40,134 bases of DNA, from positions 1 to 40,134 of the forward strand of contig CAJODT010000014.1 of the NCBI GenBank assembly GCA_905233365.1, read 5' to 3'. This document shows, piece after piece, positions 1-40,134 of this stretch. This stretch comes from an uncultured Succiniclasticum sp. (GTDB taxonomy: Bacteria > Bacillota > Negativicutes > Acidaminococcales > Acidaminococcaceae). The notes below the pieces were generated by a model, which was not told the origin of the DNA, did no database searches, and worked only from the letters and a program-made list of their open reading frames with translations. Position 1 is the stretch's first letter, and every line of letters starts with the position of its first letter. Position numbers and translations under genes: made by a program.

Positions 1-584
1 CCTTTCACCCGGGGATCCATGTCCACGGCTTCCGCCATGGCACGGGCAAACGCTTTAAAAATTGCTTCAATGATATGATGCACATTACTGCCGTATAATA
101 CGCGGATATGCAGCGTCAGGCCGCAGTTCATGGCCACGGCCCGGAAAAACTCTTCCGTCATTTCCGTATCGTAGTTTCCTAATTTAATTTTCGGAATGTC
201 TGCGCCGAAAACCAAAAACGGACGTCCGGAAAAATCAATGCACACCTGGGCCAGTGTTTCGTCCATGGGGATGAAGCAGTTCCCGTAACGATGAATCCCG
301 GCTTTGTCCCCCAGCGCTTCTTTCAGCGCCTCGCCCAGCACGATTCCGATATCCTCTACCGTGTGATGACTGTCAACATCCAGATCGCCTTTTGCTTTCA
401 CAGTCAAGTCCATGAATCCATGCTTTGCAAACAATGTCAGCATATGATCCAGAAAACCGATTCCTGTTGCAATTTCACATTTTCCTTCGCCGTCCAGATT
501 CAGTTTCACTGCCACCTGTGTTTCTGCTGTTTTCCGTTCAATCACGGCGCAACGTTGCTTATTTTTTTCAGTTGATTTGTTCAT
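1..584 (-). CDS. hisB: Imidazoleglycerol-phosphate dehydratase, 3' end cut by window edge
   Basis: Catalyses the dehydration of imidazole glycerol phosphate to imidazole acetol phosphate in histidine biosynthesis (cytoplasm). The reading frame is open from the ATG at 584 to base 1, about 194 residues, close to a full monofunctional HisB. Family motifs seen are GFLDHML, the metal-binding [11 protein letters not shown] and a later [20 protein letters not shown] ribosome site lies about 9 bases upstream of the ATG. The first 17 bases overlap the end of hisC, so it is the next cistron of the his operon and probably translationally coupled. Only the last few residues are missing, beyond the left edge. 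Confidence 0.95.
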
Positions 585-1782
585 TTCCCAAACACTCCCT
601 GCAAAGATTCTTAATTCTGTTCATCACGATTCCGTTTTCTTCCGGTATTCCCACGGTCTGACGGATGCAGCCCTGCAGTACCGGATGCTCCGTAAAATCC
701 CGTAACAGGATTTTTTCTGCCAGCATAGATTTAAAAATCATTTTACCCGCTTTGGTAGTCGTACTGTAATTACTGTACCCGAATTTTTTATCATACGCAG
801 CTGCCAGCATGGCCTGCAGCTTTCCTTCCGGACTGTAGCAGATAAAGTTGGTTTCCGTGGGCCAGACTTTCATGCCCAGCTCTTTCAGCTCTGCAATCAT
901 CAGCGCCCGCTGGGAACGAATTTCTTCAATCTGTTCCCGGAATTCATCTTTATGACGGTAGCAGATTTCAGCCGCCATCAGAGAGTATGCGTTCACATGA
1001 TAGGGCAGCAAAGTTTTTCCCAGAATGCGGCTCAGGGAAATGCTGCCTACAGAATAACCTACCCGCATGCCTGCCAGGCTGTAGGCTTTGGAAAAGGTCC
1101 GGTAAACCATAAAATTATTATATTTATTTAACAGCGCCAAAGCCGAACCCGCTACCAGCTTCAGCTGACTCAGAGGCCGCAAATCCCGGGGATCCACTCC
1201 TTCCCCTCTGGCAAATTCCATGTACGCTTCGTCCACGATGATGGGGCATTCCACATTAGCGATAATCTTTTCGATTACCGGCAGCGGGTTGTAATTGCCA
1301 GTGGGATTATTGGGGTTATTCAGAATCAGCAGGTTCGGCTGATGTTCCTTACAAAACGCGATGACCGCTTCCGCGTCCAAAAAACCTTCCACATTCAGCG
1401 GGTAGCGTAGCACTTCGCTGTCCGACATCTGGGCATACACCCCGTACATGGAAAACGAGGGATACGGTACCGCAATCTTTTTCCCCGTCCCGCCAAAGGC
1501 GTAGCAGGCCATCTGCAGCAGTTCGCTGGAACCGTTGCCCACCCGCACTTTATCAATGTCAACGCCCAGCGTTTCCGCAATCAGACCGCAAAGAGTCTCG
1601 CATTTGATAGGCGGGTACCGGTTGAACAAAAAACTTTTCGTCTTTTCTTCAATCTCCGCCTGTATGGAAGCCGGAACCGGGTAGTTCGACTCATTGGCGT
1701 TTACGATGATTTTTGCTTCAATCGTTTCTACTTCATATTCCTCCAGCCCGGCCAGGCTGGAACGAACTGCAATCTCGGACAC
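568..1782 (-). CDS. hisC: Histidinol-phosphate aminotransferase
   Basis: PLP-dependent class I/II aminotransferase converting imidazole acetol phosphate plus glutamate to histidinol phosphate. Motifs seen are NPNNPTGN (substrate and PLP contacts) and [15 protein letters not shown], which carries the Schiff-base lysine. I place the start at the GTG at 1782 (404 residues) because GAGAGGTG sits six bases upstream of it. The alternative ATG at 1806 has no ribosome site in front and lies upstream of this Shine-Dalgarno sequence. It overlaps hisB by 17 bases and follows the small Imm32-like gene in the same operon. Family assignment is firm; the start is an inference. Confidence 0.93.
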
Positions 1783-1863
1783 GTTGTTCACCTCTCGTGT
1801 AAACATGAATTTGAATTGGAATTCTTAATAATCTAAAAATCTTTTTAAATTTTTAATCTTTAT

Positions 1864-2094
1864 TCACTTTTCTCTTACAATAATCATTTCTGTAGATCCT
1901 TCTTCCAGAGAATTGTATTCGTCATAATGGATATGTTGTCCCGGCACGGCTTCTGCCAGCGCAGTAAGCTGCTTAGCCAGAGAAAGCATGCCTTCTTTAT
2001 TGGCAGCAATAACCACCGCGTCATGATCTACCTTTACACGGATTTCGAAACCATCTACCCATTCAATTTCAAACCATTTCGGCTCCATAATCAT
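1864..2094 (-). CDS. Small Imm32-like protein inside the his operon
   Basis: A 76-residue acidic protein of unknown function. The pattern of hydrophobic residues ending in a HIHYDEYNSLEEGSTEMII segment resembles the Imm32 (immunity protein 32) family as I remember it; this is recognition by eye, not a search. It has a good ribosome site (AGGAAG, seven bases before the ATG) and sits 15 bases after the hisD stop codon, so it is cotranscribed with histidine genes. It has no signal peptide or membrane segment. A role in histidine synthesis, or as a stand-alone immunity-type fold, is open. Confidence 0.7.
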   Translation of the reverse strand: MIMEPKWFEIEWVDGFEIRVKVDHDAVVIAANKEGMLSLAKQLTALAEAVPGQHIHYDEYNSLEEGSTEMIIVREK

Positions 2095-2109
2095 ACCGTA
2101 ACTTCCTGT

Positions 2110-3453
2110 CTATTTTTCCTGGCGTTTCCGGATTGCGTTGGCATGGGCCCGCAGCCCTTCCGCTTCTGCCATGGCAATGATATCGTCCGCAGCTTCCAGC
2201 AGCGCTTTGCTAGTGTAAGCAATGATGCTGGTCTTTTTCATGAAGGTTTCCACATTCAGCACGCTGTAAAATTTGGCCGTACCACCAGTGGGTAACACAT
2301 GGTTGGGGCCGGCGAAGTAATCACCTAAAGGTTCCGGAGAATCCGTACCCAGGAACAGGGCACCGCAGTTGTGCAGCAGCGGCATCAGCTGGAAGGGCGC
2401 TTTAGTCATGACTTCCAGATGCTCCGGCGCACTGAGGTTGGCCATGGCCACCACGGTCTCCATATCTTTTGCTAAAATAATCTTGCCCATCGTCTTGAGG
2501 GACGCAGCAGCAATTTCTTCCCGGGGCAGCTCTTTCAGCTGGACTTCCACTTCCGCAGCCACTGCTTTGGCAATGCGCTCACTGTCAGTGATAAGGATAG
2601 CGCTGGCCAGCGGGTCATGCTCCGCCTGGCTTAACAAGTCTGCCGCCAGATACACCGGATTGGCGGAATCATCCGCCACAATCAGAATCTCGCTGGGACC
2701 CGCCAGCATGTCGATGTCAACATGTCCGTACACTGCTTTCTTGGCCAGCGTAACAAAAATATTGCCGGGGCCGGTGATTTTATTTACTTTCGGCACTGTT
2801 TCTGTGCCAAAAGCCAGCGCCGCAATCGCCTGGGCGCCACCCATTTTATAAATTTCGGTAATGCCGATCTTTTCCGCCGTTACCAGAACATAGGGATTCA
2901 GCTTCCCGTCTTTGCCGGGAGGCGCTGCCATTACGATGCGGGGCACGCCCGCCACTTTGGCAGGGACCGCATTCATAATCACGCTGGAAGGGTAGGCCGC
3001 CGTTCCGCCAGGTACGTAGATACCCACACTGTCCAAGGGCGATACCTTCTGGCCTAAAATGCTGCCATGGGCACGGTTAGTAAACCAGGACTTTGGCATC
3101 TGTTCCTCATGAAATCTTTTTACGTTCATAATGGCCCGGGCAATCGAATCAATAACCTTGGGGTCTACCAGCGTACGGGCTTCGTCAAATTCTTTTTCCG
3201 TTACCCGCAGGGTTTCTGCTGTCAGGTTCGCCCTGTCGATCGCATTGGTAAAACGCAGCAGCCATTCATCGCCGGTCATGCGTACACTTGTTACAATACG
3301 TTCAACAATCTGGGATGCGGTTAAATGTTCGCCCCACATCTGGTCGCAGGCAGCCTGCACCCCGGGGGAAAGTTCTGTTTCATCAAACGCTTTTTTCTTC
3401 AATAGCACCGCAATTTCTGCAGCGCTCATTTTTCTGGCGTCGATTATATTCAT
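2110..3453 (-). CDS. hisD: Histidinol dehydrogenase
   Basis: Zinc- and NAD-dependent enzyme performing the last two steps of histidine synthesis (histidinol to histidinal to histidine). Typical segments are present in order: GPGNIFVTLAKKAV, AGPSEILIVAD, SQAEHDPLASA (zinc-ligand region), APEHLEVM and PTGGTAKFYS. The length (about 447 residues) is normal for the family. Two in-frame ATGs lie at 3465 and 3453. The first directly abuts AGGAG and the second is 12 bases beyond it. I prefer 3453 because a zero-spaced start is poor, but both are possible. It lies between hisG and the Imm32-like gene. Confidence 0.95.
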   Translation of the reverse strand: MNIIDARKMSAAEIAVLLKKKAFDETELSPGVQAACDQMWGEHLTASQIVERIVTSVRMTGDEWLLRFTNAIDRANLTAETLRVTEKEFDEARTLVDPKVIDSIARAIMNVKRFHEEQMPKSWFTNRAHGSILGQKVSPLDSVGIYVPGGTAAYPSSVIMNAVPAKVAGVPRIVMAAPPGKDGKLNPYVLVTAEKIGITEIYKMGGAQAIAALAFGTETVPKVNKITGPGNIFVTLAKKAVYGHVDIDMLAGPSEILIVADDSANPVYLAADLLSQAEHDPLASAILITDSERIAKAVAAEVEVQLKELPREEIAAASLKTMGKIILAKDMETVVAMANLSAPEHLEVMTKAPFQLMPLLHNCGALFLGTDSPEPLGDYFAGPNHVLPTGGTAKFYSVLNVETFMKKTSIIAYTSKALLEAADDIIAMAEAEGLRAHANAIRKRQEK

Positions 3454-3572
3454 TTGTAAAATCATCTCCTGTGTTAATCTATGTTATCTATCAGAAAAAT
3501 CGTATTTCGCTGCAACTGTACAAGAAAACAGCCAGCACCTTCACCTAATTCCTTTAAGCAATACTTTACTTA

Positions 3573-4229
3573 TTATCGGGCAGTCTTTTCCGCTTCCAAT
3601 AGGGCACGCAAATCCACCACTAATTTATGCAACCGTTCAAACTTTAGCTTGAAACTGACCGGGTTAGCAATCAGCCGCGCTGTGGAAGTAAAGATACTGT
3701 CCACTTCAATCAGCTTATTCTCTTTAATGGTCGTTCCGGTTTCCACAATATCCACAATGAGTTCAGATAAACCAATCAGCGGCCCCAGCTCGATGGAACC
3801 GTTCAATTTTACGATTTCCATCTGGATACCCAGTTTGTCAAAGTATTCGCGGGCGCAGCGGGGATATTTGGTTGCCACGCGCAAATGCGCGTAATCTTTC
3901 AGTTCCGGGCGCTTCTTCGCTTCCGGCACAGCCATCATCAGTCGGCATTTTCCAAACCCAAGATCCAGCAGTTCATAAACGTCCTTCTGTTCTTCCAGCA
4001 ATACGTCCTTTCCGATGATACCGATGTCTGCAGCGCCATATTCCACATAGGTCGGAAGATCAACAGTCTTGGTAATGATAAAGCGTACCTTCGTTTCCTC
4101 GTTGGCTATCACAAGCTTGCGGGAATCTTCCGAAACTCCTTCCGCGCTGTAACCCACTTTGGACAACAGTTCCAGGCTGCGCTTGAACAGCTTGCCTTTC
4201 GGCAACGCGATAGTTATATATTCTTCCAT
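3573..4229 (-). CDS. hisG: ATP phosphoribosyltransferase, short catalytic subunit
   Basis: First committed step of histidine biosynthesis: ATP plus PRPP gives phosphoribosyl-ATP. At 218 residues it is the short HisG form, which lacks the C-terminal allosteric domain and works as a hetero-octamer with HisZ; hisZ lies just upstream. Recognisable pieces are the N-terminal ALPKGKLFKRSLELL and the PRPP-binding region ELIVDIVETGTTIKEN. The ribosome site GGAG is eight bases before the ATG. A 134-base gap separates it from hisZ and a 119-base gap from hisD, with no convincing terminator in either, so I treat the genes as one operon. Confidence 0.95.
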   Translation of the reverse strand: MEEYITIALPKGKLFKRSLELLSKVGYSAEGVSEDSRKLVIANEETKVRFIITKTVDLPTYVEYGAADIGIIGKDVLLEEQKDVYELLDLGFGKCRLMMAVPEAKKRPELKDYAHLRVATKYPRCAREYFDKLGIQMEIVKLNGSIELGPLIGLSELIVDIVETGTTIKENKLIEVDSIFTSTARLIANPVSFKLKFERLHKLVVDLRALLEAEKTAR

Positions 4230-4363
4230 TCTCTATTCTCCATTCCGCTCCTGTTGGGCGCGTGCGGCTAACGATTCCATAGTACGTTCTTCTCCGCATT
4301 ATGCAGGAACAAAACAAGTCCATTAAATCAGAGATTCCGTAACAGAAAGCCCCCTAACTTGCG

Positions 4364-5536
4364 TTATCCAATATATTGCCCGGCGTCACAACAATTCTCC
4401 CGCATAGCCTGCTGCATTTCTTTTTCTTTCATGGCATGATCCGCCAGTTTCACCCGTTTTCCTTCCTTACGAAGGGCACAGGCGGTATGGATTCCTTCCG
4501 AGGCTTTTCCTTCCCCATAAGCCACAAAAACTGTTGCCGGTTTTTCCACAAGCTGCTTTCCCTGGCGTTCCAGCGTCAGCGCGATACGATCGATGCCCAG
4601 AGCAAAACCGGTTGCGGGACAAGGTTGCCCGAACCGTTGCATCATATTGTCATAACGCCCGCCGCCGATCAGGGAATACCCCATCCCGGCAGCATAGCCT
4701 TCAAACAGCATACCAGTGTAGTAATCAAGGCTACGGGTCAGACCCAGATCAAAGCTCAGATACTTCTCCACGCCATAAGCTTCCGCCAGTTCATAAATCT
4801 CCCGGAGATTTTCCAGTGCACCCCGGCAACGGCGGCTTAAAACCCGTTCCTGCATATCCTCCAGCAACTTGATTCCGCCATGCAGGAACAGCAGTTCCTT
4901 AAAAATACCCGCCAATTGTTTCGGTATTTTTGCCGTTTCCACCGCTTCTTCCAAACCGGCCACGTTGCGTTTAATCAGGCACTGTTTAATAGACTGGGCC
5001 TGTTCATCCGTCAGGGCCGCCGCTTCAATAAGACCATTGATAAATTCCATATGGCCCAGGGTGATGTTAAAATTACGTAACCCCGCCTCCATCAAAGTTG
5101 ATACCGCCAGCGCGATAACTTCTGCATCCGCCGCTGCTCCCGCTGCGCCCATCATCTCGATACCGCACTGGGTGAATTCGCACTGCCGTCCGGCCTGGGC
5201 TTCTTCATAGCGGAATAACTGCGCCCGGTAGGATAACCGTTTCACTCCAGTATCCTTGCGCATACGCGTCGCTACCATGCGGGCGATGGGCGTAGTCATA
5301 TCGGTACGTAACATTAAAATGTTATCCTTACGGTCAAAAAATTTAAAAGCGCCGGCGCCGGGCTGTCCCATACCTGCAAACGTATCAAGATATTCAAAGG
5401 TAGGCGTGGCTACTTCATCATATCCCCACAGCGTGAACAGACCGCAGATCCTATCCTCCATCTGGCGGCGGGCTGCCGCTTCACCGGGAAGCACATCCCT
5501 TGTCCCATAGGGCACCTGCAATAAGCTGTCAGCCAT
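4364..5536 (-). CDS. hisZ: ATP phosphoribosyltransferase regulatory subunit
   Basis: A histidyl-tRNA-synthetase paralogue that has lost aminoacylation and serves as the histidine-sensing regulatory partner of short HisG. Class II synthetase-like motifs are visible: YGTRDVLPGEA near the N-terminus, LSYRAQLFRYE and GRQCEFTQCGIEMMGA in the middle. I choose the ATG at 5536 (390 residues): its ATGGCTGA overlaps the TGA stop of the upstream regulator, a classical coupling arrangement. The longer frame from 5578 would add 14 basic residues with no support. Length and the missing anticodon-binding domain favour HisZ over HisS. Confidence 0.9.
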   Translation of the reverse strand: MADSLLQVPYGTRDVLPGEAAARRQMEDRICGLFTLWGYDEVATPTFEYLDTFAGMGQPGAGAFKFFDRKDNILMLRTDMTTPIARMVATRMRKDTGVKRLSYRAQLFRYEEAQAGRQCEFTQCGIEMMGAAGAAADAEVIALAVSTLMEAGLRNFNITLGHMEFINGLIEAAALTDEQAQSIKQCLIKRNVAGLEEAVETAKIPKQLAGIFKELLFLHGGIKLLEDMQERVLSRRCRGALENLREIYELAEAYGVEKYLSFDLGLTRSLDYYTGMLFEGYAAGMGYSLIGGGRYDNMMQRFGQPCPATGFALGIDRIALTLERQGKQLVEKPATVFVAYGEGKASEGIHTACALRKEGKRVKLADHAMKEKEMQQAMRENCCDAGQYIG

Positions 5537-5909
5537 TTTCCCGTACCGCTCTCTTTTTTTCAGCCCGCGCCTTTTCAAACCTCACCTTACGTGCCATTCT
5601 GGAAGACCGGGGCTCGTGGTGTTTTTTCTTCAGGTTCGACAAGGCTGCTTCGTAACCGTCCTTACCGTAAACAAGACAGCGTTTCACGCGGGAAATCGTC
5701 GCTGTACTTGCACCCGTACGGGCTACAATGTCTTCGTATTTCACACCTTCATCCAACAGTCTTGCCACCTCAAAACGCTGGGACAACGACTTGTACTCAC
5801 TGATAGTGCAAATATCTTCCAAAAAATCAGCAACTTTTTTCTCGCTTTTCAGAGAAGCAATCGCTTCACACAACTGTTCCGTCAAACGATTCTCAATTTT
5901 TTCCGCCAT
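5529..5909 (-). CDS. yerC: YerC/HisR TrpR-family regulator, first gene of the his operon
   Basis: A 126-residue DNA-binding protein of the YerC/YecD branch of the TrpR family. The core FLEDICTISEYKSLSQRFEV leads into a helix-turn-helix containing GASTATISRVKRCL, followed by a basic tail rich in Lys and Arg. Members of this family have been proposed as histidine regulators (HisR) in Firmicutes. Here it is the first gene of the operon, overlaps hisZ by eight bases and follows a promoter whose spacer is a palindrome, so autoregulation in response to histidine is the natural inference. The ribosome site AGGAGG lies about ten bases before the ATG. Confidence 0.88.
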   Translation of the reverse strand: MAEKIENRLTEQLCEAIASLKSEKKVADFLEDICTISEYKSLSQRFEVARLLDEGVKYEDIVARTGASTATISRVKRCLVYGKDGYEAALSNLKKKHHEPRSSRMARKVRFEKARAEKKRAVRENG

Positions 5910-5935
5910 TATTAAAATCCTCCTTATACCCAGAA

Positions 5936-6008
5936 AGCTGTATCTTTAACTACAGCTCCCCTTTTGCTTTGTTTTACAACTACAGATTTTCATCTTCTGA
6001 TAAAAATC
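5936..6008 (-). other. his leader with two hairpins
   Basis: The roughly 115-base leader between the his promoter and yerC can form two stems. One at 5985-6008 has ten-base arms, one G-U pair and an AGAA loop. The other at 5936-5957 has perfect seven-base arms AGCTGTA/TACAGCT and an eight-base loop just upstream of the AGGAGG site. CTGTAGTT occurs twice. No T-box consensus and no His-rich leader peptide were found, so any regulatory role is unproven. Confidence 0.4.
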
Positions 6009-6031
6009 ATGAACAAAATTCGTTATTTAAT

Positions 6032-6060
6032 AATTTACTACTTTATAGTATGAAAGTCAA
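6032..6060 (-). promoter_or_regulatory. his operon promoter with palindromic operator in the spacer
   Basis: On the minus strand TTGACT (6055-6060), a 17-base spacer and TAAATT (6032-6037) form a sigmaA-like promoter for yerC-hisZGD-hisCB. The palindrome TACTATAAAGTAGTA (6036-6050, five-base arms, five-base centre) fills most of the spacer and touches the -10 box. A bound TrpR-family dimer would exclude RNA polymerase. The promoter and palindrome are seen; its use by YerC/HisR is inference. Confidence 0.7.
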
Positions 6061-6169
6061 TATTTGTCGGCATTTTTTTACAAAAATTAGATATTAAGCC
6101 ATAATTCATAACATTGTCCCCTGACAATTTCTGCCCTTTTCCATAAAAAGAGCGCTCATTATCCCCCGA

Positions 6170-6210
6170 CAAAACATAGAACCGACGTCCACCGTAATCC
6201 GGACGCCGGG
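6170..6210 (-). terminator. Probable terminator of metNI
   Basis: On the minus strand CCGGCGTCC and GGACGTCGG pair (nine bases, one G-U) and are followed by a T-rich stretch. It lies 50 bases beyond the metI stop. The tail is imperfect, so confidence is moderate. Confidence 0.5.
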
Positions 6211-6260
6211 CTTAAGGAACCATCAAGCAAATAAATTTCCCCGAAAAAACACGAAAACAC

Positions 6261-6923
6261 TTACGATAGTTTATTCTTATTTAACTTGCGGCTCAGGGCA
6301 TTGCCAATGGTCTGCACGCCCTGCACCATGATGATCAGCACGATGACCGTGGCAATCATCACGTCCATCTGGAAACGCTGATAACCGTAACGGATCGCCA
6401 GGTCACCCAGACCACCGCCGCCTAACGCACCGGCCATGGCGGAAGCGCCGATCAGTGCAATCAGCGCCAGGGTAATGCCCAAAACGATAGAATGCAGAGA
6501 TTCGGGCAGCATCACCTTGGAAATGATTTGGAGAGGACTGGCTCCCATAGACTGGGCTGCTTCAATAACTCCGCGGTCTACTTCCAGCAGGGATGATTCA
6601 ATAACACGGGCAATAAAAGGCGCCGCCGTTATGGTCAGCGGTACGATGGCCGCCGTTGTGCCAATGGATGAACCAACAATCATGCGGGTAAAGGGAATGA
6701 TAGCAACCATTAAAATTATGAAAGGCGTGGAACGGGTCGCATTGACGATGGCGCCCAGTATATTATGCACTACAGAATTTGGCATAATGTGATCCTTCCG
6801 GGTTACAGTCAGAATAACACCTAAAGGGAGGCCTATCAGAGTCGCCAGCACGATGGCAACCAGCACCATGTAACAGGTTTCACCCAAAGATTTTAGAAGC
6901 AAATCTATCATATTAGCCGACAT
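6261..6923 (-). CDS. metI: Methionine ABC transporter permease
   Basis: Inner-membrane permease of the MetNIQ methionine uptake system. About five hydrophobic segments are evident, and the BPD_transp_1 coupling loop reads EAAQSMGASPLQIISKVMLPES, with the EAA...G hallmark near the middle. I start at the ATG at 6923 (220 residues): a strong GGAGGTGAT lies before it, while the in-frame TTG at 6929 is too close to that site. It overlaps the end of metN by 11 bases, so the two are translated together. No metQ substrate-binding gene follows; it must be encoded elsewhere. Confidence 0.93.
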   Translation of the reverse strand: MSANMIDLLLKSLGETCYMVLVAIVLATLIGLPLGVILTVTRKDHIMPNSVVHNILGAIVNATRSTPFIILMVAIIPFTRMIVGSSIGTTAAIVPLTITAAPFIARVIESSLLEVDRGVIEAAQSMGASPLQIISKVMLPESLHSIVLGITLALIALIGASAMAGALGGGGLGDLAIRYGYQRFQMDVMIATVIVLIIMVQGVQTIGNALSRKLNKNKLS

Positions 6924-7983
6924 AGCCAATCACCTCCACCTTTACTCCCGCATCTTTCGCATACTGAACAGAATCTGCGATGCCTTTTTCGTCACCCATG
7001 ATTTCCACCAGCAGCGTTCCGTAAGGAATATCCTTGAGGTAATCTACCTTGCCGGAAATAATATTGACATCTACCCCGAATTTTTTGATCAGGGCGGAAA
7101 CCAGCGGCTGATCTGCGCCGGTCTTCTTTTCTGTTTCGTCCCCGCCTGCACTGCTGTCCAGGAACGTCAGGTTTACCAGCAGCCTTGCGCCGGGAAAATA
7201 CTGCTGTTTCATAGACTGCGTGTCAATAATCGGCGGAATTTTGATATCGTTGACAGTCTTAACAAATTCCTGCGTGGTTTCCATCCGCGGTTCCGTAAAT
7301 ACCTTATACATGGTACCTTCTTCGATGATGACCCCGTTTTCAATAACTGCCACCCGGTCGCAAATCTCTTTCACAACTTCCATCTGGTGGGTAATCATAA
7401 CAATGGTAAGGTTCAGTCGCTTGTTAATATCCCGCAACAGCTGCAAAATAGATTTTGTGGTCTGGGGATCCAGCGCGGAAGTGGCTTCGTCCGACAGCAA
7501 CACCTTCGGATTGGAGGCCAGCGCCCGGGCAATACCCACACGCTGTTTCTGCCCGCCTGAAAGCTGGCTGGGATAATAATCCGCGCGGTCCGTCAGCTGT
7601 ACCAGATCCAGCAGCTCACCTACCCGCTCCGCGATTTTATCCTTCTGCATTCCCTGGATTTCCAGCGGGAACGCAATATTATCAAATACAGTACGGGAAG
7701 CCAGCAGGTTAAAATGCTGGAAAATCATGCCGATATTCTGACGCGCTTTCCGCAACTGTGCCTCGCTCATTGCCGTCAGTTCCTGCCCGTCTACAAAGAC
7801 CTGCCCCCCTGTAGGCACTTCCAACATGTTGATACAACGGATCAGCGTGGATTTGCCTGCGCCGGACAAGCCGATGATGCCGAAAATTTCCCCTTCTTTC
7901 ACTTCAATATTTGTTTTCTTCAGGGCCGCAATATCACCGGCCTTGCTGAAATATGTTTTCTCTACGTCCACTAACTTAATCAT
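6913..7983 (-). CDS. metN: Methionine ABC transporter ATP-binding protein
   Basis: ATPase subunit of methionine import. Seen in order: Walker A GLSGAGKST, Q-loop IFQHFNLL, signature LSGGQKQR, Walker B region VLLSDEATSALDPQTT, H-loop MITHQ and a C-terminal NIL (methionine-sensing) domain over about the last 80 residues. The start is the ATG at 7983 (356 residues): AAGGA stands six bases upstream, whereas the longer frame from 8001 begins upstream of that site. It overlaps metI. A sigmaA-type promoter lies about 30 bases upstream with too little leader for a SAM riboswitch. Confidence 0.95.
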   Translation of the reverse strand: MIKLVDVEKTYFSKAGDIAALKKTNIEVKEGEIFGIIGLSGAGKSTLIRCINMLEVPTGGQVFVDGQELTAMSEAQLRKARQNIGMIFQHFNLLASRTVFDNIAFPLEIQGMQKDKIAERVGELLDLVQLTDRADYYPSQLSGGQKQRVGIARALASNPKVLLSDEATSALDPQTTKSILQLLRDINKRLNLTIVMITHQMEVVKEICDRVAVIENGVIIEEGTMYKVFTEPRMETTQEFVKTVNDIKIPPIIDTQSMKQQYFPGARLLVNLTFLDSSAGGDETEKKTGADQPLVSALIKKFGVDVNIISGKVDYLKDIPYGTLLVEIMGDEKGIADSVQYAKDAGVKVEVIGYVG

Positions 7984-8015
7984 GATGTTTCCTTCTCTCA
8001 ATCATAGTAACTTAT

Positions 8016-8044
8016 ATTATAACGATTTTTTTATAAAATTGCAA
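8016..8044 (-). promoter_or_regulatory. metNI promoter
   Basis: TTGCAA (8039-8044), a 17-base spacer and TATAAT (8016-8021) on the minus strand. Transcription would start about 25 bases before the metN start codon, so there is no room for an S-box leader. Confidence 0.7.
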
Positions 8045-8104
8045 AATGTAATCTGCTTTTTTTACAAAAATAGTTTATGGAAACTTATTCGGCAAAAAGC
8101 AAAC

Positions 8105-8147
8105 AAAAAACGGTCATCCTGTCGAAAAAACAAGACGGCCGTTTTTT
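8105..8147. terminator. Bidirectional terminator after the acyl-CoA ligase gene
   Basis: AAAAAACGG and CCGTTTTTT pair, with an inner GTC/GAC pairing, and runs of T occur on either strand. It lies between the ligase gene (ending at 8300) and the metNI promoter, so it probably serves the minus-strand ligase transcript. Confidence 0.6.
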
Positions 8148-8248
8148 ATTGTAATTTTATAATTTACAACACAGCGTAAATCTTCCATTCCGGCTTCACT
8201 ACAACAGTATCCGGCAATTTCTCTATCATCAAAGGCAATGTAATGCAA
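8114..8248 (-). CDS. Possible 44-residue ORF (doubtful)
   Basis: A short frame beginning with TTG at 8248, preceded four bases upstream by AAGGAAGG, and ending at 8114. The predicted peptide is protein-like in composition (HYIAFDDREIAGYCCSEAG near its start), but it runs into the terminator hairpin at 8105-8147 and has a rare start codon. It could be a remnant of a decayed gene. The rest of this 316-base gap holds only the metNI promoter and the terminator. Confidence 0.2.
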   Translation of the reverse strand: MHYIAFDDREIAGYCCSEAGMEDLRCVVNYKITIKNGRLVFSTG

Positions 8249-8299
8249 CGACCCTTCCTTAAATTATCACTGCGCAGTTTTTTGGGGAATATAATATCA

Positions 8300-9784
8300 T
8301 CACGATTTCCGGTTTATCAGATTATCCAGCGCCTGTTCGCGCAATACCTGTTTCAGCACTTTACCCGTGTTATTCCGGGGCAGATGGTCACAGAAAATAA
8401 ATTCTTTGGGAACTTTATAAGCTGCTACCTTAGAAAGCAGATATTTTCGAATCATACGCTTGTCTCTGGCGCAACCGTCTTCCGGCACAATGTAAGCACA
8501 GATGGCCTGGCCCCGCAGTTTGTCCGGGATGCCGATGACCGCAGCTTCCCTGATATCAGGATGAGCCGCCAGCACTTCTTCCACCTCACGGGGATACACG
8601 TTTTCACCACTGCTGATGATCATGTCCTTCAGCCGGTCAACAATGAAGATCCAGCCATCGTCATCCCTGTAACAAAGGTCCTCCGTGTGCAGCCAGCCGT
8701 TCCGCATTGTCCAGGCCGTTTCCTTCGGGCGGTTCCAGTAGCCCAGCATTACATTGGGACCTTTCACGCACAGTTCACCTACAGAACCAACCGGCACTTC
8801 GTTGAAATGCTCATCCACAATCTTCGTTTCCACATGGGGAATCGGCGCTCCGATGGAGCCCTGCTTATTCTTATTGATGCGGTTAAACGTCACAACCGGT
8901 GAAGCCTCTGATAAACCGTAGCCCTCCATAACATGCCGGCCGAACTTTTTTGCGAAGGCATCATATAACACAAGAGGCAACGCAGCGCCGCCGCTGACAA
9001 ACAGCGTGAAGTTAGCCAGATCCTCCGCTTCCGCGCCTTTTACAAACAGTTGATACATGGTAGGCACGCCGCACATGGTGTTGATGTGGTATTTTTTGAT
9101 CAGGTTCATAGCTTCACTGAACTGGTAAGTCTCCTGCACTACCTGCGTGGCACCCATGTACAGATTGCAGCAGACCGAACAGATCCAGCCGAAGCAATGA
9201 TACATGGGCAGTACAGTTAACGCCACATCGTTCTCTTTCATCGGTGTCAGGGACATAAAGTCCTGTGTATTGTGCACGATATTTCCCTGGCTAAGCATAG
9301 CGCCCTTTGGGCGTCCCGTCGTGCCAGAAGTATAGATAATCGCCGCCGGGCTCATTTCGTCCATCGGGTATTCGATGAGTTTCGCCCCTTTCGGCGCCGC
9401 CATGTCATCAAAAGTAAACTGCTTCAGTTCCTGTTCCCAGCCCAAGTCCAGCAAGGCCTGGTCAACATCCAGCCGGTTTTTCGTGAGCAGGATCTTCATT
9501 CCCGTATCTTTGACAATATAGGCAATTTCCGGGGCAATAAGCTGGAAATTGAAAGGCACCACGATGGCCCCTGCTTTTACCACTGCAAAATATGCTGCCA
9601 CAAACTCAGGAGAATTTTTACTGAACAGACCCACCCGGTCGCCCTGCTTTACACCCTGAGACTGCAGAAAAATCGCCCAGTCTGTAACTTTTTCGCGGAA
9701 TTCGCCATAGGTCGTGAACTCATCTTTAAAAATGAACGCAGTCTTTTTCTCCGGATGCTTTTGATAAATTTCATTTAATAACAT
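8300..9784 (-). CDS. AMP-forming fatty-acid/acyl-CoA ligase
   Basis: ANL-superfamily enzyme that activates a carboxylic acid with ATP and couples it to CoA, most like long- or medium-chain acyl-CoA synthetases. Motifs seen: IIYTSGTTGRPKGAM (P-loop), GYGLSEASPV (A5), TEDLCYRDDDGWIF and the hinge DRLKDMIISSGENVYP, and a C-terminal PRNNTGKVLK with the catalytic lysine. It has 494 residues, normal length, and no signal peptide. The ribosome site GAGG lies about seven bases before the ATG. It stands alone between nagA and the metNI operon; chain-length preference cannot be read from the sequence. Confidence 0.88.
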   Translation of the reverse strand: MLLNEIYQKHPEKKTAFIFKDEFTTYGEFREKVTDWAIFLQSQGVKQGDRVGLFSKNSPEFVAAYFAVVKAGAIVVPFNFQLIAPEIAYIVKDTGMKILLTKNRLDVDQALLDLGWEQELKQFTFDDMAAPKGAKLIEYPMDEMSPAAIIYTSGTTGRPKGAMLSQGNIVHNTQDFMSLTPMKENDVALTVLPMYHCFGWICSVCCNLYMGATQVVQETYQFSEAMNLIKKYHINTMCGVPTMYQLFVKGAEAEDLANFTLFVSGGAALPLVLYDAFAKKFGRHVMEGYGLSEASPVVTFNRINKNKQGSIGAPIPHVETKIVDEHFNEVPVGSVGELCVKGPNVMLGYWNRPKETAWTMRNGWLHTEDLCYRDDDGWIFIVDRLKDMIISSGENVYPREVEEVLAAHPDIREAAVIGIPDKLRGQAICAYIVPEDGCARDKRMIRKYLLSKVAAYKVPKEFIFCDHLPRNNTGKVLKQVLREQALDNLINRKS

Positions 9785-9828
9785 AAGAGTACCTCGCTTT
9801 TTAAATTTCTCTATAAATTATATATATT

Positions 9829-11175
9829 TTACCGGATTGCCGATTTCTTGTAAACCTCGCATCCATCCACGTAAGTACGTAAAATCGTAAAGTCTTCGTC
9901 AAAAATGACGATGTCCGCCGCCGCGCCGGGGCTCAGGCTACCAATCTTTTCAAACAATCCCAGTTCCTGGGCCGGATTCTCCGTAACCATACGCACAACT
10001 TCCGGAACCGTTGCGCCTGTATTCTCCCGGAAAAATTTCATGGCGCGGTTCAGGGTAACTACACTGCCCGCAATCGTGCCATCTTCCAGCCGGGCTGCCC
10101 CATTCTTCACATAAACGTTCTGTCCGCCCAACTCAGAAACGCCGTCAGGCATGCCGCAGGCCCGCATGGAATCGGTAATCAGTTCAATCCCTGCCGCTCC
10201 TTTTGCACGGTAAACAATCCTCTGCACTGCCGGATGCACATGCAGATTGTCCGCAATCAGCTCGCACATAACAGAACTATCCAAGGCAGCGCCCACTAAA
10301 CCGGGTTTCCGATGATGCAAGCCTGTCATGGCATTGCACAGGTGGGTAACATGGGATGCTCCCTCTTCTATCGCCTGCAACGCCATATCGTAATCCACCG
10401 CGCTATGACCTAAAGAAACGATAATATTGTGCTCCCTACATTGCGCAATAAAATCCTCTACCTTCTCCGTCTGTTCCAGCGTTTCCGGTGCCAGTACAAC
10501 AACCTGAATCACATCCGCAAAATTTTTGATAAGCGCAAAGTCAGCCTTCACAATGAACTCTTCCTTTTGCGCCCCCTTACAAGCAAGGCTGATGAACGGT
10601 CCTTCCAAGTACGCACCCAATACCTTAGCGCCTGACAACAGGCAACGATCACTTCCTGCCTGAACATCGTCAGACTGGTCTGTATCAGCAGGTTCCGATA
10701 ACCGCTTGTCAGTATTAATATTTGCTGCCAGTGCTCTCTTTTGGGAATCCTGTGCAGCCAGTAAAGGCTCATGCTTTTCATCACGGCGTCGCGTAATCAC
10801 CGTCATCTTCTCGCGAACGCATTCAAGTGCCTTATATATCGCCGGCATTTCGCAGGTCATGGTTGTGGGCAAAAAGGCAGTCACGCCAGTCTGAACCAGA
10901 AAGCGGCTCATGACTGCCAGCGTATCTCCTCCCGCGTCCATCGTGTCCGCACCGGCACAGCCGTGGATGTGCAGATTGATAAAACCCGGAGACACATAGG
11001 CGCCCTGCGCGTCTGTCAGCGTCAGGGGCTTCCCCTGCCAGCATTTTGTATTTTGCCACGCGGCGTCCAACGTTTCACGTGAAACAATTCCGGTTATTTT
11101 TCTATCAAACAAAAGGACGCAACCGTCCAAAATTTTATCACTTAATACAATACGCCCGTTGATAATTGCATGCAT
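9829..11175 (-). CDS. nagA: N-acetylglucosamine-6-phosphate deacetylase with a large insertion
   Basis: Amidohydrolase removing acetate from GlcNAc-6-P in amino-sugar recycling. Metal and substrate motifs are present: HIHGCAGADTMDA, YLEGPF, LGHSAVDYDMAL, HLCNAMTGLHHRKPGLVG, IADNLHVHP and LITDSMRACGM. I start at the ATG at 11175 (448 residues), with GGGAG nine bases upstream; the longer frame from 11253 has no ribosome site. Typical NagA proteins have about 380 residues. The extra length comes mainly from about 50 polar, low-complexity residues (roughly 128-180) just before the EGPF motif. No nagB is adjacent. Confidence 0.88.
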   Translation of the reverse strand: MHAIINGRIVLSDKILDGCVLLFDRKITGIVSRETLDAAWQNTKCWQGKPLTLTDAQGAYVSPGFINLHIHGCAGADTMDAGGDTLAVMSRFLVQTGVTAFLPTTMTCEMPAIYKALECVREKMTVITRRRDEKHEPLLAAQDSQKRALAANINTDKRLSEPADTDQSDDVQAGSDRCLLSGAKVLGAYLEGPFISLACKGAQKEEFIVKADFALIKNFADVIQVVVLAPETLEQTEKVEDFIAQCREHNIIVSLGHSAVDYDMALQAIEEGASHVTHLCNAMTGLHHRKPGLVGAALDSSVMCELIADNLHVHPAVQRIVYRAKGAAGIELITDSMRACGMPDGVSELGGQNVYVKNGAARLEDGTIAGSVVTLNRAMKFFRENTGATVPEVVRMVTENPAQELGLFEKIGSLSPGAAADIVIFDEDFTILRTYVDGCEVYKKSAIR

Positions 11176-11291
11176 GATGTTACGCTCCCGGAACACTTTA
11201 TTTCGAAACTGATGATTATAATAATTTACGCAGTTGCCGATAAATCGATTCATACTTTCTCAAAACAACGTTTCCATTTAATTGTTATTTC

Positions 11292-11320
11292 ATTATAACA
11301 TAAATAGCCCCGCCTGTTAA
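11292..11320 (-). promoter_or_regulatory. nagA promoter
   Basis: TTAACA (11315-11320), a 17-base spacer and TATAAT (11292-11297) on the minus strand, leaving an approximately 110-base leader before the chosen nagA start. Confidence 0.6.
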
Positions 11321-11371
11321 AGCTGTGCCTGCGTACAAACACCTTATGCTTCAATCAGCTCTAATTTTTCA

Positions 11372-11400
11372 TTTACAAGCAGAATTCAAAGTTTTATAAT
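11372..11400 (+). promoter_or_regulatory. Promoter of the Cache-GGDEF gene
   Basis: TTTACA (11372-11377), a 17-base spacer and TATAAT (11395-11400), followed about 68 bases later by the start codon. It diverges from the nagA promoter. Confidence 0.6.
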
Positions 11401-11467
11401 ATAATTGAGAAATTATAAGGAAAATCAGATTAATAAAAAATTGCCAGCCTGCCAAGGGGTAAAGAAA

Positions 11468-13204
11468 ATGCATTCCATTCGATTTAAAATTACCGCAATG
11501 ACCATTGCGGCAATTCTGACCAGCCTTCTGGCTTTTATTATAATCGGCTTTTTCACCCTCGGAAAAGAAAGTGACCGGAGCTCGGTAGAAAAGATGAATC
11601 TGCTGAGTCAGAATGCGGAGAAAACGGCAGACGCACGTCTTAATAGCCTTAAAACGGCAGTAGATATGACCGCCCATATTGCCGGCCATTCCCTGGACGC
11701 CGTTAACCTGAAAGACTATGGTTTATCAGCAGAGTGCGTCACAGCAACCAGTCGTACGCCGGAACAGATGAAACAGCTGGACGCCTTTATGCAAAAGCAC
11801 TGCCAGGAAGTACAGCAGGCTTTCAGCAATACTGCTGATTTTACCAGCGGCATCGTAAGCTATTATTACTATATTAATCCGGAAATCGGCTCATCGGAAC
11901 ACGGCTTCTTTTATTCAAAGATTGGCAAATCATCTTTTGTTAAAAATCATTCGTTGATTGCAGTCCATCCGGATCCCGGCGACAAAGAGAACAGCGCCTG
12001 GTATTTTGAACCGGTATCACAGGGCAGGGCCTGCTGGGTCGGTCCCTATAAGGCTCATCTTCTGGGTAAATTGCCTACGGTTTCCTACGTTGTTCCCATC
12101 TATAATTACGGAGTGCTGATTGGCGTGCTGGGCATGGATACCCTGTTTTACAGCATAACATCGCCAATTCAGGCCATGCGGGTCTATAATACCGGTTTCG
12201 CCTTCCTGCTTAACGACAAAGGCCGTATCATTTTCCATCCCACCATATCGGCAGGCAAGACGTTGGAAGAAGTCAGCAGCGACCTCAATCCGGAAATATT
12301 CCAAACTCCGAACAATGGTAATAAACTGATCCGCTATACCGTGGAAGGAGAACAACGCCAGCTTTCCTTTACCACACTGTCCAACGGAATGAAGCTGGTA
12401 GTGACAGCGCCGACGGAGGAAATTTTTGCTTCACTGCGGCAGTCAACACGTTTTATCCTGTTGGCAGCCATCGCTATCCTTGCCGCATTTATTGTGGCCA
12501 CCCTGTTTATTGCGGGAGCGCTGACCAAACCGTTGCTACAGCTTGCCAACGCATCCCAGAAACTGTCCGCAGGAAATTTTGACGCAGAACTGGACTATGA
12601 AGGCGATGATGAGGTTGGCATCGTGACCCGCTCCTTCCGGCAGATGCGGGACCATCTGAAGCTGTATATCAGCGACCTGAACAGCCGGGCCTATTCGGAT
12701 GCCCTGACAGGAATCAAAAACAAGGGCGCCTTTGATATTTATGTGGGACGCCTGAACAACAGCATCCACCTGAATGCGGAAAACGGTGGTCCGGAGTTTG
12801 CCGTTGTCATGTTCGACTGTAACTGGCTAAAACAAATCAATGATGCCTATGGTCACGAACGGGGTGATGCCTACTTGCGCACAGCCAGTCGGGCGATCTG
12901 CCAGACCTTTACCCACAGTCCGGTGTTCCGTCTGGGAGGCGATGAATTTGCCGCCCTGCTGCAGGGTACTGATTACAAACACCGTGATGAATTGATGCAT
13001 GCCTTTGATAAAAAGGCGGAGGAAGTAGATGCCGCTGTCTCCAATCCCTGGGAGAAAGTGGATGTAGCCAAAGGGATCGCCGTGTTCCAGCCGGGCGCCG
13101 ATGACGGTGTGGAACAGGTTCTGCGCCGGGCAGACGAGCAGATGTACAGGGACAAGAAGAAACTCAAACTTTCGGAAGTACCGCCTCTGCCTGCTTTTAG
13201 TTAA
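11468..13204 (+). CDS. Membrane diguanylate cyclase: Cache sensor, HAMP, GGDEF
   Basis: Predicted to make cyclic-di-GMP in response to an extracytoplasmic ligand. Layout: transmembrane helix at about residues 7-29, a roughly 290-residue outside region typical of a double Cache domain, a second helix at about 328-352, HAMP, then GGDEF with an intact RLGGDEF at about residue 490. The inhibitory RxxD site is absent at the expected position upstream, so classical product inhibition is unlikely. I start at the ATG at 11468 (578 residues), which follows AAGGGG; the frame from 11405 lacks a ribosome site. It is monocistronic, between its own promoter and terminator. Confidence 0.88.
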   Translation: MHSIRFKITAMTIAAILTSLLAFIIIGFFTLGKESDRSSVEKMNLLSQNAEKTADARLNSLKTAVDMTAHIAGHSLDAVNLKDYGLSAECVTATSRTPEQMKQLDAFMQKHCQEVQQAFSNTADFTSGIVSYYYYINPEIGSSEHGFFYSKIGKSSFVKNHSLIAVHPDPGDKENSAWYFEPVSQGRACWVGPYKAHLLGKLPTVSYVVPIYNYGVLIGVLGMDTLFYSITSPIQAMRVYNTGFAFLLNDKGRIIFHPTISAGKTLEEVSSDLNPEIFQTPNNGNKLIRYTVEGEQRQLSFTTLSNGMKLVVTAPTEEIFASLRQSTRFILLAAIAILAAFIVATLFIAGALTKPLLQLANASQKLSAGNFDAELDYEGDDEVGIVTRSFRQMRDHLKLYISDLNSRAYSDALTGIKNKGAFDIYVGRLNNSIHLNAENGGPEFAVVMFDCNWLKQINDAYGHERGDAYLRTASRAICQTFTHSPVFRLGGDEFAALLQGTDYKHRDELMHAFDKKAEEVDAAVSNPWEKVDVAKGIAVFQPGADDGVEQVLRRADEQMYRDKKKLKLSEVPPLPAFS

Positions 13205-13230
13205 ATTTGTAACTGATATTGGACAGCAAA

Positions 13231-13276
13231 AGCCGGGACATATCCCTAAAGGATACGCCCCGGCTCTTTCATTTTT
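13231..13276. terminator. Terminator between the GGDEF gene and the M23 gene
   Basis: AGCCGGG pairs with CCCGGCT, and inner TATCC pairs with GGATA, followed on the plus strand by a T-rich run. It separates two convergent genes and probably works for both. Confidence 0.75.
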
Positions 13277-13290
13277 GATGTTATCACTAT

Positions 13291-14268
13291 TTACTTTGCT
13301 TTCTTCAACATATACAGTGGGTCAATATTTTCCCCGTCCACAAATACTTCAAAATGCAGGTGGGGCCCGGTGCTATAGCCGGTACTGCCCACAAAGCCGA
13401 TAATCTCGCCTTTTCGCACCTGCTGCCCCGTCGTTACGGCAATACCGCTCATATGACCGTAAGCGCTTTCATAGCCATTCCCATGGCGGATCTTTACAAA
13501 TTGTCCGTAGCCTCCGTTCCAGCCGGCCATCTCCACGGTTCCCATAGCTGCGGCGTACACAGGCGTGCCGATATCCACAGCAATATCCAGACCGGGATGC
13601 CAGTCGAAGCCGCCGTTGATGGGACCCGTCCGTCCGCCGTACAGAGAACTGATAACGCCCCCGTCCGTAGGCCACAGGTCCGGCAGAATGGACAGTCGGT
13701 TGTTCCGCCCTTCAATAATTGTCAGTAGTTCGTGCATGTTTTTTTTCTGCCGGTCGATCTGGGCTGTCAGGTTTTTATTCTGTGCCGCCGCCACATCCAG
13801 CATGCTGATATCCGCGCCGGGACCTCCCTTGCCGCTGTAAGACGGGTCTGTAGATTTGACGCCCTGCTTCGCTCCGATAGAATCAAGGCTGTCGGAAAAA
13901 TCTTTGTCCCCACTGTTTTGAATCACCGCGCGGCGCAGTTTCGTTTCCAGGGTATGGATCTCGCTCATGTCCCGCAGCATCTTTTCGTTATCATCCAGAA
14001 GGGACTGAAGCTTCGCTTCCTGTTCCGATTTATGGTCAAGGTATTCCTGGTACGCCGTCTTATCAATCTGAGAGTGATGATACTGCCAGCCGTAAAAACC
14101 GGCAGCCCCAGCCAGGCAGACAAAGACAACAGTAAAGAGGCCCGCAAAGGTTATCGCCTTTTTGCGGGGAATTGAAAAAACTTTATTCTTACCGTCGCCT
14201 TGCGGAATTGATAACACGATTTCCGGCTCTGTATTTATTTCCTGCAATTCGTTCTTTTCTTCTTCCAT
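13291..14268 (-). CDS. Membrane-anchored M23 (LytM-type) metallopeptidase
   Basis: Envelope peptidoglycan endopeptidase, or a degenerate activator of amidases. Its 325 residues comprise a short cytoplasmic stretch, one transmembrane helix at about residues 35-55, a coiled-coil region (about 60-110) and a C-terminal M23 domain. Zinc-site motifs are intact: HPGLDIAVD, then GHMSG and the HLHFEV segment. The ribosome site GGTGAGG is close to the ATG. It follows the SpoVB/MurJ-like flippase by 102 bases on the same strand, so the two likely form an envelope operon. Confidence 0.88.
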   Translation of the reverse strand: MEEEKNELQEINTEPEIVLSIPQGDGKNKVFSIPRKKAITFAGLFTVVFVCLAGAAGFYGWQYHHSQIDKTAYQEYLDHKSEQEAKLQSLLDDNEKMLRDMSEIHTLETKLRRAVIQNSGDKDFSDSLDSIGAKQGVKSTDPSYSGKGGPGADISMLDVAAAQNKNLTAQIDRQKKNMHELLTIIEGRNNRLSILPDLWPTDGGVISSLYGGRTGPINGGFDWHPGLDIAVDIGTPVYAAAMGTVEMAGWNGGYGQFVKIRHGNGYESAYGHMSGIAVTTGQQVRKGEIIGFVGSTGYSTGPHLHFEVFVDGENIDPLYMLKKAK

Positions 14269-14370
14269 GTCCTCACCAGTATTTCAGAGTTCTGCTATTT
14301 CTACGTCTGGCTTTTGCAAAAACAGTATATGCAAAACTCGTGACGATTTTATGTCTCCGCCAATATTCTT

Positions 14371-15969
14371 TTAATCTTTAAACGCGCCCAGTTTCTGCCC
14401 GATATGCAGGATACGGTTGCCAAGATATGGCAGGCTTTCCAGGTCTTCTCTCGTAACACCGCCGATGGCCGTTAACACCCCGCCGTATACGACAATGACA
14501 ACAGGAATACACAACAGAAGGACCCAGCCGCCCAGACCGGAGGCCACATACAGCACGCCCTGAACCGCCGCCCCCATGACCCCGGCTGCCACCATCGGTT
14601 TCAAAAAACCGGAAGCAGACATCTTATACCCGGTCAGCTTATAAATAAAGTACATATTGATCAACGCTGCAACGCCGAAATCAGCTACCGTAGCCATGGC
14701 TGAGCCACGAATCCCCAGCCAGGGAATGGCTGTCAGCGTCCAGTTCAGGCAGACTTTCACTACGCAAGCCACAATCATATTGAGGACCGGGATGCTGGTG
14801 CGACCCATGCCCTGCAATACCGCCGTACTCACCTGATGCATACCCAGCAGCACGATACCGATGCTCATGGCCTGAATAGCAGGCGCGGCACCGGGGGCAT
14901 TATAAATCAGCCCGGCCACTTTTTCTGCCAAACAGAACAGTCCAACAAAACAAGGGAAAGTCACGATCATAGCAACACGGAATGCCACACCGGTCTTGTG
15001 CCGGATATTATCCTGCCCGCCCAGGGCGCGCGCTTCCGAAATGGCTGGCACCAGGCTGATAGCCAACGCCGCTGTAAAAATAGTAGACAGGTTCACCAAC
15101 GGCACCGCCATGCCTGTCAGGTAACCGAACAGCTCTGTAGCGTGACGCACATCAAAACCCGCCACTTCCAACCGCTGAGGCACAATCAGCAGATCCAGGT
15201 TAGCCACGATGGGAAGCATCAGGCTGGTAAGGGAAACCGGCAGTGCAAGCTTTAGCAAACGTGAAATAATGGAAGATGAAGTCTCCTGCACTGCGTCCGG
15301 ATTTTGCAAATCCTGCTTCGCTTTCAGATCACTTTTCAGACGCTGATAGAAATACATCAGCACCAGCAGCGCACAGAACGCGCCGGCGCCCGCTCCCATA
15401 CTGGCGCCGCCCGCTGCCGCAGCCAGACCCTGGGGCAGGAAATAGGAAGCGAAAAACAGCATGGTCACAACCCGTACCATCTGCTCAGTAATTTCAGAAC
15501 AGGCGGTGGGCGTCATAATTTGCCAGCCCTGCAGGTAACCGCGGAAGCTGGCCAGAAATGTTACAAAAAATACTGCCGGGGCCAGGGCTATGATGGAATA
15601 ATACGCCCGGGCATCCCGGATAAATTGCCAGTCAATCAGCTTCCGGGCGCCAAAGAACAATGCGAGGGAAAACACCAAACCCGTTACGAATAACAGGCGC
15701 AGGGTAACATGAAAGACACGTTCCGCACCTTTGAAGTCGTTTTGGGCAACCTTCTCCGCTGTTACGATAGAAATTGCTACTGGTATTCCCGCTGAGGAAA
15801 CGGTGATTGCCATCAGGTAAATGGGAAAACCCATCTGGTACAGACCAATACCTTCCCCGCCCAGCACACGGCTCAGCAATATCCAGTTTAATGCGCCGAT
15901 GACCTTGACCACGATACTGGAAACGGTCAGAATCAGCGTACCTTTCAGAAAACGGTTATCGCTATTCAT
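14371..15969 (-). CDS. Polysaccharide/lipid flippase of the SpoVB/MurJ (MOP) superfamily
   Basis: A 532-residue integral membrane protein with about 14 hydrophobic helices, characteristic of the MVF/polysaccharide-transport branch. The N-terminus FLKGTLILTVSSIVVKVIGA and the early GEGIGLYQMGFPIY segment are typical of SpoVB-like proteins in Firmicutes. It probably flips a lipid-linked envelope precursor such as lipid II across the inner membrane; the substrate is inference. AAGGAG lies six bases before the ATG, and a sigmaA-like promoter lies about 40 bases upstream. It probably forms an operon with the following M23 peptidase. Confidence 0.85.
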   Translation of the reverse strand: MNSDNRFLKGTLILTVSSIVVKVIGALNWILLSRVLGGEGIGLYQMGFPIYLMAITVSSAGIPVAISIVTAEKVAQNDFKGAERVFHVTLRLLFVTGLVFSLALFFGARKLIDWQFIRDARAYYSIIALAPAVFFVTFLASFRGYLQGWQIMTPTACSEITEQMVRVVTMLFFASYFLPQGLAAAAGGASMGAGAGAFCALLVLMYFYQRLKSDLKAKQDLQNPDAVQETSSSIISRLLKLALPVSLTSLMLPIVANLDLLIVPQRLEVAGFDVRHATELFGYLTGMAVPLVNLSTIFTAALAISLVPAISEARALGGQDNIRHKTGVAFRVAMIVTFPCFVGLFCLAEKVAGLIYNAPGAAPAIQAMSIGIVLLGMHQVSTAVLQGMGRTSIPVLNMIVACVVKVCLNWTLTAIPWLGIRGSAMATVADFGVAALINMYFIYKLTGYKMSASGFLKPMVAAGVMGAAVQGVLYVASGLGGWVLLLCIPVVIVVYGGVLTAIGGVTREDLESLPYLGNRILHIGQKLGAFKD

Positions 15970-16007
15970 CAGCTTCTCCTTAAAAATGCAAACAAAGATA
16001 CATGATA

Positions 16008-16036
16008 ATATTATCGTTTTTATCCGCTTTTGACAA
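16008..16036 (-). promoter_or_regulatory. Promoter of the flippase-M23 operon
   Basis: TTGTCA (16031-16036), a 17-base spacer and TAATAT (16008-16013) on the minus strand. The rest of the 332-base gap (16040-16190) shows nothing I can name apart from the rubrerythrin promoter. Confidence 0.6.
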
Positions 16037-16199
16037 GCATTTCATGGGGTTTTTTATAATTCGTTACCAAATTTGCCTGCGATACCGATGAAAAAACCGT
16101 GTACTTCTTCCGATGTACCGGGAACGGTCCCCCTCTTTCTTTGGCGTAATCAATCAGCAAAATACTACTTTGGTACAGATTAATTCACAAATTGTTTCG

Positions 16200-16228
16200 T
16201 TGACAGGGGTTCCCCGCAATGCTATACT
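16200..16228 (+). promoter_or_regulatory. Rubrerythrin promoter
   Basis: TTGACA (16200-16205), a 17-base spacer and TATACT (16223-16228), a near-consensus promoter. The spacer opens with GGGGTTCCCC. No PerR-type box was recognised. Confidence 0.75.
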
Positions 16229-16301
16229 TTTTTTACGAGGAACGGTAGTATCCGTACCATAGAGATATTTAATGTATTAAAAAGATACGGAGGTAATCAT
16301 C

Positions 16302-16844
16302 ATGAAAAAATTCGTATGTTCCGTTTGCGGCTATGTGTATGAAGGAGCCGAACCCCCGGCAAAATGCCCCCAGTGCGGCGCTCCTGCTTCCAAATTTGTA
16401 GAGCAGGCCGGCGATATGACCTGGGCTGCTGAACATGTTGTAGGCGTAGCCGCTGATGTTCCCGAAGATATTAAAGCCGACCTGCGTGCCAACTTCAACG
16501 GCGAATGCACCGAAGTAGGCATGTACCTGGCTATGGCCCGCGTTGCGTTCCGGGAAGGCTATCCGGAAATCGGCCTGTACTGGGAAAAGGCTGCTTATGA
16601 AGAAGCCGAGCACGCTGCCAAATTTGCGGAACTGTTAGGCGAAGTTATTACCGACAGCACCAAAAAAAATCTGGAAATGCGCGTAGAAGCTGAAAACGGC
16701 GCAACCGCCGGCAAGACCGACCTGGCAAAACGTGCCAAAGCATTGAATCTGGACGCGATCCATGATACCGTTCATGAAATGGCCCGTGACGAAGCCCGCC
16801 ATGGCAAAGCATTCAAAGGTTTGCTGGAGCGTTACTTCAAATAA
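16302..16844 (+). CDS. Reverse rubrerythrin (N-terminal rubredoxin-like domain)
   Basis: Cytoplasmic peroxide-detoxifying diiron protein. The rubredoxin-like Fe(Cys)4 domain comes first, with CSVCGY and CPQCG (Cys6, Cys9, Cys23, Cys26). It is followed by the four-helix ferritin-like diiron domain, with [17 protein letters not shown] and DEARHGKAF contributing the Glu/His ligands. This order is that of reverse rubrerythrins, known in anaerobic Firmicutes as NADH-driven peroxidases. It has 180 residues, an AGGAGG-type site (ACGGAGG) before the ATG, its own strong promoter and a strong terminator, so it is monocistronic and probably highly expressed. Confidence 0.93.
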
Positions 16845-16858
16845 TATTTCAACAGCAC

Positions 16859-16897
16859 AAAACCGGCTTTCCCGTTTGGGGAAGCCGGTTTCTTCGT
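16859..16897 (+). terminator. Rubrerythrin terminator
   Basis: AACCGGCTTTCCC and GGGGAAGCCGGTT form a perfect 13-base stem with a short loop, followed by a pyrimidine-rich tail. Confidence 0.85.
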
Positions 16898-16932
16898 TAA
16901 TCACGCTTTCTTATGATTTCAGCCGGGCCTGC

Positions 16933-16962
16933 TTGACAATTTTACTGAAACTTATATATAAT
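16933..16962 (+). promoter_or_regulatory. tRNA-Pro promoter
   Basis: TTGACA (16933-16938), an 18-base spacer and TATAAT (16957-16962), about 38 bases upstream of the tRNA gene. Confidence 0.75.
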
Positions 16963-16999
16963 AGCAGTGCTTACATCAATAAAGTTGTAAGCACTATGT

Positions 17000-17076
17000 C
17001 GGGGCATAGCGCAGTTTGGTAGCGCACCTGCCTTGGGAGCAGGGGGTCGCAGGTTCAAATCCTGCTGCTCCGACCA
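17000..17076 (+). tRNA. tRNA-Pro (anticodon TGG)
   Basis: A complete 77-base cloverleaf: acceptor stem CGGGGCA/TGCTCCG with one G-U pair, D-arm GCGC, anticodon stem CCTGC/GCAGG with loop CTTGGGA (anticodon TGG), T-arm GCAGG-TTCAAAT-CCTGC and encoded CCA. The 3' half from 17031 is repeated at 23139-23184, so this gene is the attachment site of an integrated element. Its present 3' half came in with that element. Confidence 0.97.
17031..17076 (+). repeat. attL: tRNA-Pro 3' half, direct repeat
   Basis: This 46-base stretch recurs at 23139-23184 with two mismatches, both in the T-loop (TTCAAAT here, TTCGAGT there). Identity starts exactly at CCTTGGGAGC in the anticodon region and ends at the CCA, the usual extent for a tyrosine-recombinase tRNA site. 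Confidence 0.92.
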
Positions 17077-17085
17077 CAAAAATAA

Positions 17086-17127
17086 CCTCTCAGAGCCAGT
17101 AATAAAGCGGTTCTGAGAGGATTTTTA
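17086..17127 (+). terminator. Element-borne terminator for the rebuilt tRNA-Pro
   Basis: CCTCTCAGAGCC pairs with GGTTCTGAGAGG (12 bases with one G-U), followed by ATTTTTATTT. It lies nine bases after the tRNA CCA, just inside the element. Confidence 0.85.
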
Positions 17128-17172
17128 TTTGCATTATGCACTTTAACTTGCGAAAGAGAAAAAGCCGAAAAC

Positions 17173-17214
17173 GTACCCAAAATCATACAAAACATACCCA
17201 AAAATGTACCCAAA
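17173..17214. repeat. Candidate integrase arm-type sites, left end
   Basis: TACCCAAA motifs start at 17174, 17195 and 17207, with a degenerate copy near 17185, mostly about 12 bases (one helical turn) apart. The 23-base block at 17192-17214 recurs identically, in the same orientation, at 23066-23088 near the other end. Integrases with an N-terminal arm-binding domain, as here, bind such repeats. Confidence 0.6.
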
Positions 17215-17370
17215 AAAGAAAGCCCTTTTCTTTTTCTTCACTATCTGCTTTTCAGGCTTCCACATTTGCGTTTTAAGGCGTGTTCCGCATCCTGTTAGTA
17301 TAAATCCTTGCGTCAATCCTCAAAACGCTGTCAAAAACGATTTTACGCAGTCGATATTTTCAGACAGACA

Positions 17371-17400
17371 ATAAAAAAGCTGCCAGCAGAAGCCAGCAGC
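17371..17400 (-). terminator. Terminator of the element's minus-strand transcript
   Basis: On the minus strand GCTGCTGGC pairs with GCTGGCAGC (nine bases, two G-U) around a TTCT loop, followed by TTTTTTAT. It lies just beyond the last small gene of the element. Confidence 0.65.
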
Positions 17401-17411
17401 CTATCCGTTCA

Positions 17412-17552
17412 CTATTTAATTGCTTTGAGCGCATCCGCTAAGGGATTGTTGATTTTTTCAAGTTCCTGTATCGCCTTTTCCTTCTGTTCTTCACTCAACG
17501 ACTTAAAAACGTTGTATATCTCAATAATCGCCGCAATCCTTTCAGTGTCCAT
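17412..17552 (-). CDS. 46-residue small acidic helical protein of the satellite
   Basis: A short gene with an excellent ribosome site (AGGAGG, eight bases before the ATG), starting 13 bases beyond the stop codon of the preceding small gene. The product is mostly predicted helix (MDTERIAAIIEIYNVFKSL at the start, then a Glu/Lys-rich stretch), with no Cys, signal or membrane segment. I do not recognise it. As the last gene of the element's long minus-strand operon, before a terminator, it could be an accessory or helper-interference gene; that is speculation. Confidence 0.6.
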   Translation of the reverse strand: MDTERIAAIIEIYNVFKSLSEEQKEKAIQELEKINNPLADALKAIK

Positions 17553-17564
17553 GCTGCTTACCTC

Positions 17565-17738
17565 CTATTTTCTCAATTCTTGCATCTTATGAAACGCCTT
17601 TAATAAATCGCCCCGGCGTTCATACTCCGATTCAATCAGATAGATAATCAGTTCTGTTTTACTTTTTCCCATTGCATCAGCCAGTTCCGCAAACTTTTGA
17701 CTAACCTCTTCTGTCAGCTTGAAATTCTCTCTTCCCAC
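17565..17738 (-). CDS. 57-residue ribbon-helix-helix-like protein of the satellite
   Basis: Starts with GTG at 17738, with AGGAGG eight bases upstream. The N-terminal FKLTEEVSQKFAELADAMG followed by KSKTELIIYLIESEYERRG fits the strand-helix-helix plan of CopG/Arc-type repressors, which bind DNA as dimers. A minus-strand promoter (17774-17802) and the small palindrome TTTGCCGCAAA (17760-17770) lie immediately upstream, so it may be transcribed separately from the replication genes and may regulate itself. Family assignment is by eye only. Confidence 0.6.
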   Translation of the reverse strand: MGRENFKLTEEVSQKFAELADAMGKSKTELIIYLIESEYERRGDLLKAFHKMQELRK

Positions 17739-17759
17739 GTTTTCACCTCCTTCCTTGAC

Positions 17760-17802
17760 TTTGCCGCAAAATTATTGTATCATATCTTTAATCAAAAGTA
17801 CA
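17760..17802 (-). promoter_or_regulatory. Promoter and palindrome before the small satellite genes
   Basis: Minus-strand TGTACT (17797-17802), a 17-base spacer and TACAAT (17774-17779). Just downstream is TTTGCCGCAAA (17760-17770), whose TTTGC/GCAAA halves match those of the operator-like palindrome at 21039-21055. Confidence 0.5.
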
Positions 17803-17852
17803 TACATTACTTAAAATAATAATTTACTCAATTTACATAATGCAGATTATCG

Positions 17853-17940
17853 GACGTAAAATAATAATAGTGCTGAGAATCCAGTATTCATGCGGTTTCC
17901 AGCACTTTTTCTTTTTATTTTGATATTATTTTTACGTGTC
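17853..17940. repeat. Long imperfect inverted repeat downstream of terS
   Basis: GACGTAAAATAATA at 17853 is mirrored by TATTATTTTTACGTGTC ending at 17940. Between them AGTGCTG (17869-17875) pairs with CAGCACT (17900-17906), followed by a T-run on the plus strand. It may be a terminator for the terS transcript, or a replication or packaging structure. The remaining non-coding sequence (17803-18046) is AT-rich with nothing else I can name. Confidence 0.5.
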
Positions 17941-18046
17941 TTTTGACTAAAAACAGGAAATTTCAGAGAATGTACATTGTGCAAACACATTTTGTGTAAA
18001 CCAATCGACGTACAACGAATTTTATTGATAATACTGTAATATTTTT

Positions 18047-18427
18047 CTAAACTCTCAAAAATTCCGCTTTTGTTCCGTTACGTTCAAAAGTAAAAATGAT
18101 TTTATCATCTTCTTTTTCCTGCTCTGTTGTCGTATCGTTATTTGAATATCCTCTTTTTCTGCCCTTAAGCCGCAAGTAAAACATAGTAGCTTTCAAATTG
18201 CCATCTTTTATGTATTCTATGATGTTGCTTTCAGCAGTATCTAATACGGTTTCTTCTGCATCCATGAAAGCATCCGCAATAACCTTGCTGCTTTCTTTTC
18301 GCTTATAAATCGCAGACCGTGTTATATCTATTCCGTATTTTTCTTTAAGCGTTCTTTGTATCCCGGATATAATACCAGCGTTCTTTTTTATTGCGTCAAC
18401 AAGCACTTTATCTGTAACTTTTTTCAT
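18047..18427 (-). CDS. TerS-like small terminase subunit of the satellite
   Basis: A 126-residue protein. The N-terminal half reads as a helix-turn-helix (GIISGIQRTLKEKYGIDITR, then SAIYKRK). It is followed by LDTAESNIIEYIKDGN and ATMFYLRLKGRKRGYS, a segment I associate with small terminase subunits of Firmicute phages. The tail is acidic, then polar. In PICIs a satellite TerS pairs with the helper phage large subunit to redirect packaging. No large terminase gene is present in the element, consistent with that. AGGT lies seven bases before the ATG. A different HTH protein cannot be excluded. Confidence 0.68.
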   Translation of the reverse strand: MKKVTDKVLVDAIKKNAGIISGIQRTLKEKYGIDITRSAIYKRKESSKVIADAFMDAEETVLDTAESNIIEYIKDGNLKATMFYLRLKGRKRGYSNNDTTTEQEKEDDKIIFTFERNGTKAEFLRV

Positions 18428-18463
18428 AATAATTACCTGTGTAGTTTCGTATAGTTTGAAGCG

Positions 18464-18757
18464 TCAAAACAAACATTTATAATTCAATAGTTCTGATACG
18501 TCACTTATAGACCGGGCAAGAATATATGTGCATCCATGAGAAATACATATCTTTTCAAATTCTTTCTGATAATCAGACTGTCGCCCGGTTTCCGTTTTAA
18601 CTTCAATATAGACCGTCCGTCCTTCTTTCATTGCTGTAAGGTCGGGGAAGCCTTTACGACTTCCCACACCTTGCAAGTGATATGTAACATCCCAGCCAGC
18701 ACGGCGCAATGCGTCTGTAATGCTGCGCCGGATGAATGTTTCCTTTTGTATCGTCAT
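18464..18757 (-). CDS. VRR-NUC domain nuclease
   Basis: A 97-residue PD-(D/E)XK nuclease of the stand-alone VRR-NUC type found in many phages. The catalytic pattern is clear: GSRKGFPDL (Asp39), then VYIEVK (Glu52, Lys54), then GRQSDYQ. The start is the ATG at 18757, whose ATGA overlaps the stop codon of the preceding Cys-rich gene, so the pair is translationally coupled. The frame open upstream to 18802 is overlap only. It probably resolves branched DNA during element replication or packaging; the exact substrate is unknown. Confidence 0.8.
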   Translation of the reverse strand: MTIQKETFIRRSITDALRRAGWDVTYHLQGVGSRKGFPDLTAMKEGRTVYIEVKTETGRQSDYQKEFEKICISHGCTYILARSISDVSELLNYKCLF

Positions 18758-18936
18758 TTTATCAGTCCACACCTCCGTTTTGCTTCGTTCCATAAAGCAC
18801 ACTTCGACTTGTTACAGTACCACTGCCTAAATGGACAACTTTTCACGTTTTCTTTTTTATTATCATCCATGTATTTCTTGGGTTCTAATGTATCCCAGCC
18901 CATAATCTCTAAGCCGGGAGTGATTTTATCTCTCAT
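18754..18936 (-). CDS. Small Cys-rich protein, putative zinc finger
   Basis: A 60-residue protein with four cysteines in its second half (Cys34, Cys41, Cys46, Cys56), in the pattern CPFRQWYCNKSKCALW, then a final Cys near the end, suggesting one metal site. The start is the ATG at 18936, preceded by GGAGG; the longer frame from 18960 has no ribosome site. The stop overlaps the start of the VRR-NUC gene (ATGA). Proteins of this look are common in phage replication modules, but I cannot name a family or a function. Confidence 0.65.
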   Translation of the reverse strand: MRDKITPGLEIMGWDTLEPKKYMDDNKKENVKSCPFRQWYCNKSKCALWNEAKRRCGLIK

Positions 18937-18960
18937 TGTGTACCTCCGTTTTATTTTCAA

Positions 18961-19071
18961 AAAAACTTTGCATAAAAACCATCAGAATTATCAGAATGTG
19001 TCAACCATGCATATTAGAGCTATCTAAAAAACGTCAGGAAAACTGTCAGCCTGATTGTTTTAAACTGTCAG
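18961..19071. other. Candidate replication origin with iteron-like repeats
   Basis: The short gap directly after the primase gene holds CTGATAATTCTGAT (minus strand, 18981-18994) and two AACTGTCAG copies (19041-19049 and 19063-19071) exactly 22 bases apart, amid AT-rich DNA. Related CTGATARTTCTG repeats occur near the right end (22944-23012). In staphylococcal PICIs the origin lies just after the replicase gene. The repeats are seen; origin function is inference. Confidence 0.45.
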
Positions 19072-20462
19072 CGAGATAAAAGACCACCGATATAGTCGCC
19101 GTTTTCCGTGTGCTGTTTTGGATAGCCACGCTTTGACATTTCCCGGTAAAAGCTATTCCGTCCGAGTAGCGCCCTATCGCCTTTTGCCCAGTCCTGATAT
19201 ATCCCAAATACCACACTTGCCTTGATAGGTACTGCGTCTTTTTCAGTGTAAAAACACTCTGCAATAAAGTCTGAAAGCGTGTCTTGCTGCTGGTAAAAAT
19301 CTGTCATAACCTTTTTCATTTCGGCAGGGAATCCCGGCGAATCATAATCCGGCAGTCCTTCTTCCTTATACGCTTTGTACCCTTCCCACAACCATTGAAA
19401 ACAGGCATCCAGTTCCGCTTGTTGTGACAGCTCCTTTTTTAAGTGTTCATTCCTGATAGGGATTATACTGTCAAAAGGGATTATCACAAGCCGCCGTTTC
19501 ATACCATTGTCAAAAATATCCTCAATTGCCGGCAGGTAGTTCGTTTGAATCGTCAGCTTGAATTGCGGTTTAAAATCGAATGGTAGTCCGTGCGGCATCC
19601 GTGCGGTAACAGTATCGCTGCCAGTCAGCAACTTAATTTTTGCATCATCAAATTTACAGCCTTTTGACGTTTCGCTTGATAGTACCAGCCGCTTACCTTT
19701 AAGCTTTGCAATTTCGCTGTTGTGTGCGCTACCGTCTGCCGTTCGCTGCCCGGCCAGCAAAGCATTTACCGATAAAGTGACGGTGTAATCTTTTCCGAGT
19801 GCCGCCGCTATTGTTTCCATTACTGTACCTTTACCGCCGCCGCCGCTACCATATAGCACGATAAATTTTTCCGCTTCTGTACTGCCTGATAGACAATATC
19901 CCATAAACTTTTGAAAGTACCGGCGAGTACCTGCGTCCGGTAGAATCTCTGCTATTGATTTCGCCCATAAGCCGTCATTGTAACTTTTGCAGTACTTTGT
20001 TGGCGCAATCTGTGTCAGATAATCTTCCCGGCGGTGTGACCGTGCAGTGCCAGATTCTAAATCCAGCGTACAATCCTGCAAATTGAGCAGATTCTCTTTT
20101 GTGTCGAACAATTCGATATCTGCAACAAGTTCAGATTGTAAATGCTTGATACAACCATTAACCCGGTTACTGTTTTCGCTGGATAACAGAAACTTTTTTG
20201 TGGCATCTATTGCCGGATTTTGTTTCTTTTCTTCATCAGAAAACTTTAATGCCGCCAATTGCCTAAAGCAAGTCACTACCGGTTTAATGAGTGCCAGTTC
20301 ACTAACTTTTTCCCACTTTTTGCCGTTCCAGTGCAGCCAGTACTTTAACTGCCAGCAATACCGCCAATCCTGGCCTATCATTTTCGCAATACGTTCAGCA
20401 TTTCCAGCATCTGTACGGTTAAGGAAAAAGAGATTATTTAATTCACTTTTTGTCAATTCCAT
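19068..20462 (-). CDS. D5/P4-type primase-helicase (replication initiator of the satellite)
   Basis: A 464-residue protein. The middle carries the D5_N-type region and an SF3 helicase core: Walker A GSGGGGKGT (about 205-213), then a B-like RLVLSSETS and a sensor segment LTIQTNYLP. The C-terminal third resembles the P4 primase C-terminal domain. No N-terminal primase-polymerase catalytic domain is obvious, so it may be a helicase-initiator only. AGGT precedes the ATG. It is followed immediately by the iteron-like region, as expected for an element that replicates autonomously after induction. Confidence 0.88.
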   Translation of the reverse strand: MELTKSELNNLFFLNRTDAGNAERIAKMIGQDWRYCWQLKYWLHWNGKKWEKVSELALIKPVVTCFRQLAALKFSDEEKKQNPAIDATKKFLLSSENSNRVNGCIKHLQSELVADIELFDTKENLLNLQDCTLDLESGTARSHRREDYLTQIAPTKYCKSYNDGLWAKSIAEILPDAGTRRYFQKFMGYCLSGSTEAEKFIVLYGSGGGGKGTVMETIAAALGKDYTVTLSVNALLAGQRTADGSAHNSEIAKLKGKRLVLSSETSKGCKFDDAKIKLLTGSDTVTARMPHGLPFDFKPQFKLTIQTNYLPAIEDIFDNGMKRRLVIIPFDSIIPIRNEHLKKELSQQAELDACFQWLWEGYKAYKEEGLPDYDSPGFPAEMKKVMTDFYQQQDTLSDFIAECFYTEKDAVPIKASVVFGIYQDWAKGDRALLGRNSFYREMSKRGYPKQHTENGDYIGGLLSR

Positions 20463-20510
20463 GTTATAATTACCTCATAAGGGGAAAGAAATCCGCTATT
20501 TCTGCCGCCC

Positions 20511-20819
20511 TTAAATATTACCGTCAGCATTTGCCCTGCTGGCGGTTTTTCTTTTCTCAATCATCGCCTTGAGCCGTTCCGTCCTGCTGGCGTATTTCTC
20601 CGGCAGCCTATTAACATTTCGGCAGCGTGTGCGTTTCGGTTGGGGCTGGTATATCGGTACAGCCTTATACAGTTCGAGCGTCTTTAATGCCTTTTCCTCA
20701 TTCAGCAGATATACCCTGCCTGACTGCCAGTGTTCAAGCTGGCCAATCCTGCACATTCGCCGGATAAGTTTCAAAGGAAATCCTGTTTTTTCTGCAAACT
20801 CTTTCGCGCTTACAATCAT
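20511..20819 (-). CDS. Excisionase/MerR-like winged-helix protein
   Basis: A 102-residue basic protein. The N-terminal half (SAKEFAEKTGFPLKLIRRMC, then GQLEHWQSGRVYLLNEEKAL) has the layout of an excisionase/MerR-type winged helix, while the C-terminal half is basic and polar. It lies three bases after the XRE gene, in the early position of the divergent operon, fitting an Xis or a transcriptional activator. A GC-rich hairpin (20522-20552) overlaps its 3' end, with a T-run on the plus strand only. Function is inference. Confidence 0.65.
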   Translation of the reverse strand: MIVSAKEFAEKTGFPLKLIRRMCRIGQLEHWQSGRVYLLNEEKALKTLELYKAVPIYQPQPKRTRCRNVNRLPEKYASRTERLKAMIEKRKTASRANADGNI

Positions 20820-20822
20820 CTT

Positions 20823-21023
20823 TCAATCCTCCTTCATAAGCACTTCCGGGGAAACGTTCAGAGCCGTTGCCAGTCGACCAATTGTTGCAATATTAGGAAT
20901 CCTGTTTGTATTAAGGATTTTTGCAATGGTGTCGCTTCCCACTTTTGATTTTTTTGCCAGTTCTGCAATGCTAACACAGTTTTTTGCCATTGCGATTTTT
21001 AAAGCATCTCTGTTGAATATCAT
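20823..21023 (-). CDS. Cro-like XRE-family regulator
   Basis: A 66-residue single-domain helix-turn-helix protein (SIAELAKKSKVGSDTIAKIL, then IATIGRLATALNVSPEVLM). It is the first gene of the minus-strand replication operon and faces the repressor gene across a 115-base divergent promoter region. This is the Cro/Str position in lambdoid and PICI switches. It probably represses the repressor promoter or activates the replication operon. Confidence 0.82.
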   Translation of the reverse strand: MIFNRDALKIAMAKNCVSIAELAKKSKVGSDTIAKILNTNRIPNIATIGRLATALNVSPEVLMKED

Positions 21024-21038
21024 CTTTTCCTCTCTTTC

Positions 21039-21102
21039 TTTGCAATTACTGCAAATTACTTTCTTGACAATTCTATTATATCATGGTATTTTTATTTTGA
21101 AA
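21039..21102. promoter_or_regulatory. Divergent switch region: two promoters and an operator-like palindrome
   Basis: Plus strand: TTGACA (21064-21069), a 17-base spacer and TATTTT (21087-21092), toward the repressor-integrase genes. Minus strand: TTTCAA (21097-21102), a 16-base spacer and TATAAT (21075-21080), toward the Cro-like gene. The promoters overlap, so they should exclude each other. TTTGCAATTACTGCAAA (21039-21055) is a perfect inverted repeat just downstream of the minus-strand promoter. Confidence 0.65.
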
Positions 21103-21138
21103 TCCATAAAATAATAGATTAAAAGGAGGTCGCATATT

Positions 21139-21786
21139 ATGAAGTTTGAAGAACGAAAAGCAATATTCAGTAAAAACTTGCGGTATTACAGAGAGAAAGC
21201 AGGATTCACTCAAGCACAAATAGCGGAAAAGCTGGGAATGAATCCTAAGGCGTACAGCACATACGAAACAGAAAAAAATACTCCAACATTTGATAAGCTG
21301 CTTTCACTGTGTGAAGTGCTTAATACCAACCCTAACGCACTATTAGGCTTCGAAGAAATTGAACATTTTAACACTTGTTGTAAGCACTACGGAATTGAAT
21401 ACAGTACCGAAAAAAAAAGTATTGCAAAAGTAAGATTTACGCTACGCCCGCAAGACGATTATCAAACAATGAGAGTTGAAAAGAGTATATTTTTCAAAAT
21501 ACTCAACGAGTTGATAGAGGAATTTGATACTAAACCAAAAGATGATGATATTAAAAAGCTGCGAGAAACTGAAAACAAGTATTTTCAAATGCTTTTACAA
21601 ATACGTATCGGCGTTGCTCAAATCGGCATTGACAAAATCATTGCTGGCATTCAAAAAAGCCAGGAAACTCTTAAACGTCTTGACGACATAGCAAAACGCA
21701 AAAATAAAACTTTCAAGGATATTGAAAGGCTTCAAGATAAAGGATTGACCTACGAGCAAATCATAAAGATGTTCGAAAAGGAGTGA
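21139..21786 (+). CDS. Stl/CI-like repressor without a peptidase domain
   Basis: A 215-residue protein: an N-terminal XRE helix-turn-helix (about residues 10-65; FTQAQIAEKLGMNPKAYSTY) joined to a long, charged, helical C-terminal half. There is no LexA/CI-type S24 serine-lysine protease motif, so SOS self-cleavage is unlikely. PICI master repressors (Stl) likewise lack that domain and are released by binding a helper-phage protein. AAAGGAGG precedes the ATG. The integrase gene follows four bases after its stop, so the two are cotranscribed, as in PICIs. Confidence 0.8.
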   Translation: MKFEERKAIFSKNLRYYREKAGFTQAQIAEKLGMNPKAYSTYETEKNTPTFDKLLSLCEVLNTNPNALLGFEEIEHFNTCCKHYGIEYSTEKKSIAKVRFTLRPQDDYQTMRVEKSIFFKILNELIEEFDTKPKDDDIKKLRETENKYFQMLLQIRIGVAQIGIDKIIAGIQKSQETLKRLDDIAKRKNKTFKDIERLQDKGLTYEQIIKMFEKE

Positions 21787-21790
21787 TATT

Positions 21791-23002
21791 ATGTACGGTG
21801 AAGGAACAATAGGACGTGAAAAAGTCGGTAAATATGAATATTATACGTTGCAGTATTACGATAATTCAGGCAAGAAACAAAAAAAGCGTTTCCCATACAC
21901 CAAAGAAGGTATGAAAAACGCAAAGAAGTTTCAAAAGGAAGTCAGTAAAAAGAAGGCAGACGGCGTGCTGGTTAGCACTACTCACACAGTAGCAAGCTGG
22001 TGTGAAGAGTACATACAGACTTATAAAGTCAATGGTTTGCGTGATAGTAGCTTGCTGATATTAGTACAGACATTTAACAAGATTGAAGTATCGCCTATCG
22101 CTAACGTTCCGTTGGATAAACTAAACGGCGCAATGGTACAGAATTTCTATAATATGCTTGCAGAAACGTGGACGGACGCAAACGGAAAAGAACATCAGCC
22201 AATCGCCAGCAGTACCATAAGCAAGGTACATAAACTGCTTGCAGCAGCGTACAAAAAGGCTGTACAGCTTCGTATTATCGCCTTGAATCCAATGGATACA
22301 GTAGAGCCAGTCAGACCGCATTACAAAGAAAAAGGCGTGTTCACGTGGCGTGAAATGGGCAGGATTTTCCGGGCGATAGATAAAATCACCAAAAATAAGA
22401 GCAATACCCGGCAACGTTATGACTTCCGCTTGATATTCATGTTACTTGCTGAAACTGGTTGCCGTGTCGGCGAATTGCTTGCCTTACGTTGGGAAGATAT
22501 TAATTTCAGTAAAAGAGAAATCCATATTCACAGTACCAAAGTCAGAGACAAACAGGATTTTAACGACACAAAAACCAAAGCCGGAAATAGATATATTCCT
22601 ATCATTTCGGATAAACTGCTGGCAAGATTAAAGGAATACCGCAACTATGGCAGTGTAATCAAGTTACAGGGATTTGTTTTTGAGGATAGCAGCGGCGGCG
22701 CAATGGAATATCGCCGGATAACTGGTTACTGGAAACGTATCAAAGAGATAACAGGAATTGAAGGCAACGTCCACATGTTCCGCCACACGTTCGCAACCTA
22801 TCTGCTGGCAAAAGGAATACCTGTTGCAGAAGTCAGCCGGATTTTAGGACATGCAGACGCAACCATAACTTACGGAATGTATGTTCACGCTATCCCCGGA
22901 TATAATCAGAGAATCATAGAAATGTTCAGGCAAAAGAATCAGCCTGATAGTTCTGCTGATAATTCTGAATCGGCGCAAAGCCGCACGGTTGCTAAGTCCT
23001 GA
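21791..23002 (+). CDS. int: Tyrosine-recombinase integrase
   Basis: A 403-residue phage-type integrase. The N-terminal 60 residues look like an AP2-type arm-binding domain (KYEYYTLQYYDNSGKKQKKR). A SAM-like core-binding domain (TVASWCEEYIQTYKVNGL) follows, then the catalytic domain: Arg225 (TGCRVGELLALRW), His328-Arg331 (HMFRHTFATYL), His354 and the nucleophile Tyr364 (LGHADATITYGMYVH). AAGGAG lies before the ATG. It ends about 140 bases from attR. The polar C-terminal tail is encoded by tandem 12-base repeats that may serve as DNA sites. Confidence 0.95.
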   Translation: MYGEGTIGREKVGKYEYYTLQYYDNSGKKQKKRFPYTKEGMKNAKKFQKEVSKKKADGVLVSTTHTVASWCEEYIQTYKVNGLRDSSLLILVQTFNKIEVSPIANVPLDKLNGAMVQNFYNMLAETWTDANGKEHQPIASSTISKVHKLLAAAYKKAVQLRIIALNPMDTVEPVRPHYKEKGVFTWREMGRIFRAIDKITKNKSNTRQRYDFRLIFMLLAETGCRVGELLALRWEDINFSKREIHIHSTKVRDKQDFNDTKTKAGNRYIPIISDKLLARLKEYRNYGSVIKLQGFVFEDSSGGAMEYRRITGYWKRIKEITGIEGNVHMFRHTFATYLLAKGIPVAEVSRILGHADATITYGMYVHAIPGYNQRIIEMFRQKNQPDSSADNSESAQSRTVAKS

Positions 23003-23012
23003 TAATTCTGAT
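22944..23012. repeat. CTGATARTTCTG repeats at the right end of the element
   Basis: Two adjacent 12-base copies (22944-22955 and 22956-22967) lie inside the end of int and a third (22999-23010) lies at its stop codon. An inverted copy sits at 18983-18994 beside the primase gene. They are possible binding sites for Xis or the replication initiator. Confidence 0.5.
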
Positions 23013-23065
23013 AGTTTTTTATGTAACTTTTTATAAAAACGTGATTGCAGCATCCAAAAAGAAAG

Positions 23066-23088
23066 ACATACCCAAAAATGTACCCAAA
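23066..23088. repeat. Candidate integrase arm-type sites, right end
   Basis: A 23-base block identical to 17192-17214, containing two TACCCAAA motifs 12 bases apart, about 50 bases inside attR. Confidence 0.6.
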
Positions 23089-23138
23089 CATTTTTTAGAA
23101 TACGTCAACCACGCTATTTATAAGCATTTTTACACAGT

Positions 23139-23184
23139 CCTTGGGAGCAGGGGGTCGCAGGTTCGAGTCCTGCTGCTCCGACCA
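23139..23184 (+). repeat. attR: displaced original 3' end of tRNA-Pro
   Basis: Direct repeat of 17031-17076 with two T-loop differences. It is followed by a hairpin that was probably the terminator of the original tRNA gene, supporting the view that this is the host-derived half. Confidence 0.92.
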
Positions 23185-23202
23185 TTTTATTTTTAAAGAA
23201 AA

Positions 23203-23240
23203 CAGCCGGTTGCACACAAATTGCAGCCGGCTTATTTTTT
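23203..23240. terminator. Original tRNA-Pro terminator, now shared with the next gene
   Basis: AGCCGGTTGCA pairs with TGCAGCCGGCT (11 bases with one G-U), followed by TTATTTTTT. T-rich flanks on the other side let it also end the minus-strand gene at 23232. Confidence 0.8.
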
Positions 23241-23708
23241 AATGGAAAACCTTTCTTTTTTATAACACTCTGCAACAAAATCAGCTTGCAGTTCCCTGTC
23301 TTCAGGATAAAAACTTATGCCTTTAAATCCAACACCTCTTCCGCAATACGGGCTGCGTTCATAATGCAGTCCGGACAGGGAGTTAAAACCTTTCAGCTCC
23401 TTGCAAACCAGGGAATGGCACTGTTCCTGGAATCTGTTTACGATTTCTTCCGCCAGCTTATAGGTTTCCAGTTTGCTATCCGGAGTTTCCAAATTGCCCG
23501 TACTCCGTTTCATACCGGCCAGCACGCAGGCGCCGCTTAATGCGCCACAGGTCGCCAGGGTGCCGCCCATGCCTTTCCCCAGGCCTTCTGTCACTTTAAA
23601 CATGGTGGCTTCATCCAGTCCTACCAGGTCAGCATAGGTACAGGCTACTGACTGGGCGCAGTTGTAACCCTTGTCGTGCCGCACGATAGTCTCTTTTACT
23701 CTTGTCAT
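23232..23708 (-). CDS. C_GCAxxG_C_C family putative redox protein
   Basis: A 158-residue cysteine-rich cytoplasmic protein. Signature positions are GYNCAQSV, TCGALSGACVLAGM and CHSLVCKEL, with further cysteines in SPYCGRG and AECYKKE. The family is assigned a redox role, probably binding an Fe-S or other cofactor, but no reaction is established. GGAGG lies seven bases before the ATG. It ends inside the old tRNA-Pro terminator, immediately beyond the right boundary of the satellite, so it is the native chromosomal neighbour of tRNA-Pro. Confidence 0.82.
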   Translation of the reverse strand: MTRVKETIVRHDKGYNCAQSVACTYADLVGLDEATMFKVTEGLGKGMGGTLATCGALSGACVLAGMKRSTGNLETPDSKLETYKLAEEIVNRFQEQCHSLVCKELKGFNSLSGLHYERSPYCGRGVGFKGISFYPEDRELQADFVAECYKKERFSIKK

Positions 23709-23833
23709 ACCGATTCCTCCTCTTATATTGCTTTTTCTTTTAACTTATTAAGATACATCTGAATAATATTACAGTTCCTTAAATTACAAATCCAAAATAT
23801 CTTTCATCCGAAGCTTTTTAAAACATAAAGTCC

Positions 23834-25417
23834 TCAGTATTTTTCCGGTGTATGGGGATCCGGCAATTTCTCGTAGCGGATGCCCACGCCGCAGTTATAT
23901 TTCATTAAAAGTTTCGCGTAAAGCTGCTTCCAGTCTTCAAAAATTTTCACCGCGTTCTTGTTGAGCTCTTCAGTAAACTTTTCCTTTGAGAGACCGCGGG
24001 ATGCTTTGACCAAGCGATGGGATTCTTCCTCCGATTTGCCGACCGCCTCTTTTACAAGTGGATATATTATATCGAAATAGCCTTGCGACAGGGACATGAC
24101 CTGGTTAGCTGCCCAATACATTTTTGTAGGATCATAGATGTCGCGCAGAGCGTGTTTATACGCTTTGGGCATTTCCGCTACGGCAAAGGGAATATAAGAA
24201 TTCTCCAGCGGCGTATTCATTGCGTACCAGACAATCGGCGACGGAAGGGCGTCATTGTTCTGCACCACATGAGAATAACTCGTCTTCGCCGACAGGATGG
24301 AACGCTCTCCTTTTTCTTTTTCGTAATGGTAGGGCGATCCGTACAGGCCTGCCAGCGAACTCTTCGATTTATCGAACTCTGTCCCCTGGTAGTAGTCCCG
24401 GTGCAGGCGCATGATATCTTCTACGTCCAGTTTTTTGTCAGGGGTAACGGACAGGGGATATGTCTTCGAATCCCAGCCGCTGACCCTGGGCGGGAAGTTC
24501 TTCGACGGAGCAACGCTGCTCAGTCCCCGCCAAACGCGCCGCTGGGAATAATACGGATGGTTGAATTCTTTGGCCTCCAGAGACAGTACCCAGTCCAGCT
24601 TTCCGTTTTCGTCGTAAGCCGCCCAGCCGAGGTCCTTCAGCATCTGCGGAAGTCGCGGATTAAACATCTGGTCGGAATCGCCTTCCCGGATAGCGCGGAT
24701 CCGCAGCTGGTTCCCTGTGATGGAATAATTCCCATCAGGAATCTTTTCCGCTATCCAGAGGCCGCCCTTGCCGCCGGGCACCATCTGCATCTCAAAAATC
24801 CAGGCTTCGTTTTTGTCACCGACGGCCAGCGTTTCCGCCGTGCCCCAGAGGCCGTACTCATCGATCAGGCTGCCCATAAGCTGAATGGCCTCCCGGGCGG
24901 TCTTGCAGCGTTCTAGAGCCACATGGCTGAGCTCGGACGCATAAAAAATCCCTTCGCCTTCCTTGTAGGGAGCCCGGATCAGGTGCTCTGACTTGTCAGT
25001 GCATTCACCGAACATCAGGCCGTGCTCGTTCAGTACGCCATAATCTGCGTCCATATAGGCATAAGTGTGTTCCACCTGAGGAATATAACCTATGGGTTTG
25101 GTCTGCGGTCTGCCGGGATAGTTCCAGCCGTCACCCCGTTCCGTCGTCACCAGGGCAGGCTGGTTAAAAGCGTTGTACTCAGGCATTTCATCCAGCGCGA
25201 CTGCCGTAGGATAAACGGGACGGAGACTGCCCTTTGGGTGATCTTTCGCCGGCACATAGACAAGGTTCATTTCACCGCCGAAGCCGTCGTTCGAATGGGA
25301 TACCAGCACACTGCCGTCTACAGACGCACCCTTTGTAACAACCATCACCGTGCAGGCTTCGGCACTTACACTCAAAATTGAAAGCAGAGCCATTCCTGCA
25401 ATTAGTCCTTTTAACAA
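23834..25417 (-). CDS. Secreted C69-family dipeptidase (PepD-like)
   Basis: An N-terminal-nucleophile (Ntn) hydrolase that cleaves dipeptides. After a signal peptide (hydrophobic core, AEA cleavage site) the mature protein begins with Cys22 in ACTVMVVTKGASVDGS, the expected catalytic nucleophile, followed by SHSNDGFGGE. The start is a TTG at 25417 (527 residues): AAGGAGGGG sits eight bases upstream, while the ATG at 25471 lies upstream of that site and would add an unlikely leader. It stands alone on the minus strand, and a palindrome lies about 65 bases upstream. It is probably periplasmic. Confidence 0.85.
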   Translation of the reverse strand: MLKGLIAGMALLSILSVSAEACTVMVVTKGASVDGSVLVSHSNDGFGGEMNLVYVPAKDHPKGSLRPVYPTAVALDEMPEYNAFNQPALVTTERGDGWNYPGRPQTKPIGYIPQVEHTYAYMDADYGVLNEHGLMFGECTDKSEHLIRAPYKEGEGIFYASELSHVALERCKTAREAIQLMGSLIDEYGLWGTAETLAVGDKNEAWIFEMQMVPGGKGGLWIAEKIPDGNYSITGNQLRIRAIREGDSDQMFNPRLPQMLKDLGWAAYDENGKLDWVLSLEAKEFNHPYYSQRRVWRGLSSVAPSKNFPPRVSGWDSKTYPLSVTPDKKLDVEDIMRLHRDYYQGTEFDKSKSSLAGLYGSPYHYEKEKGERSILSAKTSYSHVVQNNDALPSPIVWYAMNTPLENSYIPFAVAEMPKAYKHALRDIYDPTKMYWAANQVMSLSQGYFDIIYPLVKEAVGKSEEESHRLVKASRGLSKEKFTEELNKNAVKIFEDWKQLYAKLLMKYNCGVGIRYEKLPDPHTPEKY

Positions 25418-25480
25418 AGAAATCCCCTCCTTCTTCCTGTTAAAAAATAACGCACAACAGAACGTTGCCATTGACGGTAA

Positions 25481-25496
25481 TCAATATTTATATTGA
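25481..25496. promoter_or_regulatory. Operator-like palindrome upstream of the dipeptidase
   Basis: TCAATATTTATATTGA is an inverted repeat with perfect seven-base arms and a two-base centre, between the dipeptidase start and the tRNA-Gly promoter. The regulator is unknown. Confidence 0.35.
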
Positions 25497-25555
25497 AGAA
25501 GACAATAATCTTTTGTCCCCTTTTTTGTCCAAACATCAGATTTCAGTCAAAAAAT

Positions 25556-25584
25556 TTGACAAATCCACTGTTATCAATTATAAT
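25556..25584 (+). promoter_or_regulatory. tRNA-Gly promoter (consensus)
   Basis: TTGACA (25556-25561), a 17-base spacer and TATAAT (25579-25584): perfect consensus hexamers, about 90 bases upstream of the tRNA. Confidence 0.85.
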
Positions 25585-26797
25585 ATTTTTGTCGCAAAAC
25601 AGGCTGTTTGCAGTGCCAAATGCACTTCAGCCGCATGGTTGAGCGAAAATTGAAAACAGAGTAAACACTTAAAACGCGGGTGTAGTTTAGTGGTAAAACT
25701 CCAGCCTTCCAAGCTGATGTTGTGGGTTCGATTCCCATCGCCCGCTCCATTTTTTGTTTAAAAAGACTTTCTGTAACGCAGGATGAAAATCTGGCGATTC
25801 CGACGCAGAAGGTCTTTTTTATTTTTCTACCCCGTCTTTCTGATTGGCATCTATAAACTCTTGAACCAGATACCGGGGACGGCGTCTTGCCCACGTATTC
25901 TCCGATGATGCCGATGGCCAGCAGGATCAGTCCGCCCAACAACCACAGGGAGATGATCAGACTGGTCCAGCCTGCAATGGTCTGTCCGGTAAAATGCCGG
26001 AACAGCGACCAGATCAATACCAACCCGCTGATCACGGAAATACCCAACCCCAAATCTACAATAAATTTGATGGGTTTGGACGACAAAGAGGTAATTCCCT
26101 GCCAGGCAAAGGAAAACATCTTTTTCAACGGGTACTTGCTCTCTCCTGCCAGCCGTTCCTTCCGCTTATAATACACGCAGTCATGTTTCAACCCGATCAT
26201 GGGGACGATGCCCCGAAGGAACAGGTTCACTTCCTGATATTCCCCAAAGGCAGCCAATGCCTTTTTATCCATGAGGCGGAAATCCGCATGGTTGAATATT
26301 ACTTCGGCGCCCATGATTTTCATAAAACGGTAAAAACCTTCTGCCGTAACCCGCTTGAAGAACGTATCCGATTCCCGGTTGTCCCGGACGCCGTACACAA
26401 TGTTGCAGCCCTCATCGTACTTGTCAATCATAGCATTTATGGCGTCAATGTCATCCTGCAGATCCGCATCCATACTGATGGCCGCATCGCAGTAGGGCAG
26501 CACCGTCATAAGACCAGCCAGCACCGCATTCTGATGCCCTTCATTGTGAGCCAGGCAGATGCCGGAATACACCGGGTCCCGCTGACAGAACTCCTGAATG
26601 ATTTCCCAGGTACGGTCCCGGCTCCCGTCATTCACAAAACAGATTTTACTGTTTTTGCTGATTTTTCTTCGCTCAATTAAATCTGTAATTTTATTTTTGA
26701 GTTTTTCCGCTGAATCCGGCAACACTTCCTGCTCATTGTAACAGGGGATCACCATGTACAGCACGGTTTCTGAAGACATACTCCTGCTTAACCTCAT
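25574..26797 (-). CDS. GT2 polyprenyl-phosphate glycosyltransferase with frameshifted 3' end
   Basis: GtrB/DPM1-like membrane enzyme making a polyprenyl-phosphate sugar. Seen: VIPCYNEQEVLP, FVNDGSRDRTW, the metal-binding SMDADLQDD and two C-terminal membrane helices ending GIIGEYVGKT. Normal relatives continue with a short Tyr-Glu-Val-Lys-like stretch and RRPRYL. Here RRPRYLVQEFIDANQKDG is encoded in another frame from 25884 and would stop at 25819. A deletion of about 17 bases next to 25885 therefore shifts the frame. The frame then runs on across the antisense of tRNA-Gly to 25574, so the last roughly 100 residues are spurious. The start could be 26797 or 26779. A partner GT39 gene lies upstream. 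Confidence 0.75.
   Translation of the reverse strand: MRLSRSMSSETVLYMVIPCYNEQEVLPDSAEKLKNKITDLIERRKISKNSKICFVNDGSRDRTWEIIQEFCQRDPVYSGICLAHNEGHQNAVLAGLMTVLPYCDAAISMDADLQDDIDAINAMIDKYDEGCNIVYGVRDNRESDTFFKRVTAEGFYRFMKIMGAEVIFNHADFRLMDKKALAAFGEYQEVNLFLRGIVPMIGLKHDCVYYKRKERLAGESKYPLKKMFSFAWQGITSLSSKPIKFIVDLGLGISVISGLVLIWSLFRHFTGQTIAGWTSLIISLWLLGGLILLAIGIIGEYVGKTPSPVSGSRVYRCQSERRGRKIKKTFCVGIARFSSCVTESLFKQKMERAMGIEPTTSAWKAGVLPLNYTRVLSVYSVFNFRSTMRLKCIWHCKQPVLRQKYYN
25676..25749 (+). tRNA. tRNA-Gly (anticodon TCC)
   Basis: A 74-base cloverleaf: acceptor GCGGGTG/CGCCCGC, D-arm with AGTGGTA, anticodon loop CTTCCAA (anticodon TCC), T-arm GTGGG-TTCGATT-CCCAT, discriminator T and CCA. One outer anticodon-stem pair is C-A. 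The gene is fully antisense to the spurious tail of the GT2 frame. Confidence 0.96.
25760..25828. terminator. Terminator shared by tRNA-Gly and the GT2 gene
   Basis: AAAAAGACTTTCTG pairs with CAGAAGGTCTTTTT (one G-U) around a 32-base loop, followed by TATTTTTC. The intact GT2 gene would have stopped within it (25819-25821), so it probably served both strands. Confidence 0.6.
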
Positions 26798-26909
26798 GTT
26801 TAAGTTTTACCTGATTAAATACCGTTTTAAGTATTATTATCGGAAAATAACTGAATCCGTTTTCATACCGCGTAAGGGAAACAACCCTCCACTGCCATTT
26901 AAAGTAAAA

Positions 26910-28469
26910 CTACCGGCTTCTGTAAATACAGATGCCCTTTTTGTTTTCCAGCAGCTCCCAATTTTCGCCGCCCATCTTTTCTTTCATTTTATTATACATG
27001 AACTCGCGCATGACGATGTATTTCGGACGGGAATCCTGTTTTACCGCTTCCAGCGATTTTTCACTGTTGGTGTCCGCTTCGATTCCGGGGATGTCCGTGT
27101 ACAGCATAAAGCCCGGCCGTAAAAACTTATCGATATACAGCACTCTTGACGCATCCTTTTTTGTTGCTGTGTAGGTCTGCGCAATCGTTTTTACGCTGAA
27201 GCGATCCTGAAGCTGCGGCATCATTATGCCAAAAGCTATGACCATAGTCACCAGCCCAGTTACCACATGGAGCCAGGCCGCTGTTTCCACATTGGAGTAC
27301 TTTTTCAGGGAAAGTAAAATCAACGCCCCCAGCAGAAGGGTAACAGCGCCCAGAATTATTCCGTACATAGCAACCTCAGGCATCTGACGCCCGCCAACGA
27401 TCCAGGCGACGCCCATCAGCAGGTACATGACGAAAGTACCTGCCACCCAGCCAGACTGATACTTCCCATTGTCGCAGGTCATCCGCTCAATATTCCAGCC
27501 AATAATCATGGACAAGGCCGGCAGCAATACCAGCATGTAAGAAACCTGTTTTGTTTTGGCAATGGAAAAGAATACGAACACAAAAATCCACCAGACCTGC
27601 AGAAACAGCAGCTTTGTACTCTCCTTCCCCACGCTTCGGGCAACGGCATCTTTAATGGACTTTAGCAGCAAACCGGTCCAGGGGAATAATCCCAGAATAA
27701 TGACCGGCAGGTAAAACCACCAGTGTACCCGTTTGGGGTGCAGCGGCGCGGTAAAGCGACTGATATTATGGAAGCCGATAAATTCATAAATGAAATCCAT
27801 ACCGTGATTCTGGAACATGAACACGTACCAGGGCATTCCCACTGCCGCCACCAAAATCACTCCGGGAATTACATGCATTCGCAGTAACCGCCTCAGGTTG
27901 CGGGTAATTAGCAGGTAGAGAAAAATGATCGCACCGGGGAAAACGATTCCGATGGGTCCCTTTGTCATCACCGCAAACCCGCAAAACAGATACATCAGCC
28001 AGTATTTTTCGTGCATAAAGCAGAGCAACGCGCCTGTCATAAAGAATAATAGTGTCGAGTCCGTTACGGAAGCTTTTCCCATGTACATAATCATGACCGT
28101 GGTACCCATGACCAAGCCGGACCAGAACCCTGCCCTGGCATTAAACTGGCGGGCGGCAGAAATTGTTGTCATTAACACAGCGCCGATGGCCATCAGGCAT
28201 GCCGGCAGACGGGCCGCCAGTTCGGAAAAACCACCGAACACCTTCAGGGAACCAACCAGCAGCCAGTAAAAAATCGGTGGTTTGTCATACCAGTATTCAT
28301 TGTAGATGCGGGGGGAAAGATATTCGTTGAAACGGATCATTTCCTTGGCCGTTTCCGCATAAACCGGTTCGTCCGGGTCCAGCAGCGCTACCCCGTCGAT
28401 ACCAAATAAAATATTAAAACCAACAATAATCAGCAAAAGAACGATTGCTTTGACAGGTAATTGATTCAT
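26910..28469 (-). CDS. ArnT/PMT-like membrane glycosyltransferase (GT39/GT83 type)
   Basis: A 519-residue polytopic membrane protein that would transfer a sugar from a polyprenyl-phosphate donor to an envelope acceptor. The first periplasmic loop has the catalytic acidic motif in LLDPDEPVYAETAKEM, followed by YDKPPIFYWL. About 11-12 hydrophobic helices and a C-terminal soluble region follow. It lies upstream of the GT2 enzyme that would make its lipid-linked donor, with a 112-base gap. If the GT2 lesion is real, this enzyme may lack its local donor supply. The acceptor (lipid A, glycan or protein) cannot be told. Confidence 0.83.
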   Translation of the reverse strand: MNQLPVKAIVLLLIIVGFNILFGIDGVALLDPDEPVYAETAKEMIRFNEYLSPRIYNEYWYDKPPIFYWLLVGSLKVFGGFSELAARLPACLMAIGAVLMTTISAARQFNARAGFWSGLVMGTTVMIMYMGKASVTDSTLLFFMTGALLCFMHEKYWLMYLFCGFAVMTKGPIGIVFPGAIIFLYLLITRNLRRLLRMHVIPGVILVAAVGMPWYVFMFQNHGMDFIYEFIGFHNISRFTAPLHPKRVHWWFYLPVIILGLFPWTGLLLKSIKDAVARSVGKESTKLLFLQVWWIFVFVFFSIAKTKQVSYMLVLLPALSMIIGWNIERMTCDNGKYQSGWVAGTFVMYLLMGVAWIVGGRQMPEVAMYGIILGAVTLLLGALILLSLKKYSNVETAAWLHVVTGLVTMVIAFGIMMPQLQDRFSVKTIAQTYTATKKDASRVLYIDKFLRPGFMLYTDIPGIEADTNSEKSLEAVKQDSRPKYIVMREFMYNKMKEKMGGENWELLENKKGICIYRSR

Positions 28470-28710
28470 TATTGCATCTCCGTGGAAATATAAACACTAT
28501 TATACTGTTTTAGCATATTCGGCTTATTATATCACATGAATCCATAAATAATAAAGAAGAAGAAAACATTCACTTGATTTTTTATTTACATTTTCCTTTG
28601 TTGCCTTCCGTTAACAAAATTTTGATTTTCTTTTTCATGCGTTATACCACTTTATACGGCCCAGAAACTGATCTCTCACCGCCATAACTGCAGAAGCTCG
28701 AAAATGTTCC

Positions 28711-28739
28711 TTGACATAATGCAGATACCGGTTCATACT
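28711..28739 (+). promoter_or_regulatory. Promoter of the secreted small protein gene
   Basis: TTGACA (28711-28716), a 17-base spacer and CATACT (28734-28739), a good -35 with a weak -10. The rest of the 312-base gap (28470-28781) is AT-rich; minus-strand TATAAT sequences near 28500 and 28530 may be -10 boxes for the membrane glycosyltransferase. Confidence 0.45.
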
Positions 28740-28781
28740 AAAATATGGAGAACTGACGAAACGAGGGAGGGAGGTGAGTTT

Positions 28782-29183
28782 ATGAAAACAACGTCCAGAT
28801 TCTTTTTGCTCTTTGTTCTTACCGCGCTCTGCACGATAATTTTCCCGCTGGCAGCGGCGGCAAAGCCCCTCATCCGGTTCCATACCCAACATGTTTATCT
28901 GCACCAGGGCAATGCGGAACTTGTCGGCTTTTTTGAAAATACCGGGGACGAAATGGCTTATGTCAAACGGTATGAATTTGATTTAATAATTACTGCCGAC
29001 AATGGCAAGCAACTGTGGACGACTTACGGCACCCAGCACTACGTGAACAGTGTCAGGGTTCCGGCAGGCAGACGTATCTCATACACAATCAATGTACGTA
29101 ATTCGCATATCCCCGAATACCACGGAAAATATCGCTGGAGAACCGAAAATACCCACACGTATTGGTCCAAGACAGCCGGTTAA
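28782..29183 (+). CDS. Secreted protein of unknown function, 133 residues
   Basis: Starts at the ATG at 28782, preceded by GGGAGG. The in-frame ATG at 28704 lies upstream of the promoter and is not used. A clear signal peptide (KTTSRFFLLFVLTALCTIIF, then PLAAAAKP) is followed by a roughly 105-residue beta-rich domain with segments such as GNAELVGFFENTGDEMAYVK and VPAGRRISYTINV, resembling FxLYD/immunoglobulin-like extracytoplasmic domains. I do not recognise a named family. It is alone between two promoter regions. Confidence 0.6.
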   Translation: MKTTSRFFLLFVLTALCTIIFPLAAAAKPLIRFHTQHVYLHQGNAELVGFFENTGDEMAYVKRYEFDLIITADNGKQLWTTYGTQHYVNSVRVPAGRRISYTINVRNSHIPEYHGKYRWRTENTHTYWSKTAG

Positions 29184-29288
29184 AACTATGGTGGAATTCA
29201 AAAGATTCAGACCGATTTTTATTCTGGACAGGATGGTGTCGTGCATTTTGTTCGCAGACTGGAGAACAATTACGACAAAACGGCCAAT

Positions 29289-29328
29289 AGGGTCTTCTAT
29301 GACGCAACAAATCATAGGAGACCCTGTT
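29289..29328 (+). terminator. Terminator downstream of the secreted protein gene
   Basis: AGGGTCTTCTATGA and TCATAGGAGACCCT form a 14-base stem with one G-U and a nine-base loop, followed by GTTTAGTTAG. The tail is only moderately T-rich. Confidence 0.6.
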
Positions 29329-29382
29329 TAGTTAGTATTGCTGAGTATTTTATTAAAAAAGTAATTAATAATTCTATCTGTA

Positions 29383-29412
29383 TTGAAATTACCCTGCTTG
29401 AAATTACCCTTG
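29383..29412 (+). repeat. Tandem 15-base repeat at the tRNA-Arg promoter
   Basis: TTGAAATTACCCTGC (29383-29397) is followed directly by TTGAAATTACCCTTGC (29398 on), whose end overlaps the -35 box. It could be an activator or repressor site, or a chance duplication. The 372-base stretch 29184-29555 otherwise holds only the terminator, the promoter and a second small repeat (GGTACAGTAA twice, 29513-29530). Confidence 0.45.
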
Positions 29413-29438
29413 CAAGTGATATATGGTTGTGTTATAAT
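29410..29438 (+). promoter_or_regulatory. tRNA-Arg promoter
   Basis: TTGCAA (29410-29415), a 17-base spacer and TATAAT (29433-29438), about 118 bases before the tRNA. Confidence 0.65.
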
Positions 29439-29555
29439 GTGTTGTCAGTTTGTGATGGTTCTACAAGGATTTTGAATATCCGTAGACACTGTCCATTCCG
29501 AATGGAATGGTACAGTAAGTGGTACAGTAAATTAATCCATCCTTCACAAACATAT

Positions 29556-29632
<77 letters not shown>

Positions 29633-29643
29633 AACCAAACCCG

Positions 29644-29677
29644 GCTCTGGGACTAAGTTCCAGAGCTTTTAATTTTT
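29644..29677 (+). terminator. tRNA-Arg terminator
   Basis: GCTCTGG pairs with CCAGAGC around a nine-base loop, followed by TTTTAATTTTT. Confidence 0.75.
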
Positions 29678-29761
29678 ACTATTATAGCATACTTCTTACC
29701 AGTTCGCGCAAATTCAATTACCTTTTAATTATAAGGATTGCTTAATCTAAAATTACAAAAT

Positions 29762-30190
29762 TTACCACTGCGGTGGAATTTTATCATACACTCCAACGAT
29801 ATACATAGTGGCACTGGCTTTGGCCAGAATATCGCCCTCGTCACTGTAAACCTGGACTTCCGTAAAAACTACATGGTCGGTCTTACGAACTACGCGTGCT
29901 TCCGCAAAAACCTTATGTCCCACTTTCACATTGCTCATAAACGATGTTGACAGGTTTAAGGTACAGACCTTGCAGCCTACGGTCCAGCAGACAATACCGC
30001 CCGCCGAATCAATCAGGGTATTCAACACTCCCCCGTGAACAAAGCCGAAAGGATTTGTGATTTCTTCTTTCACAGGCATACTAGCTTTCACCCAACCGCA
30101 GTCCGCATCTTCCAGTATAAGGCCGCAGTACTTTATAAAAGTACTTCCTTCAAATTTTTTCAATAGCTGCAGGCATTCTTTTTTATTCAT
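29762..30190 (-). CDS. PaaI-type hotdog thioesterase
   Basis: A 142-residue single hotdog-fold protein predicted to hydrolyse acyl-CoA or aryl-CoA thioesters in the cytoplasm. The family motif is clear: NPFGFVHGGVLNTLIDSAGG, where the HGG and the Asp on the following helix form the active site. Length and the closing beta-strands (VVFTEVQVYSDEGDILAKAS) match the PaaI/YbgC-like group. It stands alone on the minus strand between tRNA-Arg and the SH3b gene. The substrate is unknown. Confidence 0.88.
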   Translation of the reverse strand: MNKKECLQLLKKFEGSTFIKYCGLILEDADCGWVKASMPVKEEITNPFGFVHGGVLNTLIDSAGGIVCWTVGCKVCTLNLSTSFMSNVKVGHKVFAEARVVRKTDHVVFTEVQVYSDEGDILAKASATMYIVGVYDKIPPQW

Positions 30191-30369
30191 CGTTATGTCG
30201 TCTCCTTATGAAGCAAGTAGAACTTTTAAGTTTATTATATCACAACTCTTCTTCTCTTTATTATTTAAATCATTATAAATCGATAAAATAGATCAGACAG
30301 ATTTGTTTTAAAATTTGTGTTATAATGAATTATCAAATCCAAACTATATTGGCACGGGAGGTTCTGACC

Positions 30370-31209
30370 ATGACAAAAGGAAAAGATTGCAGCTGGCTGA
30401 AAAATTTGTCAGCATTGGCTGTATTAGTATGTATGACCGCATTATTTTCTGTCTTTAGCATAGACAACACCGCAATTGCAGCGCCCCAATCCGCAGAAGC
30501 TGAGCTGGCGCGCTTCGGTGTTCAGGGAGCTGTTGCCTGTTCCACTTACGGCCATAACTCCAACGGCTTTATGGCAAGGGTCAATGACCGGGTTTATATT
30601 GTGGATCAGAAAAACAACCGCATCGCCAGTATCGAAAACCCGGAGGCGGTTTTTAAAGATCTGGACAAAGACAACAGTAAAAAGAAAGGACTTTTTATAA
30701 CACAGTTCCTGATTCAAAACGACAGCTACGATAAAGATCATCACTACGGGGAATGGCGCGGTAGTCATCATTTGATTCCCATGTATATCCTTGTGGATTA
30801 TGACGCCGGAGGAAACATGATCGTTTCAGAAAGAATCTTCAGCGGCGAAGGAGTTGCCCCCGGTCATTATCACGGAGACATCCGGGAACCGAAAAATGTC
30901 GATCTGGCCGCGCTTTTAGTCAGCGAAATACTGCCCTTTGTACAAAAAGGGGGATTCGTCGGGGAAATGACCCCCAGATGGCCCGGCTACCATCCCGGTA
31001 CCATCACCGGCAATGAAGTGGATATCCGTACCGGTCCCGGCGATAATTACAAAAGCCTGGGAGTATTTTTCAAAGGCGATCATGTCTCCTTATTGAACAA
31101 AATTACCGCAGCCGATGCGGAATCATGGTATGAAGTAAAATATTACAATAAGCAATACGGCTGGATCCAGGGCTGGGTCAACGGCAATTACATTAAGGAA
31201 AACGATTGA
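30370..31209 (+). CDS. Secreted protein with C-terminal SH3b domain
   Basis: Starts at the ATG at 30370, with GGGAGG eight bases upstream (279 residues); the frame open from 30325 is not supported. A signal peptide (LSALAVLVCMTALFSVFS, then an Ala-rich site) leads into a unique region of about 160 residues and a bacterial SH3 domain near the end (NEVDIRTGPGDNYKSLGVF, then YGWIQGWVNGNYI). SH3b domains usually bind cell-wall material, so this is probably an envelope protein. The middle region is not one I recognise. TATAAT at 30321-30326 may be its -10 box. Confidence 0.7.
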   Translation: MTKGKDCSWLKNLSALAVLVCMTALFSVFSIDNTAIAAPQSAEAELARFGVQGAVACSTYGHNSNGFMARVNDRVYIVDQKNNRIASIENPEAVFKDLDKDNSKKKGLFITQFLIQNDSYDKDHHYGEWRGSHHLIPMYILVDYDAGGNMIVSERIFSGEGVAPGHYHGDIREPKNVDLAALLVSEILPFVQKGGFVGEMTPRWPGYHPGTITGNEVDIRTGPGDNYKSLGVFFKGDHVSLLNKITAADAESWYEVKYYNKQYGWIQGWVNGNYIKEND

Positions 31210-31262
31210 GCACTGGCCAGCGTAAAGACAAATTGATCCGTATCTCCTTAACAAATGATAAC

Positions 31263-31302
31263 AAAAGAGAGGCGTGCACAGGCAACGCCCCTCTTTTTTA
31301 TT
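31263..31302. terminator. Terminator between the SH3b gene and alr
   Basis: AAAAGAGAGGCGT and ACGCCCCTCTTTT pair with one mismatch, followed by TTTATT. Convergent genes on either side suggest bidirectional use. Confidence 0.75.
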
Positions 31303-31392
31303 ATGAAACAGATTTATGAAAAAATTGATTCATTGAGTTTGTGCAATGACCGGGAAACTATCGCGAATGTAAGGAAACAGTCGAAAAGCACA

Positions 31393-32515
31393 TTACTCTT
31401 CTGCGCCCCAGTCTCTCACATACACACGGGGAACGCGGGGGTGCAGCACGCAGAACAGTTCGTAGGAAATCGTTCCGGCTGCCGCTGCTACTTCTTCTAC
31501 CGGCAACTCCGGCCCACCGTAAATGATTACGTCATCACCCACAGCCACGTCCGGAATGTCTGTCACGTCCAGCATGATCTGGTCCATGCAGACGCGGCCT
31601 ACGATGGGGGACCGCTTGCCTCTCACCATCATGCAGCCTTTATTGGACAGATGTCTGCTGACGCCGTCAGCGTAACCCACGGGAACCGTAGCGATACGGC
31701 TTTCCCTTTGGGTTGTAAAGGTCCTGCCATAGCCGATGTCCCGGCCTGCCGGTAACGTTTTGACAAAAGCAATCTGGGTCTTAAAAGACATAACGGGACG
31801 GTAATCCATATACGGCTCTTTAATGTCTGACGGCAGGGAACCGTACAGGGTAATGCCCAGGCGCACCATGTCCAGCTGGTATTGGGGCAGTTCCGCAATG
31901 CCCGCGCTGTTGCAGATATGTTTAATGGGAATCTTCAGTCCGGCGGCTTCCAAAGCCTGAACGCCTTTCATGAACTGTGCGTACTGAAAAATCTTCCACA
32001 TCCGCCGCGGAAAAATGGGAGAAGGCGCCGACTACTTCGATACCCTTCATCTGCTTTACTTTTTCCGCAAAAGCAGCCGCTTCTTCAATTTTTATACCAA
32101 TCCGGTGCATGCCTGTTTCCAGGGCAAGATGGATTTTAGCTTTTTTACCACGCCGCAGCCCTGCTTCATTAAGCAGGTTCAGGCGTTCTTCATCAAACAC
32201 TGCATGGGAGATGTTAAATCTCACACAAATATCTGCCATAGACGGGCGGACAGGCATAGCCCCCAGCACAAGGATCGGTTTGGTAATGCCCGCTTCCCTC
32301 AATTCTACAGCTTCCTGTACCAGCGCCACCGCAAAATAATCCACACCGGCCTCCACGCAGGTTATGGCCACAGGGATTGCACCATGGCCGTACGCGTTGG
32401 CCTTCACTACCGCGCACAGCTTTGTGTCCGGTTTCAGATTTTTCCTGGCGGCTTTAATATTATTTGCTATGGCGTCCAGATTTACTTCCGCCCTTGTCCC
32501 CCTGTCAGGTACCAT
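31393..32515 (-). pseudogene. alr: Alanine racemase, interrupted by a single-base frameshift
   Basis: PLP enzyme converting L- to D-alanine for peptidoglycan. The N-terminal part (from the ATG at 32515, with GGAGG nine bases upstream) has the PLP-lysine motif VVKANAYGHG and reaches HFSAADVED. The C-terminal part, in another frame down to 31393, continues QYAQFMKGVQALEAAG, then IGYGRTF and VCMDQIMLDVTD. The frames join at a run of five T (31987-31991). With four T the reading would be GAT-TTT-CAG and the whole protein (about 373 residues) would be intact. It is either a real mutation, an assembly error or slippage at the run. Confidence 0.85.
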
Positions 32516-32603
32516 GAGTATTCTCCTCCATCAATTAAGAAAACACGGATTAACCGGCGTCTCCTTAAGTATTATTTAAAACATATAAGGATTATAGCAC
32601 ATT

Positions 32604-33494
32604 TTACAGAAATTCGCTAACATCTTCATTCGAACCTGCGTCATCATACTCATCCAGAACATTGTGCAGGACGCCCTTCATTTTGTAATTCAGTACGACG
32701 GAAAGATTCACGTTTTCCATGGCGTGAAAAATATTGTTGGGAACCTGGGGATTTTCTTTCGCAAGAGCTGCGATCAGTTGCTTAATCTCCTGCCGCTTCG
32801 ACGGGGCCGGCGCGTTGGGATCGGCTGCGGCGATTTTTTCGGTAAACCGGCATGCACACTGCAGAAACTGCAGATGGTTTTCATCCCGCCAGCTTTTGAT
32901 ATCCGCTTCCCGTACATAATACATAGGGCGGATCAGTTCCATGCCTTCCCAGTTTGCGCTTTTCACCTTGGGCATCATGGTACGGATTTCACCGCCGTAA
33001 ATCATGCTCATAAGATTGGTTTCAATAATATCGTTAAAGTGATGGCCTAACGCGATTTTGTTGGAGCCTGCTTCCTGGGCGTAACGGTACAGGAATCCCC
33101 GCCGCATCTTTGCGCATAGATAACAGGGATTCTGTTCCACATGAAACACGGCGTCGAACACCTTTGTTTCAAAAATTGCGATGGGAATATTCAGCAGCGC
33201 CGCATTATATTCGATCTGCTGCCGGTTGCGCTCAGCATACCCCGGATCCATGCACAGGAATTTTATTTCAAACGGAATTTTATTCCTGCGTTTCAGCTCC
33301 TGAAATAATTTGGCCATGAGCATGGAATCCTTGCCGCCGGAAATGCAGACGGCAATGCGGTCATCAGGGCGTATCAAATCGTAATCGCAGATAGCCTGCA
33401 CAAACTTATTAAAAATTTTATGTTTGTACTTTGTCCGCAGGGAAGTCTCAATATGCTTTAAGCGGTTTGCGTCCTCCGTATTTTTTTCTGACAT
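32604..33494 (-). CDS. TtcA-like PP-loop ATPase (tRNA thiolation type)
   Basis: A 296-residue enzyme of the TtcA/TtuA group, which adenylates and thiolates tRNA bases using an Fe-S cluster. Motifs: the PP-loop SGGKDSMLMAKL, the cysteine pair NPCYLCAKMRRG, GHHFNDIIETNLMSMIYGG and a late QCACRF cysteine. I start at the ATG at 33494, preceded by AAGGG; the frame continues upstream to 33836 only as a shadow of the neighbouring EamA gene. It begins 11 bases after the EamA stop, so they are cotranscribed. The target base (C32 or another) cannot be settled here. Confidence 0.85.
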   Translation of the reverse strand: MSEKNTEDANRLKHIETSLRTKYKHKIFNKFVQAICDYDLIRPDDRIAVCISGGKDSMLMAKLFQELKRRNKIPFEIKFLCMDPGYAERNRQQIEYNAALLNIPIAIFETKVFDAVFHVEQNPCYLCAKMRRGFLYRYAQEAGSNKIALGHHFNDIIETNLMSMIYGGEIRTMMPKVKSANWEGMELIRPMYYVREADIKSWRDENHLQFLQCACRFTEKIAAADPNAPAPSKRQEIKQLIAALAKENPQVPNNIFHAMENVNLSVVLNYKMKGVLHNVLDEYDDAGSNEDVSEFL

Positions 33495-33505
33495 GTTTGT
33501 ACCCT

Positions 33506-34387
33506 TCATTCTTTTGTTTGCTTGGCCGACCGGTTCAATATGGGAACCGCGGCCAAAATTAACACGATGCCCAGCACCTTTTGTAAAGTAAATGTTTCTC
33601 CTAAAAACAGAAAACTGACGACAGAGGCGACGACCGGTTCTATGGTCGCCAAAATCGCGGCATGGCCGGCCTCCAGATTTTGCAGGCCCCGCATGTAAAA
33701 AATGTTGGGCAGCACACAACTGATGAAGCCGATACCCAGAATCCCGCCCCATACCTGCCAGTCGCCGAACAGGGACAGTTTGGTCCCGAGACCGGAAACG
33801 GGCAGCGTGAACGCAGTTGCAAACACAAAGCACCATAAACTCACGGTCAGGGGCGAATATTTTTGTGTGGCCGGTTTGCCGAAAATACTGTACAACGCAT
33901 ATCCGAAACCGCTGCCCAAACCGTACAACAGTGTCTTGCGGCTGACAGAAAGGCTGCCGGAAAAGGCTCCGGTAATGCAGCCGCAGCCGATAAATGTAAT
34001 GATCAGGGCAAATAGTTTTTCTTTTGTCAGTTTTTCGTGAAAGAAAATCGCAGACATCACCACGACAAAAGCCGGCGCGGTGTACAGCAGCAGGGCGGCA
34101 ATGGCCAGGCTGCCGCCGGCGATGGCATTAAAGTAACACCAGTTGAAGAAGACAAGCCCTAAAACCCCATTGCCAAAAAACAGCCATCCGTCTCTGGCTG
34201 CAATGGAAAGCTGCCGGGCGTCCGTCCGCCAGGTAATCAGCGCGCTGAGGAACAGAGCTGCCGTCACACGTAATGTAACGATTTGCAGCGGTTCAAACCC
34301 CTTGCCAGACAGGAGGTTGACAAAAAGCCCGATCAGGCCCCACAGGATACCGGCGCCAATTACGGAAAGAGCCGCAGAATTTTTCAT
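33506..34387 (-). CDS. EamA/DMT family transporter
   Basis: A 293-residue inner-membrane protein with ten predicted helices in two EamA repeats (the first beginning LSVIGAGILWGLIGLFVNLL, the second with YSPLTVSLWCFVFATAFTLP). The second repeat contains EPVVASVVSFLFLGETFT, a typical DMT signature. It probably exports or imports a metabolite or amino acid; the substrate is unknown. It is the first gene of a pair with the TtcA-like gene 11 bases downstream. Confidence 0.88.
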   Translation of the reverse strand: MKNSAALSVIGAGILWGLIGLFVNLLSGKGFEPLQIVTLRVTAALFLSALITWRTDARQLSIAARDGWLFFGNGVLGLVFFNWCYFNAIAGGSLAIAALLLYTAPAFVVVMSAIFFHEKLTKEKLFALIITFIGCGCITGAFSGSLSVSRKTLLYGLGSGFGYALYSIFGKPATQKYSPLTVSLWCFVFATAFTLPVSGLGTKLSLFGDWQVWGGILGIGFISCVLPNIFYMRGLQNLEAGHAAILATIEPVVASVVSFLFLGETFTLQKVLGIVLILAAVPILNRSAKQTKE

Positions 34388-34514
34388 TTGCTTATATCCT
34401 ATACTTTAACACAATTTTTAGCATTACCCGATTTGAAATTTCAGGGCAAAAACAATCCTTGTTACTTTCGATAAACGGTTCCCGCGAAAATCCCAATGTT
34501 CTATTCATTATAGC

Positions 34515-34543
34515 AAAACAGCCGTGGATTTACCACGGCTGCG
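34515..34543 (-). terminator. Terminator of the DUF6765 gene
   Basis: AGCCGTGG pairs with CCACGGCT around a short loop, followed on the minus strand by TTTTGC. It lies 50 bases past the gene end. Confidence 0.7.
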
Positions 34544-34592
34544 CTCTCAAAATTTCACAAATTTACACTATTTTATTCTCTTTTGTCTCGCT

Positions 34593-35603
34593 TCAATATC
34601 CTTTATACTTCTTTCCCAACCGGTCGATCCCGTTTTCTTCCAGCTGATGTTTCACCCAGAAAAAATGATCGTTGATTTCATCATAGAATTGCTTACGCCA
34701 GTTCAGGTCATCCAAAATCAGGCCGATGCTGTATTCCACATTCCGGTCGCCTTCATCAAAATCCTTAAACTCAAAGAAATTCTCCCGGATGCGGTCAATC
34801 CAAAACCCGTAGCGTCGGTTGATATTTTCCGACTGGAAACCCTTGAAGCATTCCGAAAGCTTGTCCCTCTGTTCCATGGTCAGGCCCGTTTCCGGCACGC
34901 CGCTGACGTGCTGAAGTACCGCATAGAGTTCATCCGACGCGTCCATGAATTCATCCCAGTTCTTGCGCCCGCCGGTAAAACGCTCCCCGCTCTTCCACCA
35001 CAGGTAAGGCATATCCGGACAGTGGACCGCTGCCGCGTGACCCAAAGGCATCACCAGGTCCAGCACCTTACTGAGTAAAGTGGAATCCAGCATTTCGTCC
35101 AGCATCTTTTCTACCATGCTGCCCTGGGTGGAAAACAGCAGATTCTTCACCTGGTTCACCGCGTTGTTGATGCCTGCAAATTCCTGATGGGCCCAGGTAT
35201 CTGCCAGCACGTGAAGCCCTACTCCCAGACGGAATACATAATTGGAATTGTCCAGCTTCGTGTTATATAATCGGAATTTCAGCCGTTTTGCCATTACGCT
35301 GTGTTTCTTGCAGACCAGCTTCTGGGCTTCAGTTTCTCCCTGCAATCCCGGCAAAAAGTGGAAGGGAATCCAGATGTCCTCATTACCCTTGCCGGAAATG
35401 TTGCCCCACACATTCTGGCAGGAATAGCGCACCTTAATGCCACGGGCAATATTCTTTTCTTCTTCTACGTCAGAAAAGGGCGTCGTGTCAAAATTATCAT
35501 CCACAAGCTGGGAGGTCGCGGCAATTGTCCGCGCATTGAAGCTGCCGAAATCAGCCCAGCGGGAAAGAACGTACACCGTACCAAAATGATAATCCATATC
35601 CAT
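34593..35603 (-). CDS. DUF6765 family protein
   Basis: A 336-residue cytoplasmic protein of unknown function. The opening MDMDYHFGTVYVLSRWADFG and the early QLVDDNFDTTPF match DUF6765 as I recall it. A conserved-looking LGVGLHVLADTWAHQEFAG supplies His and Asp residues in an HD- or phospholipase-C-like arrangement, which may bind metal. AAGGGG lies eight bases before the ATG. It has its own terminator and no operon partners. The function is not known; hydrolase activity is a guess from the His/Asp pattern. Confidence 0.72.
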   Translation of the reverse strand: MDMDYHFGTVYVLSRWADFGSFNARTIAATSQLVDDNFDTTPFSDVEEEKNIARGIKVRYSCQNVWGNISGKGNEDIWIPFHFLPGLQGETEAQKLVCKKHSVMAKRLKFRLYNTKLDNSNYVFRLGVGLHVLADTWAHQEFAGINNAVNQVKNLLFSTQGSMVEKMLDEMLDSTLLSKVLDLVMPLGHAAAVHCPDMPYLWWKSGERFTGGRKNWDEFMDASDELYAVLQHVSGVPETGLTMEQRDKLSECFKGFQSENINRRYGFWIDRIRENFFEFKDFDEGDRNVEYSIGLILDDLNWRKQFYDEINDHFFWVKHQLEENGIDRLGKKYKGY

Positions 35604-35698
35604 GACTCACACCCCTTTCTACAGAAAATTTTTAGCAATTTGTATTCTAATTAGTAATTATATCACAGACACAATTTTTTGGTAAATTTTTTATAAAA

Positions 35699-35727
35699 TT
35701 GTTCACAAAACCGTTTAAATTTGATAA
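35699..35727 (+). promoter_or_regulatory. Possible ddh promoter
   Basis: TTGTTC (35699-35704), a 17-base spacer and TGATAA (35722-35727): a moderate match, leaving a leader of about 120 bases. Confidence 0.4.
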
Positions 35728-35750
35728 ATTAATATAGGAATTATTATTTG

Positions 35751-35822
35751 CCGTCCGAAACATCGCAAACGTGATGAAGCGGCGTTCCCGTATACCTGCG
35801 CGTAACGGGGCGGCAGACAATA
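35751..35822 (+). other. GC-rich structured leader before ddh
   Basis: In an AT-rich gap this roughly 70-base stretch is GC-rich and can form small stems (CATC/GATG and CCCGT/ACGGG). It does not match lysine, SAM, c-di-GMP or T-box leaders as I know them, and there is no T-run after it. Confidence 0.3.
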
Positions 35823-35857
35823 AATAGATTACACATACAGAGGGGAGCTAATTAATT

Positions 35858-36838
35858 ATGGAAAAAAAGATTCGCATCGGCATTTGTGGTTACGGTAATC
35901 TGGGGCACGGCGTAGAACTGGCGGTAAACCGGGCAGAAGACATGGAACTGGTAGGCGTATTCTCCCGTCGCGACCTTCCCGGCACGGCCAGCGGCGTTCC
36001 TGCCATCAACCTGAAACATGTGCTGGACTATAAAGACAAAATTGACGTGATGGTATTGTGCGGCGGTTCCGCCACAGACCTGATCGATCAGGGACCGGAG
36101 CTGGCACAGCATTTCGTAACGGTAGACAGCTTCGATACCCATGCCCGCATTCCGGAGCATTTCGCTAACATGGAAGCGGTTACAAAAGCAAACAATACTG
36201 CCGCTGTCATTTCCGTAGGCTGGGATCCCGGTCTGTTTTCACTGCTGCGCGTACTGGGCGACAGCGTGCTGCCGGAAGGAAAAAGCTACACCTTCTGGGG
36301 CAAGGGTGTGAGTCAGGGCCATTCCGATGCCATCCGCCGCATCCCAGGTGTAAAGAACGGCAAACAGTACACCATTCCCAAGGAAGAGTATCTGGAAGCT
36401 GTCCGCAGCGGCAAAGGAACGGACGCCCCTGGCAATGAAATGCACTTGCGTGAATGCTTTGTGGTACCAGAAGAAGGCGCTGATCTGCAGGCCATCGAAA
36501 AGGCCATTAAAACTATGCCTAACTATTTTGTCGGTTACGAAACCACCGTCCACTTTATTTCTGAAGAAGAATTCGCGAAAAACCACAGCGGCATCCCCCA
36601 CGGCGGGTTTGTGTTCCGCAACGGAAAAACGGATGACACCACCTGCCACGTGATGGAATTCTCCCTGAAGCTGGACAGCAACCCACAGTTCACCTCCAGC
36701 GTGCTGACAGCCTATGCCCGGGCCATGTACCGGCTGCATTTCGAGCAGGGCAAATGCGGCGCCTTTACCGTTCTGGATATCCCCTTTGCGCTGCTTTCAC
36801 CGAAAGCACCCTCCGATTTGCGCAAATTTATGCTGTAA
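35858..36838 (+). CDS. ddh: meso-Diaminopimelate dehydrogenase
   Basis: NADPH-dependent enzyme converting tetrahydrodipicolinate directly to meso-diaminopimelate, for lysine and peptidoglycan synthesis (single-step route). The N-terminal nucleotide fold shows IGICGYGNLGHGVE. Substrate-region segments VISVGWDPGLFSLLR, FWGKGVSQGHSDAIRRIPG and HGGFVFRNGKT are typical, and the 326-residue length is normal. GGGGAG lies about ten bases before the ATG. It is monocistronic, with a strong terminator. It implies a DAP-type peptidoglycan. Confidence 0.95.
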   Translation: MEKKIRIGICGYGNLGHGVELAVNRAEDMELVGVFSRRDLPGTASGVPAINLKHVLDYKDKIDVMVLCGGSATDLIDQGPELAQHFVTVDSFDTHARIPEHFANMEAVTKANNTAAVISVGWDPGLFSLLRVLGDSVLPEGKSYTFWGKGVSQGHSDAIRRIPGVKNGKQYTIPKEEYLEAVRSGKGTDAPGNEMHLRECFVVPEEGADLQAIEKAIKTMPNYFVGYETTVHFISEEEFAKNHSGIPHGGFVFRNGKTDDTTCHVMEFSLKLDSNPQFTSSVLTAYARAMYRLHFEQGKCGAFTVLDIPFALLSPKAPSDLRKFML

Positions 36839-36862
36839 TATACAATTTTAACAAAATAACAA

Positions 36863-36905
36863 AAAACCGAAAGGAAACAATCAATGAATCCTTTCGGTTT
36901 TCTTT
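36863..36905 (+). terminator. ddh terminator
   Basis: AAAACCGAAAGGA and TCCTTTCGGTTTT form a perfect 13-base stem, with a tail CTTTAT. Confidence 0.82.
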
Positions 36906-36974
36906 ATGCTTTGTTTATTGCAGACATATCATTCAGCTACATAAACGAATGATTTTCAGACCATTTTAACAGCG

Positions 36975-38747
36975 TCAGCGCCTGCGACGATCATGGGAAA
37001 CATAATAAGCCGCCTTTTTCTGATACATGTCATTATCTGCCCGGCGGAATACATCCCGGTAACCCTTATCCTCCCCGGCTTGAAAAACCGCAGCCCCTTT
37101 GGCAATGGCAAGGGGCACTTTGTAAGGCCTTTCCGTCTGATTATGCAGCAGAATTTTATCTTCTACCTCTCTGAAACAACGGTCAGTATCGGACTGTTTC
37201 ATTCCGTCCAGAATAGCAATAAATTCATCTCCGCCTATCCGGTAAAGGCGTTCTTTCCCAAACACTGTTTTCAGCACTTCTGCCGCGTCACAAATCGCAA
37301 TATCTCCGCACTCATGCCCGTATTTGTCGTTGATTTCTTTCAGACCGTTCAGATCGAACACGCAAACGCTGAAAGAAGCCATCCCCCGGGAAATCTGTTC
37401 ATCCAGTGAGCGCATCTTCTCCAGATAAGCCGTCTTGTTTCCCACTCCTGTCATTGCATCGACGACCGCCAGCTCGCGGAGCTTTCGATTCGCCTCTTCC
37501 AGTTCTTCCGTCGTTGTCTTGATAAATGTTGCCATACGGTTGATCATGGAGATTTTTCCTTCAAAGGTCCGCTCTGTCATGCTGAGTTCCTTTTCCGGAT
37601 GCTCTTTCGCTTCGCCTTCCCGCATAGCTGCAATCACCTGGGTAACATTGTGCTGGTTTACGAAATCACCTGTCCGTAAAAACTCTCCTGAAGTGTAAAA
37701 ACCGGAAGTCGGAGCGACCTCCTGATAAGGTTCGGTCTCTTTTCCTACCTCCTGGTTTCCCCAGAAGGTCCGGCGAGCCGCACAGGAGAAAACGAAAATA
37801 CTCTCTGGCGTAAACTTCAGGATCCTGTTTCCCTCCTGCCATGCTGAATCCAGAATCGTCCACGGGTCGCCATAGGCAATCCTCGCCTTAACGTCCTGAC
37901 TGATATCCGCGGTCATGGTAAGGGAACCATCCGGGTTACTTGCGACCGGGGCACGCATTATGTCGATACCGTTTTGCCGGTAAAGAAAGGGGAACTCCAG
38001 TGTATTATTGAAAAAATGCTCATCGTTATGGATATGCAGATACTTGTAATAAATCTCAAACGCAGGCCGGTCATTCAGTTCTTTGAGGAAGCATCCGTCC
38101 GTCGCAGTAATGTTCAGGAAGGAACCGAGAGGCTTCCAGCCAGTAACATAAGAACTCTCCACATGAAGGTCATCTCCGCCAAACAGGATAAAAACGATGC
38201 CTTTCTCCTGATATCCTTTTGCTTTGGAAAAAACGCAGGCGTCGTCTTTTTCCAGATCTTCGCAGAAAGCCCCCCCGCCAAAAATCTGTACACCCTTCCT
38301 GACACGGGTAAGGCCTTCGCAAAGCGATGTCATGGACATGCCGCGGATGGTGACAAGCAACTCCACTGCCTTGACCCACGGACGTTTCTCCACTTCAGCC
38401 GCGAGCTTTTCCGCAACATTTTCCTGCGCACCCGGCAGCATCGGATACTGAAGCAGTTCAATCTTTGTGGATGGGTACTCAAACAGTGAACAGATAACCG
38501 CAATCGATCCGCCGGAAAAATCACCGTTTACAATATTCCCGTTAGAAGAGCAACCTGCATAGATAGCTTCCGGCAGCATACGCCCGATGGTTTCACACAC
38601 ATGCTCGATACGGTTACGGTCCAGAATTTCAGTATAAATCTGGATCAGCACCTTTGAACAGAGGTTGCTTCTGACCCATTGCCGTATTTTTCGCAGCTCT
38701 TCTACGAGCGTTTTATCATCCCGAAATGTAAACTGAATTTGTTTCAT
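36975..38747 (-). CDS. FIST sensor domain fused to a GGDEF diguanylate cyclase
   Basis: A 590-residue cytoplasmic signalling protein. The N-terminal two thirds are FIST and FIST_C domains (YAGCSSNGNIVNGDFSGGS early; the FIST_C part holds ESIFVFSCAARR), which sense small molecules, possibly amino acids. A short helix at about 400-430 leads to GGDEF with an intact RIGGDEFIAIL. The inhibitory RxxD site is not at the expected position. The start is the ATG at 38747, with AAGGAG seven bases upstream; the frame from 38768 starts before that site. No membrane helix is seen. Confidence 0.87.
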   Translation of the reverse strand: MKQIQFTFRDDKTLVEELRKIRQWVRSNLCSKVLIQIYTEILDRNRIEHVCETIGRMLPEAIYAGCSSNGNIVNGDFSGGSIAVICSLFEYPSTKIELLQYPMLPGAQENVAEKLAAEVEKRPWVKAVELLVTIRGMSMTSLCEGLTRVRKGVQIFGGGAFCEDLEKDDACVFSKAKGYQEKGIVFILFGGDDLHVESSYVTGWKPLGSFLNITATDGCFLKELNDRPAFEIYYKYLHIHNDEHFFNNTLEFPFLYRQNGIDIMRAPVASNPDGSLTMTADISQDVKARIAYGDPWTILDSAWQEGNRILKFTPESIFVFSCAARRTFWGNQEVGKETEPYQEVAPTSGFYTSGEFLRTGDFVNQHNVTQVIAAMREGEAKEHPEKELSMTERTFEGKISMINRMATFIKTTTEELEEANRKLRELAVVDAMTGVGNKTAYLEKMRSLDEQISRGMASFSVCVFDLNGLKEINDKYGHECGDIAICDAAEVLKTVFGKERLYRIGGDEFIAILDGMKQSDTDRCFREVEDKILLHNQTERPYKVPLAIAKGAAVFQAGEDKGYRDVFRRADNDMYQKKAAYYVSHDRRRR

Positions 38748-38996
38748 CGTTCTGCTCCTTCTTGACACTATAAGTGACCCTGACAGTTTAAGTGTCTTGA
38801 TGTACTTACTTTTCTTCCCCGCTTATATGTTATTATATCATATCTGCCCATTATATGAGTGACTCGGCTTGTATTTCTATAATTTTTTGTTAAAAATGTA
38901 AAAATTATTTTATTATATATATTTTTTGTACACTACAAAAAACAATAGGGTAACATACAAAAAAATCTGCGATTCCGTCATGGGTTCAGTAAACCT

Positions 38997-39019
38997 ATAT
39001 ATTGTGGTAAACAATATAT
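38997..39019. promoter_or_regulatory. Palindrome upstream of the DUF1508 gene
   Basis: ATATATTGT and ACAATATAT are perfect nine-base arms around GGTAA. CTATATATTGT recurs at 39097-39107, between the promoter and the ribosome site, so a repressor could bind both. The rest of the 377-base gap (38748-39124) is very AT-rich; a minus-strand TATAAT near 38835 may be the FIST-GGDEF -10 box. Confidence 0.45.
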
Positions 39020-39056
39020 CCAAAACAGCGTAAGACAGCACGGTTAAGCTTTTATG

Positions 39057-39084
39057 TTGACAAATTTTCTAATAATGGTACAAT
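39057..39084 (+). promoter_or_regulatory. Promoter of the DUF1508 gene
   Basis: TTGACA (39057-39062), a 16-base spacer and TACAAT (39079-39084). Confidence 0.7.
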
Positions 39085-39124
39085 TAGCATAGAGAACTAT
39101 ATATTGTATAAGGAGGCAAGTCAA

Positions 39125-39493
39125 ATGGGAAAATTTTTGGTAAAAGAGTCCAAAGCAGGTATGCGCTTCAATCTGGTAGCCAATAATGGCGAAATCATTG
39201 CAGCCTCTCAGGTTTACAAATCTCCTTCCGGCTGCAAGAACGGCATTGCAAGTGTAATGAAAAATGCGCCGATTGCCGCAATTGAAGACCAAACTGTAGA
39301 AGGCTTCAAGGCAGAAAAGCATCCGAAATTTGAAGTGTACGCAGACAAAGCCGGTGAATTCCGTTTCCGTCTGAAAGCAACCAACGGCCAGATCATTGCC
39401 GTAAGCGAAGGCTACAAGGCGATGAAGAGCTGCCTGAACGGCATTGCTTCCGTAAAGAAAAATGCTGCGGATGCAAAAATCGTGAAAGAATAA
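39125..39493 (+). CDS. Two-repeat DUF1508 (YegP-like) protein
   Basis: A 122-residue basic cytoplasmic protein made of two DUF1508 repeats. Each has the pattern of a Phe-x-Leu strand, a GEIIAASQVYK or GQIIAVSEGYK turn, and a GIASV...KNA helix end (repeat 1 about residues 12-50, repeat 2 about 72-115). YegP-type proteins are small and abundant, with no established biochemical role. AGGAGG lies eight bases before the ATG at 39125. It is monocistronic, with a strong promoter, a palindromic operator candidate and a strong terminator. Confidence 0.88.
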   Translation: MGKFLVKESKAGMRFNLVANNGEIIAASQVYKSPSGCKNGIASVMKNAPIAAIEDQTVEGFKAEKHPKFEVYADKAGEFRFRLKATNGQIIAVSEGYKAMKSCLNGIASVKKNAADAKIVKE

Positions 39494-39532
39494 GGAACAT
39501 AATAACGCCGTTTCATCAATTCAATAACAGAC

Positions 39533-39572
39533 AAAACCGGTACCAGCGAATAAGCTGATACCGGTTTTTTTG
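39533..39572. terminator. Terminator of the DUF1508 gene
   Basis: AAAACCGGTACCAGC pairs with GCTGATACCGGTTTT (one mismatch), followed by a T-run; A-rich flanks allow use by the convergent minus-strand gene too. Confidence 0.8.
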
Positions 39573-39619
39573 TTTGTTACAAAAGGAGAAAGCCTCGCAA
39601 AACCATATAGGGCGAAAGC

Positions 39620-40134
39620 TCATACCAGTCTTTCTTTCCAGGCCTTCTGATAATGCCAGGTAAAATCACTTTTCTCCCGCATCCGGACGCCGAACACCGC
39701 ATCGGTCTGTGAAGAAGAGATGTGCTCCAGAGCCAGTCCCTTCACAAGCATGAGCTGCTCTGCACCCTGGCGGCCGTAAGATAAATAGCGGTACGTGCTT
39801 TGGGGTATGATCACCCGGCCGCCTTCCCTGACCAGTTCCATCGTATCAAAGAGCAGTTCGAGACAGGCGGTCTCTTTTTCCCTCAGTTCCAACAGCGACC
39901 GTTCATAACCAATGACGACGAAGTCAAAACCCTTGTGGGCCTCCCCAATTGTTTTGGGCGTGATGCATTGCGCTCCTTCGATTTCCTGCGAATTGTCTGC
40001 AGCTATCAGAATTGCCCCGTGGGCGTCACAGTCTTTAAGCAATGCTTTGAAATCGGTGGATGACTCGTCATCGAAAGGAGCCCACCTTCTCGACATACCG
40101 TCATTCACCAGGAGCTTGAAAAAATTCCGCTCCA
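39620..40134 (-). CDS. Unidentified protein, 5' end beyond the window
   Basis: The frame is open to the right edge (upstream of a GTG at 40108 it continues with residues like ERNFFKLLVND), so the start is missing. The visible 171 residues show alternating strands and helices: DCDAHGAILIAADNS, FDFVVIGYERSLLEL, then LVREGGRVIIPQSTYRYLSY. This is reminiscent of the second half of a class I methyltransferase Rossmann fold, with the strand after GG. No diagnostic motif is visible, so the identification is weak. Confidence 0.6.
   Translation of the reverse strand, partial: ERNFFKLLVNDGMSRRWAPFDDESSTDFKALLKDCDAHGAILIAADNSQEIEGAQCITPKTIGEAHKGFDFVVIGYERSLLELREKETACLELLFDTMELVREGGRVIIPQSTYRYLSYGRQGAEQLMLVKGLALEHISSSQTDAVFGVRMREKSDFTWHYQKAWKERLV

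Follow-up and report, generated by a model that had tools for sequence, protein, structure and literature searches.

The window, that is, the whole stretch of 40,134 nucleotides analysed here, carries at a tRNA-Pro gene an element of 6,108 bp, a size equal to the spacing of its direct-repeat copies. From a mechanical list of 67 open reading frames (ORFs) in positions 15500-25000 we picked ten likely genes, all of which are intact. These genes and the other features of the locus are as follows:

17000..17076, + strand, intact tRNA-Pro(tgg), the insertion target (ARAGORN and Rfam)
17031..17076, + strand, attL core, 46-nt direct repeat
17192..17214, + strand, candidate integrase arm-type site, left (23-nt exact repeat)
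17412..17552, - strand, 46-aa ORF (mechanical ORF list)
17565..17738, - strand, RHH regulator, 57 aa (PF01402 0.0062, below its cut-off; phrog_3887 4.9e-4)
18047..18427, - strand, TerS-like protein (putative small terminase subunit), 126 aa, identity by relatives
18464..18802, - strand, VRR-NUC nuclease, 112 aa (PF08774 1e-6; phrog_93 1.2e-12)
18754..18960, - strand, 68-aa ORF, no family match
18977..19071, - strand, four CTGAYRRTT repeats at and 3' of the rep gene end, candidate origin iterons (motif chosen post hoc)
19068..20462, - strand, D5-type replication helicase, 464 aa (D5_N/DUF5906, PF08706 1.4e-24; TIGR01613 7.7e-57)
20511..20819, - strand, Cox/Xis-like protein, 102 aa (phrog_575 1.7e-4; TIGR01764 0.002, below cut-off)
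20823..21023, - strand, Cro-like HTH protein, 66 aa (PF01381 1.2e-7)
21139..21786, + strand, CI/Stl-like repressor, 215 aa (HTH_3; no S24 protease domain listed)
21791..23002, + strand, tyrosine integrase, 403 aa (PF00589 3.1e-28; phrog_1 3.2e-68)
22944..23016, + strand, four CTGAYRRTT copies close to attR, candidate sites for Cox or Rep (motif chosen post hoc)
23066..23088, + strand, candidate integrase arm-type site, right (23-nt exact repeat)
23139..23184, + strand, attR core, 46 nt, 44/46 identical to attL

A sequence-only reading of this DNA had proposed 46-bp att repeats in tRNA-Pro, and the two cores indeed delimit a precise insertion. At the empty sites of genomes G005 and G011, sequence like the right flank of the element comes after the tRNA, and the end repeats also occur in three of four sister elements (L011, L013 and L014). 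The PICI-like gene order advanced in the same reading was equally borne out, with the integrase gene lying 4 nt behind that of the CI-like repressor, both on the + strand, and the Cro, Cox and D5 genes diverging from them. None of the ten proteins matched structural, lysis, large-terminase or relaxase families in Pfam and PHROGs at E < 0.05, which agrees with the earlier statement that structural, lysis, large-terminase and conjugation genes are missing, and family scans recognised no interference or capsid-remodelling gene among them. Promoter- and terminator-like signals were counted 19 and 6 times, with no clear excess over shuffled sequences (15.7, sd 3.8, and 5.5, respectively). When the whole element was searched as DNA in phages, the tRNA part alone, ~1% of the query, was matched among the matches listed.

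The gene originally described as a primase-helicase retains the helicase part of that name and loses the other. Its 464-aa product matches the 778-aa D5 primase of L013 over approximately residues 315-766, and the primase-type regions, which lie in the N-terminal part of the L013 protein, are absent from it. Passages of PMC6092414 place the PICI origin directly 3' of rep, with two iteron sets flanking an AT-rich stretch; here, the AT content of positions 18961-19067 is 67%, as compared with 60% for the whole element. Five CTGAYRRTT copies occur in the region of the sister element C74 that matches 22944..23016. An IMG/VR scan with the single D5 protein retrieved 13 loci, all distant. A PHROG line also connects this protein to the terminase small subunit, at E 0.051.

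The VRR-NUC and TerS-like genes that had been read as the end of the operon are both present, but the TerS-like gene is not the last one: it is followed by a gap of ~300 nt and then by the RHH gene and the 46-aa ORF. The TerS-like protein gave no usable family match of its own, and no TerS family matched it in Pfam, PHROGs or further profile scans; it is its relatives that identify it as a member of a TerS family. The viral ORFs of this family number 78, collapsing to 15 clusters at 80% identity, and in 56 of the 71 usable viral contigs the adjoining ORF that follows is terL. Terminase small subunit PHROGs were matched by 14 of 16 aligned members, with DNA-binding and transposase PHROGs also matched by five and three of these 16, respectively. 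An annotated TerS ranked second in BFVD (E 7.6e-4, probability 1.00), fold matches in the PDB were weak (Sf6 TerS at E 1.3; none at E <= 0.001), and the TerS profile, run against PDB sequences, returned weak HTH, resolvase and 14-3-3 matches, the best at E 0.036. A single other relative, 27% identical, was detected in 100 genomes, and the IMG/VR scan with this TerS alone uncovered no relative. The TerS type of L011, searched in 41 genomes, matched C74 at 89% and gave one weak match in G044. Between L011 and C74 its dN/dS is 0.10, and the gene is thus under purifying selection.

We found five related elements, the 6.1-kb one being the smallest, in 4 of 14 genus genomes, all of them drafts. The tRNA-Pro gene was located in 13 of the 14 (G012 counted across a contig break; the G013 site not found), and such elements occupy it in 3, while the other 10 provide the empty sites that had been proposed as a check. 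At none of the 13 sites, which represent few genomes, was a prophage seen. Two sister species carry related elements of 10,380 and 11,899 bp at this same site; these are the closest relatives by integrase at tRNA-Pro, and not the larger prophages that the sequence-only reading had named as a refutation, and the genomes that carry them yielded no TerL or portal match to the three families searched. Two further related elements are inserted in tRNA-Trp. The four sisters (C74, L011, L013 and L014) span 7.9-11.9 kb and differ in replication, TerS and tape-measure genes. Relatives of the integrase, Cox and RHH proteins are common to all five elements, and those of VRR-NUC and Cro to four. Three mutually dissimilar TerS types are distributed among the five, with none recognised in L013, and a tape-measure gene accompanies TerS in C74 and L014; tblastn with both tape-measure proteins revealed none in the 6.1-kb element. 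A TerL profile search over the five loci was also negative, after an overlap filter that dropped the VRR-NUC ORF of the 6.1-kb element and perhaps other small ORFs.

The integrase alignment, run against genome contigs, recovered four loci, namely, the four sister elements, and a family search of 59 genomes contributed no places beyond the earlier ones. In IMG/VR, the single integrase found no relative and the alignment five weak loci. Loci L015-L018 (integrases ~42-49% identical), viewed as ORF lists, were not counted as members; L016 and L018 showed no second copy of the tRNA end. Among 41 genomes, the L014 tape measure matched six besides its own, all from outside the genus and at most 31% identical over a long match, and had no match in IMG/VR. 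In a search of 41 genomes, that of C74 matched G019 at 28% identity as well as a piece of 24 residues in L011. We dropped this piece, judging by eye that it reads the end of the conserved TerS2 gene out of frame, upstream of the likely start.

Precise insertion, intact genes, the lack of recognised particle genes, sisters at the same site and a TerS family identity established through relatives are the observed traits of the 6.1-kb element, which is probably a phage satellite of PICI-like type. It might instead be the left end of a deleted prophage that kept its early genes and TerS, lost everything from terL onwards and is neither mobile nor helper-dependent. Such an origin would fit the primase - VRR-NUC - TerS-like order of the real phages RHph_I36 and Erebus, since the block of the element looks as if cut from a phage early region of this kind. 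Yet all ten genes are intact, the att ends are precise on both sides, no larger prophage was seen at the 13 tRNA-Pro sites, and the four sisters of 7.9-11.9 kb likewise show no terL despite their differing replication, TerS and tape-measure genes. The dN/dS of 0.10 for TerS also speaks against decay, although an equal value could arise if the copies had diverged within phages before they were captured. We therefore regard a deleted prophage as unlikely. In the Erebus record, which is linear, terL lies at the start.

Slightly less likely still is an integrative element akin to plasmids, transferred by conjugation or in some other way, in which the TerS-like protein would act as an ordinary regulator that binds DNA. 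D5-type proteins do occur on plasmids (405 of 72,556 plasmid records versus 1,146 of 50,697 phage records), and in the same genus L019, a relaxase-bearing element (PF01076 1.8e-9), encodes a 33%-identical integrase and a Cox relative. However, no relaxase was matched in the ten proteins of the element, which also sets it apart from integrative mobilizable elements, or in the sister proteins scanned; the TerS-like family adjoins terL in viral contigs, and a conjugative element would need neither the other TerS types nor the tape-measure genes of the sisters.

For the favoured phage satellite, we infer helper dependence, induction, replication and packaging along the following lines. The CI/Stl-like repressor would silence the element until a helper-phage protein relieves repression, given that no SOS-cleavable S24 domain was detected. 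The integrase and Cox would then excise a circle at the tRNA-Pro cores, and the D5 helicase would initiate replication, for which the repeats at the 3' end of its gene are a possible start site and host or helper would supply the priming. VRR-NUC may trim or resolve branched concatemers, and the TerS of the element would steer helper TerL to satellite DNA, so that helper heads are filled. In view of the lack of a recognised capsid-resizing gene, the 6.1-kb units would be expected to be packaged as multi-copy concatemers, as with PICMI115. The search for a helper detected none: profiles of TerL (phrog_2 and PF03237) and portal (PF04860) had no match in the element's own genome, in the two sister genomes with an occupied tRNA-Pro or in contig C17, which holds L014; among the 14 genus genomes, TerL/portal matches appeared in G001, G005, G006, G007 and G008. 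The control sets of this search were matched in 6, 6 and 4 of the 14 genomes, a sensitivity at which divergent helpers could escape detection.

The five elements could, with about even chances, represent one modular satellite family in Negativicutes, in which a constant integrase/CI-type repressor/Cox/RHH module is combined with an exchangeable helper-hijack cassette. The cassette would consist of one of three TerS types, plus a tape-measure protein in two elements, and no capsid gene. If so, packaging specificity and tail length would be swapped to suit different helper phages.

Gram-positive PICIs have divergent repressor/Cro genes, with int behind the repressor and xis, rep and sometimes terS opposite, no structural or lytic genes, and an att site never used by prophages, as summarized in PMC6092414. 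In the 6.1-kb element, as in these SaPI-type islands, the regulator genes diverge and int lies on the side of the repressor, xis, rep and TerS-like genes run opposite to int, and no structural or lytic genes were recognised, whereas its sisters C74 and L014 have a tape-measure gene. Unlike them, it is only 6.1 kb long, as against a typical ~15 kb (PMC6092414) or an average of 9.5 kb (PMC10803314), possesses VRR-NUC, encodes a helicase without the primase half and shows no recognised interference or capsid gene.

The sequence-only reading had suggested that the element may define a minimal satellite type, but 6.1 kb is not a new minimum: PICMI115, which is packaged as multi-copy concatemers, measures 6,110 bp (PMC10803314). 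Reliance on the helper for every morphogenesis function, suggested in the same reading, may apply to the 6.1-kb element, while two of its sisters supply a tape-measure gene. The element resembles these Vibrionaceae PICMIs in size, few genes, integrase plus replication gene and no capsid remodelling, but the insertion site of PICMIs is beside fis, they rely on AlpA and they have no identified terS homolog (PMC10803314), whereas the element combines a tRNA-Pro site and CI/Cro regulation with a TerS-like gene. PLEs of Vibrio cholerae build chimeric tails with a tape-measure gene, as published in 2026 (PMC12987554). The sisters C74 and L014 share this gene and, unlike PLEs, pair it with TerS; the 6.1-kb element lacks it and differs from PLEs in host and other genes. 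Putative tmp genes are also mentioned for some cf-PICIs in PMC12987554, a likeness to the sisters, but a capsid gene was not recognised in the 6.1-kb member of the five-element family.

The 6.1-kb size class (PICMI115) and satellite tape-measure genes (PLEs) are therefore already known. If packaged, the element would unite a packaging gene of the PICI style with a genome of PICMI size. Its host class is one for which, in agreement with the sequence-only reading, searches of open-licence PMC papers (Negativicutes, Acidaminococcaceae and Megasphaera) turned up no described satellite. TerS together with a tape measure in two sisters would extend the satellite-controlled tails of PLEs to unrelated satellites, and would show two virion steps that a small satellite may own, namely, the choice of DNA and the tail ruler. 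The Streptococcus satellite phages Javan205 and Javan353, compared by integrase alone, are ~28% identical to the element in this protein.

The last 46 nt of tRNA-Pro were found again at 23139-23184, in copies 44/46 identical and spaced by 6,108 nt, which bears out the 46-bp att repeats proposed in the sequence-only reading. The search for empty sites in relatives that it had suggested located tRNA-Pro in 13 of the 14 genus genomes examined (not in G013). The site is occupied in three of these, namely by the window element and two sister elements, L011 and C74 (L012 plus L045), and empty in the other 10, where a CGCAxxG-family gene or tRNA-Gly follows within ~0.9 kb (in G012, inferred over a contig break). 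Sequence 3' of tRNA-Pro in G005 and G011 is similar to the window right flank. Together, these data therefore indicate that an empty site exists and that the element ends at the repeats. A hairpin just inside attL (17077-17131) resembles the sequence after the empty tRNA-Pro in G001 and G012 (L080, L089), unlike that in G005 and G011; either the element may supply a tRNA terminator or the G001 and G012 copies may be traces of past insertions.

Ten likely genes were picked from a mechanical ORF list. Their plus-strand members and the target are as follows.

17000-17076, tRNA-Pro(tgg), target of insertion
21139-21786, plus strand, CI-like repressor (HTH_3; S24 domain not listed)
21791-23002, plus strand, tyrosine integrase, starting 4 nt after the CI-like repressor gene

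The minus strand encodes Cro-like, Cox-like, D5 helicase, 68-aa, VRR-NUC, TerS-like, RHH and 46-aa products; the operon was thus wrongly proposed to end at the TerS-like gene, as the RHH gene and the 46-aa ORF are also present. None of the ten proteins matched virion, lysis, large-terminase or relaxase families below E 0.05 in Pfam and PHROGs, in agreement with the initial claim that structural, lysis and large-terminase genes are lacking; the D5 protein gave a PHROG line to terminase small subunit at E 0.051. In PADLOC, matches were confined to the Cox, Cro and CI proteins; the models concerned are taken to represent DNA-binding parts of defence systems. The D5 primase of the sister L013 (778 aa) has its primase-type regions in the N-terminal part, and the window's 464-aa D5 protein aligns with it, at 40%, over ~residues 315-766. 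The predicted product is accordingly a helicase/initiator without the primase half, rather than the primase-helicase first proposed.

An integrase search over 61 genomes yielded four relatives with clear att repeats, to which a family search of 59 genomes added nothing; conclusions on hosts rest on same-genus MAGs.

Sister elements (genome, target, size, integrase identity to that of the window)
L011: G003, tRNA-Pro, 10,380 bp, 73-74%
C74: G002, tRNA-Pro, 11,899 bp, 66-67%
L013: G002, tRNA-Trp, 7,875 bp, 53-55%
L014: G001, tRNA-Trp, 10,752 bp, 52-54%

A 21-24-nt repeat lies near both ends of the window element, L011, L013 and L014, as expected for candidate integrase arm sites. Family scans of the sisters covered selected proteins, not every small ORF. 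All five elements share int, Cox, RHH and a CI-type HTH gene adjoining int, and four carry VRR-NUC and Cro. Replication genes comprise D5 (window, L013), a DnaD loader with a DnaB-like helicase (L011, C74) or DnaD (L014). Orphan D5 helicase genes (~500 aa; 35-38% identity to that of the window) recur in eight same-genus loci (L031; similar in L032-L038) and are possibly domesticated; at L031:9455-10951 and 12061-13224, where no integrase was seen, a distinct NrS-1-primase-like gene lies close to the D5 gene.

The TerS proteins of L011 and C74, 89% identical to each other, are of phrog_51 type (1.1e-13; PF03592 8.6e-5, below cut-off), that of L014 is of phrog_57 type (1.6e-29; PF07471 7.7e-5, below cut-off), and that of the window is a type of its own among the five; family scans recognised none in L013. 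Two more genes (L011 4490-5330) adjoin the phrog_51-type TerS: one of phrog_2412, with 80% identity to its C74 counterpart, and one for a 147-aa product that among the five elements is exclusive to L011. Tape-measure proteins are encoded in L014 (1,057 aa; phrog_28 4.4e-106; TIGR01760 1.8e-75, over cut-off) and C74 (545 aa; phrog_2276 3.7e-22, with no tape-measure match in Pfam or NCBIfam). A TerL profile detected no TerL in the five loci (the ORF filter being imperfect), whole-genome searches gave no TerL or portal match on their contigs, and the three marker families (phrog_2 and PF03237 for TerL, PF04860 for portal) revealed no helper phage in the window's genome.

We further assessed the identity of the window TerS. 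A relative in phage vB_RanS_PJN03 overlaps the terL start, those in RHph_I36 and Erebus come after primase and VRR-NUC, and in the Erebus record, which opens with terL, the relative lies close to the end. A five-sequence alignment, run against IMG/VR, picked out at least 461 relatives in 600 stretches. An ORF was present in 78 of the top 80, and 600 bp or more of downstream sequence in 71. A two-query search identified terL as the immediately following ORF for 56 of these 71 and gave no call for the other 15; the 78 ORFs are not independent, because they form only 15 clusters at 80% identity. Among 16 aligned family members, 14 matched PHROG terminase small subunit families, five a DNA-binding and three a transposase PHROG, the window member matching none of these. 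Its AlphaFold2 model (pLDDT 79.7) displays HTH-like helices followed by long helices and a poor C-terminus. BFVD returned two matches at E <= 0.001, the second an annotated TerS, and PDB none at this threshold (Sf6 TerS ranked fourth, E 1.3).

Between L011 and C74, dN/dS was 0.10 for TerS (dS 0.71), 0.33 for TerS2, 0.22 for DnaB-like, 0.16 for DnaD, 0.14 for VRR, 0.10 for int, 0.02 for Cox, and 0.31 and 0.07 for the 120- and 181-aa ORFs. In pairs with the window (n=3), Cox scored 0.19, with int and VRR saturated. TerS is kept in L011 and C74 though neither showed TerL; its low ratio may instead reflect divergence within phages before capture. The dS spread (0.06 to 1.29) suggests that recombination has exchanged parts.

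The genes of the window element follow the order described for Gram-positive PICIs in PMC6092414, consistent with the PICI layout originally claimed. In size the element equals PICMI115 (6,110 bp), for which PMC10803314 describes 8-copy concatemers in part of its particles; satellite tape-measure proteins were shown for PLEs in 2026 and noted for cf-PICIs (PMC12987554). The best-ranked integrases in phage records, Streptococcus satellite phages among them, are ~28% identical to the window's. We class the element as PICI-like rather than as a PICI in the formal sense, because it falls outside the size criterion and its induction, packaging and interference are putative. The open-licence PMC literature returned no satellite paper for Negativicutes, Acidaminococcaceae or Megasphaera.

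CTGAYRRTT, a motif picked after inspecting the sequence, occurs nine times in the window element versus a mean of 0.52 and a maximum of five in 200 shuffles, with eight copies in two clusters, at the D5 gene 3' end and near attR. C74 also has nine copies, five near attR, and L011, L013 and L014 have three, one and one, unclustered. PICI origins sit 3' of rep, with iterons (PMC6092414); the clusters are a candidate origin or Cox site only, because of this post hoc choice. Finally, L019 (G003:C61, ~5028-12746), flanked by two tRNA-Arg end copies, appears to be a mobilizable element whose integration module is related: its integrase is 32-33% identical to the window's, and it also encodes a Cox relative together with a relaxase of the Mob_Pre family (PF01076).
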